Assembly (NCBI RefSeq): GCF_014863355.1
Contig: NZ_JACZEP010000001.1
Coordinates: 1,054,001-1,118,000 of the forward strand
DNA: 64,000 bases
Source: Aminobacter carboxidus
GTDB lineage: Bacteria; Pseudomonadota; Alphaproteobacteria; Rhizobiales; Rhizobiaceae
Reading direction: 5' to 3'
Part shown: in pieces, positions 1 through 64,000 of the stretch
Position numbering within the stretch: position 1 is the first letter of the stretch
How the letters are laid out: every line of letters starts with the position of its first letter
Made by a program: the position numbers and the translations under genes
Notes under the pieces: generated by a model
Told to the model about the DNA's origin: nothing
Seen by the model: only the letters and a program-made list of their open reading frames with translations
Database searches by the model: none

Positions 1-828
1 CTGTTTTTGTCCCTGCGCATGAACCGGCCGCTGTTCCTCGAAGGCGAGGCCGGTGTCGGCAAGACAGAGATCGCCAAGGTGCTGGCCAGTGCGCTCGGCC
101 GCCGGCTGATCCGGCTGCAATGCTATGAAGGCCTCGACGTTTCTTCCGCCGTCTACGAATGGAACTATGCGGCGCAGATGATCGAGATCCGCATGGAAGA
201 GGCTGTCGGCAAGGTCGACCGCTCCGACATGGAAAAGAACGTCTTTTCCGAAAAATACCTGATCCGCCGCCCGGTTCTGGATGCGTTGACCGGCAAGACG
301 GGTGCAGCACCGGTCTTCCTCATCGACGAACTCGACCGCACCGACGAAGCCTTCGAGGCGTTCCTGCTCGAAATCCTCTCCGATTATCAGGTCACGGTGC
401 CCGAGCTCGGCACGATCAAGGCCGAAGAGCCGCCGATCGTCATCATCACCACCAACCGCACCCGCGAAATCCATGACGCGCTGAAGCGCCGCTGCCTTTA
501 TCACTGGGTCGACTATCCCAATGCCGAGCGCGAGCTGGAGATCGTCAGCCGCAAGGTGCCACAGGCCAACAAGCGGCTTTCGCAGGAGGTCGTCCGTTTT
601 ATCCAGAGGCTGCGCGAGGTCGAGCTGTTCAAGGTACCGGGCGTTGCCGAAACTATCGACTGGGCTTCCGCGCTGACCGAACTCGACAAGGTGGCACTCG
701 ATCCCGAGACGATTTCGGACACCATCGGCGTGCTGCTCAAATACCAGGATGACATCGCACGCATCGAACTGGGCGAGGGCCGCCGCATCCTCAACGAGGT
801 GAAGGCGGAGCTGGCTGCGGCGGAGTAA
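1..828 (+). CDS. coxD: MoxR-family AAA+ ATPase (CoxD-like), 5' end outside window
   Basis: The reading frame is open from the first base, so the N-terminus lies upstream of the window. The sequence shows a Walker A motif (GEAGVGKTE), a Walker B motif (FLIDELD) followed by an RTDEAFE stretch, and a sensor-1 type TTNRTRE motif, all typical of MoxR AAA+ chaperones. In CO dehydrogenase and related molybdenum hydroxylase clusters, CoxD works with the VWA protein CoxE to mature the metal active site in the cytoplasm. The stop codon is 2 bp before a CoxE-like gene, so the two are surely co-transcribed. The CoxD assignment rests on this pairing; the MoxR family call is secure. Confidence 0.9.
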   Translation: MFLSLRMNRPLFLEGEAGVGKTEIAKVLASALGRRLIRLQCYEGLDVSSAVYEWNYAAQMIEIRMEEAVGKVDRSDMEKNVFSEKYLIRRPVLDALTGKTGAAPVFLIDELDRTDEAFEAFLLEILSDYQVTVPELGTIKAEEPPIVIITTNRTREIHDALKRRCLYHWVDYPNAERELEIVSRKVPQANKRLSQEVVRFIQRLREVELFKVPGVAETIDWASALTELDKVALDPETISDTIGVLLKYQDDIARIELGEGRRILNEVKAELAAAE

Positions 829-830
829 AG

Positions 831-2075
831 ATGGAAGCGCTCCGTTCCAGCTCTGCCCAACCCGAAGGCCGCATCGCCGACAACATCGTCTATTTCGCCC
901 GCGCGCTGCGCAAGGCCGGCATGTGCGTCGGCCCCGCCTCGGTCATGGATGCCATCGAAGCCGTGCTGGCTTCGGGCATCGGCTCGCGCGATGATTTCTA
1001 CTGGACGCTGCACGCCGTGCTGGTCAGCCGGCACGAGGATCACGCCACCTTCGACGAGGCGTTCCGGCTGTTCTGGAAGTCGCGCGAGCTGATCGAAAAG
1101 ATGCTGGCGATGTTTTCGCCTGTCGCACCCGACAAGCGCGAGAAGCAGAAGCCGCGGGCTGCCGAAAACCGCGTCAGCCAGGCGATGTTCGAGGGCCACC
1201 AGAAGAGCCAGCCGCCGCGCGAAATCCCCGAGGTCGAGGTCGACGCCCGTTTCACCGTGTCTGGCAATGAGATGCTGCGCGGCAAGGACTTTGCGCAGAT
1301 GACAGCCAGCGAAATATCGGACGCGCGCCGCGAGATCGCAGCGCTCAGGCTGCCGTTCGACACCGTGCGAACCCGCCGCTTCAAGCCCGATCCGCATGGC
1401 ACCAAGGTCGATCCGCGCGCCATGATGCGCGCGGCTGCCCGTACCGGCGGCCAGCTGATCCTGCCCAAATTTCGCTCCGTCCGCGAAGTCCACCCGCCGC
1501 TGGTGGTGCTCGCCGACATTTCCGGTTCGATGAGCCAGTACACGCGCATCTTCCTGCATTTCTTGCATGCGCTGACCGAAAAGCGCAGGCGTGTGCACAC
1601 CTTCGTCTTTGGCACTCGGCTGACCAACCTGACCCGGCAGATGCGCCATCGCGATCCAGATGCTGCCCTTGCCGACTGTTCCGCCGCGGTCAAGGACTGG
1701 TCTGGCGGCACCCGCATCGGCGATACGCTCGGTGAGTTCAACCGGCTGTGGTCGCGTCGTGTGCTGGGGCAGGGCGCCGTGGTCCTGCTCATTACGGACG
1801 GGCTTGAGCGCGATGATGTCGCCGGCCTTTCCGAAGAGATGGAGCGATTGAAAAAATCCTGCCGGCGGCTGATTTGGCTCAATCCGCTGCTGCGCTTCGA
1901 CGGCTTCGAGGCCCGCGCCCGCGGTGTTCGCGCCATGCTGCCCTATGTCGACGAGTTCCGCCCAGTGCACAATCTCAACGCGCTTGGCGATCTCTGCGCC
2001 TCGCTCGGCGCGCCTGCATCGCGCCAAAGCGACCCCAGACTGTGGATGATCGACGGCCGGCGCCGGGCGGCGTAA
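831..2075 (+). CDS. coxE: VWA-domain protein, CoxE family
   Basis: A 414-aa soluble protein. A von Willebrand A domain in the C-terminal half carries the MIDAS motif DISGSMS (near residue 228) and the downstream LITDGLERDD segment. The N-terminal half is helical with basic patches, as in the VWA_CoxE family. CoxE-type proteins partner with MoxR ATPases to insert or mature molybdenum/copper cofactors in xanthine-oxidase-family enzymes. The gene starts 2 bp after the MoxR gene and is followed after 19 bp by XdhC-type genes, which supports a molybdenum hydroxylase maturation role. The structural enzyme genes are not in the window and may lie upstream. Confidence 0.9.
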   Translation: MEALRSSSAQPEGRIADNIVYFARALRKAGMCVGPASVMDAIEAVLASGIGSRDDFYWTLHAVLVSRHEDHATFDEAFRLFWKSRELIEKMLAMFSPVAPDKREKQKPRAAENRVSQAMFEGHQKSQPPREIPEVEVDARFTVSGNEMLRGKDFAQMTASEISDARREIAALRLPFDTVRTRRFKPDPHGTKVDPRAMMRAAARTGGQLILPKFRSVREVHPPLVVLADISGSMSQYTRIFLHFLHALTEKRRRVHTFVFGTRLTNLTRQMRHRDPDAALADCSAAVKDWSGGTRIGDTLGEFNRLWSRRVLGQGAVVLLITDGLERDDVAGLSEEMERLKKSCRRLIWLNPLLRFDGFEARARGVRAMLPYVDEFRPVHNLNALGDLCASLGAPASRQSDPRLWMIDGRRRAA

Positions 2076-2094
2076 GGTCGAGGAGGGAGGTTCC

Positions 2095-2430
2095 ATGCCA
2101 AGCACGTTTCTCGACGACGCCCGCGACCCGCTGATCATCGCGGAAGGCTGGATGAAGGACGGCAAGGATGTCGCCATCGCCACCGTGGTCGAGACCTGGG
2201 GCTCGGCGCCGCGTCCCGTCGGCAGCCACCTCGTCATCGACGCAGGGGGCACCTTCCACGGCTCGGTCTCCGGCGGTTGCGTTGAAGGCGCGGTGATTTC
2301 CGAAGCCCTCGACGTCATCGGCAGCGGCAAGCCGAAGATGCTGGAGTTCGGCGTCGCCGACGAGACGGCATGGCAGGTCGGGTTGTCCTGTGGCGGCCGC
2401 ATCCGGGTCTATGTCGAACGGCTTGGGTGA
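2095..2430 (+). CDS. XdhC/CoxI-family protein, N-terminal domain only
   Basis: A 111-aa protein matching the small XdhC_CoxI domain, with the conserved WGSAPRPVGSHLVI and GSVSGGCVEGAV segments and the C-terminal LSCGGRIRVYVE motif. A strong GGAGGGAGG ribosome site precedes the ATG. XdhC proteins carry sulfurated molybdenum cofactor to the apo-enzyme. Here the N-terminal domain and the Rossmann domain are separate adjacent genes (this one and 2435-3145), 4 bp apart, so they probably act together. Confidence 0.9.
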   Translation: MPSTFLDDARDPLIIAEGWMKDGKDVAIATVVETWGSAPRPVGSHLVIDAGGTFHGSVSGGCVEGAVISEALDVIGSGKPKMLEFGVADETAWQVGLSCGGRIRVYVERLG

Positions 2431-2434
2431 GGCG

Positions 2435-3145
2435 ATGGATCCGTTTGCACTGAAGACCCTGAACGCAGAGCGCCGCGCCCGCCGTGCTGCAATCCTTGTC
2501 ACCGATCTCGGCGATGGCCGCGACCGGGTTGTCAAGGAGGGCGATGCCGTTGCCGGCGATCTCGGCATCGCCATCACCAAGGCGTTCCGCACCGGCCTGT
2601 CGGGGGCAGTCGATGCCGAAGGACGCCAGTTTTTCCTCAATGTGCATTTGCCGCAGCCGCGGCTGGTGGTGATTGGTGCTGTGCATATCAGTCAGGCGCT
2701 AGCGCCGATGGCCAAGATTGCCGGCTTTCCGCTTGAAATCATCGACCCGCGCACGGCTTTCACCAGCGACGAGCGCTTCCCCGATGTCATTCACAAGGCC
2801 GAATGGCCCGAGGACGTGCTGAAGCATTGTCCGCTCGACCGTTATGCGGCGCTCGCAGCCATCACCCATGATCCCAAGATCGACGACTGGCCGCTCAAGT
2901 CCGCGCTCGATGCCGGGTGCTTTTATGTCGGCGCGCTCGGCAGCCGAAAAACTCATGCCAAAAGGGTGGAGCGCCTGCTGGCGATGGGTGCCACGCCCGA
3001 GCAGATCGAGCGTATCAATGCGCCGATCGGGCTCGACATCAGTGCAGCCAACCCGGCCGAGATTGCAGTTGCCATTCTCGGCCAGGTCATATCAGCGTTC
3101 CGTTCGCGCGGGCTTGGCGCAAGCGCAAGAGGCGAGGCGGCGTGA
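2435..3145 (+). CDS. XdhC-family protein with Rossmann-like C-terminal domain
   Basis: A 236-aa protein if started at the ATG at 2435, 4 bp after the previous stop; a GTG at 2390 would overlap the upstream gene by 41 bp and adds a tail that does not look conserved. The C-terminal half has the XdhC_C pattern: RLVVIGAVHIS (Rossmann-like strand and glycine turn), AITHDPKIDDWPL and FYVGALGSRKTHAKR, followed by IGLDISAANPAEIAVAI. Its role is molybdenum cofactor handling for a xanthine-dehydrogenase or CO-dehydrogenase-like enzyme. Its stop overlaps the next GTG start (GTGA), so the two are translationally coupled. Confidence 0.88.
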   Translation: MDPFALKTLNAERRARRAAILVTDLGDGRDRVVKEGDAVAGDLGIAITKAFRTGLSGAVDAEGRQFFLNVHLPQPRLVVIGAVHISQALAPMAKIAGFPLEIIDPRTAFTSDERFPDVIHKAEWPEDVLKHCPLDRYAALAAITHDPKIDDWPLKSALDAGCFYVGALGSRKTHAKRVERLLAMGATPEQIERINAPIGLDISAANPAEIAVAILGQVISAFRSRGLGASARGEAA

Positions 3146-4752
3146 AATTTGGCGCGATCCCTGTCGCACAGGCCAAGGGTGCGGTGCTTGCGCATTCCAC
3201 CAGCGCCGGCGACCATCGCTACCGCAAAGGCCATCGGCTCGGTGCCGAAGACATCGCCATCCTCGCTGCCTCGGGCCTAAGTGAGGTTGTCGTCGCCGTG
3301 CTAGAGCCGGACGACCTTGGCGAGGACGAGGCCGCTGAGGCGATCGCGGCAAGTATGCGGCACCGCCATGTCGAGGTGAAACCGGCAGCGACGGGCCGGG
3401 TCAATCTGCATGCGCGCGAGGCCGGTGTCTTCACCGTCGATGCCGGCCTGATCGATGCCATCAACGCCATCGACCCAGCGATCACAGTTGCCACGCTCGC
3501 CCAGCATGCGACCGTCGAGAAAGGCCAGATGGTCGCGACCGTCAAGATCATTCCCTTCGCGGTTGCCGGTCATCTGGTACAGCAGGCGTCCGGACTGTGT
3601 GCTTTCAGCGAAATTTTCGTCGTCAATGCGTTCGTGGCAAAACGCGTCGGCATGGTCCAGACCGTGCTGCCGAGCGTCAAGGCAAGCGTGCTCGACAAGA
3701 CATCTCGCCTGACCGAGCACCGGTTGGCCCGCTCGGGCAGTCGGCTGACGGCCGAGCGGCGCACGCCTCACGAAGTGCCAGCCGTGGCCGAGGCCGCGAA
3801 GTCGCTCGCCCGCGACCACGACATGGTCGTGATCTTCGGCGCTTCGGCACTCAGCGATTTCGACGATGTCATTCCCGCAGCGATCCGTGCCGCCGGCGGC
3901 ATCGTCGTCCGCTCCGGCATGCCTGTGGATCCGGGCAATCTTCTGGTGTTGGGCCATATCGGCAACACGGCGGTGATCGGGGCGCCGGGCTGCGCGCGCA
4001 GCCCCAAGGAGAACGGTTTCGACTGGGTGCTCGACCGGGTCATGGCAGGGCTCGAGGTGACGGGGGCAGACATTGCCGGCATGGGCGTTGGTGGCTTGCT
4101 GATGGAAATCCCGACACGGCCACAGCCGCGCGACCTGTCGGCCATTCCGTCCGTGCCGAAGGTCCATGCCGTGCTACTCGCCGCCGGGCGCTCGAGCCGC
4201 ATGGGCGGGCCCAACAAGCTGCTGGCGCTGTTTGAGGGCAAGCCGCTGGTGCGCCGCGCCGCCGAGCGGGTACTTGCCTCGAAAGCCGAAAGCACTGTCG
4301 TCGTATCGGGACATCAGGCCAGCCGCATCCGCGAGGCGCTCGCCGGGCTCGACATCCCTCTCGCCCACAATGCCGATTTTGCTTCGGGCCTCGCCAGTTC
4401 GCTCAAGACTGGCGTTTCAGCACTTCCCGAAGATGCCGCCGGTGCGCTGATCGTTCTCGGCGATATGCCCGAGGTGCTGCCGGCTGATCTCGACCGGCTG
4501 ATCGAGGCGTTCGAGCGGGCCGAAGGCCGCGCCGTCGTCCGCGCCAGCCATGACGGCAAGCGCGGCAACCCGGTGATCCTGCCCCGCTCGCTGTTTTCGG
4601 CCGTCGCCCATCTTGAAGGTGACACCGGTGCGAGGCATCTGATCGAGAGCGAAGGCGTCGACGTCATCGACATCGAACTCGGCGCGGGCGCTGCCATCGA
4701 CGTCGACACGCCCGAGGCGCTGGAGACTGCCGGCGGGATGCTGCAAGACTGA
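3142..4752 (+). CDS. Molybdopterin-binding / MocA-like nucleotidyltransferase fusion
   Basis: A 536-aa two-domain protein. Residues 1 to about 335 resemble MoeA/MogA-type molybdopterin-binding proteins (N-terminal GAIPVAQAKGAVLAHS, the central VIFGASALSDFDDVIP and VVRSGMPVDPGNLLVLG segments). From about residue 340 a MobA/MocA-type NTP-transferase domain begins with LLAAGRSSRMGGPNK, then VVVSGHQ, VLGDMPEV and RGNPVILP. MocA enzymes attach CMP to molybdenum cofactor to make the dinucleotide form used by xanthine-oxidase-family enzymes. The GTG start overlaps the XdhC stop by 4 bp; an in-frame extension to 2917 lies wholly inside that gene and is rejected. This is the last gene of the maturation operon seen here. 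Confidence 0.88.
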   Translation: MKFGAIPVAQAKGAVLAHSTSAGDHRYRKGHRLGAEDIAILAASGLSEVVVAVLEPDDLGEDEAAEAIAASMRHRHVEVKPAATGRVNLHAREAGVFTVDAGLIDAINAIDPAITVATLAQHATVEKGQMVATVKIIPFAVAGHLVQQASGLCAFSEIFVVNAFVAKRVGMVQTVLPSVKASVLDKTSRLTEHRLARSGSRLTAERRTPHEVPAVAEAAKSLARDHDMVVIFGASALSDFDDVIPAAIRAAGGIVVRSGMPVDPGNLLVLGHIGNTAVIGAPGCARSPKENGFDWVLDRVMAGLEVTGADIAGMGVGGLLMEIPTRPQPRDLSAIPSVPKVHAVLLAAGRSSRMGGPNKLLALFEGKPLVRRAAERVLASKAESTVVVSGHQASRIREALAGLDIPLAHNADFASGLASSLKTGVSALPEDAAGALIVLGDMPEVLPADLDRLIEAFERAEGRAVVRASHDGKRGNPVILPRSLFSAVAHLEGDTGARHLIESEGVDVIDIELGAGAAIDVDTPEALETAGGMLQD

Positions 4753-4825
4753 TACGGTTGACAAGCCGCCCATCGTCCAGCCAACCCTACGTCATGTCGC
4801 TCGATTCAATGTCTCATTCCTCCAC

Positions 4826-4872
4826 GCCTCCCTCTGGCCTGCCGGAGATCTCCCCCTCAAGGGGGGACATCA
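4826..4872. repeat. Rhizobial-type intergenic palindromic repeat
   Basis: The stretch reads through a CTCCCTCTGGCCTGCCGG segment into TCTCCCCCTCAAGGGGGGA, which contains a CCCCCT/AGGGGG palindrome. I recall similar segments as very common between genes in Mesorhizobium-type genomes; this identification is from memory. It lies inside the longest open frame of the downstream hydrolase, which argues that the true start of that gene is further downstream. Confidence 0.5.
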
Positions 4873-4904
4873 GCGTTTGTCCGGCGGGTTCTCGCACTGC
4901 ACCG

Positions 4905-5822
4905 ATGCAGATCGGTCGAGGCGTGGATGAAGTCAGCACGTGGCAGCTTTGCAAAGCGGGCCTCCACTCGCTTGTCATTTCCCTTGCTGTCGTTGTCTCC
5001 GCTCCCGCCCATGCCCAAACCCTCGCGCCCTACAAGGACGATCTCTTCGCCTATCCTGGTATCCTCTCGTCCGAGGGCGAGACCTACCGCGTCGTCGACT
5101 ACCAGGAGATGCGCGACATCGATGAGCGCGACCAGGTGCCGGAGCGCAGGGTGCAGGCCAAGTATGTCTCGACGGGCGTCCGCAAGGTCCAGCAGGACCT
5201 GGTGCTGAAAATCGACGCCGGTGACATCAGGCACGTCGCGGTCGGCAATGCTGAGGGCGCTTCGGTCATCGTGCTCTACCTCCATGGCCAGGGCGGCAGC
5301 CGCAAACAAGGCGTCGACGACTTCACCTTCGGCGGCAACTTCAACCGCATCAAGAACCTGATGGTCGCCAATGGCGGACTTTATCTGTCGCCCGACTTCT
5401 CCGACTTTGGTAACAAGGGCGTTTCAGAGGTGGCGGCCCTGATCGACCACTACGCCGTGCAGTCGCCTGCCGCGAAGATCGTCGTTGCCTGCGGCTCGAT
5501 GGGCGGGGCGCTGTGCTGGGGGCTGGCACGTGACGCCAAGGCAGCGAAGAAGTTGGGCGGCCTGATGTTGCTCGGCTCGCTGTGGGACGACGGCTTCCTC
5601 AAGTCGCCGGCCTTCACAGCCAAGGTGCCTGTGTTTTTCGGCCAGGGCAGCAAGGACCCGGTCTTCCCGATCGACAAGCAGGAGGCGTTCTTCCGCGCGA
5701 TCCTCGCCAAAAAGCCTGGCTACCCCGCGCGCTTCGTACGTTTCGAGACCGGCACCCACGGCACGCCGATCCGCATGACCGACTGGCGCGAGGCGCTCAA
5801 CTGGATGCTGGCTGCCAAGTAG
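4905..5822 (+). CDS. Secreted alpha/beta-hydrolase-like protein
   Basis: About 305 aa from the ATG at 4905, with a GTG at 4923 as alternative; the frame is open from 4758 but that part runs through an intergenic repeat. A hydrophobic signal segment (SLVISLAVVVSAPAHA) precedes a mature protein starting near QTLAPYK. Alpha/beta-hydrolase features are VLYLHGQGG (oxyanion region), CGSMGGALCWG (nucleophile elbow with Ser), FGQGSKDPVFP (likely Asp region) and GTHGTP (His). It is probably an exported esterase or hydrolase of unknown substrate. It ends 3 bp from the convergent gene at 5826. Confidence 0.75.
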   Translation: MQIGRGVDEVSTWQLCKAGLHSLVISLAVVVSAPAHAQTLAPYKDDLFAYPGILSSEGETYRVVDYQEMRDIDERDQVPERRVQAKYVSTGVRKVQQDLVLKIDAGDIRHVAVGNAEGASVIVLYLHGQGGSRKQGVDDFTFGGNFNRIKNLMVANGGLYLSPDFSDFGNKGVSEVAALIDHYAVQSPAAKIVVACGSMGGALCWGLARDAKAAKKLGGLMLLGSLWDDGFLKSPAFTAKVPVFFGQGSKDPVFPIDKQEAFFRAILAKKPGYPARFVRFETGTHGTPIRMTDWREALNWMLAAK

Positions 5823-5825
5823 GCC

Positions 5826-6866
5826 TCATGGCCCCGAATTGTAGTCGAGCACAGTCTCCGGGTTGATCTCGCCGTCATAGGACGCGTCGACGTCGTACTT
5901 GACCAGCGCAAACGCGCCGTCGCGGAACAGCCAGGTGCCATCAGACGATGCATCGCCGACACCGCGCCATTTCGAGTGCGACAGGATCGTCATCGTCTTG
6001 TCGTCGAAGGACGAGTTGACCAGCGCGTTTTCGGAGCGGTAGCCGATGACGTTGACGCTTTCGAGCTTGCCGTCGGGATTGTCGCCCTCGTAGTGGATGT
6101 CGAGTTCGGGCGTGGCGAAATGCTGTTCGCTGAGGCCGTCGGCCTGGTTCCACAGATAATAGACGTGGGTCTCGTTGTAGGCGCCCATCTGGCAGAAGAA
6201 ACGGAACAACCGGGCTTCGCTGGCCGGCGCGTCGGCGGCATCGCCCTTGTTGTGATACGAGATCTTGTAGCTCAGCGCTGCGTCGTCGCCCTCCTTGGCG
6301 GTATCGCATTGCACCTGATGGCTTTCGGCGAAGAGCTTCCTGGCCTGGTCGAACACCGCATCGGTTTCGGCAGGCGGCGCATCGCCGCATTGCTTGGGCA
6401 GCGCGTCGCCCAGATCGCCTTCGGCCGGCTTGAGCGCACCTTTTTCGAGCTGGATCGGGGTAAAGGGCGGCTCCTGGATGGAGCCGTTGACCTGCCGGGC
6501 GCTGTAGCAGCCGGCAAAGACCTTCTCGCTGCCGTCCTTGTCGATGGCGCGGATGGCGACGGGGATGTTGTAAAAGATCGAGCCTGCGGCACCTTCCGAG
6601 CTTACCGCGCCGGTTTCGACGTCGACGCGCTCGGTCTTGTCGTATCCCTTGGCGAATTCGGCAAAATCCTTGGCGGGCTTGGCCTCGCCGAAATAATCCC
6701 AGGCGCGGGCGTATTCCTTGCGGCTGACGGCATTGTAGAGCGAGCGCACGACAGCGGCCGCGTCGGATCGGTCATCGAGATAAGGCAGTTCGGCGGCCAG
6801 TGCTTGGAACGGCCACAGGGTGGTCAAGGCGACGGTGGCTGCGCCCCGTTTCGAAAAAGTCCTCAT
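5826..6866 (-). CDS. Exported DUF1176-like protein
   Basis: A 346-aa protein with an N-terminal signal peptide (about residues 1-24, ending LAAE) and an AGGAG ribosome site before the ATG. Residues about 30-130 look like a small NTF2-like unit (SLYNAVSRKEYARAWDYF). The C-terminal half, with RLFRFFCQMGAYNETHVYYL, ATPELDIHYEGD and GTWLFRDGAFALVKYDVD, resembles the DUF1176 family of periplasmic proteins of unknown function. No catalytic motif was recognised. The family call is from motif memory and moderate. Confidence 0.7.
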   Translation of the reverse strand: MRTFSKRGAATVALTTLWPFQALAAELPYLDDRSDAAAVVRSLYNAVSRKEYARAWDYFGEAKPAKDFAEFAKGYDKTERVDVETGAVSSEGAAGSIFYNIPVAIRAIDKDGSEKVFAGCYSARQVNGSIQEPPFTPIQLEKGALKPAEGDLGDALPKQCGDAPPAETDAVFDQARKLFAESHQVQCDTAKEGDDAALSYKISYHNKGDAADAPASEARLFRFFCQMGAYNETHVYYLWNQADGLSEQHFATPELDIHYEGDNPDGKLESVNVIGYRSENALVNSSFDDKTMTILSHSKWRGVGDASSDGTWLFRDGAFALVKYDVDASYDGEINPETVLDYNSGP

Positions 6867-6932
6867 TGCGAATCTCCTGCCTGCCGCAATGATGCATCAT
6901 CGATTGCGGCAGCGCAGTGACGCGCGGGACCA

Positions 6933-7103
6933 TCATGCTTGGCGCGTCGACATTTCGCGGGCGATGCGGGGGAAGTCGGCCGGCTTGATGCCGATATCAG
7001 CGCGGTCAGCACTGTTCATCGCATTCAGCAAGGCAAGCGCCGCACGGTAGCGGACCTGTTCCTTGGGGCGAGGGCGGGCGAACAATTCAGTATAGAAACC
7101 CAT
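6933..7103 (-). CDS. DUF1127-like small protein
   Basis: A 56-aa frame with a GGAG ribosome site 8 nt before its ATG. The C-terminal half reads RADIGIKPADFPRIARE, very close to the DUF1127 signature (ADIGIxRxDIxRIARE), preceded by a short basic segment and RYRAALALLNAMNSAD. DUF1127 proteins are small, very common in Rhizobiales and often bind RNA; some affect phosphate or stress physiology. Its start overlaps the stop of an upstream tiny frame (TGATG), suggesting coupled translation. Confidence 0.75.
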   Translation of the reverse strand: MGFYTELFARPRPKEQVRYRAALALLNAMNSADRADIGIKPADFPRIAREMSTRQA

Positions 7104-7240
7104 CACTCAGGCTCCAGTTGGTCCTCCCATGGTGAGATATAGGTGATTCCATCCGAATTGTGCAGTGCAGCATAAGCATGGCTGCCATGCAGGCTGCAGA
7201 AATCTTTCGCGAGGGACGTAACGAGCTTGCCCTTGGTCAC
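7103..7240 (-). CDS. Possible tiny protein coupled to the DUF1127 gene
   Basis: A 45-aa frame beginning at a GTG with a TTGAGGTAC ribosome-site-like stretch just before it. Its stop overlaps the start of the DUF1127-like gene by one base (TGATG). The product has a balanced composition ending in DGITYISPWEDQLEPE, which looks protein-like, but I do not recognise the family. An in-frame ATG at 7309 would place the start inside a strong opposite-strand terminator hairpin and is less likely. It could also be non-coding. Confidence 0.35.
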   Translation of the reverse strand: MTKGKLVTSLAKDFCSLHGSHAYAALHNSDGITYISPWEDQLEPE

Positions 7241-7288
7241 GTACCTCAAATACCGGCATTGCTGGCTTTCCTCGCCGCAAGGCGATTT

Positions 7289-7326
7289 CGGGCCGCATAT
7301 TACCCCCATGCGGCCCGATTTTTTTT
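7289..7326 (+). terminator. Strong intrinsic terminator on the plus strand
   Basis: A perfect 10-bp stem (CGGGCCGCAT at 7289-7298 and ATGCGGCCCG at 7308-7317) with a 9-nt loop is followed by A and eight T. This is the best Rho-independent terminator in the window. No plus-strand protein gene lies just upstream (the nearest genes, 6933-7103 and 7103-7240, are on the minus strand), so it may end a small RNA. Confidence 0.85.
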
Positions 7327-7437
7327 CGACAACTTTTTTGAAGATGCCATCGAAGCTTCGAAACGATTTTTAACCGAGCCTGATTATGGTTCCGGCGAAT
7401 ATTGCCGTATCATGCGGTTTCGTGCGGAGGGCCTTGA

Positions 7438-7944
7438 ATGGGCACCGAGATCAATCGCGACTTTGCTTCGTTGCTCGACGACCTTTTTGTCGCTTCGGAG
7501 CCTGGTGAGATCGCGCCCGCGCCGACCATCCCGTTCGACTATCTCGCCGTCGCCGAGGAGCTGCATTCCGGCCGCATCCGCGTTTCGGGCGAAACCGCCG
7601 CCGCCGGCTATCGCGAGGTGGGCGAGGCGCTCGAGGACGAATTCGTGTCCCTGCTCGACATGGTCAGGGCCAAGGCCGTGGCCGACGCCGTCGAGGCGGC
7701 TACGGGGCCTGCTGAACCCGAGGCGCCCGAACCGCCGTCGATAGATCCCGAGGCGATTGCCGCCGAACTCGGTCTTGGCGAGGCCAAGCCCGCCGATCTC
7801 GCCAAGTTGCGCCGCATCTTTGCGCTCGCCAACCATCCCGACCGCGTGGCGCCGCATCTGCGCCAGCGCGCCATGGTCCGCATGCAGCTCGCCAACATGA
7901 TGATCGACGACGCCAAGCGTCGCGCCGCCAAGAAAAAGAGCTGA
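7438..7944 (+). CDS. Hypothetical protein with a degenerate J-domain-like C-terminus
   Basis: A 168-aa acidic protein. The ATG follows CGGAGGGCCTTGA, which includes a GGAGG ribosome site. The C-terminal about 50 residues contain LRRIFALANHPDRVAP followed by a helix with QLANMMIDDAKRRA, like the central HPD loop and helix III of a J-domain; the N-terminal part has no recognised domain and a Pro/Glu-rich linker (PAEPEAPEPP). If the HPD is functional it could contact DnaK. No known gene symbol. It is a stand-alone unit after the terminator at 7289-7326. Confidence 0.75.
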   Translation: MGTEINRDFASLLDDLFVASEPGEIAPAPTIPFDYLAVAEELHSGRIRVSGETAAAGYREVGEALEDEFVSLLDMVRAKAVADAVEAATGPAEPEAPEPPSIDPEAIAAELGLGEAKPADLAKLRRIFALANHPDRVAPHLRQRAMVRMQLANMMIDDAKRRAAKKKS

Positions 7945-8045
7945 TCCCGCCCCAGTCTTGATCCCGGTCCGGCCGCTGCCCCGCTTGGCCGATGCAGCAA
8001 GACGTCCTATCTACGGGACGCTGCATCGCACTGCCGGGAGGTCCC

Positions 8046-8294
8046 ATGCTCAGAGTCCAGAAGATACCGCTCGACGACATCTATGTGCCGACGGCGCGCA
8101 AGAAGACGCTGCATCCCGAAACCGTGCGCCACCTGGCCGAAGACATCGTCGAGAACGGCATGAAGACGCCGATCCAGGTGCGCCACGACGGCAAGCGCTA
8201 CGTGCTGGTCGAAGGCCTGCACCGGCTCGAGGCGGCGCGTTGGCTGGGCGAGACCGACATCGATTCCTATCTCGTGCAGGCGCGAAAGCACTAG
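8046..8294 (+). CDS. ParB/sulfiredoxin-fold domain protein
   Basis: An 82-aa protein, ATG preceded by GGGAGGTCCC. It consists of a single ParB N-terminal type domain: QKIPLDDIYVP, a variable helix, MKTPIQVRHDGKRYVLVEGLHRLEAARWLG. The last motif is the ParB box II (GxHRxxAA). No HTH or C-terminal dimer domain is present, so it is not a chromosome partition ParB. Such stand-alone domains can be nucleotide-binding or nuclease-like; the true role is unknown. Confidence 0.85.
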   Translation: MLRVQKIPLDDIYVPTARKKTLHPETVRHLAEDIVENGMKTPIQVRHDGKRYVLVEGLHRLEAARWLGETDIDSYLVQARKH

Positions 8295-8379
8295 CTGGAT
8301 TTTTTCTGACGCGGCTGTCGGATCGAGCGCGGCTGGCTCGTCCTAGGTCCGAAAGCTGAATTCAACGAGGAGACTGGCA

Positions 8380-8847
8380 ATGACTTCTTCCAACGACCGC
8401 GAACTGGTTCTGACCCGCATCGTCGATGCGCCGCGCGAAAAACTCTATCGTTGCTGGACCGACGCCGAATTGCTGCCGAAATGGTTCGCGCCACTGCCCT
8501 GGACGACGGCCAGCGCCAAGCTCGACGTGCGCGCCGGCGGCGCCAGTGCCATCACCATGCGCAGCCCCGAGGGCGTCGATTACCCGAGCTCGGGCGTCTA
8601 TCTCGAAGTCGTGCCGAACGAGAAGCTGGTGTTCACCGACGCCTTCACCGAAGCCTGGACGCCGTCCGAAAAGCCGTTCATGGCGGCGACGGTGACCTTC
8701 GAGGACATCGGCGGCGGCAAGACCAGATACACCGCAGTTGCCCGGCACTGGTCGGTCGAGGACCGCGAAGCGCATGAAAAGATGGGCTTTCATGAAGGCT
8801 GGGGCAAATGCGCCGACCAGATGGAAGCACTGGCAAAGACGCTCTGA
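8380..8847 (+). CDS. SRPBCC (AHSA1-like) family protein
   Basis: A 155-aa soluble protein. An ACGAGGAGACT ribosome site precedes the ATG. The sequence has the START/AHSA1 pattern: LVLTRIVDAPREKLYRCWTD, LPKWFAPLPW, then SSGVYLEVVPNEKLVFTDAF and a C-terminal helix HEKMGFHEGWGKCADQMEAL. Members form a hydrophobic ligand cavity; the physiological ligand is unknown. A strong hairpin follows the gene. Confidence 0.9.
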   Translation: MTSSNDRELVLTRIVDAPREKLYRCWTDAELLPKWFAPLPWTTASAKLDVRAGGASAITMRSPEGVDYPSSGVYLEVVPNEKLVFTDAFTEAWTPSEKPFMAATVTFEDIGGGKTRYTAVARHWSVEDREAHEKMGFHEGWGKCADQMEALAKTL

Positions 8848-8863
8848 AGCAGAACGCTGTGAA

Positions 8864-8903
8864 CACAAAGGCCAGGCCGGGTTACCGTGCCCTGGCCTTT
8901 GTG
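8864..8903 (+). terminator. Hairpin downstream of the SRPBCC gene
   Basis: A 13-bp perfect stem (CACAAAGGCCAGG and its complement) closes a 14-nt loop 17 bp after the stop codon. There is no good T tract after it, so it may be a Rho-assisted or stabilising structure rather than a classical terminator. Confidence 0.6.
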
Positions 8904-9302
8904 CTTTGGGAGCGCCTTTCTTCCTTGTCTCCTTGTGGCAGCAGGTGCCCAGAAGGGGCGAATAAGGAGTGCTGGACGGAGCGCTGCGCTTCAAGACGTA
9001 TCGCCAGATAGTACTTACGAAGCAGCAGAAGGGAACCGTTTGCGGGGCTCCAGAAAGGGCGCCGCAGCGACGCGACCATTCTCTCCTTGTGCGGGATATG
9101 GCCGGCACGCCAGAGGGGGTGCGAAGGAACGAGACGGGCATAGTTGCTACGCCAAGTGAACGTCCAGAGTTGGCGGAACCGCACGTGTCCCTCGCATGAA
9201 TCTCTCCCACCCGTGGAAAAATTCTCCCACAGTGTCGGCATGCGGTCATATCGTTCGTCCTAGAGGCAAGAGCCATGAGGCTTGGACAAAGAGGACGAGG
9301 AC
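8904..9302. other. Gene-free stretch, probably degenerate intergenic repeat
   Basis: About 400 bp without a credible gene. The minus-strand frame at 8882-9241 is rich in Arg, Ser and Trp and has no family resemblance. The plus-strand segment GGCCGGCACGCCAGAGGGGG resembles intergenic repeats I recall from Mesorhizobium, so much of this may be repeat-derived. The promoter of the hydrolase at 9303 should be in its last part. Confidence 0.4.
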
Positions 9303-10235
9303 ATGAACAAGCGCAGTTTCATCACCATGCTGGCGGCGGCGGCATTTGCAGTTGTGACCGGAGGAGCGGCGATGGCCGAGACGACCAAGACCACGGAAGT
9401 CGGCGTCAAGGCTGGCCATGCCGAGATCAACGGCGTGAACTATTATTACGAGATACGCGGCGAAGGCGAGCCGTTGCTGCTGCTGCATGGCGGCCTGGGC
9501 TCGATCGACATGTTCGGCCCGGTGCTGCCGGCGCTGTCGAAGAACCGGCAGGTCATTGCGGTGGACCTTTACGGACATGGCCGCACTGCGTTGACCGAGC
9601 GCAAGATGAGCATGATCGACATGGGCGACGACATGGCAGGGCTGGTCAAGAAGCTCGGCTACGACAAGGTCGACGCGCTCGGCTATTCCTTCGGCTCGGG
9701 CGTCGCTTTCCGCCTTGCTGTGCAGCATCCCTCGACGGTGCGCCGGCTGACACTGGTTTCCGCCGCCTATGCCCAGGATGGCTTCTACCCCGAAATGCTG
9801 CCGATGCAGGCGCAGGTCGGCGCCGGCATGGCCGAGATGATGAAGCAGACGCCGATGTACCAGGCCTATGCGGCGGTGGCTCCGAAGGTCGAGGATTTTC
9901 CGAAACTGCTCGACCAGATGGGCGAGTTCATGCGCCAGCCCTATGACTGGGCCGAGGACGTCAAGACGCTGAAGATGCCGGTCATGCTGGTCTATGGCGA
10001 CAGCGACATGTACCGGCCCGAGCATATCGTGAAATTCTACCAGTTGCTCGGCGGCGGGCTGAAGGATGCCGGCTGGATGCGCGAGAACATGTCGCAGAAC
10101 CGACTGGCGATCATCCCGAACCGCACCCACTATGACGTGTTCTTCGCACCGGAACTGGCAACGACCGTGCTGCCGTTCCTCAATGGCGAGACCAAGGTCA
10201 AGACCTGGGACGAGCAGGTCAAGGAATCGCAGTAA
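9303..10235 (+). CDS. Exported alpha/beta-hydrolase
   Basis: A 310-aa protein, ATG preceded by GAGGACGAGGAC; an in-frame TTG at 9282 is less likely. The first about 27 residues form a signal peptide (ITMLAAAAFAVVTGGAAMA). Alpha/beta-hydrolase motifs: LLLLHGGLGS, VIAVDLYGHGRT, nucleophile elbow GYSFGSG, LVYGDSDMYRP (acid) and IIPNRTHYDVF (His). This is a typical haloalkane dehalogenase/epoxide hydrolase-like fold, with substrate unknown, probably acting in the periplasm. Confidence 0.88.
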   Translation: MNKRSFITMLAAAAFAVVTGGAAMAETTKTTEVGVKAGHAEINGVNYYYEIRGEGEPLLLLHGGLGSIDMFGPVLPALSKNRQVIAVDLYGHGRTALTERKMSMIDMGDDMAGLVKKLGYDKVDALGYSFGSGVAFRLAVQHPSTVRRLTLVSAAYAQDGFYPEMLPMQAQVGAGMAEMMKQTPMYQAYAAVAPKVEDFPKLLDQMGEFMRQPYDWAEDVKTLKMPVMLVYGDSDMYRPEHIVKFYQLLGGGLKDAGWMRENMSQNRLAIIPNRTHYDVFFAPELATTVLPFLNGETKVKTWDEQVKESQ

Positions 10236-10243
10236 CTCCATGA

Positions 10244-10274
10244 CCGGGCGCCTCCGGAAATCGGCGGCGCCCGG
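10244..10274 (+). terminator. GC-rich hairpin after the hydrolase gene
   Basis: A perfect 9-bp stem (CCGGGCGCC and GGCGCCCGG) with a 13-nt loop begins 8 bp after the stop codon. It lacks a clear T run, so termination is plausible but not proven. Confidence 0.55.
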
Positions 10275-10475
10275 CCAATTTCCTTGCCGGACCACGGCTT
10301 CGAATGGTATCGTCCACCCACGCTGAGAATGCCCCTTGCAGGGTGTCTGAGATGCGGCCAGCAACTGATCGAAAATGAGCTGGCGATGATGCGGCCAATT
10401 TTGCCGCGCGGCAGTTGATGCCGCCTTCTACATGCAGGCCGTAGTGACGCGATGATGCCACGAAAGGGAGTGGTC

Positions 10476-10940
10476 ATGGCTATCTCATTGACGATGCAGG
10501 AATATCTCGAAGACAACCACATTCGCTACGACGCCGCCAAGCATTCCCGCACTGGCTGCTCGATGATGACGGCGCAAGCCAGCCACGTGCCCGGCAGCGC
10601 ACTCGCCAAGGGCGTGGTGCTGAAATGGGACGACGGCTATGTGCTGGCCGTGCTGCCGGCGACGCGCCATGTCGATCTTGCCCGGATGCGCGAGATCATC
10701 GGCGACAAGGTGCGGCTGGCGACCGAAGAAGAGGCAAGTTCGCTGTTTCCCGATTGCGACGAAGGCGCGGTGCCGATCCTGGGGGTGCCCTACAGGGTGG
10801 CCTGCGTGGTCGATGAGCAGCTGCGCCGCGGCAGCGACGTCTATTTCGAAGGCGGCGATCACCGCACGCTGGTGCATGTCAGCGGCGACGAGTTTTCGCG
10901 GCTGATGTATGGCATGCCGCAGGCCCGCATCAGCTGGTGA
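10476..10940 (+). CDS. YbaK/ProX-family aminoacyl-tRNA deacylase-like protein
   Basis: A 154-aa protein from the ATG at 10476, which has AAGGGAGTGGTC in front; an ATG at 10452 lacks a ribosome site. The YbaK/EbsC fold is shown by SALAKGVVLKWDDGYVLAVLPAT (with the central Lys), a helix DLARMREIIGDKVRLATEEE, the GAVPILGVPY turn and the C-terminal GGDHRTLVHVSGDEFSRLM. The family hydrolyses misacylated tRNAs in trans. The substrate is not deducible here. Single gene unit. Confidence 0.85.
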   Translation: MAISLTMQEYLEDNHIRYDAAKHSRTGCSMMTAQASHVPGSALAKGVVLKWDDGYVLAVLPATRHVDLARMREIIGDKVRLATEEEASSLFPDCDEGAVPILGVPYRVACVVDEQLRRGSDVYFEGGDHRTLVHVSGDEFSRLMYGMPQARISW

Positions 10941-11186
10941 TGGCACAAGGACGGGCGTGAGAGGACGCGCGCGTTTGACGCAAGTCATTGAATGATGAGG
11001 CCTGTTGCCGCTTGGGCCGTTGAGCCAGCGGCGGACCGGGCGGCCGGGAAGGGCCGTTCAATCGGGTGCGACAGGTTTTTTCGCCGTTCGGGAAAATACC
11101 CGCTTCGTGTCACCGATCCGCCATTAGGCGGTCATGGTTCGGGGCTATGTTGAGCAATGTCGAAATGGTCACGGATGGAGGCGACT

Positions 11187-11414
11187 ATGGACGACCAGCA
11201 TGAATTGACACTGGAAGACCTGCTGCAGGATCCGATCATCCTGAAGGTAATGGAACGCGACGGCTATTGCCCCGAAGACATCCGTCTTCTGGCACATCAC
11301 GCGACCTCGGGCGCACAGGTCTGGGAAAGCGTATCCTCGCGGGCCAGTGCTCGCCGGCAGAACCGTCTGCTTCTCCGCACAGCCACCGCGTCGTGCACGT
11401 CGCTCTGCGCGTGA
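11187..11414 (+). CDS. Small rhizobial hypothetical protein
   Basis: A 75-aa frame. I chose the ATG at 11187 because GGAGGCGACT precedes it; an ATG at 11157 has no such site. The first 40 residues (ELTLEDLLQDPIILKVMERD, then GYCPEDIRLLAHHA) are acidic and helical and look like a real small protein. The last third is basic and low in pattern (SRASARRQNRLLLRTATAS), so the C-terminus may be diverged or shifted. No function recognised. Confidence 0.6.
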   Translation: MDDQHELTLEDLLQDPIILKVMERDGYCPEDIRLLAHHATSGAQVWESVSSRASARRQNRLLLRTATASCTSLCA

Positions 11415-11538
11415 AGCCGCAACCGGCGATGTGACTGCCGCCGCAGGCAGTCACCCACCTTTCACCCTCGACAATCGATAGTACTGCACCTTATGCCTGA
11501 TACCGATATCAGCGGTATTTGGGTTAAGGGGCTTTGCC

Positions 11539-11937
11539 ATGGCGCAACGATATGAAGGCGGATGCATGTGCGGTGCCGTGCGCTATGTCGTGGAGGCCGA
11601 ACCGCTGAACGAACGCATCTGTCATTGCCGCAGCTGCCAGAAGGCTGTGGGTGCCGCGTTCAACGCGCGGCTGATGTTCCGTGCCGACGAGGTCGAGCTG
11701 ACCGGGCCGGTGAAGACGGCGTTTTCGTCACCGGGCGTGAAGCGTGGCTTTTGCGCCGAATGCGGCACCACCGTGCTGTCTGGGCGCGAGGCGGCCGGTG
11801 TGCTGGCGGTGACCTCGGGCTCGCTCGACGAGCCCGCCCTGTTCCGCCCGACGGTGCATATCTGGGTGTCGTCGAAGCAGCTCTGGCTCAAGCTCGATGA
11901 CGGCCTGCCGCAATTTGCCGAGGCAGCACCGGCCTAG
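11539..11937 (+). CDS. GFA (CENP-V/GFA domain) zinc protein
   Basis: A 132-aa protein with the full Cys pattern of the GFA family: CMCGAVRY, CHCRSCQKAVGAAF and FCAECGTTV, followed by a VTSGSLDEPALFRPTVHIWV strand pair. The family includes glutathione-dependent formaldehyde-activating enzyme-like proteins that bind zinc; most paralogues have no proven reaction. TAAGGGG lies 9-15 nt before the ATG. Confidence 0.92.
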   Translation: MAQRYEGGCMCGAVRYVVEAEPLNERICHCRSCQKAVGAAFNARLMFRADEVELTGPVKTAFSSPGVKRGFCAECGTTVLSGREAAGVLAVTSGSLDEPALFRPTVHIWVSSKQLWLKLDDGLPQFAEAAPA

Positions 11938-12003
11938 GTGCTCAGCTCTGTTCCTGCCGGCACTGCGTGCCGACAGGACGAGGACCAAGAAGCCTATGGC
12001 GTC

Positions 12004-12043
12004 GAAGAAAACATCCGCGGCAAGGGGGTCGTGGCCGCGGATG
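12004..12043 (-). terminator. Intrinsic terminator of the NlpC/P60-like gene
   Basis: A perfect 10-bp stem (CATCCGCGGC and GCCGCGGATG) with a 12-nt loop lies just after the stop of the minus-strand gene and is followed on that strand by TTTTCTTC. The position and T run fit a Rho-independent terminator for the gene at 12050-12490. Confidence 0.8.
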
Positions 12044-12049
12044 CCTGTT

Positions 12050-12490
12050 TTACCTGACCTGGTGGCCCTGCAGGATGCGCTCGACGGGTGCCCAGCCGAT
12101 ATAGCGCGGCTGGGTCCAGCCTTCGGCGGGTTCCAGTGCCTCGACGGCGCGGATGTCGTCGATACGCACTTCGTCCCAGGCATGGATGACACGTCCATCG
12201 CCGAGGCAAAGCCCGACATGGCCGTAATTGGTCCTGGCGTCGAACAACTCGCCGCTCATGTCGAAGAAGACGAAGGCACCGCGCGGCGGTTCGCCTGATG
12301 GAGTGCCTTTGACGCCATATTCGTCCGCGGATTCCTTGGCGGAGTCGCCGCCGAAGACTTCGATGTCGTTGCTCTCTTCATAGGCGTCCTCGACGAAAGC
12401 GAGGCAGCGGAAGCAGTAGTCCTCGTTGCCAAGCTGGGACATGGCCCAGGTGATGACGTTATCGATGTAGTTTTCTGTGCGTGTTTTCAC
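12050..12490 (-). CDS. NlpC/P60-like cell wall peptidase family protein
   Basis: A 146-aa protein starting at a GTG (no better ATG nearby). It has no signal peptide. The pattern CFRCLAFVEDAYE gives a likely catalytic Cys, and YGHVGLCLGDGRVIHAWDEVR gives the His region of the NlpC/P60 or CHAP-like papain fold, with PRGAFVFFD between. Proteins of this fold cut peptidoglycan cross-bridge amides, but without an export signal the target is unclear; it may be exported by another route or act on other amides. Confidence 0.72.
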   Translation of the reverse strand: MKTRTENYIDNVITWAMSQLGNEDYCFRCLAFVEDAYEESNDIEVFGGDSAKESADEYGVKGTPSGEPPRGAFVFFDMSGELFDARTNYGHVGLCLGDGRVIHAWDEVRIDDIRAVEALEPAEGWTQPRYIGWAPVERILQGHQVR

Positions 12491-12834
12491 GGAGCAGATA
12501 TCCTGTTGAGATGGTGAGTGTCTCGATCGTGATCGTGATCGTGATTGTTGCGATGCGCGCCATTCGACCCTCCATTCCAGGACAATAAATTAGTGCGGTC
12601 CGGATGTATGCCGAACCTATTGCTGTATGTTGCGAAGCAAGCAGATCTTGCATCGGGGCGCGGCTCATACTGTTATTTATGCACATGGTGGAATACATTA
12701 TTTGCACTGTGTGTTGCTTGACGTTCCGGAAATCCGAAACTATGTGCGGCTTGGGCAACAGCCCAACCCGTTGGCGGACGACACGAACCGCGCCGGCATT
12801 CGCCGGGTCAAAAATCCAAACTTTTGGAACTGCC
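12491..12834. other. Intergenic region with a short GATCGT tandem repeat
   Basis: 344 bp between divergent genes. It contains three perfect tandem copies of GATCGT (12525-12542). An open frame from 12604 runs into the GNAT gene, but its upstream part has no family signal and is Cys-rich and untypical. The region should hold promoters for both flanking genes. Confidence 0.5.
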
Positions 12835-13320
12835 ATGACCGAACAGATATCTTCGGCCTCCGAGGTCTCATTGCGACGCATCTCCTCGCGGACCGTCTAT
12901 GAAGTCTGCGAACTCAGCGAGACGCTGAGCGAAGCCCAGCGCAACAAGGTGGCCGACAATGGCACCTCGATCGCCGAGGCACATTTTTCCGAAAACGCAT
13001 GGTTTCGCGCCGTTTATGCCGACGACACGCCAATCGGCTTCGTCATGCTGCATATCGGCTCCGACCACGACGTCATCGACTGCCCCGGCGCCTTCCTGTG
13101 GCGCTTCATGATCGCCGGCCCCTTCCAGCGCATGGGCTTCGGCGAGAAGGCGATCGTGCTCGTCGCGCGTGAGATGAAGGCACGGGGTTTTGCCGAGCTG
13201 TTCACCAGCTATGGCCTCGGCGAGGCGAGCCCGGAAGGCTTCTACAAGCGCCTCGGTTTCGTCACCACCGGCGAGGCCTATGACGACGAAGTCGAAGCCG
13301 TGCTGAAGTTCGCGAACTGA
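12835..13320 (+). CDS. GNAT-family N-acetyltransferase
   Basis: A 161-aa protein from the ATG at 12835; the longer frame from 12604 is not conserved-looking. GNAT features: RAVYADDTPIGFVML (strand 4), LWRFMIAGPFQRMGFGEKAI with the acetyl-CoA binding QRMGFG loop, and the C-terminal GEASPEGFYKRLGFVTTGE motif. This is typical of spermidine/small-molecule acetyltransferases such as PaiA/BltD-like enzymes; the substrate is unknown. Confidence 0.88.
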   Translation: MTEQISSASEVSLRRISSRTVYEVCELSETLSEAQRNKVADNGTSIAEAHFSENAWFRAVYADDTPIGFVMLHIGSDHDVIDCPGAFLWRFMIAGPFQRMGFGEKAIVLVAREMKARGFAELFTSYGLGEASPEGFYKRLGFVTTGEAYDDEVEAVLKFAN

Positions 13321-13326
13321 CCAACG

Positions 13327-13363
13327 GCGCGGGCCGGGCGACCTCAACCACGGCCCGCGCTTT
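13327..13363 (+). terminator. Terminator hairpin between convergent GNAT and kinase genes
   Basis: A 10-bp perfect stem (GCGCGGGCCG and CGGCCCGCGC) with a 14-nt loop is followed by TTT, starting 6 bp after the GNAT stop. Its 3' arm overlaps the end of the minus-strand kinase gene. It probably ends the GNAT transcript. Confidence 0.65.
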
Positions 13364-13967
13364 CCATCTCGCCCAGTTCGCGCAGCGGACGCTCGATCCT
13401 TTCCATCTGGCTGGCGATGGGCAAGGTTCCGTCGAGCACGATGTCGGCGGCCTCGATCAGTTCCTTGTCGTCGAACATTTCGTGCCCGCCATCGGCGTAG
13501 AAACTGAGGTCGTCGAACAGATCCTCGAGGGAAAGCCCGTCCGTGGCGGCGTAGTCGCGGACCAGCCGCCGGCACAGCGCGACGTCCCTGGGCAGGCTGA
13601 CATGCAGGGCGAGGTCGATCCATCGGGCGGTCTGCGCATGGAGGCGGCCAAACGGAGCGTCGAAGAAGACGAGTTTTGTTGGAAGCAGCCGATCCTGTGT
13701 GACCGGGTGAGCGATGGCCGCGCCCCGCTTCAGGGCTTTGAGAGCCGTTGCCAGCTGTCGATAATCCCAGGCGCCGTAGTCGCGCCAGTTGCGATGCCAT
13801 TCAAGATAGTCATGGGCAAGATAGTCATGGGGATGGCTCGATACGCTGTCGAAGTCGTCCCAGCAGAGATGGCTGCTGCTGAAACGATCGACCAGTGCGC
13901 GTGTGAGCGTAGTCTTTCCGGCTCCGGAAATCCCGGAAATAGCGATGATCATGGGCATGCGCGACAT
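13344..13967 (-). CDS. P-loop kinase (uridine kinase-like)
   Basis: About 207 aa from the ATG at 13967. Walker A is ISGISGAGKTTLT at the N-terminus; then LCWDDFDSVSSHPHDYL resembles the substrate-binding DxDxF motif of uridine/nicotinamide riboside kinases; VFFDAPFGRLHAQTARWIDL and LPRDVALCRRLVRDY fit the Walker B and LID regions. It probably phosphorylates a nucleoside or related small molecule. The 330-aa open frame from 14336 overlaps the LysR gene and is rejected. It lies 44 bp after the LysR gene on the same strand. Confidence 0.82.
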   Translation of the reverse strand: MSRMPMIIAISGISGAGKTTLTRALVDRFSSSHLCWDDFDSVSSHPHDYLAHDYLEWHRNWRDYGAWDYRQLATALKALKRGAAIAHPVTQDRLLPTKLVFFDAPFGRLHAQTARWIDLALHVSLPRDVALCRRLVRDYAATDGLSLEDLFDDLSFYADGGHEMFDDKELIEAADIVLDGTLPIASQMERIERPLRELGEMESAGRG

Positions 13968-14011
13968 CTCGGGGAAGATGATGACGCCAGCATTGCGCAA
14001 TGTCGAAGCGC

Positions 14012-14905
14012 TCAGCTGTTGCCGGCATCGCCCCTGACGAGAGCGAGGAATTCGCGCGCGGCGCGGGTGGCGTATCGCTCCTTGTGGCGCAGCACGAAGA
14101 AGCTGCGGGTTGGCAGGGCGAAGTCGATGGCGACGAGCGTGCCGGCCTTGAGCGAGGCGTGGGCGACGAGGCGCGACATGATGGCGACGCCGGCACCTGC
14201 TTCCACCGCGGCGCGCACGGATTCGTTCGATGGCAGTTCGAGCGCGATGTCGAGGCTGCCGGTTTCGACACCGCGTAGCGCCCTGATTGCTTCGAAATGG
14301 GCACGTGTGCCCGAGCCTTGCTCGCGCACGATCCAACGCTGCGACTTGAGGTCTTCAGACGTGGAAGGTGGCACGACGGTCCATGGATGGCCAGGGGCGG
14401 CGACCAGCACCAACTCGTCTTCGGCGACCGGTTCGATGGCAAGTGCCGGGTCGTCGACTTCACCCTCGACAAAACCGAGATCGGCCGAGCCGTCATGGAT
14501 CTGCGCCGCCACCGTTTCGGTGTTGCCGATGGTGATGGCAAGCGCGACGCCGGGAAAGCGCGATTGGAAACCATGGGCGATGATAGGCAGCCAGTAATTG
14601 GCGACCGTCTGGCTGCCGGCAAGCTTGAGCGAGCCGCGCTTCAACCCGGCGAGGTCGGCAAGCACCACTTCTGCTGAGCCCGCCCGGGCGAGCACGGCGC
14701 GTGCCTCGGACAGGAAGATGCGGCCGGCGTCGGTAAGCACGATGCGGCGGCCGACCCGGTCAAACAGTTTTGTCTGGTAGCGTGCTTCCAGAGCCGAGAC
14801 CGCGGCACTCGTCGCCGACTGTGTCAGGTTCAGCGCCTGGGCCGCTTGGGTGACATGTTCGCGTTCGGCGACCGCAACGAAGATCCTGAGCTGTTCGAGG
14901 GTCAC
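14012..14905 (-). CDS. LysR-family regulator, YeiE-like
   Basis: A 297-aa LTTR starting at a GTG with AAGGAAAG in front. The N-terminal winged HTH is clear (EQLRIFVAVAEREHVTQAAQ, then SATSAAVSALE). The effector domain begins near GSLKLAGSQTVANYWLP, a segment shared with CysB/YeiE-type regulators. It follows the YeiH exporter gene by 16 bp on the same strand. In enterics YeiE is divergent from yeiH and responds to sulfite; the same pairing here suggests the same job. The organisation as a downstream gene means it may be autoregulated with its target. Confidence 0.88.
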   Translation of the reverse strand: MTLEQLRIFVAVAEREHVTQAAQALNLTQSATSAAVSALEARYQTKLFDRVGRRIVLTDAGRIFLSEARAVLARAGSAEVVLADLAGLKRGSLKLAGSQTVANYWLPIIAHGFQSRFPGVALAITIGNTETVAAQIHDGSADLGFVEGEVDDPALAIEPVAEDELVLVAAPGHPWTVVPPSTSEDLKSQRWIVREQGSGTRAHFEAIRALRGVETGSLDIALELPSNESVRAAVEAGAGVAIMSRLVAHASLKAGTLVAIDFALPTRSFFVLRHKERYATRAAREFLALVRGDAGNS

Positions 14906-14921
14906 GGCTTTCCTTTCGGTC

Positions 14922-15992
14922 TCAGCCCAGAAGCTTGACCAGCATTAGAGAGAAAGTCGCGATGAAAAGGAACGCGGCAAGGCCAAGAAAGAGTGGACGC
15001 AGCCCCTTGGCCCGGAGCTTGCGGATGTCGGTTTCAAGGCCCATGGCGGCCAGTGCCATGGTGAGCAGGAAAGTGGTGAGTGAGACGATCCACGCCTTTG
15101 CCTCGGCGGGGATGTCGATGAGGCTGTTGATGCCGACCATGGCGACAAAGCCGAGCACGAACCAGGGCATCGGGGCAGAAGGGCTGCTTTGGGCCGCGCG
15201 CGACGACTTCGCGCGCTGGCGGGCGGCCACGCCGAGCGCGATCACCACCGGCGCCAGCACCATGACACGGGTGAGCTTTGCCACCGTGCCGAACTCGCCC
15301 GCCTGCTGGCCGTCCTGGAAGCTCGCGGCGACGACCTGGGCGATCTCGTGGATCGAGGCGCCGGCCCACAGCCCATAGGCATGCGGTCCGAGCTGGAGCA
15401 GCCCTGGCAACAGCGGGTAGACGAACATTGCGATCGAGCCGAAGACGGTGACGCAGGCAACCGCATAAGCGACATCCTCGTCGGGCGCCTTGGTCACCGT
15501 GTTGGTGGCGATGACGGCGGAGGCGCCGCAGATCGAGGTGCCGGCGGCGATCAGTTCGGCGAGCTTTTGGTCGACGCCGATCAGCCTGCCGAGCCGCACG
15601 GTGAAGGTGAAGGTGGCGACAAGCGTTGCCGCGATGATGGCGATGCCGGTAGCGCCGACCTCGGCGACCTGGCTCGCGGTCAGCTGCAACCCAAGCAGGA
15701 TGATGGCAAAACGCAGCACCTTGCGCATCGAAAACGCCACGCCGGGCCTCGCTGCCGCAGGCGTGCCGACAAGATTGTGGAAGGCGATGCCCAGGACGAT
15801 GGCGATGATCATCGGGCTGAAGGAGGACAGGCCCGGCAGATGGCGCAGCGCAAAGGCGAGGGCGGCGATGCCTGCAGCAAGCAGCAGTCCGGGTAGCAGC
15901 CTGGCACTGTCGCGATCATCGCGCGCCGCCTGGCGCCGCGTCTGGCTGGGGCCAGCCGGGATTGGGGTTTCAGTGCGGGCGAGAGCGTTCAT
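14922..15992 (-). CDS. yeiH: YeiH-family putative sulfate/sulfite exporter
   Basis: A 356-aa inner-membrane protein with about ten hydrophobic segments and the family marks [31 protein letters not shown] and [14 protein letters not shown] (UPF0324, putative sulfate exporter family). It is translated from the ATG at 15992; the first 30 residues are cytoplasmic and basic. It is probably a sulfite or related anion exporter controlled by the adjacent LysR protein. The transport substrate is inferred from the family only. Confidence 0.88.
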
Positions 15993-16057
15993 GGACTTGG
16001 ACCTGTCGATTTCAGGTGCAAGCTATGCGTCGACTTCTGATCAATCCAACGCGTAAT

Positions 16058-16075
16058 ATCGTTTGAATCGTTCGA
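16058..16075. promoter_or_regulatory. Tandem 9-bp repeat upstream of the YeiH gene
   Basis: Two adjacent near-identical 9-mers (ATCGTTTGA then ATCGTTCGA) lie about 66 bp before the exporter start, in the region where a LysR protein would bind. It could be an activator site. This is based on position and repetition only. Confidence 0.3.
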
Positions 16076-16224
16076 TTGGAGTGATTGGTTGGAGCGCAGG
16101 TTGCTGACGCGCTTGTCGGCTGTCGCGGTGCCTAGGTTCCGCCAGTGCGTGGCTTGAACTCGATCGCCTTGAAACGGGCTCGGACCGCTCGCCAAAACCG
16201 CTTCATAGGCAAAGCCGATGATTT

Positions 16225-16968
16225 TCAGGCAGAGACCTGATCTTCTTCAACGTCTTGGTGGATCCGGTATCCCAGGAGCTTTTTCGATGCCTTGGCCCGA
16301 CACCCTGCCATGTGAGCAAGGACGGTCAGAAGTGCCTGGTCCTGGCGGTGATTGCTCCGATCGGATCCATGGGGTGCGATGCACTCTTTGATCAGGGACA
16401 GGTTCGCCCATCGCTCGAGCAGATCCGTGGCCAAGGGGTTGCGAGTGTCGAAGGCAATGCATGCCCCGTTCAGGTTCGCCGCTTCGGACTTCCAACCTGC
16501 CGGCAGGCCGAGATAGCGGAGCATGTCAGGATGCGTCCACGCACCAAGCGTTCCTGAGGAACTGGCGCTGTAGTAGCCGAACCGCTCGGTCTCCCGGCGT
16601 AACTGAAGCAGCGGCTCAGCGATGATGTTGCCAGCGTCCATCCAGCAGACGATGCCGGGCCTTTCCTGGGCAACAGTCCGGATGATCTGCGGCTTCCATG
16701 CATATTGGCCAGCCGAGTTGTGGATGTCGACGAAAGCGGGGTAGCTGGCGAAATCGAACCGTCTGAGCTCGCAGCCAAGGTCCGTAACGGACGCTCGTTG
16801 ATCCGCTGTCAGGCCGAGGTCGTAGACAATGACTGATGTCGTGGGTTCGTGTTGGCGCGCGCTCGCCAGCAGATTGAGCAGTGAGCGCGCATGACTGCTG
16901 TCGCTGGCAGTAACCAGCGCCATGGCAGAGGCGGACTTTCTGTATATCTCGATGAGCTTATTTAGCAC
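16225..16968 (-). CDS. DUF1647-like nucleotide-sugar transferase-fold protein
   Basis: A 247-aa protein beginning at a GTG (an internal ATG at 16923 is an alternative). It has MALVTASDSSHARSLLNLL, VIVYDLGLTADQ, QYAWKPQIIR and IVCWMDAGN, the pattern of DUF1647/GT8-like glycosyltransferase-fold proteins, with the DxG-like MDAG as a possible metal/nucleotide site. It has no signal peptide. It stands alone between intergenic regions, so the acceptor is unknown. Confidence 0.7.
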   Translation of the reverse strand: MLNKLIEIYRKSASAMALVTASDSSHARSLLNLLASARQHEPTTSVIVYDLGLTADQRASVTDLGCELRRFDFASYPAFVDIHNSAGQYAWKPQIIRTVAQERPGIVCWMDAGNIIAEPLLQLRRETERFGYYSASSSGTLGAWTHPDMLRYLGLPAGWKSEAANLNGACIAFDTRNPLATDLLERWANLSLIKECIAPHGSDRSNHRQDQALLTVLAHMAGCRAKASKKLLGYRIHQDVEEDQVSA

Positions 16969-17193
16969 CAGCGCTGCAAGCCTTTCCGAATTTCAGTAGA
17001 GCCGGAACGGCCTGCTTGATTCTCGGTGGCTTACATAGATTGGGCTCTTGCATTACGCCAGTCTGTCTGGGTTTGGCAAGATTTTCCGGTGGGCGCCGCT
17101 GCGGGTCTGGTTGGGCGGTCCAAGGCGCATTTCACGCCACCTTGGCGTCTGGTATCTCTCTGGCCTCCGTTCCTCTTGCCAGTCGAGTCGCCA

Positions 17194-18087
17194 ATGCCTG
17201 TTTATGAGCTTGCAGCACTGGGTGCGGCGACATGCTGGGCCATCACCGGGTTGATTTCGGCGGGGCCAGCCGGGCATCTCGGCGCGCCGGCGTTCAACCG
17301 GCTGCGTCAGCTCTTCGTCACCGGGCTGCTGGCACTCTATGTGCTGGCGACCGGCACATGGCGCGAACTCGACGCCAGCGTTGCCGGGCCGCTGTTACTT
17401 TCGGGCCTGATCGGCATCTTCGCCGGTGACACGCTGCTGTTTGCGGCGTTGAACCGGCTCGGCCCTCGCCGCTCCGGCATCCTGTTTGCCCTGAACGCGC
17501 CGATTGCCGCCGTGCTTGGCTGGCTGATGCTGGGCGAAGACCTTTCCGCCAAGGCCGCAGCCGGCATCGGCCTGACGGTCGCCGGCGTGCTGCTGGCGAT
17601 CCTGTTTGGCAAGCGCCGCGACCAGCTGCATGCCTGGGAAACGGTGAAGGGGCCGCTGTGGATCGGCGTGGCGCTGGGGCTCGGGGCCGCGACCGGCCAG
17701 GCGATCGGCTCGATCATCGCGCGGCCCGTCATGGCGACGGGCATCGACCCGTTCCTGGCATCGATGCTGCGCGTCGGCATTGCCGCCTTCTGCCTAACGG
17801 TGCTGCTGCAACTGCCGATCCCCGCGGTGAAGCCGAAGGGGCCTCTGACCTGGAAGGTGGCGTTGCTGACGGCGCTGACCGGCTTCATCGCGCTTGCCGT
17901 CGGCATGACGCTGCTGTTGTTTGCGCTGTCTGGCGGCAAGGTCGGCATCGTCTCGACGCTTTCGGCGACGTCGCCTGTCATCATCCTGCCGATGCTGTGG
18001 GCGCGGACCGGTGAACGCCCCGCCGGCGGCGCCTGGGCGGGTGCGGCACTGGTGGTTGCCGGCATGGCGCTGCTGTTCATGAAATGA
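17194..18087 (+). CDS. EamA/DMT-superfamily transporter
   Basis: A 297-aa membrane protein with ten hydrophobic helices in two EamA repeats; the second repeat begins about residue 155. Marks include AATCWAITGLISAGPAG at the N-terminus, ALNRLGPRRSGILFALNAPIAA in repeat one and LSATSPVIILPMLWARTGE in repeat two. The ATG at 17194 starts just before the first helix; a frame from 17026 adds an unlikely tail. It is probably a metabolite exporter. It ends before a DUF1801 gene on the same strand. Confidence 0.85.
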   Translation: MPVYELAALGAATCWAITGLISAGPAGHLGAPAFNRLRQLFVTGLLALYVLATGTWRELDASVAGPLLLSGLIGIFAGDTLLFAALNRLGPRRSGILFALNAPIAAVLGWLMLGEDLSAKAAAGIGLTVAGVLLAILFGKRRDQLHAWETVKGPLWIGVALGLGAATGQAIGSIIARPVMATGIDPFLASMLRVGIAAFCLTVLLQLPIPAVKPKGPLTWKVALLTALTGFIALAVGMTLLLFALSGGKVGIVSTLSATSPVIILPMLWARTGERPAGGAWAGAALVVAGMALLFMK

Positions 18088-18227
18088 GGCTGGGGTGCGG
18101 CGAGCGCGGTTTTCAGCAGGATTTGTCAAAGCCGTTCGTGCCACTATCCGCACCGCATCGCCACTGTGGCGAGGCCAATGAGACAGGGTGCGGCCATGCT
18201 CCATGCTCTTGCGGCGAGGGTTTCGTT

Positions 18228-18644
18228 GTGCGCGAACTGACAGCCATGCCCGACGCGGTTGCGGCAGCCTTCGATGCGTTTCCGTCACCGGTGCGGGCGC
18301 GGTTGCTCGAGGTGCGCGCCTTGATCCTTGCCACGGCGGCCCAGACCCCAGGTGTCGGGCCGCTGACCGAAACGCTGAAATGGGGCGAACCTGCCTACCT
18401 GACCGAAGCCAGCGGAAGCGGCACCACCATCCGCCTCGGCTGGCCGAAGCCAGAAGGGCAAACATGTGCGGTGTTCGTCAACTGCCGCACCACGCTGGTC
18501 GAGCATTTCCGGGCGCATTTCGGAGATGTCTTCACCTATCAGGGCAACAGGGCGATCCTGCTCGACGCATCCGGTCCACTGCCGACAGAACCGCTGGCGA
18601 TCTGCCTGGCGATGGCCTTGACGTATCACCGACGGCCGCGCTGA
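18228..18644 (+). CDS. DUF1801-family protein
   Basis: About 138 aa from a GTG preceded by GCGAGGG; an ATG at 18246 is an alternative. The DUF1801 pattern is seen in VRARLLEVRALILATAAQ, ETLKWGEPAYLTEASGSG, then CAVFVNCRTTLVEHFRAHF and GNRAILLDAS. These small proteins have a YdhG-like fold and no proven enzyme activity. The longer frame from 18084 overlaps the transporter and is rejected. Confidence 0.8.
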   Translation: MRELTAMPDAVAAAFDAFPSPVRARLLEVRALILATAAQTPGVGPLTETLKWGEPAYLTEASGSGTTIRLGWPKPEGQTCAVFVNCRTTLVEHFRAHFGDVFTYQGNRAILLDASGPLPTEPLAICLAMALTYHRRPR

Positions 18645-18656
18645 CGCTTGCAGTGC

Positions 18657-20081
18657 TCAGTGCAGCTTCGTCACCAGCCTGACCAGCCAGTCGGTCAGGC
18701 CCTTGTAGGGCGGGCGGATCAGGTCGCTGGCCGACGGCTGGTATTTGCGCAGCACCGGCATCGCCTTGGAGAAGGTGAGAAAACCTTCGCGGCCATGGTA
18801 ATGGCCCATGCCGGAGGCGCCGACGCCGCCGAAGGGCAGGTCGGCGCAGGCGAACTGGTAGAGCGTGTCGTTGACACAGACCCCGCCGGCAACGATGCGC
18901 TGTAACATCGCCTCGATCTCGGCCTTGTCTTCGCCAAAGCAATAGAGCGCCAGCTGCCGGTCGCGCCCGAGCACGTAGACGGTGGCCTCGTTGAGTGAGC
19001 CATAGCCGATGACCGGCAGGATCGGACCGAAAATCTCGTCGCGCATAACGGCGCTGTCAGGGGCGGGATCCAGCACCACCGTCGGGGCAAGCAGGCGCAC
19101 GCGCCCTGAAGGCAGCGAGGTCGTGTCGAGCAGGGGAACCTGCTCGAAGCCACGCGTCGCCGAATCGTCGAGCAGGCCTGTCAGGCGGGCGTACTGGCTG
19201 TCGTTGATAACAGAGGTGTAGTCGTCAAAACCCTGGCGCGCATTGTAGCGGGCGCTGACCTCCTGCTTGAGCAGGCGGACGAACTCGTCGCGCTTGTCTT
19301 TCGGCACGAGCACGTAGTCGGGCGCGATGCAGGTCTGGCCGGCATTGAAGAATTTGCCAGTGGCGATTCGCCGTGCCGCTCGCTCGAGATGGGCGCTGGG
19401 GGCGACAATGGCCGGCGACTTGCCGCCGAGCTCGAGCGTGACGGGCGTGAGGTTGCGGGCTGCAGCGGCCATGACCTTGCGGCCGACAGCGGTCGAGCCG
19501 GTGAAGAACAGGTGGTCGAAGGGCAGTTCGGAGAAGGCGGCCGACAGTTCGGCACCGCCGGTGGCGACCGCGACGCGTGACGCCGGGAAGACTTCGGCCA
19601 GTAGCGACTGCAGGAAGACGGCGGTGCGCGGCGTGTGTTCGGATGGCTTGAGGAAGACATGGTTGCCTGCTGCGATGGCCGCTATCAGCGGCGCCAGCGC
19701 CAGGTTCACCGGATAGTTCCACGGCGCGATGATGCCGACGACGCCAAGCGGCACGTGGCGGATCTCGGCGCTGGCCGGCAGAAGCTTCCAGCCGGCCGAA
19801 CGGCGCTCCGGCTTCATCCAGGATTTCAGCTTGCGCAGCGTGTGCCTGATTTCCGACAACACGACGCTGCCCTCGCCGAGCAGGCTCTCATGGCGGGAGC
19901 GGTGGCCGAAATCGGCGCTGATGGCCTCGACCATCTCGTCCAGGCGCACGGTGAAGGCGCGCTGCAGGCGCTTGAGGTCTTGGACGCGCTGGGCATAGGC
20001 CGGCCGCGTTTCGAGCCAGGCTGCGCGCAGCGTCTCGAAGGTAGTCCCGATATCGGGCTGGCTGTCGTTAGCCTTCAGCAT
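18657..20081 (-). CDS. Aldehyde dehydrogenase, coniferyl-aldehyde type
   Basis: A 474-aa NAD(P)-dependent enzyme from the ATG at 20081. ALDH marks: IIAPWNYPVNLALAPLIAA, FTGSTAVGRKVM, the general-base TLELGGKSPAIV and the catalytic-Cys segment FFNAGQTCIAPDYVLVP. The C-terminus GMGHYHGREGFLTFSKAMPV and the lack of an N-terminal extension fit the membrane-associated coniferyl/fatty aldehyde group. The open frame continues upstream to 21032 but through the YhhN gene; that part is a shadow. The start overlaps the shifted end of the YhhN gene by 14 bp. Confidence 0.9.
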   Translation of the reverse strand: MLKANDSQPDIGTTFETLRAAWLETRPAYAQRVQDLKRLQRAFTVRLDEMVEAISADFGHRSRHESLLGEGSVVLSEIRHTLRKLKSWMKPERRSAGWKLLPASAEIRHVPLGVVGIIAPWNYPVNLALAPLIAAIAAGNHVFLKPSEHTPRTAVFLQSLLAEVFPASRVAVATGGAELSAAFSELPFDHLFFTGSTAVGRKVMAAAARNLTPVTLELGGKSPAIVAPSAHLERAARRIATGKFFNAGQTCIAPDYVLVPKDKRDEFVRLLKQEVSARYNARQGFDDYTSVINDSQYARLTGLLDDSATRGFEQVPLLDTTSLPSGRVRLLAPTVVLDPAPDSAVMRDEIFGPILPVIGYGSLNEATVYVLGRDRQLALYCFGEDKAEIEAMLQRIVAGGVCVNDTLYQFACADLPFGGVGASGMGHYHGREGFLTFSKAMPVLRKYQPSASDLIRPPYKGLTDWLVRLVTKLH

Positions 20082-20761
20082 CGTTTTCCGTCGAGCGGGC
20101 GAAGAGATACTGCGCGGCATAATAGGTGCCGAGCACCCAGATGGCATTATAGGGAATGTTCCAGCGGAAGCGGCCAATAAGCAAGCACGGTGTCGCTGAC
20201 CATGAAGAACAGGCCGCCGAGCGCGGCAAGGCGCGCGGCCCGCTGCCTTGGCGTTCCGGCAAGCTGGCGGTCGCGTGACAGCGCCTGGGCGGCCATGGCG
20301 GCCAACACCAGCGCGTAGATCGCCACTGGAATGCGCATCGGTGAAGGCAGATGCGACCACAGCCCGGCGAAGACGGCAGCCGCAAGGATCGCGAACAGGG
20401 CGAAGATCGCCACGTGGCTGCCGAACCTGGAATCGCGGGTCAGTGCCCAGATATAGGCGCAGTGGGTGAGCAGGAAGCAAACAAGGCCGGCAAGGAAATA
20501 GTCGCCCGGCAGCATCAGGAAGAAATCGCCGGCCGCGGCGAAGCCGAGGCCAACTGCGATCGGCACGCCATAGGCGCGCGCGCCCATACCGCGGAGGACA
20601 GCGACAAGCAGAAGCAGCGTCGCTGTCGGTTTGGTCAGGTAATGCAGCCAGCGCCAGGGCGATGTGTCGTCTGGCGCGATCAGGCTGCCAACAATGGCCA
20701 GGACCGCGCAGATGGCGAACAGCCAGTAGAGCGCTGCACTGTTGCGTGTTGCCGTATCCAT
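20068..20761 (-). pseudogene. YhhN (lysoplasmalogenase)-family gene with a frameshift near its end
   Basis: From the ATG at 20761 (GAGGGGAGCG in front) the frame encodes seven or eight membrane helices with YhhN marks (LTKPTATLLLLVAVLRG, GLGFAAAGDFFLMLPGDYF, GLFFMVSDTVLA) and then stops early at 20147. In the next frame the expected family end follows at once: IGRFRWNIPYNAIWVLGTYY and AAQYLFA, ending at 20068. Removing one T of the minus strand at about 20178-20181 joins them as VLAIGRFRWN. Either a real one-base insertion truncates the last helix or it is a sequencing error. YhhN proteins cleave lysoplasmalogens; here co-transcription with the aldehyde dehydrogenase is suggestive, because that cleavage releases a fatty aldehyde. 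Confidence 0.82.
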
Positions 20762-20995
20762 GCCGCGCGCTCCCCTCGTGCTGCCGATGCCAGGATAAGC
20801 CAATGTTTTCGACGGTTTGTCCAGTTACCGGAACGTAAGGTGCGGGAAGGCAACAAAGGCGAGGGTCACCGCGCCGTTGTGCAAATGCGATACGCGTCGA
20901 GCATAACGAGCTGTAAGGCAAATTGCGGTTTACGTTTCGTTCACCATCGCCTACACCGCGACCTCCCTGAAGCCCCGCCGGTGATTTGCGCCCAG

Positions 20996-21700
20996 ATGCA
21001 GAACAAATCCATCCGCTTTCGCGCCCGTTCATTCGTCGCCTTCGCGCTTGTGCCCGAGGCGCCGCTGGAGCAGTGGCTGCTGGATCTCGACCGCTGGATC
21101 GAGAATTCTCCCGGCTTTTTCAAGGGCCGGCCGGTGGTGCTCGACCTCAATACGCTGAAGCCGCAGGCCGGCGAAATCAGCGCCCTGGTGGCGCTGATCG
21201 CCGACCGTGGCATCAGGACTTATGCGATCGAGGCCGACCATATCGATTCGCTCGGTAACGATCTGCCGCCGATGCTGGCCGGTGCCAGGAAGACGATGAT
21301 CGAGGAAGAACAGGTCGACGCCGAAGCGCTGGCACAGGCCGAGCAGCAGGCCAAGACGGCGCAGTCGCCGTCGAACACGCTGATCGTCGACCAGCCCGTG
21401 CGCTCCGGCCAGTCGATCGTGCATCCGCATGGCGACGTGATCGTGATGGGCTCGGCCAGTTTCGGCTCCGAAATCCTCGCCGGCGGCTCGATCCACGTCT
21501 ACGGCACGCTGCGCGGCCGCGCCTTTGCCGGCGCCTGGGGCGACCGCAGCGCGCGCATCTTCTGCCGTCGCAACGAGGCCGAGCTCCTGGCGGTGGACGG
21601 CTGGTACCGCACAGCCGAGGACATGGAGCCGTCGATGCATGGCAAGGCGATCCAGGTCCACCTGGAAGACAACGCCATTCAGGTCGCGCCCCTCAATTGA
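20996..21700 (+). CDS. minC: Septum site-determining protein MinC
   Basis: A 234-aa division inhibitor. The N-terminal domain (about 1-105) has SFVAFALVPEAPLEQWLLDL and FKGRPVVLDLNTL; the C-terminal beta-helix domain (from about 130) has QPVRSGQSIVHPHGDVIVMG, the repeated glycine turns, and RSARIFCRRNEAELLAVDGW. MinC blocks FtsZ polymerisation at the poles when recruited by MinD. The start is the ATG at 20996, although a GTG at 20981 is possible. It is followed by minD and minE. Confidence 0.95.
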   Translation: MQNKSIRFRARSFVAFALVPEAPLEQWLLDLDRWIENSPGFFKGRPVVLDLNTLKPQAGEISALVALIADRGIRTYAIEADHIDSLGNDLPPMLAGARKTMIEEEQVDAEALAQAEQQAKTAQSPSNTLIVDQPVRSGQSIVHPHGDVIVMGSASFGSEILAGGSIHVYGTLRGRAFAGAWGDRSARIFCRRNEAELLAVDGWYRTAEDMEPSMHGKAIQVHLEDNAIQVAPLN

Positions 21701-21717
21701 CAAACGGAGACAGCATC

Positions 21718-22533
21718 ATGGGCAAGGTAGTGGTCGTCACATCTGGCAAGGGCGGCGTCGGCAAGACGACCTCGACGGCCGCTCTCGGCGCCGTGCTGGC
21801 CCAGTCCGGCAAGAAGGTGGTGCTGATCGATTTCGACGTCGGCCTGCGCAACCTCGATCTGGTGATGGGGGCCGAGCGCCGCGTGGTCTTCGACCTCGTC
21901 AACGTCACCCAAGGCCAGGCCAAGCTGTCGCAGGCGCTGATCCGCGACAAGCGCGTCGAATCGCTGTTTTTGCTGCCGGCCTCGCAGACCCGCGACAAGG
22001 ACGCGTTGACCGAAGAAGGCGTCGCCAGCGTCATCAACACGCTGCGCGAAAAGTTCGACTACGTTTTGTGCGATAGCCCCGCCGGCATCGAGCGCGGCGC
22101 CCAACTGGCCATGCGCTTTGCCGACGAGGCGGTCATCGTCACCAATCCCGAAGTCAGCTCGGTGCGCGATTCCGATCGCATCATCGGCCTGCTCGATTCC
22201 AAGACGCTGAAGGCCGAGCAGGGCGAAAGCGTCACCAAGCACGTGCTGGTCACCCGCTATGACGCCGGCCGCGCCGCCCGTGGCGAAATGCTCAGCATTG
22301 CCGACGTGCTGGAAATCCTGTCGGTGCCGCTGCTCGGCATCATCCCCGAGAACCAGGGCGTGCTGCGCGCCTCCAATGTCGGTTCGCCGGTGACACTCAA
22401 CGAGCCGACAAATGCGGCGGCTCGTGCCTATGCCGACGCCGCCAGGCGCTTGCAGGGCGACGACGTGCCGATGGTCACGCCGGTCGAGAAGAAAGGTCTC
22501 CTTAACCGTCTTCTGGGAAGGAGGGTCGCATGA
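21718..22533 (+). CDS. minD: Septum site-determining ATPase MinD
   Basis: A 271-aa ParA/MinD ATPase with deviant Walker A KGGVGKTT (residues about 11-18), FDVGLRNLDLVMG and the CDSPAGIERGA switch region. The C-terminal membrane-targeting helix KKGLLNRLLGRR is present. The ATP form binds the membrane and recruits MinC; MinE triggers hydrolysis. The ATG at 21718 is 17 bp after minC, with CGGAGACAG in front. Confidence 0.97.
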   Translation: MGKVVVVTSGKGGVGKTTSTAALGAVLAQSGKKVVLIDFDVGLRNLDLVMGAERRVVFDLVNVTQGQAKLSQALIRDKRVESLFLLPASQTRDKDALTEEGVASVINTLREKFDYVLCDSPAGIERGAQLAMRFADEAVIVTNPEVSSVRDSDRIIGLLDSKTLKAEQGESVTKHVLVTRYDAGRAARGEMLSIADVLEILSVPLLGIIPENQGVLRASNVGSPVTLNEPTNAAARAYADAARRLQGDDVPMVTPVEKKGLLNRLLGRRVA

Positions 22534-22799
22534 AGCTACTCGATTTTTTCAAGCGCGGCGGCAGCGCACCGGTGGCGCGCGAACGCCTGCAGGTGCTGCT
22601 CGCCTATGAGCGCAACAACCGCAACCAGCCCGATCTCGTCGCTGTGCTGCGCGAGGAGATCATCGCGGTGATCGCCAAGCACGTCCAGGTCAACCAGGAC
22701 GACGTCAAGATCACCATGGATCGCGGCGCCACCACCTCGACGCTGGAAATCGACATCCACATCCCCAACGCCGGCATCAAGGCGTCACCGGCGATCTGA
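22530..22799 (+). CDS. minE: Cell division topological specificity factor MinE
   Basis: An 89-aa protein overlapping minD by 4 bp (ATGA). It has the N-terminal amphipathic KLLDFFKRGG, the MinD-binding helix region ARERLQVLLAYERNN and the C-terminal dimerisation domain with VIAKHVQVNQDDVKI. It drives MinD ATP hydrolysis and pole-to-pole oscillation. Confidence 0.97.
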   Translation: MKLLDFFKRGGSAPVARERLQVLLAYERNNRNQPDLVAVLREEIIAVIAKHVQVNQDDVKITMDRGATTSTLEIDIHIPNAGIKASPAI

Positions 22800-22871
22800 G
22801 CGCGAAAGCGGCCCTGGCAAGGCTGCCTGATCGGTGGAGGGGTTCCGGCCGTCAGTCGGGGCAGGCGGGCC

Positions 22872-23330
22872 CTATGCCTTGCAGGTGGCGAACAGGTCTT
22901 TCGCCGCCTCGCGCGTGCCGTCGAGCGGAAACTCCGCGGAACCGTCCCCGACGACGACCCGAAGCTTGGTCCGGGACGTAAGCAGGTCGACAAGCCGCTC
23001 GTCGAGCACAGCCTTGCCGATCAACAGGTGCAGATCGGCTTCCTCAAGATGCTCGGCCTTGGTGTTGATGGGGACTTCGATGTCGCCCGCGCGGAGGGTG
23101 ACCACGACCGGCCCGCTCTTATTGGCTGGCTCGAATTCATAGGTGAATACCACCTCCTTGCTTCGGTTCTCGCAGGAGAATGACAACGGGGCATAGTCGC
23201 TCTCCGGAGTCCCGTAGATGAGGGACGCCCCGCCATCGCCGCTGGCATTGCCGAACCATCTTATGTCTTCGGCCCGCACTAGCGCTGGTATCAGCAATGC
23301 CACGGCAAAAGCAGCGGTGCGAATGTTCAT
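22872..23330 (-). CDS. Exported hypothetical protein
   Basis: A 152-aa protein from the ATG at 23330 with GGAGG before it. A signal peptide covers about residues 1-20 (TAAFAVALLIPALVRAED). The mature part is beta-rich with two Cys (SFSCENRSKEVVF and DLFATCKA at the end) that could form a disulfide. I do not recognise the family. It converges with minE across 72 bp. Confidence 0.75.
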   Translation of the reverse strand: MNIRTAAFAVALLIPALVRAEDIRWFGNASGDGGASLIYGTPESDYAPLSFSCENRSKEVVFTYEFEPANKSGPVVVTLRAGDIEVPINTKAEHLEEADLHLLIGKAVLDERLVDLLTSRTKLRVVVGDGSAEFPLDGTREAAKDLFATCKA

Positions 23331-23431
23331 CTGAGCCTCCGTCGTTGCTGCCGAGTGTGGCTGCAACCAGTGCCAGACGCAACCGCGGTCGGTTGCGTCT
23401 GGCGCTCAGGCTGTTCCGTCGTGTCGTGCGT

Positions 23432-24391
23432 TCAGACCAGTCGGCCAAGCAACTGGGTCACCCCGGTAACCAGCCCCAGCAACAGCAGCACGAGCAGAAT
23501 GTTCACCGACCGCTTGATGAAATAGTACAATGGCCGGTTGGTCGACTTTAGTGCCTTGTTGCGTGCCAGCAGTGGCGCAAGCCAGGCAAAGACCCTGTTG
23601 GCCAGGCCACGATTGTCTTCCGGCGTGTTGGGCACCACCGAGGCGCGCGTTATTCCCTGATAGAAGAAGTTGAACAGCGCTCCGATTGGGTTGAGCGGGC
23701 GCTTGACGTCGCACATCAAGATGAGGCGATCGGAGTCGGTGTCGTTGCGGACATAGTGCAGGTAGGTCTCGTCGAACATGAGGACCTCGCCATCGCGCCA
23801 GCTCTGATTGCGGCCATCGACATTGATGAAGCAGGCGTCCGAGTTGGGTGTGGCAAGGCCAAGATGGTAGCGCAGGGATACGGCAATAGGATCGGCATGT
23901 CTGGTGAGTTGCGCGCCCGCCGGCAGGAAGGCGAACATCGCGCCATGCACTGCAGGCACCTGCTGCAGTATCTCAACCGTCCTGGGACAGAGCCGTCTCG
24001 CGGAATGGTGCGTGTAGCCGTACCAGTTGAGGTAGAATCGGCTCCAGCCATATTTGAAGAACGTCCGGAAGCCGACATCGTAAGAGCCTGCCGTGCCCGG
24101 ACGTTTTGTGGCGTCGAAGTAACCCTGGCGCACGAGCTCCAGTCCTTCGTCGCGGATGGTCTGCCAGTTCTGGCGAAGCAGGTCTGTTTCGGGGAACTCG
24201 ACCGGGTCGAGAACAGCCTTTGAACCACGCGGCAGCGTGGTCATGAACAACACGCAATTGAACGGCGTGAAGATCGGCCAGCCCTTGCGAATGTACTCGG
24301 ACAGGTTTTTGTAGCGGGCTTCGCCGCGGAACCGGTAGACGTAGACAATACTCGCGGCAACAAGCGCCAGCAAAACCACGGAAACTTGCAT
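23432..24391 (-). CDS. lpxO: LpxO-like aspartyl/asparaginyl beta-hydroxylase
   Basis: A 319-aa membrane-anchored protein from the ATG at 24391 with AAAGGAGA in front. One N-terminal helix (VVLLALVAASIVYVYRF) and C-terminal hydrophobic helices flank a Fe(II)/2-oxoglutarate hydroxylase domain with the HxD motif RHADPIAVSLRYHLGL, the distal His/Arg region YLHYVRNDTDSDRLILMCD and TFFKYGWSRFYLNWYG. LpxO hydroxylates the secondary acyl chain of lipid A at the inner membrane; its presence fits a Gram-negative with modified lipid A. Confidence 0.85.
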   Translation of the reverse strand: MQVSVVLLALVAASIVYVYRFRGEARYKNLSEYIRKGWPIFTPFNCVLFMTTLPRGSKAVLDPVEFPETDLLRQNWQTIRDEGLELVRQGYFDATKRPGTAGSYDVGFRTFFKYGWSRFYLNWYGYTHHSARRLCPRTVEILQQVPAVHGAMFAFLPAGAQLTRHADPIAVSLRYHLGLATPNSDACFINVDGRNQSWRDGEVLMFDETYLHYVRNDTDSDRLILMCDVKRPLNPIGALFNFFYQGITRASVVPNTPEDNRGLANRVFAWLAPLLARNKALKSTNRPLYYFIKRSVNILLVLLLLGLVTGVTQLLGRLV

Positions 24392-24616
24392 AAGTTCTCC
24401 TTTGCAACCATTCCGCGCGAGCAAGTAGGGATGGCGCATTACCGCAGCATTGCGCGGCTGGCGCCTTGTGATTGGTCGCTTGTTGTTCCGTCCACGCATA
24501 GGTCGTTCCGTTGCCTCCAAGACGGGGTCTTTCCGCCCGGCTAGAGGTCTGGGGCTGGCGTCTCAACGGCCCACCAGGCCGCCGGCATTTGTCGGCTCTC
24601 GCGCGGAGGTTGGCGA

Positions 24617-25045
24617 ATGGCAGGAAACGCAAGGTTTCGAATGCGGGTGCGGTCTATCTGCATGGCGGCGCAGGTTGTGGCCTGCACGACGGCCACCGAG
24701 TCGAGCTTCGAAGGCCCCGATTATTCCGACGACACCCGCAAGCTGGAAAAGCGGATGATGGCGGAGGCGGCAGCCCTTGGTACCACGCAAGGGGTGGCGG
24801 GTGCCGCGGCCTCGATGCTTCCGATGGGCGCAATCAGCCTCGTCACCACGACAGCGGGCCGGGCCGGGCGCGATGCGATGATCATCCGCCACGACAAGCT
24901 GATGCGCGCGCAGATCGAACGCGACAATGCCGAATTCTACAAGCGCTACGGCATATCAGACGCAGACGCGGGGCCCGCTGTCGCTGACCAGAGCGCGGGC
25001 GGCCCGAGGCGTTGCGCCAGGCGAGGCGGGGTGAAGCGGTGTTGA
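24617..25045 (+). CDS. Hypothetical protein, possible lipoprotein
   Basis: A 142-aa frame with an excellent ribosome site (GGAGG, 7 nt from the ATG). The N-terminus (about 1-23) is basic then moderately hydrophobic and ends at a Cys-Thr (VVACTT), like a weak lipobox. A charged helix (DDTRKLEKRMMAEAAA), a Gly/Ala hydrophobic stretch and a second helix (RHDKLMRAQIERDNAEFYKR) follow. No family recognised. The last about 20 residues are Arg-rich and may not be conserved. Confidence 0.6.
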   Translation: MAGNARFRMRVRSICMAAQVVACTTATESSFEGPDYSDDTRKLEKRMMAEAAALGTTQGVAGAAASMLPMGAISLVTTTAGRAGRDAMIIRHDKLMRAQIERDNAEFYKRYGISDADAGPAVADQSAGGPRRCARRGGVKRC

Positions 25046-25131
25046 GGGAGCTTGCGAGGCGGCAGGTGTCGTAGCCGCCAAGATGCCGGCCATCGCTGGG
25101 CCGGATCCGACGCCCGGTGCAAGTCGCGTGC

Positions 25132-25151
25132 TGCCGCCAGCTACGGCGGCA
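25132..25151. terminator. Small hairpin between convergent genes
   Basis: A 7-bp perfect stem (TGCCGCC and GGCGGCA) with a 6-nt loop lies between the convergent genes at 24617 and 25159. It has no T tract on either strand, so termination is only a guess from position. Confidence 0.35.
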
Positions 25152-25158
25152 TGGCTCT

Positions 25159-26049
25159 TCACTGCAGCCTGAAATCGCAAATCTCGGCGCTGATGGCGGC
25201 GACCTCCTCGCAGAACTGGACGTGGTAGTCGTTGCGGAACGTTGCGAAGTATTCGAGGTTGGGCAGTTCCATCTCGGTATGCACGACGCAGAGCCGGCCG
25301 TCAGCGATCATGTTCCTGAAGAAGGCGTGCGGCAGGATGGTGACGCCCATGCCGTGAGCGGCCAGATGGGCCAGCGCCACCATATTGTTGCACGAAATCG
25401 TCCGCTTGAACGGCAGGTTGGGGTTGTCGATGACGCTGTGCAGGATCGGCCGCAGGATCGAGCCGGTCGTCTGGATCAGCAGCGGATGCTTGGTGAGGTC
25501 GTTCAGTGTCGCATTGTCCTTGCCGCCCAGAAGCTTCGGACTGCACATCCACACCAGTTCGATGGCGCCAAGCGGCGTGCTGACGAATTGTGGCTCCTGG
25601 ATGACGCGCGGGCAGATGACGAAGTCGAGGCGGCGGTCGACCAGGCGCTCGAGCAGGGACGCGGTGAGGTCGATCTCGGGTTCGAGCGTGATCATCGGAT
25701 AGCGGTCGAGGATGCCCGACAGCAATTCGGGCAGCCATGACAGCGCGACCAGATCGGTGACGCCGAGGCGGAAGCGGAACGACGGTACCGACGATTTCTT
25801 CGCCAGCGAGTTCAGGCGATCATTCAGGCGCAACATTTGCTCGGCGATGGTGCGGATCTCCTCGCCCTTCGTCGTCAGGACCGGCTTGCGCCCGGTGCGG
25901 TGGAAAAGCGGCGTCGAAAACTTGGCCTCGAGTTCGCCGATGCGCTTGGAGATTGTCGACTGGACCATGTTCAGATAGTCGGCCGCGGCCTCGAAACTGC
26001 CCAGCGTACTGACCCAGTAGAGCGCTTCCATCTGCTTGATCGTGAACAT
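25159..26049 (-). CDS. LysR-family regulator of the adjacent ABC/RraA operon
   Basis: A 296-aa LTTR with an AGGAGG ribosome site before its ATG. The winged HTH is clear (KQMEALYWVSTLGSFEAAA, then QSTISKRIGELE), and the effector-binding domain includes FRLGVTDLVALSWLPELLS and MGVTILPHAFF. It is divergent from the RraA/ABC transporter operon with a shared 130-bp promoter region that contains an inverted repeat, so it very likely controls that operon and itself. Confidence 0.9.
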   Translation of the reverse strand: MFTIKQMEALYWVSTLGSFEAAADYLNMVQSTISKRIGELEAKFSTPLFHRTGRKPVLTTKGEEIRTIAEQMLRLNDRLNSLAKKSSVPSFRFRLGVTDLVALSWLPELLSGILDRYPMITLEPEIDLTASLLERLVDRRLDFVICPRVIQEPQFVSTPLGAIELVWMCSPKLLGGKDNATLNDLTKHPLLIQTTGSILRPILHSVIDNPNLPFKRTISCNNMVALAHLAAHGMGVTILPHAFFRNMIADGRLCVVHTEMELPNLEYFATFRNDYHVQFCEEVAAISAEICDFRLQ

Positions 26050-26064
26050 GAATTCCTCCTGATA

Positions 26065-26110
26065 TGAAGAATGGCGATGTCTTCTGATGCATTAATATCG
26101 CTTTTCTTCA
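26065..26110. promoter_or_regulatory. Inverted repeat in divergent promoter, candidate LysR operator
   Basis: Arms TGAAGAATGGCGAT (26065-26078) and ATCGCTTTTCTTCA (26097-26110) are inverted repeats matching at 12 of 14 positions, with an 18-nt AT-rich centre. They lie 16-61 bp before the LysR start and 70-115 bp before the RraA start, the usual place for a LysR recognition/activation site. Confidence 0.55.
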
Positions 26111-26179
26111 GGAGGTGACACTCCTATCCCTTTGATGACTGGAGGCCGCTGGTCCGCGGTCGCCAAGGGAGGAGATATC

Positions 26180-26806
26180 ATGACCGTCACCGAACTGCCG
26201 TCCGCGGCGCCCGTTTCAGACGAACTGCTGAAGCAATACGCCAATGTCGCGACGTCGATCGTCAGCGACAATCTGGACCGTCTTCCGGGCGCGGTGGGTC
26301 TGCTGCCTTATCATGCCGGCGGACAGCTGGTCGGCACGGCGCTGACGGTGCGAACGCGCCGCGGCGACAATCTCGCCATCCATGCGGCGCTGCGCATTGC
26401 CCGCCCCGGCGACGTCATCGTCGTCGACGGCGGTGGTGACACAAGCCAGGCGCTGATCGGCGAGATCATCCTGGCCCACGCCGAATCCATCGGTGTCGCC
26501 GGCTTCGTCATCGACGGGTCGATCCGCGACGTCGCTGCAATCCGGGCCAGCAAGCTGCCCTGCTACGCCCGCGGCGTCACCCATCGCGGTCCCTACAAGA
26601 ATGGCCCCGGCGCCATCAACGTCGACGTCGCCATCGGCGGCCTCGTCGTTCATCCGGGCGACCTGGTCGTCGGCGACGAGGACGGCATCGTCGCCCTTTC
26701 GCCCAAGGTGGCGGCCGACATCCTGCCCGGCATCCGTGCCCAGGAGGAGAAGGAACGACTGAAGCTGGAGGGCTTCAGGACGGGTGCGCGCCTGCGCGCC
26801 GTCTAG
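26180..26806 (+). CDS. RraA/HMG-CHA aldolase family protein
   Basis: A 208-aa protein with AAGGGAGGAG before the ATG at 26180. RraA-like fold: PGDVIVVDGGGDTSQALIGE, then VAGFVIDGSIRDVAAI containing the Arg-Asp pair needed for aldolase/decarboxylase activity, and DLVVGDEDGIVAL. In catabolic settings such enzymes are 4-hydroxy-4-methyl-2-oxoglutarate aldolases or oxaloacetate decarboxylases; an RNase E inhibitor role is unlikely in this setting. It is the first gene of the operon, before an uptake system, so it may process the imported compound. Confidence 0.82.
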   Translation: MTVTELPSAAPVSDELLKQYANVATSIVSDNLDRLPGAVGLLPYHAGGQLVGTALTVRTRRGDNLAIHAALRIARPGDVIVVDGGGDTSQALIGEIILAHAESIGVAGFVIDGSIRDVAAIRASKLPCYARGVTHRGPYKNGPGAINVDVAIGGLVVHPGDLVVGDEDGIVALSPKVAADILPGIRAQEEKERLKLEGFRTGARLRAV

Positions 26807-26853
26807 CAGCGACGGAATTCACGAAATCAACTAGAACTCGGGAGGAGTTTGAA

Positions 26854-28380
<1,527 letters not shown>

Positions 28381-28389
28381 CTTTGGGAC

Positions 28390-28412
28390 GGCGCCGGCCG
28401 CTCGCCGGCGCC
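28390..28412 (+). promoter_or_regulatory. Intercistronic GC hairpin after the binding-protein gene
   Basis: A perfect 9-bp stem (GGCGCCGGC and GCCGGCGCC) with a 5-nt loop sits between the binding protein and first permease genes. Such hairpins often protect the upstream message from 3' decay and give excess binding protein; it could also be a weak attenuator. Confidence 0.6.
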
Positions 28413-28456
28413 AACCTACCGTTCCACGTACCAGTATCCGGCGGAGGAGGCGGAGC

Positions 28457-29374
28457 ATGGGCAATTTCATCTACAAGAGGTCGCTGCAAAGCCTGCTTTC
28501 GCTGGCGCTGCTGATCATCCTCGTCTTCTTCCTGGCCAGGCTGACGGGCTCTCCCGCCGACCTCTATCTGCCGCTCGACGCCACCGAGGAGATGCGCGAC
28601 CAGTTCAACCAGCGCTTCGGTTTCGACGATCCTGTCTATGTCCAGTTCGGCCGCTTCGTCGTTGGCCTGCTGCAGTTCGACCTCGGCGAGTCGATCCAGT
28701 ACTCCAAGCCCGCTGTCCAGGTCGTGCTCCAGGCTTTCCCGACGACCCTGATGCTGGCGGCCATCACCATGCCGATCGTCATCGCCGTCGCCATCGTCAC
28801 CGGCTCGCTCGCCGCTTTCCGTCCCGGCGGCATGTTCGACCGTATCGCCAGCCTGATCTCGCTGATCGGCGCGAGCACGCCGAACTTCTGGATCGCGATT
28901 GTCGGCGTGATCGTCTTCGCCGTGTGGCTGCGTGTGCTGCCGACCTCCGGGACCGGCACGCCGTGGCACTGGGTCCTGCCGATCGCTGTCCTGTGCCTCA
29001 GGCCGACAGGCGTGCTGGTTCAGGTGGTGCGGTCGTCGATGATCACCGCGCTGTCGTCGGCCTATGTGAAAACGGCGCGCGCCAAGGGCGTGCGCTCCAG
29101 GGCCATCGTCTTCGTCCATGCGCTGCGCAACGCGCTTTTGCCCGTCATCACGGTCGCCAGCGACCAGGCTGCCGGCATCGTCAACGGCGCGGTCATCGTC
29201 GAAACCGTGTTCGGTTTCCCCGGCATCGGCAAGCTGATGATCGATTCCGTGCTGTTGCGCGATTTCGCCGTCATCCAGGCCGCAGTCCTCGTCACGGCAC
29301 TTGCCGTCTTCATCATCAACATCGTTGTGGACATCACCTATGCGCTCGTCGATCCACGCATCCGGCACAGCTGA
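28457..29374 (+). CDS. ABC transporter permease, DppB-type
   Basis: A 305-aa inner-membrane protein with six helices. It has the N-terminal KRSLQSLLSLALLIILVFFL helix, FDDPVYVQFGRFV and the EAA-type coupling segment YVKTARAKGVRSRAIVFVHA. It forms a heterodimer with the next permease in an oligopeptide/nickel-type importer. GCGGAGGAGGCGGAGC precedes the ATG. Confidence 0.92.
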   Translation: MGNFIYKRSLQSLLSLALLIILVFFLARLTGSPADLYLPLDATEEMRDQFNQRFGFDDPVYVQFGRFVVGLLQFDLGESIQYSKPAVQVVLQAFPTTLMLAAITMPIVIAVAIVTGSLAAFRPGGMFDRIASLISLIGASTPNFWIAIVGVIVFAVWLRVLPTSGTGTPWHWVLPIAVLCLRPTGVLVQVVRSSMITALSSAYVKTARAKGVRSRAIVFVHALRNALLPVITVASDQAAGIVNGAVIVETVFGFPGIGKLMIDSVLLRDFAVIQAAVLVTALAVFIINIVVDITYALVDPRIRHS

Positions 29375-29375
29375 G

Positions 29376-30275
29376 ATGGCCAGGCCCGCACAGGCAGCGC
29401 CGTCGGCATTCCGCGACATTGCGTCGAGCCTCGCACGCGACAAGGTGGCCCTGGTTTCCGCTGCCTTCCTCGTCGTCGTCATGATTTGCGTCGTCGTCGG
29501 CCCGACGCTGCTCGCCGACCAGGCCCGCGCCATGAACCTGATGCAGCGCAACGCCGCACCGTTTTCGCTCGACCGTCCTTGGCTCTACATCCTCGGCGCC
29601 GATGCGCTCGGGCGCAGCGTGCTTGCCCGCATCATCGTCGCCAGCCAGAACACCATGCTGATCGCCGGTACCGCGGTGCTCACCTCGCTGGTGATCGGCG
29701 GTGCGCTCGGGCTTGTTGCCGGCTTCAAGGGCGGTGCCATCGGCGCGATCCTGCTGCGCCTGGCGGACGCCATCATGAGTTTTCCGTCGCTGCTTCTGGC
29801 CGTCATCGTGCTGTTCGTGTTCGAGCCGGGCGTCGCCAACGTCATCCTGGTGCTTGCCATCTCGCGCGTGCCGATCTTCCTGCGCACCGTGCGCGCCGAG
29901 GTGCTAGAGCTCAAGGAACGCCTGTTCGTCACCTCGGCCCGCGCCATGGGTGCTTCGACCCCGCGCATCCTGTTTCGCCATGTCGCCCCGATGGTGCTGC
30001 CGACAGTCATCAATCTCGCAGCACTTGAAATGGCCTTCGTCATGCTCGTCGAATCCGGCCTGAGTTTCCTCGGCATCGGCATCCAGCCGCCCGAGATCAC
30101 CTGGGGCCTAATGGTGTCGGACGGGCGCAACTACATCGGCTCGGCCTGGTGGGTGGCGTTCTGGCCGGGCCTGGCGATCATGCTCGTCACCATGTCGCTC
30201 AACCTGTTCTCGAACTGGCTCCGCGTCGCCACCGATCCGGTCGAACGCTGGCGCCTGCAAACATCGGCGGAATGA
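29376..30275 (+). CDS. ABC transporter permease, DppC-type
   Basis: A 299-aa membrane protein starting 1 bp after the previous stop. The N-terminal cytoplasmic part includes SSLARDKVALVSAAFLVVVM, and the coupling loop FVTSARAMGASTPRILFRHV is the EAA motif. The C-terminal GIGIQPPEITWGLMVSDGRN is typical of DppC/OppC. It overlaps the next gene by 4 bp (ATGA). Confidence 0.92.
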   Translation: MARPAQAAPSAFRDIASSLARDKVALVSAAFLVVVMICVVVGPTLLADQARAMNLMQRNAAPFSLDRPWLYILGADALGRSVLARIIVASQNTMLIAGTAVLTSLVIGGALGLVAGFKGGAIGAILLRLADAIMSFPSLLLAVIVLFVFEPGVANVILVLAISRVPIFLRTVRAEVLELKERLFVTSARAMGASTPRILFRHVAPMVLPTVINLAALEMAFVMLVESGLSFLGIGIQPPEITWGLMVSDGRNYIGSAWWVAFWPGLAIMLVTMSLNLFSNWLRVATDPVERWRLQTSAE

Positions 30276-31912
30276 CAATGTCAGAACCACGCCTTCTTGA
30301 GGTCAAGAACCTCAGCATCCAGTTCCCGACGCGCAAGGGCATCGTCCATGCCGTCAACGACGTCAGCTGGTCGGTCGACCAGGGCGAAACGCTGGCGATC
30401 CTTGGCGAAAGCGGCTCGGGCAAGAGCGTCAGCGCTTCGGCGGTGATGAACCTGATCGACACGCCGCCGGCGGTCATCTCGTCGGGACAGATCCTGTTTC
30501 GTGGCCGCGACCTGCTGCAGGCAAGTGTCGAGCAACGACGGCTGGTCAACGGCAAGAACATTTCGATGATCTTCCAGGACCCGCTCGCCGCCCTCAATCC
30601 GGTCTATCCGGTCGGCTGGCAGATTGCCGAGACGATGCTTGTCCATGGCATCGCGCCCGACACGGCGCGCCGGCGCGCCATCGACCTGCTTGGCCGTGTT
30701 GGCATATCCGACCCCGAGCGCCGGGCGCAGGATTATCCGCACCAGTTTTCGGGCGGCCAGCGCCAGCGCATCATGATCGCGTCGGCAATCGCGCTGCAGC
30801 CAGACCTGCTGATCGCCGACGAGCCGACGAGTGCGCTCGACGTCACCGTGCAGGCGCAGGTGCTCGACCTGATGAAAGAGCTGCAGCGCGAGAGCGGCAT
30901 GGGCATGGTCATCATCACCCATGATCTCGGCGTGGTCGAGAAGGTGGCGGACAAGGTGGTGGTCATGCAGGCCGGTCGCATCGTCGAGGCCGGCGAGGTG
31001 GCCAAGGTGCTGTCGCAGCCGAGCAATCCCTATACGCAGCGCCTGCTCGATGCGGTGCCGGGCCGCCATGGCTTCAGCGTCAACAAGGCCGCCGAGGCTG
31101 GGCCGACGCCGCTGCTCGAGGTCCGCAACGTCTCCAAGGTCTATTTCGGCCGGCTCAAGCTGTTTTCGAGCGCGCCGCAGCCGCAGGTCCGCGCCGTCGA
31201 CGACGCGAGCTTCACCCTGTCCATGGGCGAGACGCTCGGCATCGTCGGCGAGTCCGGCTCAGGCAAGTCGACGCTGGCGCGCATGCTGCTCGGGCTCGAC
31301 GTGCCGACGGCGGGCTCGATCGACTTCGACGGCAAGGACCTGCTCAAGCTGTCTGCGGCCGAGACCTTCAAGGTTAGGCGGCGCATGCAGTTCGTGTTCC
31401 AGGACCCGACCGCCTCGCTCAATCCGCGCATGACCGTGCAGCAGATCGTCTCCGAGCCATGGGCGATCCATGCGGGCGTGCTGCCAAAGCAGCAATGGGG
31501 CCAGCGCGTGGCCGAATTGCTGCACAAGGTCGGCTTGCTGCCCGAACATGCCGAGCGCTACCCGCACCAGTTCTCGGGGGGACAGCGGCAGCGTATCGCC
31601 ATTGCCCGTTCGCTGGCGCTGCAACCGGAGCTGATCGTCTGCGACGAGGCAGTGTCGGCGCTCGACGTCTCGATCCAGGCGCAGATCATCGACCTGCTCA
31701 AGGAACTGCGCCGCGAGATGGGCCTGTCCTACGTCTTCATTGCTCACGACCTCGCGCTGGTCAGGGATTTCGCCACCTCGGTGGTGGTGATGTATCAGGG
31801 CCGGATCGTCGAGCAGGGGCCGACCGAACAGGTCTATGGCAACCCGCAGCACGACTACACCAGGCGTCTGCTGGCGGCGAGCAAAGTGCATCCGGGCGCG
31901 CTGGCGGCCTGA
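30272..31912 (+). CDS. Dual-domain ABC ATPase (OppD-OppF type fusion)
   Basis: A 546-aa protein with two nucleotide-binding domains. The first has Walker A GESGSGKS (about residue 48) and signature FSGGQRQRI; the second has Walker [10 protein letters not shown] (about residue 328) and the same signature, each with a DEPTSALD or DEAVSALD Walker B. It is a fused version of the usual separate D and F subunits. The ATG at 30272 overlaps the permease stop; an ATG at 30278 is also possible. One copy can drive the whole importer. Confidence 0.93.
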
Positions 31913-31913
31913 G

Positions 31914-32498
31914 ATGACGGCGGTTCCCGACCCCACGGCCGAACTGCCGGTAGCCATCGCCGCGCGGCCCGCGCCGGGCTTGGGCGCCTTGTTCCTGACC
32001 TGCCTGAAGATCGGCTTGCTGAGCTTTGGCGGAGGGCTTTCCGGCTGGCTCTACCAAGAGTTCGTTGCGCGCAACCGCTGGATCAGCGACGAGGATTTCG
32101 CCAGTTCGCTGGCGATTTCGCAGATGCTGCCCGGCGCCAATGTCGTCAACCTGGTGATCTGCATGGGCGACGAACTGCGCGGTCTGGCCGGCAGCGTCGC
32201 TTGCGTGCTGGGCTTCCTCGTCGGCCCGTTCTTTGCCGTGATCGCGCTCAGCGCCCTGTTCGACAGCCTGCCCGACGTCACCATGCTGGAGGCGGCGTCG
32301 AATGGCGTGGCCTACGCCGCGCTCGGGCTCTTGCTGGTGATCTGCCTCAAGGGTGTGCAGCGTGCGACGAAGTTCCCGCCCGGCCTTGTCGTCATCGCCG
32401 CCGTGGCAATTGCCGTCGGCCTGTTGAAGCTGCCGCTGATCCCGCTGGTCCTCGTGATTGCGCCGGTCAGCGTCGCCCTTGCCTGGCGCAGGAGCTGA
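31914..32498 (+). CDS. chrA: ChrA-family chromate transporter, first half-size subunit
   Basis: A 194-aa membrane protein with about six helices. The CHR-domain marks are FLTCLKIGLLSFGGG near the start and FASSLAISQMLPGANVVNLV. It begins 1 bp after the ATPase stop, so it is in the ABC operon transcript. Half-size CHR proteins work as pairs; the partner is the next gene. The family exports chromate, but many members have other anion substrates. Confidence 0.88.
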   Translation: MTAVPDPTAELPVAIAARPAPGLGALFLTCLKIGLLSFGGGLSGWLYQEFVARNRWISDEDFASSLAISQMLPGANVVNLVICMGDELRGLAGSVACVLGFLVGPFFAVIALSALFDSLPDVTMLEAASNGVAYAALGLLLVICLKGVQRATKFPPGLVVIAAVAIAVGLLKLPLIPLVLVIAPVSVALAWRRS

Positions 32499-32499
32499 G

Positions 32500-33039
32500 A
32501 TGCGCGACGACGACCTTGTCACCCTGATCGCGGTTTTCGTGCCGTTCTCGCTGCTGTCGATCGGCGGCGGCTCGGCGATCATCGCTGGCATCCAGCACGA
32601 ATCCGTCGCCGTTCACGGCTGGATCAGCAGCCGCGAGTTCATCGACCTGTTCGCCATATCCCGCGCGGCACCCGGGCCCGGCACGATGCTGGCGACGCTG
32701 ATCGGCTGGAAAGTCGCCGGCTGGTGGGGCGCGCTCGCCGCATCCCTGGCGCTGTTTTTGCCGTCTTCGCTGCTCTGCTACGGCGTCATCAAGGTGTCCA
32801 ACGCCCACAAGGCGAAGCGGTGGCACAAGGCCATGCGCGAGGGCCTTGCGCCGGTTGGCGTCGGGCTGGTCATCGCCGGCGTGATCTCCATTTTTCGGCT
32901 TTCCGGCGGTGGCCTTGTGGCCGCAGCAATCGCGGTTGCGTCCGCCGCGATCCTGACCTGGATGCCAAGGTTCCCGACACTCGGAATTCTGGTCCTGGGT
33001 GCTGCCACGACATCGGCGCTGTACAGCCTGGGCGACTGA
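32500..33039 (+). CDS. chrA: ChrA-family chromate transporter, second half-size subunit
   Basis: A 179-aa membrane protein starting 1 bp after its partner. It has FVPFSLLSIGGGSAIIAGI, FIDLFAISRAAPGPGTML and IGWKVAGWWGALAASLAL, the second-domain version of the CHR motif. The pair forms one full-length exporter equivalent. The gene ends the operon, followed by a hairpin. Confidence 0.88.
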   Translation: MRDDDLVTLIAVFVPFSLLSIGGGSAIIAGIQHESVAVHGWISSREFIDLFAISRAAPGPGTMLATLIGWKVAGWWGALAASLALFLPSSLLCYGVIKVSNAHKAKRWHKAMREGLAPVGVGLVIAGVISIFRLSGGGLVAAAIAVASAAILTWMPRFPTLGILVLGAATTSALYSLGD

Positions 33040-33068
33040 TTGGCTTGGGCGGACAGCGCATGCAAGAG

Positions 33069-33099
33069 CGGCCCGCTTGGACTTAGCCAAGTCGGGCCG
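33069..33099 (+). terminator. Hairpin at the end of the ABC/ChrA operon
   Basis: An interrupted stem (CGGCCCG plus TTGG pairing with CCAA plus CGGGCCG) closes a 6-nt loop 30 bp after the last stop of the operon. There is no strong T run after it. Confidence 0.55.
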
Positions 33100-33561
33100 T
33101 CTGCATTGCGCGGTGGGCGTTGGGGTGGGGCAGCCGACGCAATACTCACACCTAGGATTTAAGGCACCGCGCCGGCGCACTACCCCACCTTCCCAAGCTC
33201 GAATCTACGCCCTTCGGTGGCACAGAGACAATTAGCTCATTGGATGGGTTGATGTAGCTTGTTCGTCTGATGGAGCGGCTGGAGCCGAGCTCAAGCGTGA
33301 AGGGTGGCAGCGGACGAGTACGACGCGGATTCCGCCTTTCTTGCCGTCGACCGACATCGACCGGCGACGCCATCGCGCTGCCGAACTGCGCCGCGAATTG
33401 AGGCGGAGTGCTGGGGCGCTTTCGGGCCTCAGCGAACGCGATCGAAGAGTAGCGACGTCGGCGCCGGATGGAGCAGCCATTTGCCATCGACGAACGTCTC
33501 TTGCCCTCAGGCGACCTATCAAGGATAGCAGTGTGGCGGAGTCGCGACAGAGGATGATCCG
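33100..33561. other. Gene-free stretch before the RidA gene
   Basis: About 460 bp with no credible gene. Minus-strand frames covering it (for example 33152-33733) run through the RidA gene and have no family signal. A plus-strand frame at 33341-33577 is Arg-rich and looks like a shadow or a decayed gene. The RidA promoter should be near its right end. Confidence 0.4.
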
Positions 33562-33909
33562 ATGCTTGAAAGAATAAATCCCGATGCCCGGTGGAGTGAC
33601 GCGGTTGTCGTTGGCAACCTGATATTCGTCGCTGGCCACACCGCAGAGAAGACGCGAGGCCAATCGGTGCGCGAACAGACGGAGGAAGTCCTCCAGTTGC
33701 TCGATGAGACGTTGGCGCAGGCTGGGGTGACAAAGAGGAACCTCGCCATGGTGCAGATCTATCTGGCTGATATGTCGAACTTCGACCAGATGAACGAGGC
33801 CTGGGACAGATGGGTCATTGCCGGCGAGGCGCCGGCGAGGGCGACGGTCGAATCCAGGCTCGCTTATCCTGATCTCGGTGTGGAAATCACTGCGGTCGCC
33901 GCCCGGTAG
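33562..33909 (+). CDS. ridA: RidA-family (YjgF/UK114) protein
   Basis: A 115-aa protein. Marks: DAVVVGNLIFVAGHTA, the helix REQTEEVLQLLDETLAQAG, VQIYLADMSNFDQMNEAWD and APARATVESRLAYPDLGVEI with the conserved Arg that binds substrate carboxylates. RidA hydrolyses reactive enamines/imines from PLP enzymes, though this may be a diverged paralogue. It is a single gene at the edge of the defence island. Confidence 0.88.
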   Translation: MLERINPDARWSDAVVVGNLIFVAGHTAEKTRGQSVREQTEEVLQLLDETLAQAGVTKRNLAMVQIYLADMSNFDQMNEAWDRWVIAGEAPARATVESRLAYPDLGVEITAVAAR

Positions 33910-34075
33910 ACGAGGTACCAGAACGCCACAGCGTGAAGGGTGAGCCCACTGACCGACGAACGCGCAGGAAAGTTGGCGGATTGAGTACGAGCGCTTTCGC
34001 GGGTGAATTCTGCGCAGCGAGTGGCACGAACTGTTTCGCGGTCTTGGGTGGTGATTGTTGGAGCGGTCCTCCACT

Positions 34076-34130
34076 TCGTCATCCTCGGGCTTGCCCCGGC
34101 GGCGCCTGCGATCCATCTGCACCCCTCAAA
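34076..34130. repeat. Possible degenerate intergenic palindromic repeat
   Basis: The segment TCGTCATCCTCGGGCTTGCC resembles a common rhizobial intergenic repeat unit that continues as CCCGAGGAT; here the second arm is changed. It lies in a 470-bp gene-free stretch (33910-34382) just outside the island genes. The identification is from memory. Confidence 0.35.
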
Positions 34131-34133
34131 AGA

Positions 34134-34161
34134 ATAGGCCGCACTGAGGCGGCCTATTTTT
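34134..34161 (+). terminator. Intrinsic terminator before the defence island
   Basis: A perfect 9-bp stem (ATAGGCCGC and GCGGCCTAT) with a 6-nt loop is followed by TTTT. It is oriented to stop plus-strand transcription from the RidA side and lies 221 bp from the end of the first island gene. Confidence 0.75.
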
Positions 34162-34382
34162 CAACTCAATGCGTGAATGGCGTGGGCCAAACTCAGCTAC
34201 AGCCTGACGTCGCCCCACAAAAGGAATTAGGGGTCGGCATATTTATCTAGGGGAAACAGTATCTTGATTGTTGGCATACCTGAAAAGAGTATGCCGGGGG
34301 CCCGTCATCCAACCCAACACAGCGTGATGAAGCTTAGCTGCGAATCTTCGGATACCGAACGCCGCCATGTTTGCGGACCGAA

Positions 34383-37300
34383 CTACCCGCCAGGCATCGC
34401 AACCACGTATGTACCTCCGCTCCCCTTCCTTTGCAGGACCACATTGATCGCGGCGAGCTGACGGGCCTGGGCTGCCGCATCTGCCTGGAAGTCGTGCCGC
34501 ACACGAAGGTTGCGCGGCGGCGTCCAGGCTCCAAATCCTTGATCCAAGACAATTGTCGCGCGGGCGCCGTTTTCGTATTCGACCCTCAGGTAACGACCAT
34601 GAGGTACTTCCTTATGCTGCAGCGAGGCGCGAAGTCCTCGCTGTCTGCCCAGAAGCGTCACCACATCGTGCTGATCGGCAGCTTCCCGCCAGTCGTGCCA
34701 GAGCTGCCACGGATCGCCCCGTTGCTCGAGAACACGCGGCGGACGAGTTTCGACAATGAGTTCCGCTTCGGTGGATCCGGAACTGGAAGCAAGATGGCTT
34801 ACGGTTTCGATCAACAAGCGGGCGACGAGCGGAGAAGAAACATACCCGTCCTGATAGACGATCCGCGAAATGGGGACATTCTCCCATGCCCCGCACTTCT
34901 CCAGCAGATCACCTAGGAGTCCGGCTGCACGCGCGCCGAAAGTTGAAAGGTCGAGGTCGAGTTCGGTTCCGACCTCGATCAACTGCGCACCGGGTGGAGG
35001 TAGCAAGTCTTCGAGATCAATAGCGGAAGTTGGGGCCTCGATCGGCATGGCCGCCTTCGCTAAGGGGCGGTGTATGGGGCGGCCCCATGTCGGCCCCATG
35101 GCGCATGCGTCCTCCTCAGACGATGTCCAAACAGCGCAAGACGCGTCTCCCTCCACCGCTGCAATGGCGACCGAACCGTTTTCGAACAGCGGCGCATCTG
35201 CTGACACAAGGGATATCTGATAGCGTAGAGCAAAATCACGGAGCGCCAGCTTCTCGGCCGAGTTGAGCTGCATTAGCTTTGCCTTAGGCAACGCCAGGCG
35301 CACTCGATGCCCTTTCAAAGACCAGGACAGGAATTGCTGCTTCGGACCCCAGTCGGTTGCTGCCGATGTGGCATGCCATTGCGGAAGGAAGATTGTGAGC
35401 TGGGACTGGGCGGCGCGGCCAAGCTCGCGGTGGATTTCATCAATCGGCACCAGAGAAAGCTCGGCATCAGGTGCGAACTTGTCCCGGTCGTCGAGGTCGA
35501 GGGGAAAGCTGAAATGCTTCCGAACGAAATCAAGTGCAGCGCGGCGATCGAGTTCGTCTTTTCCGTCCGGCGCGTCCGACGTTAACACGCAGGATGCGCA
35601 GCCTGACTCGCAACCCGGTGTTTCGCAATCGAGGATTCGCTCCGCACGCTTGATGACAGGACGCATCATAAATTCGAACGACGTGGCGAAACCGGCACCG
35701 CCGGCAGCACGGTCGAAGAGGAACAGCGAGACTGCGTCCGCGCCCAGTCCATTACGACTCCTGGTGACCGCGAATCCCATCTCGTCGGCTTCGATCCCGA
35801 GTTCCTGTGCCAGGGCCTCGCGCAGTGCGATCACGAGCGCATTGGCACCCGCACGCCGCAGCGGATGCTGTGGCTGCAGTTCCAGGACGTCAGTCGTTAT
35901 CTCGTGGCCGAGTGACACATTCCGTTTGATGGCGAACGGACGCTCATTGCCCGGACAAAAATCTTCACCCTTTCGGTAGCGCAACGGCTTGTGACCGACC
36001 AAGGCGGGCGGCGGAGTGGCTAGTCCGTGATTGTCCATGTCGGCTTCGGCCCGCCCGCAATGCAGGCAGATCGCGTAGCCATATCCGCTTCCGCCGCCAC
36101 GATTGGAATAGTAGACCAAACCTTCGCTGCTGCAGCGGAAGCGACCGAGCTCCGGAACCGGCAGACTGCCCCACGGTGTCCCTCTCGTCGATGCGATAGG
36201 GTCTTCCGGCGGCACATAGGTAGGCGTGTCGGTTTCTGCATGGGCCCGCTCCCGCGGGTCGACGGAAAAGCCCGCCGGACGGAGAAACTCGATCGTCTCC
36301 GGTTTCTCGGCACCGCAGACATGGCAACAATCTGGTCGTCCACCACGTTTTGTATCTGACGCACCGCATTCCGCGCAGCGCCAATGAAAGCGCAGGCTCT
36401 GTATTTCGGCGATGCCTTCTTCGCTGGCCGGCCTCTTCCAGTTCAGCGTGACCCCGGCGGACTTATGGACAAGCCCGTCGAGCACGACTTCGGAACCGGG
36501 GGCGTAGTCCCGAATAGCGAGATCGAGAGAACGCTGTGGGCCGACCGCCCTCCGATGACGGTTTCCGTCCGGAGTGGTTTCGTCGGGCAACTTGAACTGC
36601 TTGCCCGGGAGAAACGTCACGACATCGCTTGGGAAGCCGTGCCCGGGCAAAAATCCCCTGTCGGCCAGTCCGCTCAAGAGGAACTCGCCGCAAAGACGCT
36701 TGAGTTCGACGGTCATACGCGTCTGGCCTGCTTCCCTGACGCCTTCGTCCTTGGCGAGCGCGACGAGTCCCTCCCAGTCTGCAACGAAAGTCCTCGTCGC
36801 CTGGACAATGGCGTCCCGGGTATTCTGAATCAGCGTCAAGTCGCGTTCCAGGATCGACCGCTTCGTGAGGTGATTGATCCTTTCCTGATGGGCTTGCGCC
36901 GTTCCGGGTCGCTCGAGCCACTCCACGAAGATCTCGACCGGACGATCCGCCCTCAACGGCCGGGACTCCTTGATGTCGGCAGGGCATCCCAGAAACGCAC
37001 CGATCTGCATTTTTAGTGCATCGCCGGCCCGCTCGCGCATGAAGGCGCCCAGAAGGTATGCATTCACGTGACGTTGCACGATTGGTCGGCTGCTTAACGT
37101 CACCTTGGGCGCAGCCATCGAGCGCAGCAGGAAACCTGAAGGGTCGCGGAAAGCCTCCCGATCGAGCGGCCGATCCTTGCAGAAGGTGAAGGCGAGCGCC
37201 ACAGCCTGGCCGCGGCGACCGGCGCGGCCGACACGCTGACGATAGTTTGCGATGGATGGCGGCACGTTCGTCATCATCACAGACGAAACTGAACCGATGT

Positions 37301-40300
37301 CGACGCCCATCTCCATCGTGGTCGAGCAATTCAGGATGTTGATCCTGCCGTCCTTGAACTCTTGCTCGTAGCGACGCAGGCGGCGGCTGTCTTGTTGAGC
37401 GGAATGCTCCGCCGAACGTGCGTAGTCGGCAAACAGCGCTATTCGATCGGAGAAGGCGAGCCAGAGTCCCTTGCCCTTTAGTTCATTGATTGTCGGATCG
37501 GCTTCGATCCACTCTCGAGTAACCTTTCGCAAGGATTCGAGATCGACGCGGCCAAGCATCGGGGACGGGTGACGCGGCAGGGATATCGGGAGGGCATGAC
37601 GCCGATCCTCTGTGCCATTGTCCAGTCCGTACGGTGTCAATCCAAAGGGCGCGGCATCGAGGATGCGCCGCGTCACGGAGCAATGGAACCCCTGGATCAG
37701 GGGCGCGACGAAAGCCTTGTCGAAATCGAAGATGCGCCGCTCTGGATCGGCCGAAAATGTCGACAGAACTTGCCGCCAGGCCGCCTGCAGGCATTCGTCG
37801 AGATCGGCGCGATCGGTCGCCGAACCCAAGTCAAGTCCGAGGCCCTGAAGCAAGAAAGCGACCGGCCGCGACCTTGGGTTTGCACGAAAGTGGCCGTTTG
37901 GCCAGGCGCGCAGCCTTTTGTCGCCGTATGTATCGTCTTCCGGTCCGACCAGCGAATGTCGGTGGCTTTTGTGTGCGATCCAGTGGTGCATCTGCTGATC
38001 GATCGCCACGAAGCCGTTGGCGCGCACGAAATGCGTGAGGACCGCGTCCAGGTAGGATCGCCATTCCTCGATCGTCTTGCCACGTCGCCGGAATGCGTCG
38101 GGAAGCTGGGATGGCGTGAGGCGATCGACAGCTGGGTGGCGCAGCCGGGCAAGCCCAAGCGTCTCGACGGAATTCGCCCGCTTCGGGCGTCGAGAGAACT
38201 CGCGGAGCAGAAGAAATTCGGCTGTCTTGTGTGCGCTCGTGAAGAGTTCTTCATCTCTCGACTGCCAGATCGGCAGAATCCACTCCGATACCTCGATCCG
38301 CTCGGCCAGTCGGCTCACAAGCTCCGGCCAGGCGATACCATCCGTGCGTCCCGCTGCGAGGGCCTTCAGTTGTGCCTTGTGAGAAGCGATCATGCCTTGG
38401 AGGGCGGGAACACGAGATTGAGCGAAAGCGGTCTCCAGTCCGACGAGATCCGCTTCGACCTTCGCAATCTCCTCGGCAGCACCAGGTGCAGGCATCATCG
38501 ATGCCTGCACCTGGTGATAGACGAAGGAACGCACGAAGTTGCGTTCGGCCTCCACCTGAAGCTTGGCCGCCATGCGCGCGGTGCCCTGCCTGCTGTCAGT
38601 GAAGGAGAGCAGCCGCCGTCCGCCGCTGGGCAACTGGACACCCTCCGACGCCTTGGCGGGCTCCACCCCCTCAAGCAGGATTGGAGCGGCGTTGCCGAGA
38701 ATGAACGGAGCGCCGAAGCGCAGAGGCCTCAGCCGCCTCGCTTCGTGATCCTTCCCGGGCCGGGGCTTGCAATGTGGGCATGCACGGCTGCCGAAATGAT
38801 CCTCGCAATGCAGTGTGAGGCCGTTTTCGGCAGGCGCATCGACGACACGCCACCCTTTTTGTCGATCAAGCCAGAAACTGCGCGCCGCAGGCGTTGGATT
38901 GGCGGCAAAGAGGCGGTCTAGTTCCAACTGGCTGTCTTCATCATCCGCCCGCTCGTCGCTGTCGGGATCCTCGGATTCATCTGCCTCACCGTCGTCGCCT
39001 TCCCGGGCACGGTCGAAAGCAAACTCGTCCCGCGGCGGGTTGCGAAGCGGCGCTGCAAGGCGCGAACCTCTCTCGGTTCCTTCGAGATACGCTTCGCCAC
39101 ATTCCGTGCAACTCACGATTTCCAGCACTGGCGCGCCACAGCACGGGCATTTGTCCGCACGGTCTGGCAGGATGTCTCCGAAAGGCCAATCCGGTGGCCG
39201 CCTGTCGCAACCGGAATTGATGCAACTCCAAACGCCTGCGACAGCCCGCTCAAATGCGTGGAGGCGGATAGGAGCGAGGCGTACCTCTTCACCGATGTCG
39301 TTGCTGCGCGCAGCTCTCGACAGCGCCGTGACAAGATCCGGTGGGGTCACGTCAAAGCGTCGCGCCGGCGCTTCGAAAGCAGCCAAGGGAACGCCGCCTG
39401 CAAACAGCCTTTCCACCAGGCGCCAGGTTTCTGCATCTCGCCCCAGAGTATCGAAGAGTTGAGATGGGGTAGCTTGCCGAATGTCCGTCTTCCCTTCGGA
39501 AACGGTATCCTGAGGACGAGCGGGCATCATGCGATGCCCTTCGATCACATGGACCTGGCTGTCCGGAATGCCTGCGACATCCGCCAGGAACCTCTGCAGG
39601 TGTTCGCGCACCTTCTCGCCCGATCCGATCGTGGCCGAGGTCGCGACAAAGCGCACCTCATCCGGTTTGACGTCGAATGCCAGAAGGACACGTCGAAGAA
39701 GCAGTGCGATCTCCGCCGCAGCCGCGCCGACCAGCGCGTGAGCCTCATCGAGGACGATCCATTTGATCTTGCCCTTGGATGTCTCGATGATCGGCTGGTC
39801 TTCCCGACGCGCCAGCATGTATTCGAGCATAGTGACGTTGGTGACGAGAATGGGGGGAGGACTCGTCCTTAGTTGCACGCGATCGATGACCTGCTCGGGC
39901 GTGTTCCGTCGCGCGGAATCCCTAGCGTCCTGGGGCAGATCTCCGTTGTAGAGACAGAACCGAATTTTGCCCCCGAAAGGTTTCGTCCACGCCGACAGCC
40001 GCTCCTTCTGGCTTTCGATGAGCGCGTTAAGCGGGTAGAGCATGATGGCCTGAACACCTTCGAGCGATCCACGCCCGGCTGAAGCTTGGGCCGCCAGGTC
40101 GCTCAGAATCGGAAGGAGGAAACACTCCGTCTTTCCTGAACCCGTTCCGGACGTCACGAGAACCGATTGCGGATTTGGCATGGTGAGACAGCGCCAGGCG
40201 TCTGTCTGATGCCGGAACGGCTTGCGACTCTTCGGAAAGCGATAGTCGTGGCCCTCAGGAAGGGCGTCCAGCGCCTCGACGAGATCGTGATGCAGCAGTT

Positions 40301-40511
40301 TTCCAGACAGCGCCACCATCGCTTCGGCCGAGGTGACGAACGGATGGGCACCCTCCAGAACAGGCTCCTGCAGGAGCGAGCCGGTCCGGCTGCTTCCCGC
40401 CAATAACTCTCGCAGATGACGACGCAGGCCGTCATGTGCCAGACCAGACTGTGCAATAATGGCTTCGGCCGTTCGCCGTTTTACCTCTTCAAGAATTTCA
40501 AAAGGGGTCAT
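34383..40511 (-). CDS. druE: Large DEAH helicase with DUF1998-type region, Druantia DruE-like
   Basis: A 2042-aa protein. An SF2 helicase core starts with Walker A GTGSGKTE (about residue 122), VLDEAHAL (about 254), then the C-terminal core with TTMEMGVDIGSVSSVMM (about 1060) and QRVGRAGRRGQAVAL. A Cys-rich ribbon (CAECGASD and CCHVCGAE, about 1380) and the DUF1998-type zinc segment CETPGCESGCASC (about 1635) follow, plus a tail of about 400 residues with no known domain. Size and layout match DruE of the Druantia phage-defence systems. It is 10 bp after the DruH-like gene, as expected for type III (DruH and DruE). The mechanism of Druantia is not settled. Confidence 0.85.
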   Translation of the reverse strand: MTPFEILEEVKRRTAEAIIAQSGLAHDGLRRHLRELLAGSSRTGSLLQEPVLEGAHPFVTSAEAMVALSGKLLHHDLVEALDALPEGHDYRFPKSRKPFRHQTDAWRCLTMPNPQSVLVTSGTGSGKTECFLLPILSDLAAQASAGRGSLEGVQAIMLYPLNALIESQKERLSAWTKPFGGKIRFCLYNGDLPQDARDSARRNTPEQVIDRVQLRTSPPPILVTNVTMLEYMLARREDQPIIETSKGKIKWIVLDEAHALVGAAAAEIALLLRRVLLAFDVKPDEVRFVATSATIGSGEKVREHLQRFLADVAGIPDSQVHVIEGHRMMPARPQDTVSEGKTDIRQATPSQLFDTLGRDAETWRLVERLFAGGVPLAAFEAPARRFDVTPPDLVTALSRAARSNDIGEEVRLAPIRLHAFERAVAGVWSCINSGCDRRPPDWPFGDILPDRADKCPCCGAPVLEIVSCTECGEAYLEGTERGSRLAAPLRNPPRDEFAFDRAREGDDGEADESEDPDSDERADDEDSQLELDRLFAANPTPAARSFWLDRQKGWRVVDAPAENGLTLHCEDHFGSRACPHCKPRPGKDHEARRLRPLRFGAPFILGNAAPILLEGVEPAKASEGVQLPSGGRRLLSFTDSRQGTARMAAKLQVEAERNFVRSFVYHQVQASMMPAPGAAEEIAKVEADLVGLETAFAQSRVPALQGMIASHKAQLKALAAGRTDGIAWPELVSRLAERIEVSEWILPIWQSRDEELFTSAHKTAEFLLLREFSRRPKRANSVETLGLARLRHPAVDRLTPSQLPDAFRRRGKTIEEWRSYLDAVLTHFVRANGFVAIDQQMHHWIAHKSHRHSLVGPEDDTYGDKRLRAWPNGHFRANPRSRPVAFLLQGLGLDLGSATDRADLDECLQAAWRQVLSTFSADPERRIFDFDKAFVAPLIQGFHCSVTRRILDAAPFGLTPYGLDNGTEDRRHALPISLPRHPSPMLGRVDLESLRKVTREWIEADPTINELKGKGLWLAFSDRIALFADYARSAEHSAQQDSRRLRRYEQEFKDGRINILNCSTTMEMGVDIGSVSSVMMTNVPPSIANYRQRVGRAGRRGQAVALAFTFCKDRPLDREAFRDPSGFLLRSMAAPKVTLSSRPIVQRHVNAYLLGAFMRERAGDALKMQIGAFLGCPADIKESRPLRADRPVEIFVEWLERPGTAQAHQERINHLTKRSILERDLTLIQNTRDAIVQATRTFVADWEGLVALAKDEGVREAGQTRMTVELKRLCGEFLLSGLADRGFLPGHGFPSDVVTFLPGKQFKLPDETTPDGNRHRRAVGPQRSLDLAIRDYAPGSEVVLDGLVHKSAGVTLNWKRPASEEGIAEIQSLRFHWRCAECGASDTKRGGRPDCCHVCGAEKPETIEFLRPAGFSVDPRERAHAETDTPTYVPPEDPIASTRGTPWGSLPVPELGRFRCSSEGLVYYSNRGGGSGYGYAICLHCGRAEADMDNHGLATPPPALVGHKPLRYRKGEDFCPGNERPFAIKRNVSLGHEITTDVLELQPQHPLRRAGANALVIALREALAQELGIEADEMGFAVTRSRNGLGADAVSLFLFDRAAGGAGFATSFEFMMRPVIKRAERILDCETPGCESGCASCVLTSDAPDGKDELDRRAALDFVRKHFSFPLDLDDRDKFAPDAELSLVPIDEIHRELGRAAQSQLTIFLPQWHATSAATDWGPKQQFLSWSLKGHRVRLALPKAKLMQLNSAEKLALRDFALRYQISLVSADAPLFENGSVAIAAVEGDASCAVWTSSEEDACAMGPTWGRPIHRPLAKAAMPIEAPTSAIDLEDLLPPPGAQLIEVGTELDLDLSTFGARAAGLLGDLLEKCGAWENVPISRIVYQDGYVSSPLVARLLIETVSHLASSSGSTEAELIVETRPPRVLEQRGDPWQLWHDWREAADQHDVVTLLGRQRGLRASLQHKEVPHGRYLRVEYENGARATIVLDQGFGAWTPPRNLRVRHDFQADAAAQARQLAAINVVLQRKGSGGTYVVAMPGG

Positions 40512-40521
40512 TGGGATCCCA

Positions 40522-43500
40522 TCAGCTGTAATAATCTAGGAAATGGGACCATGCGCCCGCGACATATGCTGGGTCCGAGCGCAGCGCCTGCCGAACGATC
40601 AGAGATTGCTCTCGGTCTACCGAGAATTTTTCGTGGACGCCAAGGGCGAGCAAAGCAGGTGCAAAGAGGCCGGCAAAGGACTCGTGAGATTTCGACGCAA
40701 TGTCCTCGTGGATACGTATACCTCGCGATGCCAGAGATGACGCAATGTCGTTCGGCATCTCGCTGCCTCGGTGAAATTGAGCCGCTACGTAACTGCTGGT
40801 CAATTCCTTGAGCGATGGCCTGCCGGGCGAGACGGCGGATGGCAATCCGATGCGTGCAAAAATCGAAATGAGAGCGGGCTCCAGCGCCAATAGACCATCA
40901 CGAAGCGACGTCAGCCGCCCGAGCGCCGCACCTGCCGCTTTCTGAGCCCCGAGAACGGGCTCTAGAGCCTCCTGGACCGCAGCGTACTCAGCATGAAACA
41001 CCGTCGCCCAGCTCTTCAGCGGCAACCCCATCCACAGAAAGGGGAGCTCGTCCTGCAGTGCCCAGATAACGCTGCGGTCACCCTCATCTCTAGCGCTGAC
41101 CAGAAGGCGAAGCGCGGCCTCCGGAACCTCGGGTAGCAGCTTCAGGGCATCAAATGCGCTGGCTGGCAGGCCGTTCAGGTTGAGAGCGGCGTCAAGTAGC
41201 CATTCGAGGTCCTCGGTCTCATCCTTTCCCTGCCCGCAATGCCGCAAGGCGATGACGAGCGCTTGGCGCCGCTCCTCATAGTCGGAGATTGAAATGCAGG
41301 CGGCCAGGCCTCTAGACGAGAGCCCTGCCTGACTTGTTCGGCTTAGGGGAGCTGGTCGGGAAACGACATCGATTCCTTCCCTCAGATAGACTAAGCACGG
41401 CCCGAAACAGCGTTCCGGCAAACGCCACAACCCGAAAACATCGAGTTCGAGTTCATGTTCGTACGCCGGCTTCAGGAGCATCCGTCCAACGAGGCGCACC
41501 CCGGCACCATTGTGAGACGTCCAGCTGACTTTTCCGTCAATGATGCTGAGCTGCTCGTAACGATAGCGAGAAACGCGGATCGGCAGGCGGAAATCGCCGA
41601 GGAAGTCTAGCTCGACGAGGTCGTCCTGGTTCGGCAAGGTAGCCAAGGTCTCGCTGATCGCAGCCCGTAGAATTCCGAGGGGCAGCTCGCCATCGATCTC
41701 TTTCTTGAAACCCGACCTTGAGCCCTTAGGCGCGACCTGAAGCGTCGTCTGCCGCGGGGCGATTGCGATTGCGCCACGCAATTGAGACAGATCAATACGA
41801 GTCCCCGGCTGAATGACCCCGCCGTCCGCGAGGACAATGCCGGCCTCTCTCCCTGCGAGCGGGACAACAATGTCGAACGCGGGTCCGCCCGGTGGCTGCA
41901 ATGTGAGAGGTAGGCGGTAGATCGGTCGCCCGGGGAATTGGATCGTCAGCCTGCCAGGCTCGATCTCGTGCATCTCGCGGCACGGATCTCCACTCGAGAC
42001 TTTCCACCCAGGCAAATTGTTGAGGCGAATCTCACCTGCTTGCATTGCGGTCATCGCGCCCCGGATGGCCGCATTCTCCGGGATTAGCGACAGCAGGCGC
42101 TTCTCGATCTGTATGCCTGCTTCGGGATCCCGCCATGATAGCTCGAACAATCCTAATCCACGCAAGGCTCCGTTTAGAGGCTGCCATTTGCCCCCGGGAC
42201 GTCGCTGAAAGAGTTCTCCCGGTCTCGGCTGCCGCGTCTTTCCTCGCTCCTCACGGATCATGGGCGCGACAGGAGACAACGCGAGCTCAAACCGGCCGTC
42301 GGCGAGTTCGAAGCCGGGGCCTGCCATAGTCGTCAGTTCGAGCTCTTGTTCTCGGCTATCGGTGTTCGGCTCTATCCTGAAGCGGACTGACTCGTGTTCA
42401 TTCGCCCGGAAATAGGCGGTGCCGCTGAGACGTATGAGCTTGCAAGCGATCGTCGGCACATCTTCGATCTCGGCGATGACACCTTCTGACCCAGCTTCCA
42501 CCGTCCAGTCCCTTGGAACTAGCACATGGAGCGTTTTGGCCGGAGAGCTCACGGAGCCTGCTCGAATAAACCGTAGAATCGTCCGATCTGGCGTCGACCC
42601 CTCATCCTCCTGGAACACCAGAACGTCGGACCTTAGTGCATCTCCCCTTGGCCATGTCCAGAGCGTGGGGGCTCCCTCGGGTGCGGTAAGAGAGACAGTG
42701 ACAGGTGCCACGAACGGGTAGTCAACCAGAAGTCTTGCGACGCGCGAGGACGGATGGATCCTCCACCGCCGCTGCTCTCCGATCGGGGGCTCCAGCAGCG
42801 CAAGCTCGCCGCCATAATGTTTGCCAAGTTCGCCCGACGGAATTGCGCGCAGCCTTGCTCCCATAGAGGGGGCTGTGAGACGGGAGACTGAAACCTCGCC
42901 ATCGGCCAGGATTTGCACGGCAGGTCGCCATTGGCCATCCTGTTTGACAAGGAACCGACGGGCTTCCACCCCTTCTGTGGCCAGCCCGCTTAACTTCTCG
43001 TCGAGAAGATCGGTCAAAAGGCCAGACACCAGTCCGGAATCCTTGGCCGCGACGTACAGAGGAAGCTCATCCAGCCAGCCAGGGTGCTTGACATCTAGAA
43101 CCGCCGAGTTGGCGATTTTGCCGCCTCCTATGTCTTCGGCTTCGCGTCGTAGCTGAATGAGGCGTGCTGCGAGTTCTGCACACAGCTCGATGAAGTCGTC
43201 CCGCTGATAGCTCTTGCGCATCCGGCCACGTTCTTCGTCGGCGATCGCGAGGATATCCTGGTGGGTGTCGAGGCGATGGGTGATCGCACGGCGCATTATC
43301 GTCCGGAGATAGAATTTGAGCCAGCCTCGCTCGTTCTCAGTAAGGATTCGCACCGGGAATCCGCCTTCGAGAGCCAGCGTTAAGAGGAATTCACGGGCGT
43401 TGTCGCTGGTCCGAAGCTCGCGGCGCCAATATCCGAGCCCAAGGAGTGTGAGTTCTTGCTTGCTCGGATAGGGGACCGATGGGAAAATATCGGGGGCCAG

Positions 43501-43968
43501 TTCATTCCATCTGAGAAAAGTCGACTCGGATTCACGCCTGAACCACTCGGCGCAGAATGCGACGAACAGGGCGCCGGCGCGCCGGTCCGGCGTTACCAGC
43601 CGACCACTGCTGGAAAGCTCGTGCAAGATTCGTTTCGCTGCACCATATTCGGCGTCGACCATGCGGTAGCGATAAAGGGGCTCGCCATTCGGCTGCGGCA
43701 GCCCTCTCGCGCCAAGATAAGCGCGGAGCCATTCGCGAACAGGGCCCGACGACAATGGTTTTGACGCCATCCTTGCACACCCGCTTGTGCGGGCAGCGCG
43801 GCGTAGCGTCACCACCTCTATTTGCAGTTCCAGTGCATCATCGCTTGTTCGGCTCTTTAGTTCCTGGTTCAGAATTTCCAGAAACTGTAAGTCATCCCGA
43901 CGCTGCTGGAACATCTCGGCGAGCTGCTCGTCTAGCAAAGACGACAGATCGGAATATTCTCCGCCCAA
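40522..43968 (-). CDS. druH: Large protein of Druantia DruH type
   Basis: A 1148-aa protein with no recognisable catalytic motif. It starts at a TTG that has GGTGGAG in front; the first about 60 residues form a coiled coil (LLDEQLAEMFQQRRDDLQFL). The rest is mixed with many beta-rich stretches and a helical C-terminal third. Size, lack of domains and strict pairing with a DruE-like helicase match DruH (the STY4851/ECs_5259-type family) of type III Druantia. The call leans on gene context more than on motifs. Confidence 0.75.
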   Translation of the reverse strand: MGGEYSDLSSLLDEQLAEMFQQRRDDLQFLEILNQELKSRTSDDALELQIEVVTLRRAARTSGCARMASKPLSSGPVREWLRAYLGARGLPQPNGEPLYRYRMVDAEYGAAKRILHELSSSGRLVTPDRRAGALFVAFCAEWFRRESESTFLRWNELAPDIFPSVPYPSKQELTLLGLGYWRRELRTSDNAREFLLTLALEGGFPVRILTENERGWLKFYLRTIMRRAITHRLDTHQDILAIADEERGRMRKSYQRDDFIELCAELAARLIQLRREAEDIGGGKIANSAVLDVKHPGWLDELPLYVAAKDSGLVSGLLTDLLDEKLSGLATEGVEARRFLVKQDGQWRPAVQILADGEVSVSRLTAPSMGARLRAIPSGELGKHYGGELALLEPPIGEQRRWRIHPSSRVARLLVDYPFVAPVTVSLTAPEGAPTLWTWPRGDALRSDVLVFQEDEGSTPDRTILRFIRAGSVSSPAKTLHVLVPRDWTVEAGSEGVIAEIEDVPTIACKLIRLSGTAYFRANEHESVRFRIEPNTDSREQELELTTMAGPGFELADGRFELALSPVAPMIREERGKTRQPRPGELFQRRPGGKWQPLNGALRGLGLFELSWRDPEAGIQIEKRLLSLIPENAAIRGAMTAMQAGEIRLNNLPGWKVSSGDPCREMHEIEPGRLTIQFPGRPIYRLPLTLQPPGGPAFDIVVPLAGREAGIVLADGGVIQPGTRIDLSQLRGAIAIAPRQTTLQVAPKGSRSGFKKEIDGELPLGILRAAISETLATLPNQDDLVELDFLGDFRLPIRVSRYRYEQLSIIDGKVSWTSHNGAGVRLVGRMLLKPAYEHELELDVFGLWRLPERCFGPCLVYLREGIDVVSRPAPLSRTSQAGLSSRGLAACISISDYEERRQALVIALRHCGQGKDETEDLEWLLDAALNLNGLPASAFDALKLLPEVPEAALRLLVSARDEGDRSVIWALQDELPFLWMGLPLKSWATVFHAEYAAVQEALEPVLGAQKAAGAALGRLTSLRDGLLALEPALISIFARIGLPSAVSPGRPSLKELTSSYVAAQFHRGSEMPNDIASSLASRGIRIHEDIASKSHESFAGLFAPALLALGVHEKFSVDREQSLIVRQALRSDPAYVAGAWSHFLDYYS

Positions 43969-44266
43969 TTCTCCACCCTTTTTTCCCCACCTTAGGTTGC
44001 ACGAATTATCTGCGAAAGGAACCCAACCTTGAAGCGGGCTCCGGAAAGGGTGTTCAAACCCTTAGCCGGATATCCGCAATAATCGCCGTGCGCGATTTCC
44101 GAATGGGCTTCCGCAAGGGACTCGATTCCGCTTTGCTCGCGAAATGATCTCCGCTGCGTTCGCCTCGAAACCGGATGTTCCCTTCAGGTAGCGGAGGTGT
44201 TGAGGGTCGCCACTACCAACTCAGTTGGCTCCCGACCGACCCGAGATAGGATGACTTACGGACCAT
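43969..44266. other. Intergenic stretch between recombinase module and Druantia pair
   Basis: 298 bp without a credible gene. It separates the four-gene recombinase module from the Druantia pair and probably holds the Druantia promoter. I see no clear hairpin terminator or repeat in it. Confidence 0.5.
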
Positions 44267-44776
44267 TCACATCGCGGATCGAAGACCCCGAATCTCTTCC
44301 TCCAGCTCGGCGCATCTTCGATTAAGGCGAGCAATCTCGTTAGCTTGCTCAACGAACTCAAGCTCGGCCTGGACCCATTGTTGCCTGATCAGGTCAGTCT
44401 TATCCTCGGCATTGTCGACCCTTTCCGTAACCGCCTTTCGGATAACCTTCTTGCCCTTGAGTTGCTTCTCCTTGATTGCCTTAAGCCAATCATTGACCTT
44501 GCCTTTCAGGTCCTTGTGCCGTGGTTTCTGAAGGAGCGCGCGATCAAGGCCAGCGCGCCTCAGGACTTCCTCTGCGGTTAGTCTTCCTTCCGCATAAGGA
44601 TACAGGCCACCATATCGCTCGAGATCGAGCTCGATAGCCCGTTTGGCGCGTTCAATCTTGATGAGGGTCGTCGCGGCTTTTCGGCTAGCTGCTTTTCGCC
44701 CTTGCTCTGCGAGGCCAGCCGATGGCCTCAGCTTTGGAGCTTTTTCTCGGGAGTGTCGCTTGCGAACATCTACCAT
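44267..44776 (-). CDS. Small basic coiled-coil protein of the recombinase module (TnpC/GmtX-like)
   Basis: A 169-aa protein 7 bp after the third recombinase gene. It is rich in Lys/Arg. An N-terminal disordered basic tail leads to a helical part with GLYPYAEGRLTAEEVLRRAG, possibly a DNA-binding helix pair, and the C-terminal 60 residues form a coiled coil (EFVEQANEIARLNRR, ELEEEIRGL). In Tn554 the third gene tnpC is also a small helical protein that aids transposition; the Gamma-Mobile-Trio likewise has a small GmtX. Its role as a recombination helper is inferred from position and shape. Confidence 0.65.
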   Translation of the reverse strand: MVDVRKRHSREKAPKLRPSAGLAEQGRKAASRKAATTLIKIERAKRAIELDLERYGGLYPYAEGRLTAEEVLRRAGLDRALLQKPRHKDLKGKVNDWLKAIKEKQLKGKKVIRKAVTERVDNAEDKTDLIRQQWVQAELEFVEQANEIARLNRRCAELEEEIRGLRSAM

Positions 44777-44783
44777 CCCGGTT

Positions 44784-46835
44784 CTACGCGGCTTTGCGGC
44801 TGGACCAAATCATGCTCGCGGAGTGGCTGCTTGCGAGTATGCGTTCCCGCACGTCCTCCCAGCGATACAGATTGGCAAGGATTTGCCCCTCAATATTCGC
44901 AACAAGCAGGTCTGCGCCTTCTTCTGAGGCAGCGGCATGTTCATCAAGCAGCCTCGCCAACACCCCGGCGCAATCCGCTTTGGCACGAGCCATTTCAAGC
45001 CTGTGATCACAGTCCGTTCGGCACGCACCCGCATCTGGTGATCCCCGTCCCTGCGTGCACGGCCCGAACTGCCCAAGGCCTTTGGTGCAGAGGACGCCTG
45101 GCCGTACCAATTCCCAAAGGCGGCCGTTAAAGGTCAAAATCCTGATCGCTTCGGACATGCTGTCTGTTCCGAGTGCATGCTCCCCGCGGCGCATCTTAAA
45201 GTCAGCCAGGCCGACCCGAAGGGATACTGCGGCCGGGCCAGCCGCTGCCCCTAGTTCAACGTCAGCCAGCGCCTCTCCGGCGACCGCATATGCGATCTCG
45301 GCGGCAACTTTCTTTACGTCTTGGGCGATGGCCGGATCAGACAGCATATATTGCAATGTCATCTCAAGATCCTTGTGCCCGAAGAGATCCATCAGCACTT
45401 GAGGTGCCGCCGCCACGCACAGCGCTATTAACCGCGCCACGGTGTGACGCCATCTGTGCGAATGTGGTCTGCTACTTCCCGTGAGGTGGCTTAACCCCAA
45501 CTGTGACACGGCCTGGACCACCGGCTCGTTTACATTCCGAAGGGGAGAGCCGGCCGGTTCAGCTCCATCCTGAAGCAGCACCCAGAGATGTGCCTCGCCT
45601 TCAGGGCGAATGACACGCGCGATCTCCTGTTGAAGCTGGAGTGCCTTGAGGGCCCTAGGGTGCAAGGGCCAATCGCGTTCTTGACCGCGTTCCCCTTCGG
45701 CAAGCTTGAATGTGTTAGCTACGTAGCGACCTGTCCCGTGCGGATCCAAAGACCCGTCAGTGCCGTCGAGCGACTCGCTTGATCGGCCTCCGGTACAGAA
45801 ACTATGGACGCAATAATTCATTGCTTGGATCACGCCCACCATGATGTTGATACTAATCGCATCGCGGGGTGGCCATGCGGCGGTTGTTCTCTTCTCTCTC
45901 GCCCAAGTCATGGTCCAGGGGAGCTGAGTCACTCGCTTTCCCGTGGGGTCCCGCCAAGGGAAGTTGGCTATTATGGCTCTTCGCTCTTCGATCGTCTTGG
46001 GATGGCTCGTGCTACGTTTTGACTGTGCTGCGTGGGCCCGAAGCTCCGCCCAGCAGGCGACTATCGCGGAGCCGAGATTGTCTTGTAGCCACAACGCTCG
46101 GCCAACAATTTCCGTAACGAAGGGCTCGCTATAAGGCTCGGTAACCTTGCCCTTTTTCTGCTTCAGCTTGCTGGGTGGCGATTGCCCGCGACGTGTGGTT
46201 TCAATAGAGGGCTCAATTGAGACAGTTTCGACTTCAGTCGAATGTATGCTGAGGGGGAAATCCGACAAGACGCCACGCCCGCCAAGTTCGGCAAGATTCT
46301 TGATCACAGTGCTGATTGTGATCTGCGACCCGGAGCTCGGCGAAAGCGCCGAGCGCATTCTCTTCCAGTCAACTGATTGCAAATGTGACCAAAGCTGGCT
46401 GTCCAGCGCTGAATGATCGCCTGCGGACCATCGAGCCATTTTTACCAGCCATCGCGCTCTTCCCAACCAAGTGGAGACCTTAACCCGTCTAACACCTGAT
46501 TGAGTTCTGCGGGGTAGAGCCAATGCCAGGAGGGACTTTCGGAGGCTCTGATCGTAAAGCGGTACAGCGGCCGTTGCGTTGCGACTGTCGGGAAAGCATG
46601 AGGTCGTGAGAGTTCTGCTACTTAATCGTCTCAGGGTTCCAGGTGGCAACCAGGTCTCAGGAACAATCCAGATATCGTCACCAACCCGTACCCCTGGGAA
46701 GATCTCTAGAAGACTCACCTCTTCCCAGGTCCGCGCGCCCAGCGACGCATAGTCCCCGATGGCAACAGAGAGCGCCTCTCCCCAGCGTTCAGGGCGCGCG
46801 ATTTCGGTGGGACTAGTAAGCTGGAAAGGTATCAT
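44784..46835 (-). CDS. Tyrosine recombinase, large type with intact catalytic residues
   Basis: A 683-aa protein. The integrase core has box I CTGGRSSESL (Arg about residue 349), box II HSHRWRHTVARL (His/Arg, about 460) and LFGHKDLEMTLQYML with the nucleophile Tyr (about 497). After the core there is a Cys-rich segment with CTKG, GPCTQG, GACRTDC and ADCAG, possibly a zinc site, and a helical end. It resembles Tn554 TnpB or GmtZ-type integrases. It overlaps the upstream recombinase gene by 23 bp. Confidence 0.82.
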   Translation of the reverse strand: MIPFQLTSPTEIARPERWGEALSVAIGDYASLGARTWEEVSLLEIFPGVRVGDDIWIVPETWLPPGTLRRLSSRTLTTSCFPDSRNATAAVPLYDQSLRKSLLALALPRRTQSGVRRVKVSTWLGRARWLVKMARWSAGDHSALDSQLWSHLQSVDWKRMRSALSPSSGSQITISTVIKNLAELGGRGVLSDFPLSIHSTEVETVSIEPSIETTRRGQSPPSKLKQKKGKVTEPYSEPFVTEIVGRALWLQDNLGSAIVACWAELRAHAAQSKRSTSHPKTIEERRAIIANFPWRDPTGKRVTQLPWTMTWAREKRTTAAWPPRDAISINIMVGVIQAMNYCVHSFCTGGRSSESLDGTDGSLDPHGTGRYVANTFKLAEGERGQERDWPLHPRALKALQLQQEIARVIRPEGEAHLWVLLQDGAEPAGSPLRNVNEPVVQAVSQLGLSHLTGSSRPHSHRWRHTVARLIALCVAAAPQVLMDLFGHKDLEMTLQYMLSDPAIAQDVKKVAAEIAYAVAGEALADVELGAAAGPAAVSLRVGLADFKMRRGEHALGTDSMSEAIRILTFNGRLWELVRPGVLCTKGLGQFGPCTQGRGSPDAGACRTDCDHRLEMARAKADCAGVLARLLDEHAAASEEGADLLVANIEGQILANLYRWEDVRERILASSHSASMIWSSRKAA

Positions 46836-48807
46836 GAACCTGGAGTTCCCCTGACAACAGCTTGTTCAGCCACAGCTGAGTCGACTCCCCAACTGACTCC
46901 TTCGCGAAATCCATCAATGTGGCGTCCAAGGATGCTGCTTCTTCCTCGAATGACGATCCAGTCCACGCCGCTAAAGGAATTGTGCGCTGGATGTAGATGA
47001 GTTCGGCTCTTGCGCGCGTGAGCGGATCGAGGCTCTCCTCGAAAACGATCCCGTTGATGCAACCGGTGCAGCGCTGCACTCGGCAGATTGCACCGGGGAC
47101 GTGATCGGGGGATACGTTCTTTGGAGGAGAATCTGGCTGGAGGCAGCCCATTCCCAGCCGTGTCCGCTGCCGCCGGTCTAACAGCCGACGTTCTTGCTCC
47201 AGAGTAATCTCCCCCCGCTCCAGCTTCAGTCGGATCCGGGTTGCGTCGAGTACCCGTCCGCTCTCGATCTCGCCGAATGTTACGTCTTGGAAGGCACGGA
47301 CGAGTCCCTCACTTTGAGCGCGGTAGCGCCGACGGCGGAGGTAGTGAACGAGTGAACGGTAGTCCTCATGCTGGCCAGCAAGCCGCGCGATGAGGATGTT
47401 GTTGCCGCTGGTTATGTAGGCGTGGCCGATCCAGGCATCCCGGGCATCCCCCGTCACGAGCGCCGCCAACGCAGGGTGGTCCTCGAACAGCCCATGCTTC
47501 TGCGCTGCCAACCTAGCAATTTCGTTTAGGTGGCTTGAGTCGTCGCCATGAAGGCAGCCTACCTCGCCCACCTTGTTGACTACGTGGAACAACCATGGGC
47601 TCCGAGACATCGTCTCGAGTCGCACGATCTCGGCAGCCGTCTCTGGCATACCGTCACTCAGGTACTTGGCGCGTGCATCGGCCAATCGCTGAAGCACCGT
47701 GCGTCTGAGGGGAGCGGTGCATTTTATCATGAACTCGATGATACGGTATGGATGCCACTCGGGCTTGCGCAGACAAGGGATGAACACGTGCTTGTCCGCT
47801 CTGCCTTTGAAACTATGAAGCACGCAGAACTCGGGTTTCTGAGGATGAGGCTCCCACCAGTGTTTTTCGTCGGAGATGTCGATGCCAATGGCGGTTGATA
47901 GATTCCAACCTGTGCCAACGAGAAAGAGCCAGAAGAAAACGGCTGTGTCTTGGTAGCTGGGATGAAACCACCGAAGTTTACCTACTATTCCTTCGCTTGC
48001 GCGTTCGGTCATACCTGGGGCGAGGTACTCCGGACCATTGTGTTTTTGTGTCCGGACGTTGTTCGCCTTATTAAGACCGCGGGCGCCTGCAGCGTAGAAA
48101 TCCTCCTTCGAGGGCAAGGTATTTCGGGTCAATTTGCGGACTAGCCAAGCGTGGTTTTCTCTCTGCTCCCACGCAGCACTTGCTCGAGTTGATCGAAGTC
48201 CGCGAGGGTCTCTTCCACCATTGGCTAAGCGCTCGCCTTCCTGAAACATGGCCTTGATCGACATCGCCTCCTTTTTGAAGGCGTTGTACAGCCGCGGGTA
48301 TGCTTTCAGGTCGACATCATCCTTATGGACTATCGGATCCCGCTCGCGTGCGGGCCAGAATAACGGCGTGGAACCACTTGTCATTCTTGCCGCGTCTACC
48401 AGGCCCTTGATGTGCTTGTAGACGCTTCCGGTGAAGCCCTTCGCTTCAGCCCATTTTGCTAGGGCAATACCATGGCCATCCTTCAGATCGGCAAAGCACT
48501 TTACCGACTGATCGGGGTCGATACTGTCGAGGAAACGCAAAAGTTGACGGCAGGACGACCTGAAGTCTGCCTCGTAACTCTCTGGAGGACAAAGCGCCTG
48601 GAAAACCTCTGAGAGACCGAGCGCGAAACCGAGCCTCCCCTGAAAATCCGCTGGCCATCTGGCCTGCAACTGTGGGGGCACATCCTCCCGTTTACGTCCC
48701 TCGGCAAACTCAGTCAGATCCACCGGATAGTACGAGCCATCATGGGCCTCAACCCAAAACTGGAGTGCGACGTCACCAGCGATATTGTTGGACCGGCGCT
48801 GCTTCAC
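46813..48807 (-). CDS. Tyrosine-recombinase-like protein with degenerate catalytic site
   Basis: About 664 aa from a GTG at 48807 that has CAGGTGACC in front; the frame continues to 48894 into the IS element and that part is not original. The integrase fold is suggested by FFWLFLVGTGWNLSTAIGI, where the box I Arg is replaced (GWN), and by LAGQHEDYRSLVHYLRRRRY with His and Tyr kept; the box II H-x-x-R motif is not seen. A Cys-rich end has CRVQRCTGC. It probably is a structural or directional partner of the two intact recombinases. Confidence 0.7.
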   Translation of the reverse strand: MKQRRSNNIAGDVALQFWVEAHDGSYYPVDLTEFAEGRKREDVPPQLQARWPADFQGRLGFALGLSEVFQALCPPESYEADFRSSCRQLLRFLDSIDPDQSVKCFADLKDGHGIALAKWAEAKGFTGSVYKHIKGLVDAARMTSGSTPLFWPARERDPIVHKDDVDLKAYPRLYNAFKKEAMSIKAMFQEGERLANGGRDPRGLRSTRASAAWEQRENHAWLVRKLTRNTLPSKEDFYAAGARGLNKANNVRTQKHNGPEYLAPGMTERASEGIVGKLRWFHPSYQDTAVFFWLFLVGTGWNLSTAIGIDISDEKHWWEPHPQKPEFCVLHSFKGRADKHVFIPCLRKPEWHPYRIIEFMIKCTAPLRRTVLQRLADARAKYLSDGMPETAAEIVRLETMSRSPWLFHVVNKVGEVGCLHGDDSSHLNEIARLAAQKHGLFEDHPALAALVTGDARDAWIGHAYITSGNNILIARLAGQHEDYRSLVHYLRRRRYRAQSEGLVRAFQDVTFGEIESGRVLDATRIRLKLERGEITLEQERRLLDRRQRTRLGMGCLQPDSPPKNVSPDHVPGAICRVQRCTGCINGIVFEESLDPLTRARAELIYIQRTIPLAAWTGSSFEEEAASLDATLMDFAKESVGESTQLWLNKLLSGELQVHDTFPAY

Positions 48808-48857
48808 GCGGTCACCTGACGGTCGAGTTCCCCGGAAAGTGCTCCGATACCATTCTT

Positions 48858-49584
48858 TGGACCGCCGGAAGGTAGAGTTTCCCGACGTTTTCACGATGGC
48901 GGGCTGGCTGCGCCATCGGGATTGAGCAACGAGATCGGGACCTTATGCCCGATCGCCCCGTGTGGGCGCTCCTCGTTGTAGTATCTGCGCCAATCCTCCA
49001 TCTTTTCAGCCGCGTCCGCAAGCGTCAGGAACCAATGGGCGTTCAGACACTCCGCCCGGAAGCGGCCGTTGAAGGCTTCGATGTAGGCATTGTCAGTCGG
49101 CTTCCCCGGCCTTGAGAAGTCGAGCGTGACGCCTCTGGTGTAAGCCCACAGGTCGAGGTCCCGGGAGACGAACTCGGAGCCCTGGTCGACGCGGATCGTC
49201 TTCGGATAGCCGATCTTCGGGCAGACATGCTCCAAAGCGCGGACCACGTCTTCGGCCCGATAGCTGAACCGGGGATCGAGCACAGGCACGTAGCGGGAGA
49301 ACGTATCGACGACCGTCAGCACGCGGATCTTCTTGCCCGTAGCGAGCTGATCGTGGACGAAGTCCATCGCCCAGACGTCGTTCGGGCGGACGGCTTCTTC
49401 CAGTTGAAGTAGGTCGCCTGGCTGATCCCCGCCCGACGGCAGATCTCCGCGACCGGAATCCCGTCCGCGCCCTGCTTCAGAATGAACGCCTTCTGCGCGT
49501 CCGAAAACTTCGATGCCTTCATCGTCTTCCGCTCCTCCCAGCCAAGGGATGTTACCGCGGAAAACTCCAGTTCCGAACGGCCCA
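48858..49584 (-). mobile_element. Internally deleted IS3-family insertion sequence
   Basis: About 727 bp bounded by imperfect inverted repeats: the left end begins TGGACCGCCGGAAGGTAGAG and the right end, read inward, begins TGGGCCGTTCGGAACTGGAG, both followed by TTT(C or T)CC. IS3 elements are normally 1.2-1.5 kb; the middle is missing here (see the transposase remnant). It lies between two recombinase genes, 11 bp after the stop of one and 50 bp before the start of the next. No clear target duplication was found (CTT left, GTT right). Confidence 0.8.
48891..49522 (-). pseudogene. IS3-family transposase remnant: OrfA N-terminus fused to OrfB C-terminus
   Basis: The 49522 end encodes the start of OrfA (MKASKFSDAQKAFILKQGA up to QATYFNWKK, the HTH region). 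It then joins, in another frame, at about 49390-49398 to the OrfB catalytic domain from PNDVWAMDF onward, with VVDTFSRYVPVLD, RVDQGSEF and IEAFNGRFRAECLN, ending LLNPDGAAS. About 500 bp covering the OrfA leucine zipper, frameshift site and OrfB N-terminus are gone. The remnant cannot make a full transposase but keeps both ends, so it may move in trans. Confidence 0.85.
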
Positions 49585-49595
49585 GTTTTCGGGGT

Positions 49596-50861
49596 TCAGA
49601 GCAAAAGAAAGGTGTGCCAACCGGCCGCTGCTTCTGCCAAGCCAGAGGCCGTCACGAGCCACCGGAGATACAGATCAGTCGTTTCTTCGCTTACGTGCCC
49701 TAGCTGTTTTCGCAGCGTTTTCAGATACCAAGCGCCTCGCGCTACGACCCAGTCTGCGCCCATATCGGATAACGCCCGGCCGGCCGCCGTGGCTTCATGC
49801 TCGAGCGCATAGAGCACGTAGAAGCATGCATAGGTATGCCTGCCGAAATGCGTAGTCCATCGGGCAGGGCGTGGTTCTACCGTATGGAAGCAGTCGTACA
49901 GCCGCGCCTCAGAGACCGGCGTACCCTCGTAGTGGCGGGCATCGGAGAGAAAAACTAGCGATTTCGGCGGGCTGTTCTCACGTTTGTGCCATAGGTAGCG
50001 GAGCCTCAACCATCCACCGTCCAGCCAGTTTCGGATCTCCATTAGGAATGGGATCGCAATGGAGATCGTGCGTGGTCTACCGCCCTTCGTCACGACCAGA
50101 GTGACTGGTCCGCTGACCTGGCCTGCCAAAGATAGATTCTGCAACGTTTCCTTCGAGGGGATCTGATGCTCTTTGATCGCAACGGTCTCGAAAAGACGCG
50201 TTCCCGATTCGAGAACGAAACGCGAAGCGAGGTACTTTGGGTAACCCTTCTTCTGCCGAACGGCTTGCAGCCAGCTTGCCACCTGCTGCGGTTTTGGGAG
50301 GTAGCTGACCTTCTCAACGTCTTCTGAGTCAGATTCCGGACGCCTTCCTTGCCGCGATCGAACGAGGGCCGTGGCTTGTCCGGGGAGTTGCGCGCCCGAG
50401 GGCCTGCTGACCACCTTGTACTTGACATCGAATGCAGGCCGTAAGCCGCGGTCGGCCGCCCAGGCTAGAAATGCTGTCGACTCGTCAGCATGATGATTGG
50501 CCGTTCTCGGCTTTAGTGTCCGACCGCTAAGGGACCAGCGTCCCAGAGCCATGTCATTCTGAAAGCGGAGAACACTCTTGTAAGATACGTCCCGCCAATC
50601 GATCTTGCGATGATCACACCAATCGACAAACACGCCGAGATGCCGCGCAATGTTCTCGACCGTCTTTTCTGACGGCACTTTCTCTGCATCCCAAGGAGCA
50701 GGCCGCCCGAGCCCCGCTTCGCCCAGAGCGCGTTCGCGAAGATATCGATTGTGCGTTCGGCAATACCGCCCCGCTCGATCAAAGAGCGCGGGCACACCAG
50801 CGACTGAGTCGAAACCCAACCGACCAAGCCGCTTCGCGTCCGGATAATACAGCGTCGCCAT
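49596..50861 (-). CDS. Tyrosine recombinase, first integrase of the module (TnpA/GmtY-like)
   Basis: About 421 aa from the ATG at 50861; the longer frame to 51071 runs through an upstream small gene. Core motifs: ESGTRLFETVAI (box I Arg, about 220), THFGRHTYACFYV (His-x-x-Arg, about 335) and LGHVSEETTDLYLRWL (Tyr, about 396), so it should be catalytic. The N-terminal part has a SAM-like domain (VENIARHLGVFVDWCDH). Its stop is natural and lies 11 bp before the IS end. It leads the four-gene recombinase operon. Confidence 0.85.
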   Translation of the reverse strand: MATLYYPDAKRLGRLGFDSVAGVPALFDRAGRYCRTHNRYLRERALGEAGLGRPAPWDAEKVPSEKTVENIARHLGVFVDWCDHRKIDWRDVSYKSVLRFQNDMALGRWSLSGRTLKPRTANHHADESTAFLAWAADRGLRPAFDVKYKVVSRPSGAQLPGQATALVRSRQGRRPESDSEDVEKVSYLPKPQQVASWLQAVRQKKGYPKYLASRFVLESGTRLFETVAIKEHQIPSKETLQNLSLAGQVSGPVTLVVTKGGRPRTISIAIPFLMEIRNWLDGGWLRLRYLWHKRENSPPKSLVFLSDARHYEGTPVSEARLYDCFHTVEPRPARWTTHFGRHTYACFYVLYALEHEATAAGRALSDMGADWVVARGAWYLKTLRKQLGHVSEETTDLYLRWLVTASGLAEAAAGWHTFLLL

Positions 50862-50881
50862 CGCGATCGATGCTCTCGCCG

Positions 50882-51130
50882 CTATTCCGATCGATCCCGT
50901 CGTTTCCGCAGGTAGGTTGATGTGAGCTGGATGTCGTCGTGACGTGTCGCTCGAAAATATCCGACGATCGATCCCGTCGGACGGGGCGCAGCAACGACGT
51001 GGTGACGGCAAGCGCCACACTCTGGATTGCGTCCTTCCGCGTAGCAGCTGTCTGGGCGTTCGAGAAGGCAATGCCCTTCTGCGGCGGCGTGGAAAAGTGT
51101 CGCCAAGACGTTTTGTTTGTGAGTGACCAT
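50882..51130 (-). CDS. Small Cys-containing protein upstream of the recombinase operon
   Basis: An 82-aa frame with a near-ideal ribosome site (AGGAGGCAACCG before the ATG at 51130), ending 20 bp before the first recombinase. The middle part has CYAEGRNPECGACRHH, a possible metal-binding cluster; the end is basic (STYLRKRRDRSE). No family recognised. The strong ribosome site and position suggest a real gene, perhaps an excisionase or regulator, but the function is not known. Confidence 0.5.
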   Translation of the reverse strand: MVTHKQNVLATLFHAAAEGHCLLERPDSCYAEGRNPECGACRHHVVAAPRPTGSIVGYFRATRHDDIQLTSTYLRKRRDRSE

Positions 51131-51477
51131 CGGTTGCCTCCTGTGGATACGCGCGAGCCTGGGGCGTCGCGGGGCGCTGGTCAACGGTGCGGCCTAAGGA
51201 TGGCGTGCGGGGGAATTTCGTCCGCCTGTGGATTGCCCAAAAGCCGTCAAACCCAAGGATTTCGAGGCAAAAGGACTCGTTTCCTCGTCAAAGGACTGCT
51301 TTGGCAAAATGGGCGCGGGAGTCCTTTGGGGGCACCTCATTGCGGCTTCCCTTGCCCCAACGATGCGATGCCGAAGATTTCCGCAGGCCTGTGGACAACC
51401 TGTTGACAAGCTGTGGAGCGCTCCGAGCACCCTGAGGAGCGCTCGGTTCCGGGTTAACGTCGGAATCGCTCGGACCG
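51131..51477. other. Candidate end of the mobile element, with repeated CTGTGGA motifs
   Basis: 347 bp without a gene between the recombinase operon and the six-gene operon. The heptamer CTGTGGA occurs four times on the plus strand (51141, 51226, 51389, 51411), and a near-palindrome GAGCGCTCC/GGAGCGCTC lies at about 51416-51448. The stretch carries the promoter of the recombinase genes and may contain recombinase binding sites. Confidence 0.4.
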
Positions 51478-53589
51478 TCAGCTTGGGAGGCGAATCAGGT
51501 CCTCGATCAGCTCCGAGCCGGGCGAAACTCCGGATACGAAAAGTCTGTCCCGAGCTCGGGTCGCGGCGACATAGAGAAGCTGCCGCTCGGTCGCGATGAC
51601 CTCGTCGAGTTCGAATTCGTCAGCGACGTCGGCCACGCGCGCTGCAAGCGGAAGAACGCCTTCGTCGCAGGCTACGACGAGCACCGCCCGAAACTCGAGA
51701 CCCTTGGCGAGGTGCATTGTGCCGACGAGCGCCGACGCCTCTGTATGCAGCTTGCCGGAGGATATTGTTCGGTACGGCAATTCCGCCGCCTCGGCGATCG
51801 CCCGGGCGCGAGGCAGCTCATCCGCCGAGCGGACGAAGATGGCGATCTGGTCGGCAGGGATGCCGTCGGCGAGCGCCATGCGGACGAAGGTCACCGCGGC
51901 CACCCGTTCCGCGTCCTCGCTGTCGGCAATGATGACCTCTGGGTCGAGGCCCTCGAAGACCGACACCGTGCCACGGCGGTCCTCCTCGAGGCCGTCGACG
52001 TCCCTTACGGTCTGCGGCAGCAGGCGGTCCGCCATCGCCCTGATCTGCTGGGAGGTTCGGTAGTTGACCTTAAGCGTTATCGAGCGGCCACGCACGTCGA
52101 TCCCAAGTCCCTTCCATGAGAAGGGCTGCTGGAAGATGCGCTGCCCAATATCGCCGGTGAAGAACAACGCGTCGGACCGGTTCGGAGCAATCGCTGAAAG
52201 GAAACGCAGTTCGGGCACGCCGAGGTCCTGGGCCTCATCGACGACGATGTGGGTGAAGGGCTTGTCGGTCTTGCCGGAGCAGGTTTCCGTCACCGCCGCG
52301 AACAACGACGCCTGGGTGAACAAGCTGCGTTGCCCAAGGACCTGCCGGACGGTCGCGAAGACCTGCCATAGCGCTTCACGCTGTTTCGCGCCTAGGCGGT
52401 TCTTGCGCCCCATTCGAGGCACATCAGCATAGGCGTCGGCGCTGTCGATGCGCCAGGCGTCAATGACGTTCTCCCACTCGGAAATCATGAACCGCAACGA
52501 GAAGCCAGTCTTCACATCGTTCGCCGCCTTCTCAACGATTCCACGGACCGTGTCGCGATCCGCGATATGCGCCTTGCGTCCCGTGGTGAGTGCGAAGAGT
52601 TCCTCGGCGATCTTCCGGAAGGAAGCGACCGTGACCCGGCTCTCGATGTCTGAGCGGCCACCCGACAGCACCGCCAGCTTGCGCTGCAGGGCCGCGGCCA
52701 GAGGATCGGAGAAGGTGGTGAGCAAGATGCGGGCGTCGGGATCGAGCCGGAGGACGCGCATCACCCGATGCAGTGCCACGACGGTCTTTCCCGTTCCCGC
52801 CGAGCCGGCCACACGCGCGGGTCCGGAATACTCTCGCTCGACGACGCCTCGCTGCAGCGGATGCAGGAACACCGCCCACTTCTCGAACGGTGCGTCGAGA
52901 GCCGTCTGCAACTCGTCCATCCCCTCCAGGACCCGGAAACGGCGCAGCGTATCCGGATGCGCCATGGGGTCCGCGACGGGAGCCGCGGCAGGCTTCAGGA
53001 TTCCGGTTGCCGCGTATTCGAGAAGTCCCTCGGCCGCCTCCTGGGGCAGGTGGGCGGCCAACGCGAAGAAGGTTTCCTCGGTGGCTGTTGCGACGTCGTT
53101 CAGCCAGTCCGGGGGGACGCCAATGGAAAGCAATTCGGCTTGGGCAAGGCGATCGAAGATCAGCGGCTGAGGGGCAGCGCCCTGTGGCGCGGAAGACGTA
53201 TCGAACGGCAGGTCCGGCTGCGTGAACTTGGTCGTGGCGGGTGGTGCGATTTCCTCCACCCGCTCGCGCACCTCGACGATCTGGACCGCACCCGTCGCCG
53301 GATGCGTTTCGATCCGCCGTCGCTCCGCCCAGGCATAGGCGTCGTCATGGTGGTCGACATAGGCAAGCATCAGGCTTGCGCCTGTCTTGTGGACGATGAT
53401 GCGGATGTCTCGGGACACCCGCACCGACCAGAAGTTCGGATCCTTGGACTTGTCGATGCGATGGAACTGTAGCCCGGGCTGGTCTGGATTCGCCTGCAGG
53501 TCGAACGCCGTAAGCTTCGCCTGCTTCTGCTCGTCATTGGCGAGCTTGGCGAGGGCGGCGGTGAAGCTGTCGGCAAGTATGGTCGGCAT
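51478..53589 (-). CDS. UvrD/Rep-type helicase with N-terminal RelE-like domain
   Basis: A 703-aa protein. Residues about 20-90 resemble a RelE/ParE toxin fold (FHRIDKSKDPNFWSVRVSRD, then RIIVHKTGASLMLAYVDHHD). From about residue 250 there is an SF1A helicase: Walker A AGSAGTGKT (about 267), VVDEAQDLGVPELRFL, GDIGQRIFQQPFSWKGLGI, VNYRTSQQIR, TMHLAKGLEFRAVLVV and YVAATRARDRLFVSG (motif VI). No nuclease domain is seen. It is the last gene of the six-gene operon, 8 bp after its neighbour. It may unwind DNA in restriction or defence; the toxin-like domain role is unknown. Confidence 0.85.
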   Translation of the reverse strand: MPTILADSFTAALAKLANDEQKQAKLTAFDLQANPDQPGLQFHRIDKSKDPNFWSVRVSRDIRIIVHKTGASLMLAYVDHHDDAYAWAERRRIETHPATGAVQIVEVRERVEEIAPPATTKFTQPDLPFDTSSAPQGAAPQPLIFDRLAQAELLSIGVPPDWLNDVATATEETFFALAAHLPQEAAEGLLEYAATGILKPAAAPVADPMAHPDTLRRFRVLEGMDELQTALDAPFEKWAVFLHPLQRGVVEREYSGPARVAGSAGTGKTVVALHRVMRVLRLDPDARILLTTFSDPLAAALQRKLAVLSGGRSDIESRVTVASFRKIAEELFALTTGRKAHIADRDTVRGIVEKAANDVKTGFSLRFMISEWENVIDAWRIDSADAYADVPRMGRKNRLGAKQREALWQVFATVRQVLGQRSLFTQASLFAAVTETCSGKTDKPFTHIVVDEAQDLGVPELRFLSAIAPNRSDALFFTGDIGQRIFQQPFSWKGLGIDVRGRSITLKVNYRTSQQIRAMADRLLPQTVRDVDGLEEDRRGTVSVFEGLDPEVIIADSEDAERVAAVTFVRMALADGIPADQIAIFVRSADELPRARAIAEAAELPYRTISSGKLHTEASALVGTMHLAKGLEFRAVLVVACDEGVLPLAARVADVADEFELDEVIATERQLLYVAATRARDRLFVSGVSPGSELIEDLIRLPS

Positions 53590-53597
53590 CGGAGCGA

Positions 53598-54578
53598 CTA
53601 CTTTTCGTCTTTTGGCGATCGAGACAGGCGGTCCCGACGATGCTCAACGACAAGTTTCGCGAGCATGTCCTCGCGCTTCACTTGATTTGCAGATTTGGCC
53701 TTCGGTTTAGATGCGCGTTCCTTTGGCGCCTTGATTTTAGCGGCTTTTGCCTCTCGTGGGAGGACAGCAGGCGCTTTAGGTTTCGGTCGACGTAGATCAC
53801 GTCGCCGGATCAAGGTCGTTGCGACCCCCAAAGCATCGCGCACCAGCTCAGGCTTGGGAGGATGCGTGCGGAGGGGCCTCAAGACGTGATCACCAGTCGA
53901 TACGATAGTGCGAAAGCGATCGCTTTCATACCAGGTTACTCGGTAAGAGCGCGGCTCAAGTCTATCGGTATGAAATGCACTAACGCTTAAAAACGAGCCA
54001 CTCACAACGTCGCCGACGACAATGATGTCGTCAGCGCAGGTGACAGCAAAGTGGACGATCGGCTCGTCAGCCATTTCGATCAACCGTCCGGTTATAAAGA
54101 GCTCCCACCCCTTTCGATCGACGGCCACGATTTCAATCATCTGCCAATCAATCGCGTACCCGGACTGGTGGTAGCGGCCGCCATCGTAGATCCCAATGAA
54201 CGTGGCTGCCTCTGCCAGTTCGAGACGAACGCCCCGCAAACGCGGCTGAGGACGTTCCGATGTAGGGCTTACCGCCAATCTCGGATTATCTGTGCATCCG
54301 TGTTTCGGCCATGGCGGTCCCAAGTCGTCAAAGAACACGCGGCTACCCCGGCCGTTCTGGTAGTAAAATACCGTCTCCTTACAGACCGGGCATTTTGCAT
54401 TGGGGTTTACGAAGCAAGACGAATAGCCTCGGCTGGCTCGTTCGTCACGCAAGATGCGCTCAGCGTCGCGGATCTGCATCGATCTGCGCAACTCGGAGCG
54501 ATCGATCCGGACGTTGCCCCATGTGCTGGAACACCAACCGCACCCGCAACTCGGATAGTGGTTGTGACCACGCCCCAT
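53598..54578 (-). CDS. Cys-rich, probably zinc-binding protein in the defence operon
   Basis: A 326-aa protein from the ATG at 54578, coupled to the methyltransferase stop (TGAGATG); a TTG at 54590 is rejected. N-terminal Cys clusters include HNHYPSCGCGWC and NAKCPVCKETVFYYQNG, followed by GSRVFFDDLGPPWPKHGC. This looks like zinc ribbons. The middle is beta-rich and the last 70 residues are Lys/Arg-rich (KPKAPAVLPREAKAAKIKAP), suggesting nucleic-acid binding. I recall similar proteins beside restriction genes in rhizobia, but no function is assigned. Confidence 0.75.
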   Translation of the reverse strand: MGRGHNHYPSCGCGWCSSTWGNVRIDRSELRRSMQIRDAERILRDERASRGYSSCFVNPNAKCPVCKETVFYYQNGRGSRVFFDDLGPPWPKHGCTDNPRLAVSPTSERPQPRLRGVRLELAEAATFIGIYDGGRYHQSGYAIDWQMIEIVAVDRKGWELFITGRLIEMADEPIVHFAVTCADDIIVVGDVVSGSFLSVSAFHTDRLEPRSYRVTWYESDRFRTIVSTGDHVLRPLRTHPPKPELVRDALGVATTLIRRRDLRRPKPKAPAVLPREAKAAKIKAPKERASKPKAKSANQVKREDMLAKLVVEHRRDRLSRSPKDEK

Positions 54579-54579
54579 C

Positions 54580-57555
54580 TCAAACCCCAAACACCTTCAG
54601 CACTTCATCCCCGAAGTGGTTGATCACCTTCACAGCAATCCTGCCCGTGCTCGGGCGCGGGAAGGGCCGTGACGTGTCCGAATACAGCGTCGACCAGGCG
54701 TCCTCATCGATCTCGGCCTTCAGCGCAGTCTTCAGCGACTTGTAGGGGTCGTTGGCGCCGAGGAAATAGGCGTGGCGGACGAAGAAGCTTTCTTCGTTGT
54801 AGTCGGTGTCGATGAACCAGGCGGCGATGCCCTTCACGTCGTCAGAGCGGATCTCGCCTGTTGACGGGTCGAAGATGTCGACGCCGTTGACCTTGACCTG
54901 CAACTGCCCGTCCGCCGTCTCGATCAGATCGACATCCGGTTCGCCGAATACGACGAAGAGGTTGCCCTTGCCCGTGTTCTTGAGGTCCTCGGCCATGTGC
55001 AGGTCGGGGTTCATGCGGGCCTTCAGGACGGCCAGCGGCCCGAGGCGGTTGAGGTCGCTCGCCTGGGCCTCGAAATTGAAGGCGCAGGCGATCAACGCGT
55101 CGAAGCGGGCGTCGGAGGCCTCGCGGGCGGCGGCGGTGATGTCGCTGCGGGTGAGCGTCCCGAACTCGGGACCAATAAGGATTCCCGCGCGCTTCTCGCG
55201 GCCGTCGCCGTCATTGTAGCGGCCCTCCGCCGCGAGGAACTTGCCCGGCCAGGGTTCGACCGAGTTGAAGCGGATGGTGTCACGCTTTTCCTGCTGGTGG
55301 ACGCCTGCCGTGCGCAGATGCTCCAGAACCATCTGGCCGAAATCGATCTCCGGCACGTTGGCGGGAGCTGGCTGCAGGCCGCCTTCACCGGCCCTGATCT
55401 CGGCAGCGAGGGTGTCGTCGCGGGCGGTGACGACACGGTGCGGCGACAGGCTCTCCACGGTGAACGGTCCGGCGACGCGCACCTTGCTCTTGTCCTCATA
55501 GGGACGGTCGTAGAGCATCTCGACATCGGCAGCCTTGGCGATCGAAGCGTCGATCTCCTTCTGCCGCGTGATGCGGCCTTCCCACCAGCCTTTGTGCAAC
55601 TCACGAACACGAGCGCTGGCCAGTCCGGCCTTCGCGGCACCGTCCTTCGTCTCGAGCCACAGGTCGAGGTCGCGCGGTATCTCCCATTCCGCGAAGGCGG
55701 TCTGCAGATTCTCGTTCAGTGCGCTGCGCATCGGCTCCAACACTGCTTGCCAACGCTCCCAGATCACGTCGATCTCGGCATTATTGGCGATGGATTTCAG
55801 CGTGATGTGCGGCGCGCGCTCGTAGACGAATCCCTGCCGGACATCGCCGGATGTCGATCCATGCGGCTGTATCTTGCCGGACACCTTCTGCTCCTGCGCG
55901 CGGCCCTCCGGGCTGTCGGCCAGGTGATAGAAGGGATAGCGGGCAGACATCAGACGGGTCCGGGCGAGCGCAAGCGCCACGCGCGACGTGTCGATGGTAA
56001 TCCAACGCCGCCCCCATTGCTCAGCGACCGTCGCCGTCGTGCCGGAGCCGCAGGTCGGGTCAAGCACAAGGTCTCCTGGATCGGTGGTCATGAGAATGCA
56101 GCGCTCGATGACCTTGGTTCCAGTTTGCACGACATACAACTTATCGTAAGCAAATCCCGAATGTCCGGTATCCGGCCAGAAATTAGAGTACGGAGAAACA
56201 GGATAGTCATTCAGGAACCGAACGTAATTCAGTGTGTTCTCTGTTCCATAAATCCTGTCAGAACGAGAGGCACGGCGGAGGCCGTCTGGATATCTAGGTT
56301 TCCAGTGGCTGCTTTTCGTGGGGTGGTATGTTCTGCCTTGAAAGTCGAACGGTGTCGGTTCCTTTGAAGGACCCTGGCCGCACAGATCGCTGATCCGGAA
56401 TATCCGAGCCGAGGTAGGGAGTGCATCCAAGTTGGCGAGTTCATTTACAGAAAGCCGTCTTCTATTCCCAACCGCGAACTCAGCGCTCTTATAGGCGCTG
56501 GACTCGTCGTCCGCGCCTTTCTTTTCAAAGTAGAGAGGCCTGAATTTCTTCTTCGTATCGTCCTTGCAATACCAAATCACATAATCACCAACACGACTAA
56601 GGCCGCTTGTAGCAAGCCCGCCGGTCGTCACGAAATAGATGGTGCTCTGATAGTTTTTTTCCCCAAACACCTCGTCCATCAGCGCCCGGACGCGATGCAC
56701 GTTCTCGTCGCCGATCTGCACAAAGACGGAGCCGCTTTCAGTGAGCAGTTCACGCGCGACCATCAACCTGTCGCGCAGATAGGTGAGGTAGGAATGGATG
56801 CCGTCCTTCCAGGTGTCGCGGAACGCCTTCACCTGTTCCGGCTCGCGTGACACGTCGGTCGCCTTGCCGTCCTTCACGTCACGGGACTGTGTCGAGACCT
56901 GCCAGTTCGAGTTGAACTTGATACCGTAGGGCGGGTCGAAATAGATGCTCTGCACCTTGCCGCGCATCGCCTCCCGTTCCGCGAGGCTCGCCATCACCTG
57001 CAGGCTGTCGCCGAGGATGAAGCGGTTCGTCCAGTGCTGGGCGTGCTGGTAGAACTCGGCCCGCGCCTCCGGATCTGTCAGCCCGTTGAAATCGGCGAAC
57101 AGGTCCGGCGCGTCGGTCTCGCTTGCGCGCTTGGCACTGGTGCTGCGCTTCAACTCGTCGATGATCGCCTTGGGATGCACCTTCTCCTGCACGTAGATCG
57201 GCGGCGCGTTGACGACGAGGTCGGACCAGTCCTGGGTGTCCTTGCCCTTCCAGACAAGCTGCGCGTCGCCGATCTCGATCTCGCCCGTCTCGGCGAGTTT
57301 CCGCATCTGCTCCTTCGTGATCGTGATCTTCACGCCGTTCCAGACGATCTGCGGATCGATATCTCCATCGCGATCCCGCGTCTCGCCGTTGGCCAGTGGC
57401 CGCGGGCGGTGCAGGGACATCGAGCGCTCGCTCTCGCCCAGCATCTCCGCCTGCTGCTCGAACAACGACGCCATCTCGGCCGTCGGATTGTTGATCCGCG
57501 TGGCCGCGTCGTGCGTGAGGGCGTCGATCGCCTTCTGGATGGGCGTTTTGGCCAT
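54580..57555 (-). CDS. Large site-specific DNA methyltransferase (beta type, Mod-like)
   Basis: A 991-aa protein. Motif IV DPPYG lies at about residues 206-210 (VQSIYFDPPYGIKFNS) and motif I DPTCGSGTT at about 501, the order of beta-class N6-adenine or N4-cytosine methyltransferases. The N-terminal 190 residues and the C-terminal 450 residues have no catalytic motif and may be target recognition or complex-forming parts. It resembles Mod subunits of type III systems but is much longer than the usual about 650 aa. Its start shares a base with the stop of the nuclease gene upstream (TGATG). Confidence 0.88.
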   Translation of the reverse strand: MAKTPIQKAIDALTHDAATRINNPTAEMASLFEQQAEMLGESERSMSLHRPRPLANGETRDRDGDIDPQIVWNGVKITITKEQMRKLAETGEIEIGDAQLVWKGKDTQDWSDLVVNAPPIYVQEKVHPKAIIDELKRSTSAKRASETDAPDLFADFNGLTDPEARAEFYQHAQHWTNRFILGDSLQVMASLAEREAMRGKVQSIYFDPPYGIKFNSNWQVSTQSRDVKDGKATDVSREPEQVKAFRDTWKDGIHSYLTYLRDRLMVARELLTESGSVFVQIGDENVHRVRALMDEVFGEKNYQSTIYFVTTGGLATSGLSRVGDYVIWYCKDDTKKKFRPLYFEKKGADDESSAYKSAEFAVGNRRRLSVNELANLDALPTSARIFRISDLCGQGPSKEPTPFDFQGRTYHPTKSSHWKPRYPDGLRRASRSDRIYGTENTLNYVRFLNDYPVSPYSNFWPDTGHSGFAYDKLYVVQTGTKVIERCILMTTDPGDLVLDPTCGSGTTATVAEQWGRRWITIDTSRVALALARTRLMSARYPFYHLADSPEGRAQEQKVSGKIQPHGSTSGDVRQGFVYERAPHITLKSIANNAEIDVIWERWQAVLEPMRSALNENLQTAFAEWEIPRDLDLWLETKDGAAKAGLASARVRELHKGWWEGRITRQKEIDASIAKAADVEMLYDRPYEDKSKVRVAGPFTVESLSPHRVVTARDDTLAAEIRAGEGGLQPAPANVPEIDFGQMVLEHLRTAGVHQQEKRDTIRFNSVEPWPGKFLAAEGRYNDGDGREKRAGILIGPEFGTLTRSDITAAAREASDARFDALIACAFNFEAQASDLNRLGPLAVLKARMNPDLHMAEDLKNTGKGNLFVVFGEPDVDLIETADGQLQVKVNGVDIFDPSTGEIRSDDVKGIAAWFIDTDYNEESFFVRHAYFLGANDPYKSLKTALKAEIDEDAWSTLYSDTSRPFPRPSTGRIAVKVINHFGDEVLKVFGV

Positions 57556-58559
57556 CAGGATTTCTCGTCTTTTGCGTCAGAGGGATGGGCAAGGAAGGCA
57601 TAGCGATCGCGGAGGTAGTCCGCCCAGCCGTCGCCGTCCGGCACATCGGCGATTAGCGGCGCGAACAGGGATTCGGTCGATCGGCTGACGAAGTCGTCCG
57701 GGTTGACCAGAAGCGAGCGGTAGACCGTGAAGGCGTTCTCGCCGAGCTCAAGCTTCCGCAGCGCAGGCGAGGTGACGCGGGTCAGCCGCCTGTTCCCGGC
57801 GGGGGCGATGTGGAGCACGCGGACGCGCTCGGTGCCGTCTTCCTTCTCCCCCTGCATGCGAGAGGCCAGCATCTGCTGCCGGAAGAGCTGATAGAACGGT
57901 TCCCAGAACAGGTCGGTGAGCTTCAGGCGGGTATCGCTGCGGACGGGACCGAACGGCGCGAAGGCTATGCCCTGATAGCGGCGAAGGCGCTCGGCCTCGC
58001 GCTTCTGCTCGGGCGGAGTTCCATAGGACTCCGTGTATTTCCACTCGACCAGCAAGGTTTCGATCCGTCCGGCCTGGCGGAATCGCAGGATCGCGTCGGC
58101 GCTGGTGACGTTGGCGCCGCGTTTCGGCACGCCGGTCCGGGGCCATTCGTTGAGATAGTCCTTGCGGCCGATCCATTCGAAGCCGACGAACCAGGATTTG
58201 CCGTCGGGCCCCGTCTCGACCTCCAGCATGTCGGGAAGCGGGCCGCCAATCGCCTGCTGGACGAGCTTGGACAGTACATCCGGGCGCGTGGCCAGTGGCA
58301 TCAGGAAGTTCAGGCAGCAAACCTGCGAGGACAGCCCGTGGGCAGCATGCTGGTGCCAGGCGATGTTGTTGTCGTCGAAGTAGCGCGCGGCAATTTCCCG
58401 GATTTCGGGATTGAGATTCGACAGCCGGTTGCCTGGGGGGAGGCGGTAGTCGCACCCGTCAAATCCACACTCGTCCGGCAAGGTCGCGCGGAAGAACACC
58501 GACTGGCGCGCACGCTCCTGTTCGACGAAATCGACATTTCCTGTTTCGGCACGGGTCAT
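57555..58559 (-). CDS. PD-(D/E)XK-like restriction endonuclease, PGN_0703-type
   Basis: A 334-aa soluble protein. YRLPPGNRLSNLNPEIRE, NNIAWHQHAAHGLSSQVCC and LNFLMPLA match the start of the PGN_0703-type putative restriction endonuclease family as I recall it. The nuclease core is likely SADAILRFRQ (Asp about residue 152) with LLVEWKYTES (E-x-K about 170-173). It sits directly upstream of the methyltransferase gene and shares a base with it, so it is a plausible cutting subunit. Confidence 0.78.
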   Translation of the reverse strand: MTRAETGNVDFVEQERARQSVFFRATLPDECGFDGCDYRLPPGNRLSNLNPEIREIAARYFDDNNIAWHQHAAHGLSSQVCCLNFLMPLATRPDVLSKLVQQAIGGPLPDMLEVETGPDGKSWFVGFEWIGRKDYLNEWPRTGVPKRGANVTSADAILRFRQAGRIETLLVEWKYTESYGTPPEQKREAERLRRYQGIAFAPFGPVRSDTRLKLTDLFWEPFYQLFRQQMLASRMQGEKEDGTERVRVLHIAPAGNRRLTRVTSPALRKLELGENAFTVYRSLLVNPDDFVSRSTESLFAPLIADVPDGDGWADYLRDRYAFLAHPSDAKDEKS

Positions 58560-58598
58560 TTGGAGAGACCTCCGCCGAGCGTCCCAACCTGTAAAGGC

Positions 58599-60467
58599 TC
58601 ATGCGGCATCGGCAGTCTCGATCTCATCCATCAGTGCGTCGTCGGGGGCTGTCGTTTCCTCAAAGGCGGCCGCATCGACGCTGGCCTTGCCCATGGCCCT
58701 TCCTGCCAAGCCGGCGAGGAGAGTAACTCGCGCATCAAAGAAGGCCTCGAAATCGTCCGCTCGCAAATGTTCGACCGGGATGAGGTGTGTCTTCAGGATT
58801 GCGTCGAGTTCGGACGCGCCAATCTTATGATCCTGCTCGATCCGCTTCAGATAAACCGAGGGTGCGTCCCCTCGTACGATATAGCGATTGGTTGCCGACG
58901 AAAGCGGAGTCTTGTTCACGATGGAATCATACTGTTCGACCACTTTGTTATTGTTACGACACCAAGACTGCGGGAAAATGTGGTGCACGTCGACCGCCTC
59001 GCTCCAGAGCGTCATCAGGTCGAAAGCCTTGCCAGATACGAAGTCTCGGCATCCTTCCCGCATCAAAAGAGCGTGGAAGCCCTTGTAGGCAGCTGATTGG
59101 CGACGACGCAGGCGCGTCAGCTTGTTGGAGACGAACGTGACGTCTTCGAAAATGGATGGGCTGGCCTGGCTTTTCTCGAGCCAGGCAATCAGCTGGGGAA
59201 CGTCGCGTGCAATCTTTGTTTCCGTGCCCCCGCCGTAGTGTTCTCCCAACACTCCCGCCCAGAACCACTTCGACAGATTGGCCCGCACCGTCGCATTGTT
59301 AGTGGATGTGGCTGGCAGGGTGGCGAAGAGCGCCGCCAGGGCAACCACTTGCGGCGGATAGGGCAGATCGCGCTGATATACGATGTTCTGTTCTGCAAGG
59401 AACTTGCCAGCCTCGATAAATCCAGCTTCTACCCTGTCGGCATAACCCAGATAGCCAGCAAGCGGCAGAGCAAGAAGAGCATCCCTTTTGCAGGTAATTT
59501 GCGGCAGCTGCGTCCCAGGAATCGGGTGCTCCTCGCGCTGCCGACGAATTTCCATCGTATGAAGCAGCGTGCAAGCCTGCAGGAAGTCCGTGCTTGCGAG
59601 CTTTGCGAAGACCCCGTCCGGCTTGGTCTGGACGCGGATGCGTCCCAGGCGTCCGTGCTGGGATTTCGTACCCCACCAGTCTTCGCGCAAATCAAAGCCT
59701 TCGCCGGTGCCTGCAAAGATGGCGGTCACCAGCTCGAAAGCGTCCAGTTTGACCCCTCCGACGTTCACCTTTTCGAAGATCGTGCAAACGGCTTCTCTTC
59801 CATTGTCCTTGGTCAGCTTGATGATGGGCATCTCGTAGCGCTGGATGCGGTCAAGGATTTGCCGATCGAAGGCCTTGTCCATCTCATAGATGTCGACGCC
59901 CTTCGCCTTCCAGTGATCGCGCCAGCCATAAACCCAATCCTTCTCGTCGAAGCACCGATTTAGCGGAAACAGATGCTGCTCGTATTCCAGCGCCGATGAA
60001 GACACGTCGATGTCCACGTCGCGAGCGAAAGCCTTCATGCGGATACGAGTGGCCGGAACCGTTTCGATCGCCTCCTCGAAATCGCCGGTGGCCAGAGCTT
60101 CTTGGATGTTCAGATAAAAGTATCGTTCAACGATATCCGATTGTGAATTTTTCACCTTTGCCGGGCGATCGGAGTATATCGACTGAAAGAGTGAAGTCAT
60201 GCGCTGCTGACCATCCAGTAGCAATGCTTCCGGCCCTGGGTTTTCAGTCGCCGTGCCTTCGACAGGCCGAAACTTGAAATTTACCTGCCCACCGCGCTCC
60301 AGCGTCAGCAGCGCGCCGACCGGATAGCCTTTAGCTATGCTTGCGAGAAGGCTCACGACGGCATCTTCGTTCCAGACATATCCCCGCTGAAAATCCGGCA
60401 GCTGAAGTTTGCCGTCACACACCTGTTCCAGGAGTGTCTTGAGCGTCTGCTTGGTGCTGTCAAACAT
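58599..60467 (-). CDS. DUF262 protein with C-terminal HNH (GmrSD-like)
   Basis: A 622-aa protein. The DUF262 domain has LPDFQRGYVWNEDAVVSLL (residues about 23-41) and LLDGQQRMTSLFQSIYSD with the DGQQR ATPase/GTPase-type motif (about 86-90). The C-terminal part has a DUF1524-type HNH motif DVHHIFPQSW (about 491-500) and the later SIVNKTPLSSATNRYI. GmrSD and relatives cut modified DNA using NTP. Here it is inside a methyltransferase operon, between the helicase and the PD-(D/E)XK gene. It overlaps the helicase gene by 8 bp. Confidence 0.88.
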   Translation of the reverse strand: MFDSTKQTLKTLLEQVCDGKLQLPDFQRGYVWNEDAVVSLLASIAKGYPVGALLTLERGGQVNFKFRPVEGTATENPGPEALLLDGQQRMTSLFQSIYSDRPAKVKNSQSDIVERYFYLNIQEALATGDFEEAIETVPATRIRMKAFARDVDIDVSSSALEYEQHLFPLNRCFDEKDWVYGWRDHWKAKGVDIYEMDKAFDRQILDRIQRYEMPIIKLTKDNGREAVCTIFEKVNVGGVKLDAFELVTAIFAGTGEGFDLREDWWGTKSQHGRLGRIRVQTKPDGVFAKLASTDFLQACTLLHTMEIRRQREEHPIPGTQLPQITCKRDALLALPLAGYLGYADRVEAGFIEAGKFLAEQNIVYQRDLPYPPQVVALAALFATLPATSTNNATVRANLSKWFWAGVLGEHYGGGTETKIARDVPQLIAWLEKSQASPSIFEDVTFVSNKLTRLRRRQSAAYKGFHALLMREGCRDFVSGKAFDLMTLWSEAVDVHHIFPQSWCRNNNKVVEQYDSIVNKTPLSSATNRYIVRGDAPSVYLKRIEQDHKIGASELDAILKTHLIPVEHLRADDFEAFFDARVTLLAGLAGRAMGKASVDAAAFEETTAPDDALMDEIETADAA

Positions 60468-63400
60468 GAAGCCGTCCCCCAGCTCTATCCGCCAAACCCT
60501 TCATCAGCATTCCCCATTCTTCTTGAATCGCGAACGCATCCCGGAATTCGGCAAACTCCCAGCGTCCGAAGGTCCTCAAATTGTTGACACCCGGCACCCA
60601 GAGCGTCTCCATGGTCTGGGCCTTGAGCTGCGCGTCGAGGCCACGGAACCCCTTCACCTCCACCACCAGGTTGAGAGGGTCGTCCGTTCCGTGTCCGTCA
60701 TCTACCTGAACAATGAAATCTGGAAGATATCGGCGCGTCACCGAGCCGGCGAGATAAGGGACCTCGAAGCCGAGAGCCTGGTTCTTTACATAGGCAATGG
60801 TGGCGGGATGGCTCTCGACGACCCGGGCGAGCTCCGCCTCCCAATCGGAATCGAGCACCACCGCGTTGACGTGGCACTTGTCCGGTGCCGTCCATTGCAC
60901 GGGCTTTGTCGTGCTGAATGCGACGTGGTTGGTGGAACCGCGCGGATTGTAGGGGTCGAGCATCGCCTTGACGATGGGCGCGCCGTCCGCACTCGCCTCG
61001 CGCACGATGCCCGCATAGATGAGGTTGGCTGCCTTGTCGGCGATCTCGGCGTAGGTCAGCATGCCGATCCTGGTGCCGCCGACAGTCTTCAGGTGATCCC
61101 TGATCCAACGGCGTGTGATGGGCTGGATGAGGTTATAGAGGTGATAGGGAGGGTCCTGGTCGCCGTCGCGGAAGTAGCGCTCCACGAGGCGCTTGGTCAG
61201 ATGTACCGCTACGGAGTTCGGACGCATTTCGTCGAGCGCATCCGGCGAGATGTCGTGCCCTTCGCCCACCAGCCCCTCAAGCCGCGTCTCACAGGGGCCA
61301 ACGAGTTCCGGCGTCAGGGTCAGGGTCGAGTCCGCGTTGAACGTAGCGGAGATGCGGTCCGGCGGAAGCTCGGTGCGATAGCCGGCCACGCGCGGGAAGC
61401 GGATCGATAGTCGCTCGCGCTCGCGGATGGCGGCAACGCGGGTCACGGGCTTCGGCGGCTTCTTCGTGACGGCCTGGGGCTCGGTGGCGAAATCGAACGG
61501 AATGCCGAGGATGTCGGCATACTCGGTCTCGAAGAGTTGGGTCTCCGGATTCAATTCGTAGGATTGACGGCGCAGGCCGCGGCCGATCACCTGCTCGCAC
61601 AGCAGCTGAGTTCCGAAAGCGCGTACACCGAGGATGTGCGTGACGGTGTTGGCGTCCCATCCTTCGGTAAGCATGGACACGGACACCACGCACCGGATCT
61701 GCTCGCCCAGGCGGCCCTTCTGCCCGACCGTGTTCATGACCTCTCGAAGGAGTTCGCTGTCGGAGATGTTTCCGGCGGCGGCGCCTTCGCGTTCCTGCTT
61801 CTCGCGGCGGAACTGCTCGATTTCACCCGCGGCCATTTCGCGGAATGTGGAGTCCAGCGCCTCGCCGGATTCGATCTGCTGGGAATCGATCAGCAGCGTG
61901 TTCATGCGGGGCAAAGGCTCCCCGGTGTTTTTGTCGAAGTTGCCGAATAGCCCAAGATGACCGTGATGGATGGTCTGCATCTGGCCTTCGCGCTCGCGCT
62001 GCCAGCCGGACACCCACTCATAGACGAGCTTCGAACTCGCCGTGTTGTTGCAGACGACGATGAAGACGGGCGGTACCGAAATGCCGGCGCGCCGCCATTC
62101 CTCGAATTCTTTCTCGTAATGGCTGTAGAGGGAGATAAGCGCCGTCTGGAGCTGCGCCGGAATCGACAGGGGGTCGAGCTCGCCGGACTTGGAGGCGCCC
62201 TTCTTGGGCATCTGTTTTCCGATGTGATCCCAAAGGTTCCGATAGACGGGTGTCTCGGCATTGACCGCGTTGTCCGCCACCGGAACACGCGGCAGCTTGA
62301 CGATGCCGCATTCGATGGCGTCGACGAGACTGAAATCCGAAACGACCCAGGGAAACAGCGTGCCTTCCTCGTAGCCGGAACCGCGCAGGAAGAAGGGCGT
62401 GGCGGAAAGATCGTAGACCGCGCGCAGGCCAACCTTGCGCTTCAGCGCCTCGAGACCCGAAATCCAGAGACGGGCGGCCTCATTGTTCTTTTTCGCTTCT
62501 TCCTTGTCCTCGCCCTTCGCCTCGGCTTCGTCGTCGGTGCCGGGCCGCTCGCGGTAGCAGTGGTGCGCCTCGTCGTTGATGACGACGATGTTCTTCAAGG
62601 GAAGAAGCTCGCCGCAGGCGCGGGCCAGCATTTCGCCTTCGCTCTCCTGCTTCTCGATCGGCTGCCCCGTGCGGCCCTGCATGAGCCGTTCGCCGACGGG
62701 ATTGAGGTCGTGCGCCTTGCGGCGCTGGAAGGCGTGGTAGTTGGTGATCACGATCTTGGCCTTGCCGAGATCATTCATCAGTTCGGCGGGGACCAGTTCA
62801 CGAGTGCGGTAGTAGTTGTCGGTGTCGGATGGGTTGAGGACACGGAGCCGATCCTTGATCGTGATACCCGGCGCCACCAGCAGGAAGCCTCTGGAAAAGA
62901 GCGACGAATTCGGCTGCCTGGCGGCATTAATGGACTGCCACGCGATCAGCATTGCCATGACCGTCGTCTTGCCAGCGCCCGTCGCCAGCTTCAACGCAAG
63001 CCGGAACAGATCCGGATTGGCGTCTCGGTTTGCCTCCTCGAGATGACGGAAGATATGCGCATATTGCTTGCGCCCGCGCGCTACCTCGGCCAGCCAGATC
63101 GCCGTCTCGACTGCCTCGATCTGGCAGAAAAAGGGTCGCTGATTGGAGAATTCGTGGTGTCGCCAATGCTGCAAAAGGCGCTGCGTGACGGGCGTAACGC
63201 CCCAGTCGTTGGGATTCGGCAGGGCGCGCCAGGATTCGATGTGTCCGCGGATTTCGTTGATGATCGGCGTCGGGTTATAGCCGCTTTCACCGCCCTCAGG
63301 AGCATCGAAGGCGAGGGACGCCTGGCTTCGGCCCGCGCCGGATTTCGACCGTCGTGCCTTGGGCACCGGCGTAATGTACTTCGACCGTCGCCGCCCTTCG

Positions 63401-63507
63401 ATCGGGGGATGCTCCAGTGGCTGGCCGTCATCACCGAGCGCATGATGCCGCGTCGGCGGCAGATAGGGCGAATTGAGGATAGGTTCCGCATAGAATGGCT
63501 TGGTCAT
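60460..63507 (-). CDS. SF2 helicase with C-terminal nuclease motif (type III Res-like)
   Basis: About 1015 aa from the ATG at 63507 (GGGGGGA in front); an ATG at 63537 is an alternative. Helicase marks: LKLATGAGKTTVMAML (Walker A, about residue 179), VVINDEAHHCYRE (about 312), YDLSATPFFLRGSG and QVIGRGLRR. At the C-terminus RRYLPDFIVQVDDG with LVVEVKGFRG (about 950) is the PD-(D/E)XK-type site seen in Res subunits of type III enzymes. It is the first gene of the six-gene operon, so its promoter lies in 63508-63740. Confidence 0.9.
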   Translation of the reverse strand: MTKPFYAEPILNSPYLPPTRHHALGDDGQPLEHPPIEGRRRSKYITPVPKARRSKSGAGRSQASLAFDAPEGGESGYNPTPIINEIRGHIESWRALPNPNDWGVTPVTQRLLQHWRHHEFSNQRPFFCQIEAVETAIWLAEVARGRKQYAHIFRHLEEANRDANPDLFRLALKLATGAGKTTVMAMLIAWQSINAARQPNSSLFSRGFLLVAPGITIKDRLRVLNPSDTDNYYRTRELVPAELMNDLGKAKIVITNYHAFQRRKAHDLNPVGERLMQGRTGQPIEKQESEGEMLARACGELLPLKNIVVINDEAHHCYRERPGTDDEAEAKGEDKEEAKKNNEAARLWISGLEALKRKVGLRAVYDLSATPFFLRGSGYEEGTLFPWVVSDFSLVDAIECGIVKLPRVPVADNAVNAETPVYRNLWDHIGKQMPKKGASKSGELDPLSIPAQLQTALISLYSHYEKEFEEWRRAGISVPPVFIVVCNNTASSKLVYEWVSGWQREREGQMQTIHHGHLGLFGNFDKNTGEPLPRMNTLLIDSQQIESGEALDSTFREMAAGEIEQFRREKQEREGAAAGNISDSELLREVMNTVGQKGRLGEQIRCVVSVSMLTEGWDANTVTHILGVRAFGTQLLCEQVIGRGLRRQSYELNPETQLFETEYADILGIPFDFATEPQAVTKKPPKPVTRVAAIRERERLSIRFPRVAGYRTELPPDRISATFNADSTLTLTPELVGPCETRLEGLVGEGHDISPDALDEMRPNSVAVHLTKRLVERYFRDGDQDPPYHLYNLIQPITRRWIRDHLKTVGGTRIGMLTYAEIADKAANLIYAGIVREASADGAPIVKAMLDPYNPRGSTNHVAFSTTKPVQWTAPDKCHVNAVVLDSDWEAELARVVESHPATIAYVKNQALGFEVPYLAGSVTRRYLPDFIVQVDDGHGTDDPLNLVVEVKGFRGLDAQLKAQTMETLWVPGVNNLRTFGRWEFAEFRDAFAIQEEWGMLMKGLADRAGGRLHV

Positions 63508-63740
63508 GGTCCCCCCGGAACGAATCCCGGACACCATGCACGGAAAGGAACCTATTGATCAACTTACGGAGTCCGTCATGCGGGATTGGAGGGAGGACGA
63601 ACATGATTTGATGTGGTTGCAAGTCTAGAGCCCCCAGCGCGGGCAGACGCGGCCAACACGCGTTTAGTGAATGGATGTATGTATCGGCTCCGGCACAACA
63701 TGCTTAGGATGCGGGGATATTGTCGATTCGGGCGCAGTAA
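63508..63740. promoter_or_regulatory. Divergent promoter region between the helicase operon and the DUF4297-like gene
   Basis: A 233-bp stretch between two divergently transcribed defence genes. It must hold promoters in both directions. I see no strong inverted repeat or hairpin and no credible small gene. Confidence 0.5.
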
Positions 63741-64000
63741 TTGGATATAAGGCAAACCCTCCTGAAGGAACCTCAGCGCGAGCAGGGTGGCAAGCTTGCG
63801 GTAGAACGATTTGAATACCAGGCAGCTTGGGGGCTGTCACGGATACTCCAGCTTTACAAGAGTGGCGCGGACTTCGGGGTCGCGTTCGAGTTCCACGACG
63901 ACGTCCTCGAACTCGACAGCATAAGCAATCCCACGAAGATCACATTCTTCCAAGTGAAGACGCAGAAATCCGGCACATGGACGCTTTCCAGCATTTCGGC
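63741..64000 (+). CDS. DUF4297-like (Cap4-type) nuclease domain protein, 3' end outside window
   Basis: An open frame from a TTG at 63741 runs off the window; an in-frame stop lies just before it. The translation has EQGGKLAVERFEYQAAWGL, then FEFHDDVLELDSISNPTKI and FFQVKTQKSGTWTLSS. This is the start of the DUF4297 fold: G-G-x-x-A..YQ, the acidic D-D-V and the Q-V-K motif of a PD-(D/E)XK-type DNase used as effector in CBASS Cap4, Avs and similar systems. The start codon is uncertain; a CTG at 63762 is also possible. The downstream sensor domain is not visible. Confidence 0.75.
   Translation, partial: MDIRQTLLKEPQREQGGKLAVERFEYQAAWGLSRILQLYKSGADFGVAFEFHDDVLELDSISNPTKITFFQVKTQKSGTWTLSSIS

Follow-up and report, generated by a model that had tools for sequence, protein, structure and literature searches.

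Six genes packed on one strand of the Aminobacter carboxidus genome encode a methyltransferase, two helicases and several putative nucleases, and a first-pass annotation took them for one dedicated defence system. This raises the question of which of the six genes belong together, and what each might contribute. The window is the whole stretch of DNA analysed (64,000 nucleotides; contig NZ_JACZEP010000001.1, positions 1,054,001 to 1,118,000), and the six genes within it are the following.

60460-63507, minus strand: Res, predicted SF2 helicase with C-terminal PD-(D/E)XK nuclease, BPTD_3080 family, 1015 aa, core gene 1 (NF046055, ResIII, motifs)
58599-60467, minus strand: DUF262 (GmrSD_N) protein with HNH-like motif, 622 aa, slot A cargo (PF03235, motifs, PADLOC)
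57555-58559, minus strand: ARP, predicted REase-ARP PD-(D/E)XK nuclease, 334 aa, slot A cargo (PF22558, PF20796, conserved residues)
54580-57555, minus strand: Mod, predicted beta-class N6/N4 DNA methyltransferase, 991 aa, core gene 2 (PADLOC, Pfam, structure profiles)
53598-54578, minus strand: zinc-rich protein, about 326 aa, slot B cargo (cysteine motifs, homologues)
51478-53589, minus strand: RelE-UvrD, predicted ArmD-like fusion, 703 aa, core gene 3 (UvrD Pfam, GajB models, ARMADA-like homologue)

All six ORFs (51478-63507) are intact and co-directional. Res and DUF262 overlap by 8 bp, 39 bp separate the end of the DUF262 gene from the start of ARP, ARP and Mod have 1 bp in common (TGATG), the Mod/zinc-rich junction reads TGAGATG, and RelE-UvrD begins 8 bp beyond the end of the zinc-rich gene. 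The positions, overlaps, gaps and motifs first noted for this tightly packed group were all borne out. A promoter and terminator scan gave no excess over shuffles. Recombinase-like genes lie downstream of the operon (44267-51071), and upstream there is a defence neighbour, a divergent Lamassu-like LmuA/LmuB pair.

Families of Res, Mod and RelE-UvrD

Mod shows the motif order DPPY, then DPTCGSG, and matched Pfam N6_N4_Mtase (110 bits) and the PADLOC MTase_III model PDLC03632 (1200 bits, residues 97-990); its profile also matched the type III Mod structures 6k0w and EcoP15I (4zcf). Res carries the motifs GAGKT, DEAH, SAT and QVIGRGLR, followed by a C-terminal PD..EVKG, and scored 1269 bits against NF046055 (cut-off 800) and 39 bits, above cut-off, against Pfam ResIII. 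The pair resembles EcoP15I-like type III restriction-modification (R-M) in its beta-class Mod (DPPY then DPxxGxG) and in a Res of the SF2 type with a C-terminal PD-(D/E)XK domain, but it differs in that Res precedes Mod, Mod is 991 aa long, a RelE-UvrD subunit and cargo are added, and the best PADLOC REase_III model reached 30 bits over 44 residues of Res. No relative of Res was found among solved structures, and a search of the open-licence literature for the name BPTD_3080 found no paper.

The third protein, RelE-UvrD, contains the motifs GSAGTGKT and DEAQD, scored 66 bits with Pfam UvrD_C and, among the matches listed, up to 89 bits with PADLOC GajB models. At the sequence level its RelE domain is faint (E = 0.09 in a profile comparison with the toxin RelE3); the available text on ARMADA describes the same kind of fusion as RelE-like (PMC12458937). 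We also found a RelE-UvrD gene (L142) in an ARMADA Type II-like operon of SNF2, Eco57I-type methylase, DEAD-MZB and RelE-UvrD, and the window protein aligned with it over nearly its full length (32% identity, E 2e-101). Judged from this alignment with the L142 copy, the window protein is homologous to the protein described as ArmD. ArmD of ARMADA Type II is the published relative that the first-pass annotation had left unnamed. In that system (ArmABCD), loss of any of the four genes, or the ArmD substitution K266A, abolishes defence, according to the available text (PMC12458937). The window shares with it the ArmD-like subunit, but its Mod and Res belong to other families; a YprA-like helicase, a PglX-like methylase and a BrxHII-like helicase were absent among the matches listed for the six proteins, and ARMADA membership was rejected.

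Recurrence of the three-gene core

We collected 39 RelE-UvrD loci from two evenly drawn genome samples, with five low-scoring genomes (G654, G583, G750, G689, G183) left out of the phylum sample, and defined as strong those of at least 850 bits with at least 5 kb of upstream sequence. At all 27 strong loci, the window included, Mod lies upstream on the same strand, and Res is present at 26; one locus (L084) has Mod and RelE-UvrD and no Res. Outside the 27, a locus with a frame-broken RelE-UvrD (L141) has both Mod and Res, three have neither (L142, L090 and L086, the last with a RelE-UvrD of 717 bits), and the others run into contig ends. Because this core recurs across the phylum, the gene arrangement is more than a chance one. 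The complementary survey from the Res side yielded 17 loci, spread over 16 of the 289 genomes searched, with Mod at 16 and RelE-UvrD at 10; two of the seven Res loci without a visible RelE-UvrD are at contig ends. In L167 and L168 RelE-UvrD is on the opposite strand and Mod precedes Res, and two loci (L039, L048) have Res, ARP and Mod with no RelE-UvrD within the flank. RelE-UvrD is patchily distributed, being present in 21 of the 297 genomes that represent the order.

What stays constant is the trio of Res, Mod and RelE-UvrD, and the DUF262, ARP and zinc-rich genes come and go. In 5 of 26 measured loci the operon is reduced to the three core genes, with both gaps below 100 bp, and this set of six in this order was seen at no other locus examined. 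The proposal of a dedicated six-gene system was not supported. The annotation had named rare co-occurrence as one outcome that would refute it, and here the result is divided: the set of six is rare, and the core of three is common. A search of titles and abstracts in the open-licence literature found no match to a Mod/Res/ArmD-like core with slots.

Exchangeable cargo in two slots

Two gaps can take up extra genes, none to five ORFs: slot A separates Res from Mod, and slot B separates Mod from RelE-UvrD. Together the extra genes amount to 106 ORFs in 49 loci and fall into 59 sequence groups, DUF262 and ARP sharing one group because a fusion joins them; these totals include two loci fetched twice (L042/L130 and L044/L083), seven loci without a measurable RelE-UvrD (L011, L013, L015, L016, L023, L039, L048) and one without measurable slots (L014). 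As the ORFs were called mechanically (at least 80 aa, same strand), the set may include spurious ones and lack real ones, such as the ARP of L044. Pfam searches with 39 cargo proteins gave 12 matches above the curated cut-off (GmrSD, HNH_2, PDDEXK_4, SNase, NYN, AAA_15, AAA_16, NOV_C and Bro-N), 5 weak matches and 22 proteins without a match. Closely related Mods accompany differing cargo, their identities being based on the longest piece where the gene is split (L009, L026, L076).

In the window, slot A holds DUF262 and ARP. The DUF262 protein matched PF03235 (GmrSD_N; 99 bits), with DGQQR at 85-89, and contains a DVHHIFP motif, with HNH_4 below cut-off and GmrSD_C/DUF1524 not recognised by Pfam; its matches to PADLOC PDC-M55C (112 bits) and HEC-05 (81 bits) have their best stretches within the first 262 residues. 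ARP matched PF22558 (REase-ARP, 175 bits) and PF20796 (75 bits). Among 23 sequences, its motif residues D155 and E172 (E172-W-K174) are invariant and K174 is nearly so. The Pfam matches and the conserved residues are the reasons for the PD-(D/E)XK assignment; a Foldseek search with the structure model (pLDDT 91) gave no match at E < 0.001, with EcoO109I, BamHI, HincII and FokI among the six best weak matches. These family matches and motifs agree with the earlier view that a type III-like Mod/Res pair is combined with GmrSD-like and other nucleases. No paper was found in the open-licence literature for the name REase-ARP, whose source may be a fast-evolving REase of ARG-associated systems, described in the available text of PMC9503650.

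In L025, L027, L039 and L043 slot A contains both DUF262 and ARP, with a 142-aa ORF separating them in L027, and in L050 the two are fused into one 953-aa ORF. They also occur together in a Methylobacterium (L034) in a stretch without Res or Mod. DUF262 was found in slot A without ARP (L007, L081, L139, L172) and ARP without DUF262 (L006, L024, L026, L042, L044, L048). The pair is therefore not an obligate one. A search for ARP by itself returned one plasmid record and, among 289 genomes of the class, the window's own genome alone. Another set, c28-c29-ARP, is embedded in L026 and free in L031. On the ARP tree (21 rows) the embedded or free label takes 5 changes, and 6 of 500 shuffles were as low; L031, whose ARP ORF is broken, was excluded, and 7 rows whose contigs are short or truncated were scored as neither. 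The embedded label is thus more clustered than in shuffles, so exchange is not free. As far as gene content and order can tell, the DUF262-HNH and PD-(D/E)XK set of the window is one exchangeable cassette of slot A.

Slot B of the window holds the zinc-rich protein, which has CxCxxC and CxxC motifs and no family in Pfam, NCBIfam or PADLOC. Its likeliest start is the ATG at 54578, and its closest homologue (L024) starts at the same residue; here and in the loci with a homologue (L007, L024, L126, L170) it is the last gene ahead of RelE-UvrD. Two sequences gave a structure model with pLDDT 36, which could not be used and was dropped. Elsewhere, slot B proteins resemble PADLOC HEC candidates, matching HEC-07 at more than 600 bits (L129, L131) and HEC-06 at 155 bits (L080). 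We take HEC to denote Hma-embedded candidates. Hma itself, according to the available text, has an m5C methylase, HmaB (PMC8565338), whereas the window Mod is of the N6_N4_Mtase type, and Hma membership was rejected.

In the available text on BREX and BREX-related loci, auxiliary HNH, PD-(D/E)XK, PIN and ATPase effectors lie inside or beside a methylation-based core (PMC12839542), the main text of which lacks the word UvrD. The window follows the same idea, but with a core of type III-like R-M and an ArmD-like subunit; neither PglZ nor BrxC was among the PADLOC, Pfam and NCBIfam matches listed for the six proteins, and BREX membership was also rejected. BrxU, a GmrSD-family protein beside BREX, is described in the available text as sufficient by itself against phages whose DNA is modified (PMC8565348). 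Like BrxU, the window DUF262 protein has DGQQR and an HNH-like motif and is carried with a methylation-based system; it differs in having no recognised DUF1524, in its place between Res and Mod, and in being accompanied by a separate PD-(D/E)XK protein (once fused, L050).

Possible functions of the locus

We consider it probable that the locus is a type III-like Res/Mod core with an ArmD-like RelE/UvrD third subunit and two cargo slots, a reading that upholds the composite defence logic suggested earlier. The loci themselves show the architecture, the co-occurrence of the core genes, one fusion and the exchange of cargo; we infer every biochemical step. Going by its family, Mod would methylate a host motif, and Res, together with Mod, would translocate on and cut unmethylated DNA. 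RelE-UvrD would act downstream on broken or replicating phage DNA, possibly cutting RNA too, and by analogy with ArmD in ARMADA would most likely be an essential helper. The DUF262 and PD-(D/E)XK proteins would most likely form a second, type IV-like layer directed at phage DNA whose modification keeps the core from cutting it. More tentatively, such loci could represent a widespread open R-M platform, in which Res/Mod acquired the ArmD subunit that is known elsewhere in ARMADA, ready-made cassettes (with REase-ARP a common slot A partner) are swapped between species at two fixed docking slots, and the effectors need the core to target or license them.

The tight spacing, with overlaps suggesting translational coupling, and the recurrence of DUF262 and ARP as a pair, once fused, would also fit an obligate six-protein machine that unites all nucleases and both helicases in one complex guided by Mod. 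This is very improbable given the minimal operons, the differing cargo of close Mods and the uniqueness of this set of six among the loci examined. Rather unlikely, too, is an ordinary type III-like R-M system with bystander defence genes, the slots being random build-up in a defence island. The surroundings are island-like, with recombinase-like genes and the Lamassu-like pair, and the cargo families are also found elsewhere; however, the counted cargo is co-directional within two defined gaps and, in the window, overlaps the core genes or lies at most 39 bp from them, Mod accompanies RelE-UvrD at every strong locus, and c28-c29-ARP and DUF262-ARP occur both embedded and free.

We give a similarly low chance to a PARIS-like logic, in which the cargo would act as guards that stay silent at first and kill the cell once a phage inhibits Res/Mod. 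PrrC follows guard-type logic of this kind. The diversity of the cargo (RNase-like NYN, ATPases, nucleases) resembles the backup effectors around BREX in the available text of PMC12839542, but there is no evident antitoxin, and the window cassette holds a GmrSD-type protein whose relative BrxU is described as acting alone (PMC8565348, available text). Finally, UvrD-type helicases and nucleases also serve as repair proteins; we nevertheless rejected a DNA repair or recombination operon as most implausible, given the beta-class Mod with a type III-like Res, the GmrSD and REase-ARP cargo, the patchy distribution and the defence neighbour.

The favoured reading, a core with cargo slots, ties type III-like R-M to ARMADA through one common RelE-UvrD subunit, and the recurrent core with exchanged nuclease genes suggests a way in which bacteria equip an old shield with new weapons. 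The minimal three-gene operons permit a clean test of the role of RelE-UvrD. A simple rule for new nucleases also follows, namely to inspect the gaps between Res, Mod and RelE-UvrD: 22 of the 39 slot proteins had no Pfam match, and the slots are therefore a ready source of candidate new effectors.

The operon and its six proteins

The six minus-strand genes that the first-pass annotation had placed at 51478-63507 were all present as described, with the same spacings, and its gene calls needed a single amendment, to the start of the zinc-rich gene, which most likely lies at ATG 54578. Profile searches and motif readings gave the following picture.

Proteins of the operon (51478-63507, minus strand)
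Gene 1, Res: BPTD_3080-family restriction endonuclease (NF046055, 1269 bits); by motif reading, SF2 helicase with a PD..EVK nuclease at the C-terminal end
Gene 2, DUF262-HNH: GmrSD_N/DUF262 plus an HNH-like motif
Gene 3, ARP: REase-ARP, PD-(D/E)XK by family match
Gene 4, Mod: long beta-class methyltransferase (PADLOC MTase_III, 1200 bits); its profile matches type III Mod structures
Gene 5, zinc-rich: no family match in any of the three libraries searched
Gene 6, RelE-UvrD: UvrD helicase; N-terminus resembling RelE at E 0.09

Across 23 ARP sequences, D155 and E172 were invariant and K174 nearly so. The ARP structure model was confident (pLDDT 91) and had no significant match in Foldseek; the nearest relatives in named genomes were from Mesorhizobium (86% and 82%). 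A WHxHxxHxLSSQ stretch (window 58323-58358, ARP residues 68-79), far in sequence from D155 and E172-x-K174, was also strongly conserved among REase-ARP proteins.

Most protein families of the operon are already known. In the open-licence literature searched, we found no account of the Res/Mod/RelE-UvrD trio as one core unit, of its connection to ARMADA, of its two cargo slots or of the DUF262-ARP cassette, and these are new as far as that search extends.

A core of Res, Mod and RelE-UvrD

Plasmid relatives of Mod were flanked by Res and RelE-UvrD, with intervening genes different from those of the window. We then searched evenly drawn genomes with a RelE-UvrD profile (E 1e-100), which matched 21 of 297 genomes of the order and 25 of 398 of the phylum; gene contexts were examined for every order match and for 18 phylum loci, leaving out five low-scoring phylum genomes. 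Among the 27 loci, window included, with RelE-UvrD of at least 850 bits and at least 5 kb upstream, Mod was found upstream on the same strand in all 27 and Res in 26. Since both gaps were shorter than 100 bp in 5 of the 26 loci where both were measured, the three genes can stand alone.

A survey of 289 genomes of the class from the Res side recovered 17 Res loci in 16 genomes; 16 of these loci also carried Mod. RelE-UvrD is firmly associated with one Mod/Res branch but not with the family as a whole, since it accompanied only ten of these loci (two on the opposite strand) and was missing from cyanobacterial and Rhodococcus plasmid loci that carry Res-Mod; two of the seven Res loci lacking it lie at contig ends.

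Two lower-scoring RelE-UvrD proteins (L142, 477 bits; L090, 398 bits) belonged to operons that include very large proteins, in L142 a SNF2 helicase, an Eco57I-type methylase and a DEAD helicase with a MrfA zinc-binding domain. The L142 gene order is that published for ARMADA Type II (PMC12458937, preprint), whose RelE-UvrD subunit is ArmD; the preprint's main text contains neither the word "Mod" nor "type III restriction". At 32% identity, the window RelE-UvrD aligns with its L142 counterpart over nearly the full length, including the RelE portion.

Several other settings were seen. At L086 (2147-4225), a 717-bit RelE-UvrD had no Mod or Res in the 14 kb upstream and lay among large ORFs of unknown function. 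Genome G488 (L144 and L081) held two Mod/Res loci, with RelE-UvrD in one only within the stretches covered. A Sphingobium plasmid (L019, 91-20360) carried a larger, different Mod/Res setting, annotated as a WYL protein, RecB-like nuclease, DNA repair exonuclease, AAA ATPase, Mod, BPTD_3080 Res and DUF3320. In Methylomagnum (L016, 11841-14349), an annotated CBASS phospholipase and nucleotidyltransferase directly followed Mod in a Res-Mod operon.

Two slots and their exchangeable cargo

Slot A, between Res and Mod, ranged from -130 to 3995 bp, and slot B, between Mod and RelE-UvrD, from -4 to 3696 bp. Mechanically called slot ORFs numbered 106 and fell into 59 sequence groups (49 loci, including two duplicate pairs). 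Pfam scanning of 39 slot proteins, one from the additional locus L144, gave 12 above the curated cut-off, 5 with weak matches only and 22 with none; PADLOC HEC-07 was matched at >600 bits by two slot B proteins lacking a Pfam match.

Slot proteins above the curated Pfam cut-off
GmrSD: L024, L080
PDDEXK_4: L026
HNH_2: L043, L044, L125
SNase: L081
NYN: L131
AAA_15: L136
AAA_16 and Bro-N: L128
NOV_C: L009

Cargo differs even between loci with similar Mods: those of L007 and L043 share 81% identity and both loci have DUF262 in slot A, but the gene after DUF262 and the entire slot B content differ.

An ARP search across 84,980 species genomes returned 27 loci, ten with both Res and Mod, ten with neither within the stretch and seven on short or cut contigs. 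DUF262 and ARP sat together in slot A of L025, L027, L039 and L043 (separated in L027 by a 142-aa ORF), and their fusion into a single 953-aa ORF in L050 points to a physical partnership between the predicted proteins. The pairing is not obligate: DUF262 occurred without ARP in slot A of L007, L081, L139 and L172, and the reverse, ARP lacking DUF262, was seen in L006, L024, L026, L042, L044 and L048. The pair also occurred without Res or Mod (L034, Methylobacterium sp. Leaf117). A second set, c28-c29-ARP, was embedded in L026 and free in L031, and in L029 and L030 the genes after ARP included metallophosphatase and weak AAA_23/27 matches, presumably Mre11- and Rad50-like.

In a phylogeny of 28 ARP proteins, 5 changes between embedded and free states were required over 21 rows. 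The starred branches force at least 3 changes for the embedded label, yet this label was clustered more strongly than expected by chance (only 6 of 500 shuffles gave a value as low). Entry into or exit from the slot has therefore happened several times for these cassettes, though not freely; the tree gives no direction of gain or loss.

Interpretation and genomic surroundings

We consider it probable that the locus is a type III-like restriction-modification system supplemented by an ArmD-like helper protein and by plug-in nucleases, a confidence lowered slightly because DUF262 and ARP were also found apart. Precedents for plug-in nucleases come from BREX: the GmrSD enzyme BrxU, encoded beside BREX, is described as handling modified-DNA phages that BREX misses (PMC8565348), and a survey from 2026 describes numerous auxiliary nucleases inside or adjoining BREX operons (PMC12839542). 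By analogy, Res and Mod would target unmodified phages, and DUF262 and ARP modified ones. A serious competing explanation is that the cargo genes are guards triggered by anti-restriction proteins, a role more consistent with the variety of cargo than a single substrate class.

Just downstream of the operon (window 44267-51071) lie three large tyrosine recombinase-like ORFs (683, 693 and 491 aa) together with a 169-aa ORF and, by eye, an IS3-type integrase fragment; these recombinase-like genes possibly represent a mobile element carrying the island. The 683-aa ORF matched Pfam Phage_integrase, the 693-aa ORF had no Pfam match and the 491- and 169-aa ORFs had no PADLOC match. Upstream and divergent from the operon (window 63741 to past the end; 1742-4560 in L004) is a two-gene Lamassu-like pair, identified with PADLOC and Pfam as a Cap4-nuclease LmuA (165 bits) and LmuB (624 bits).
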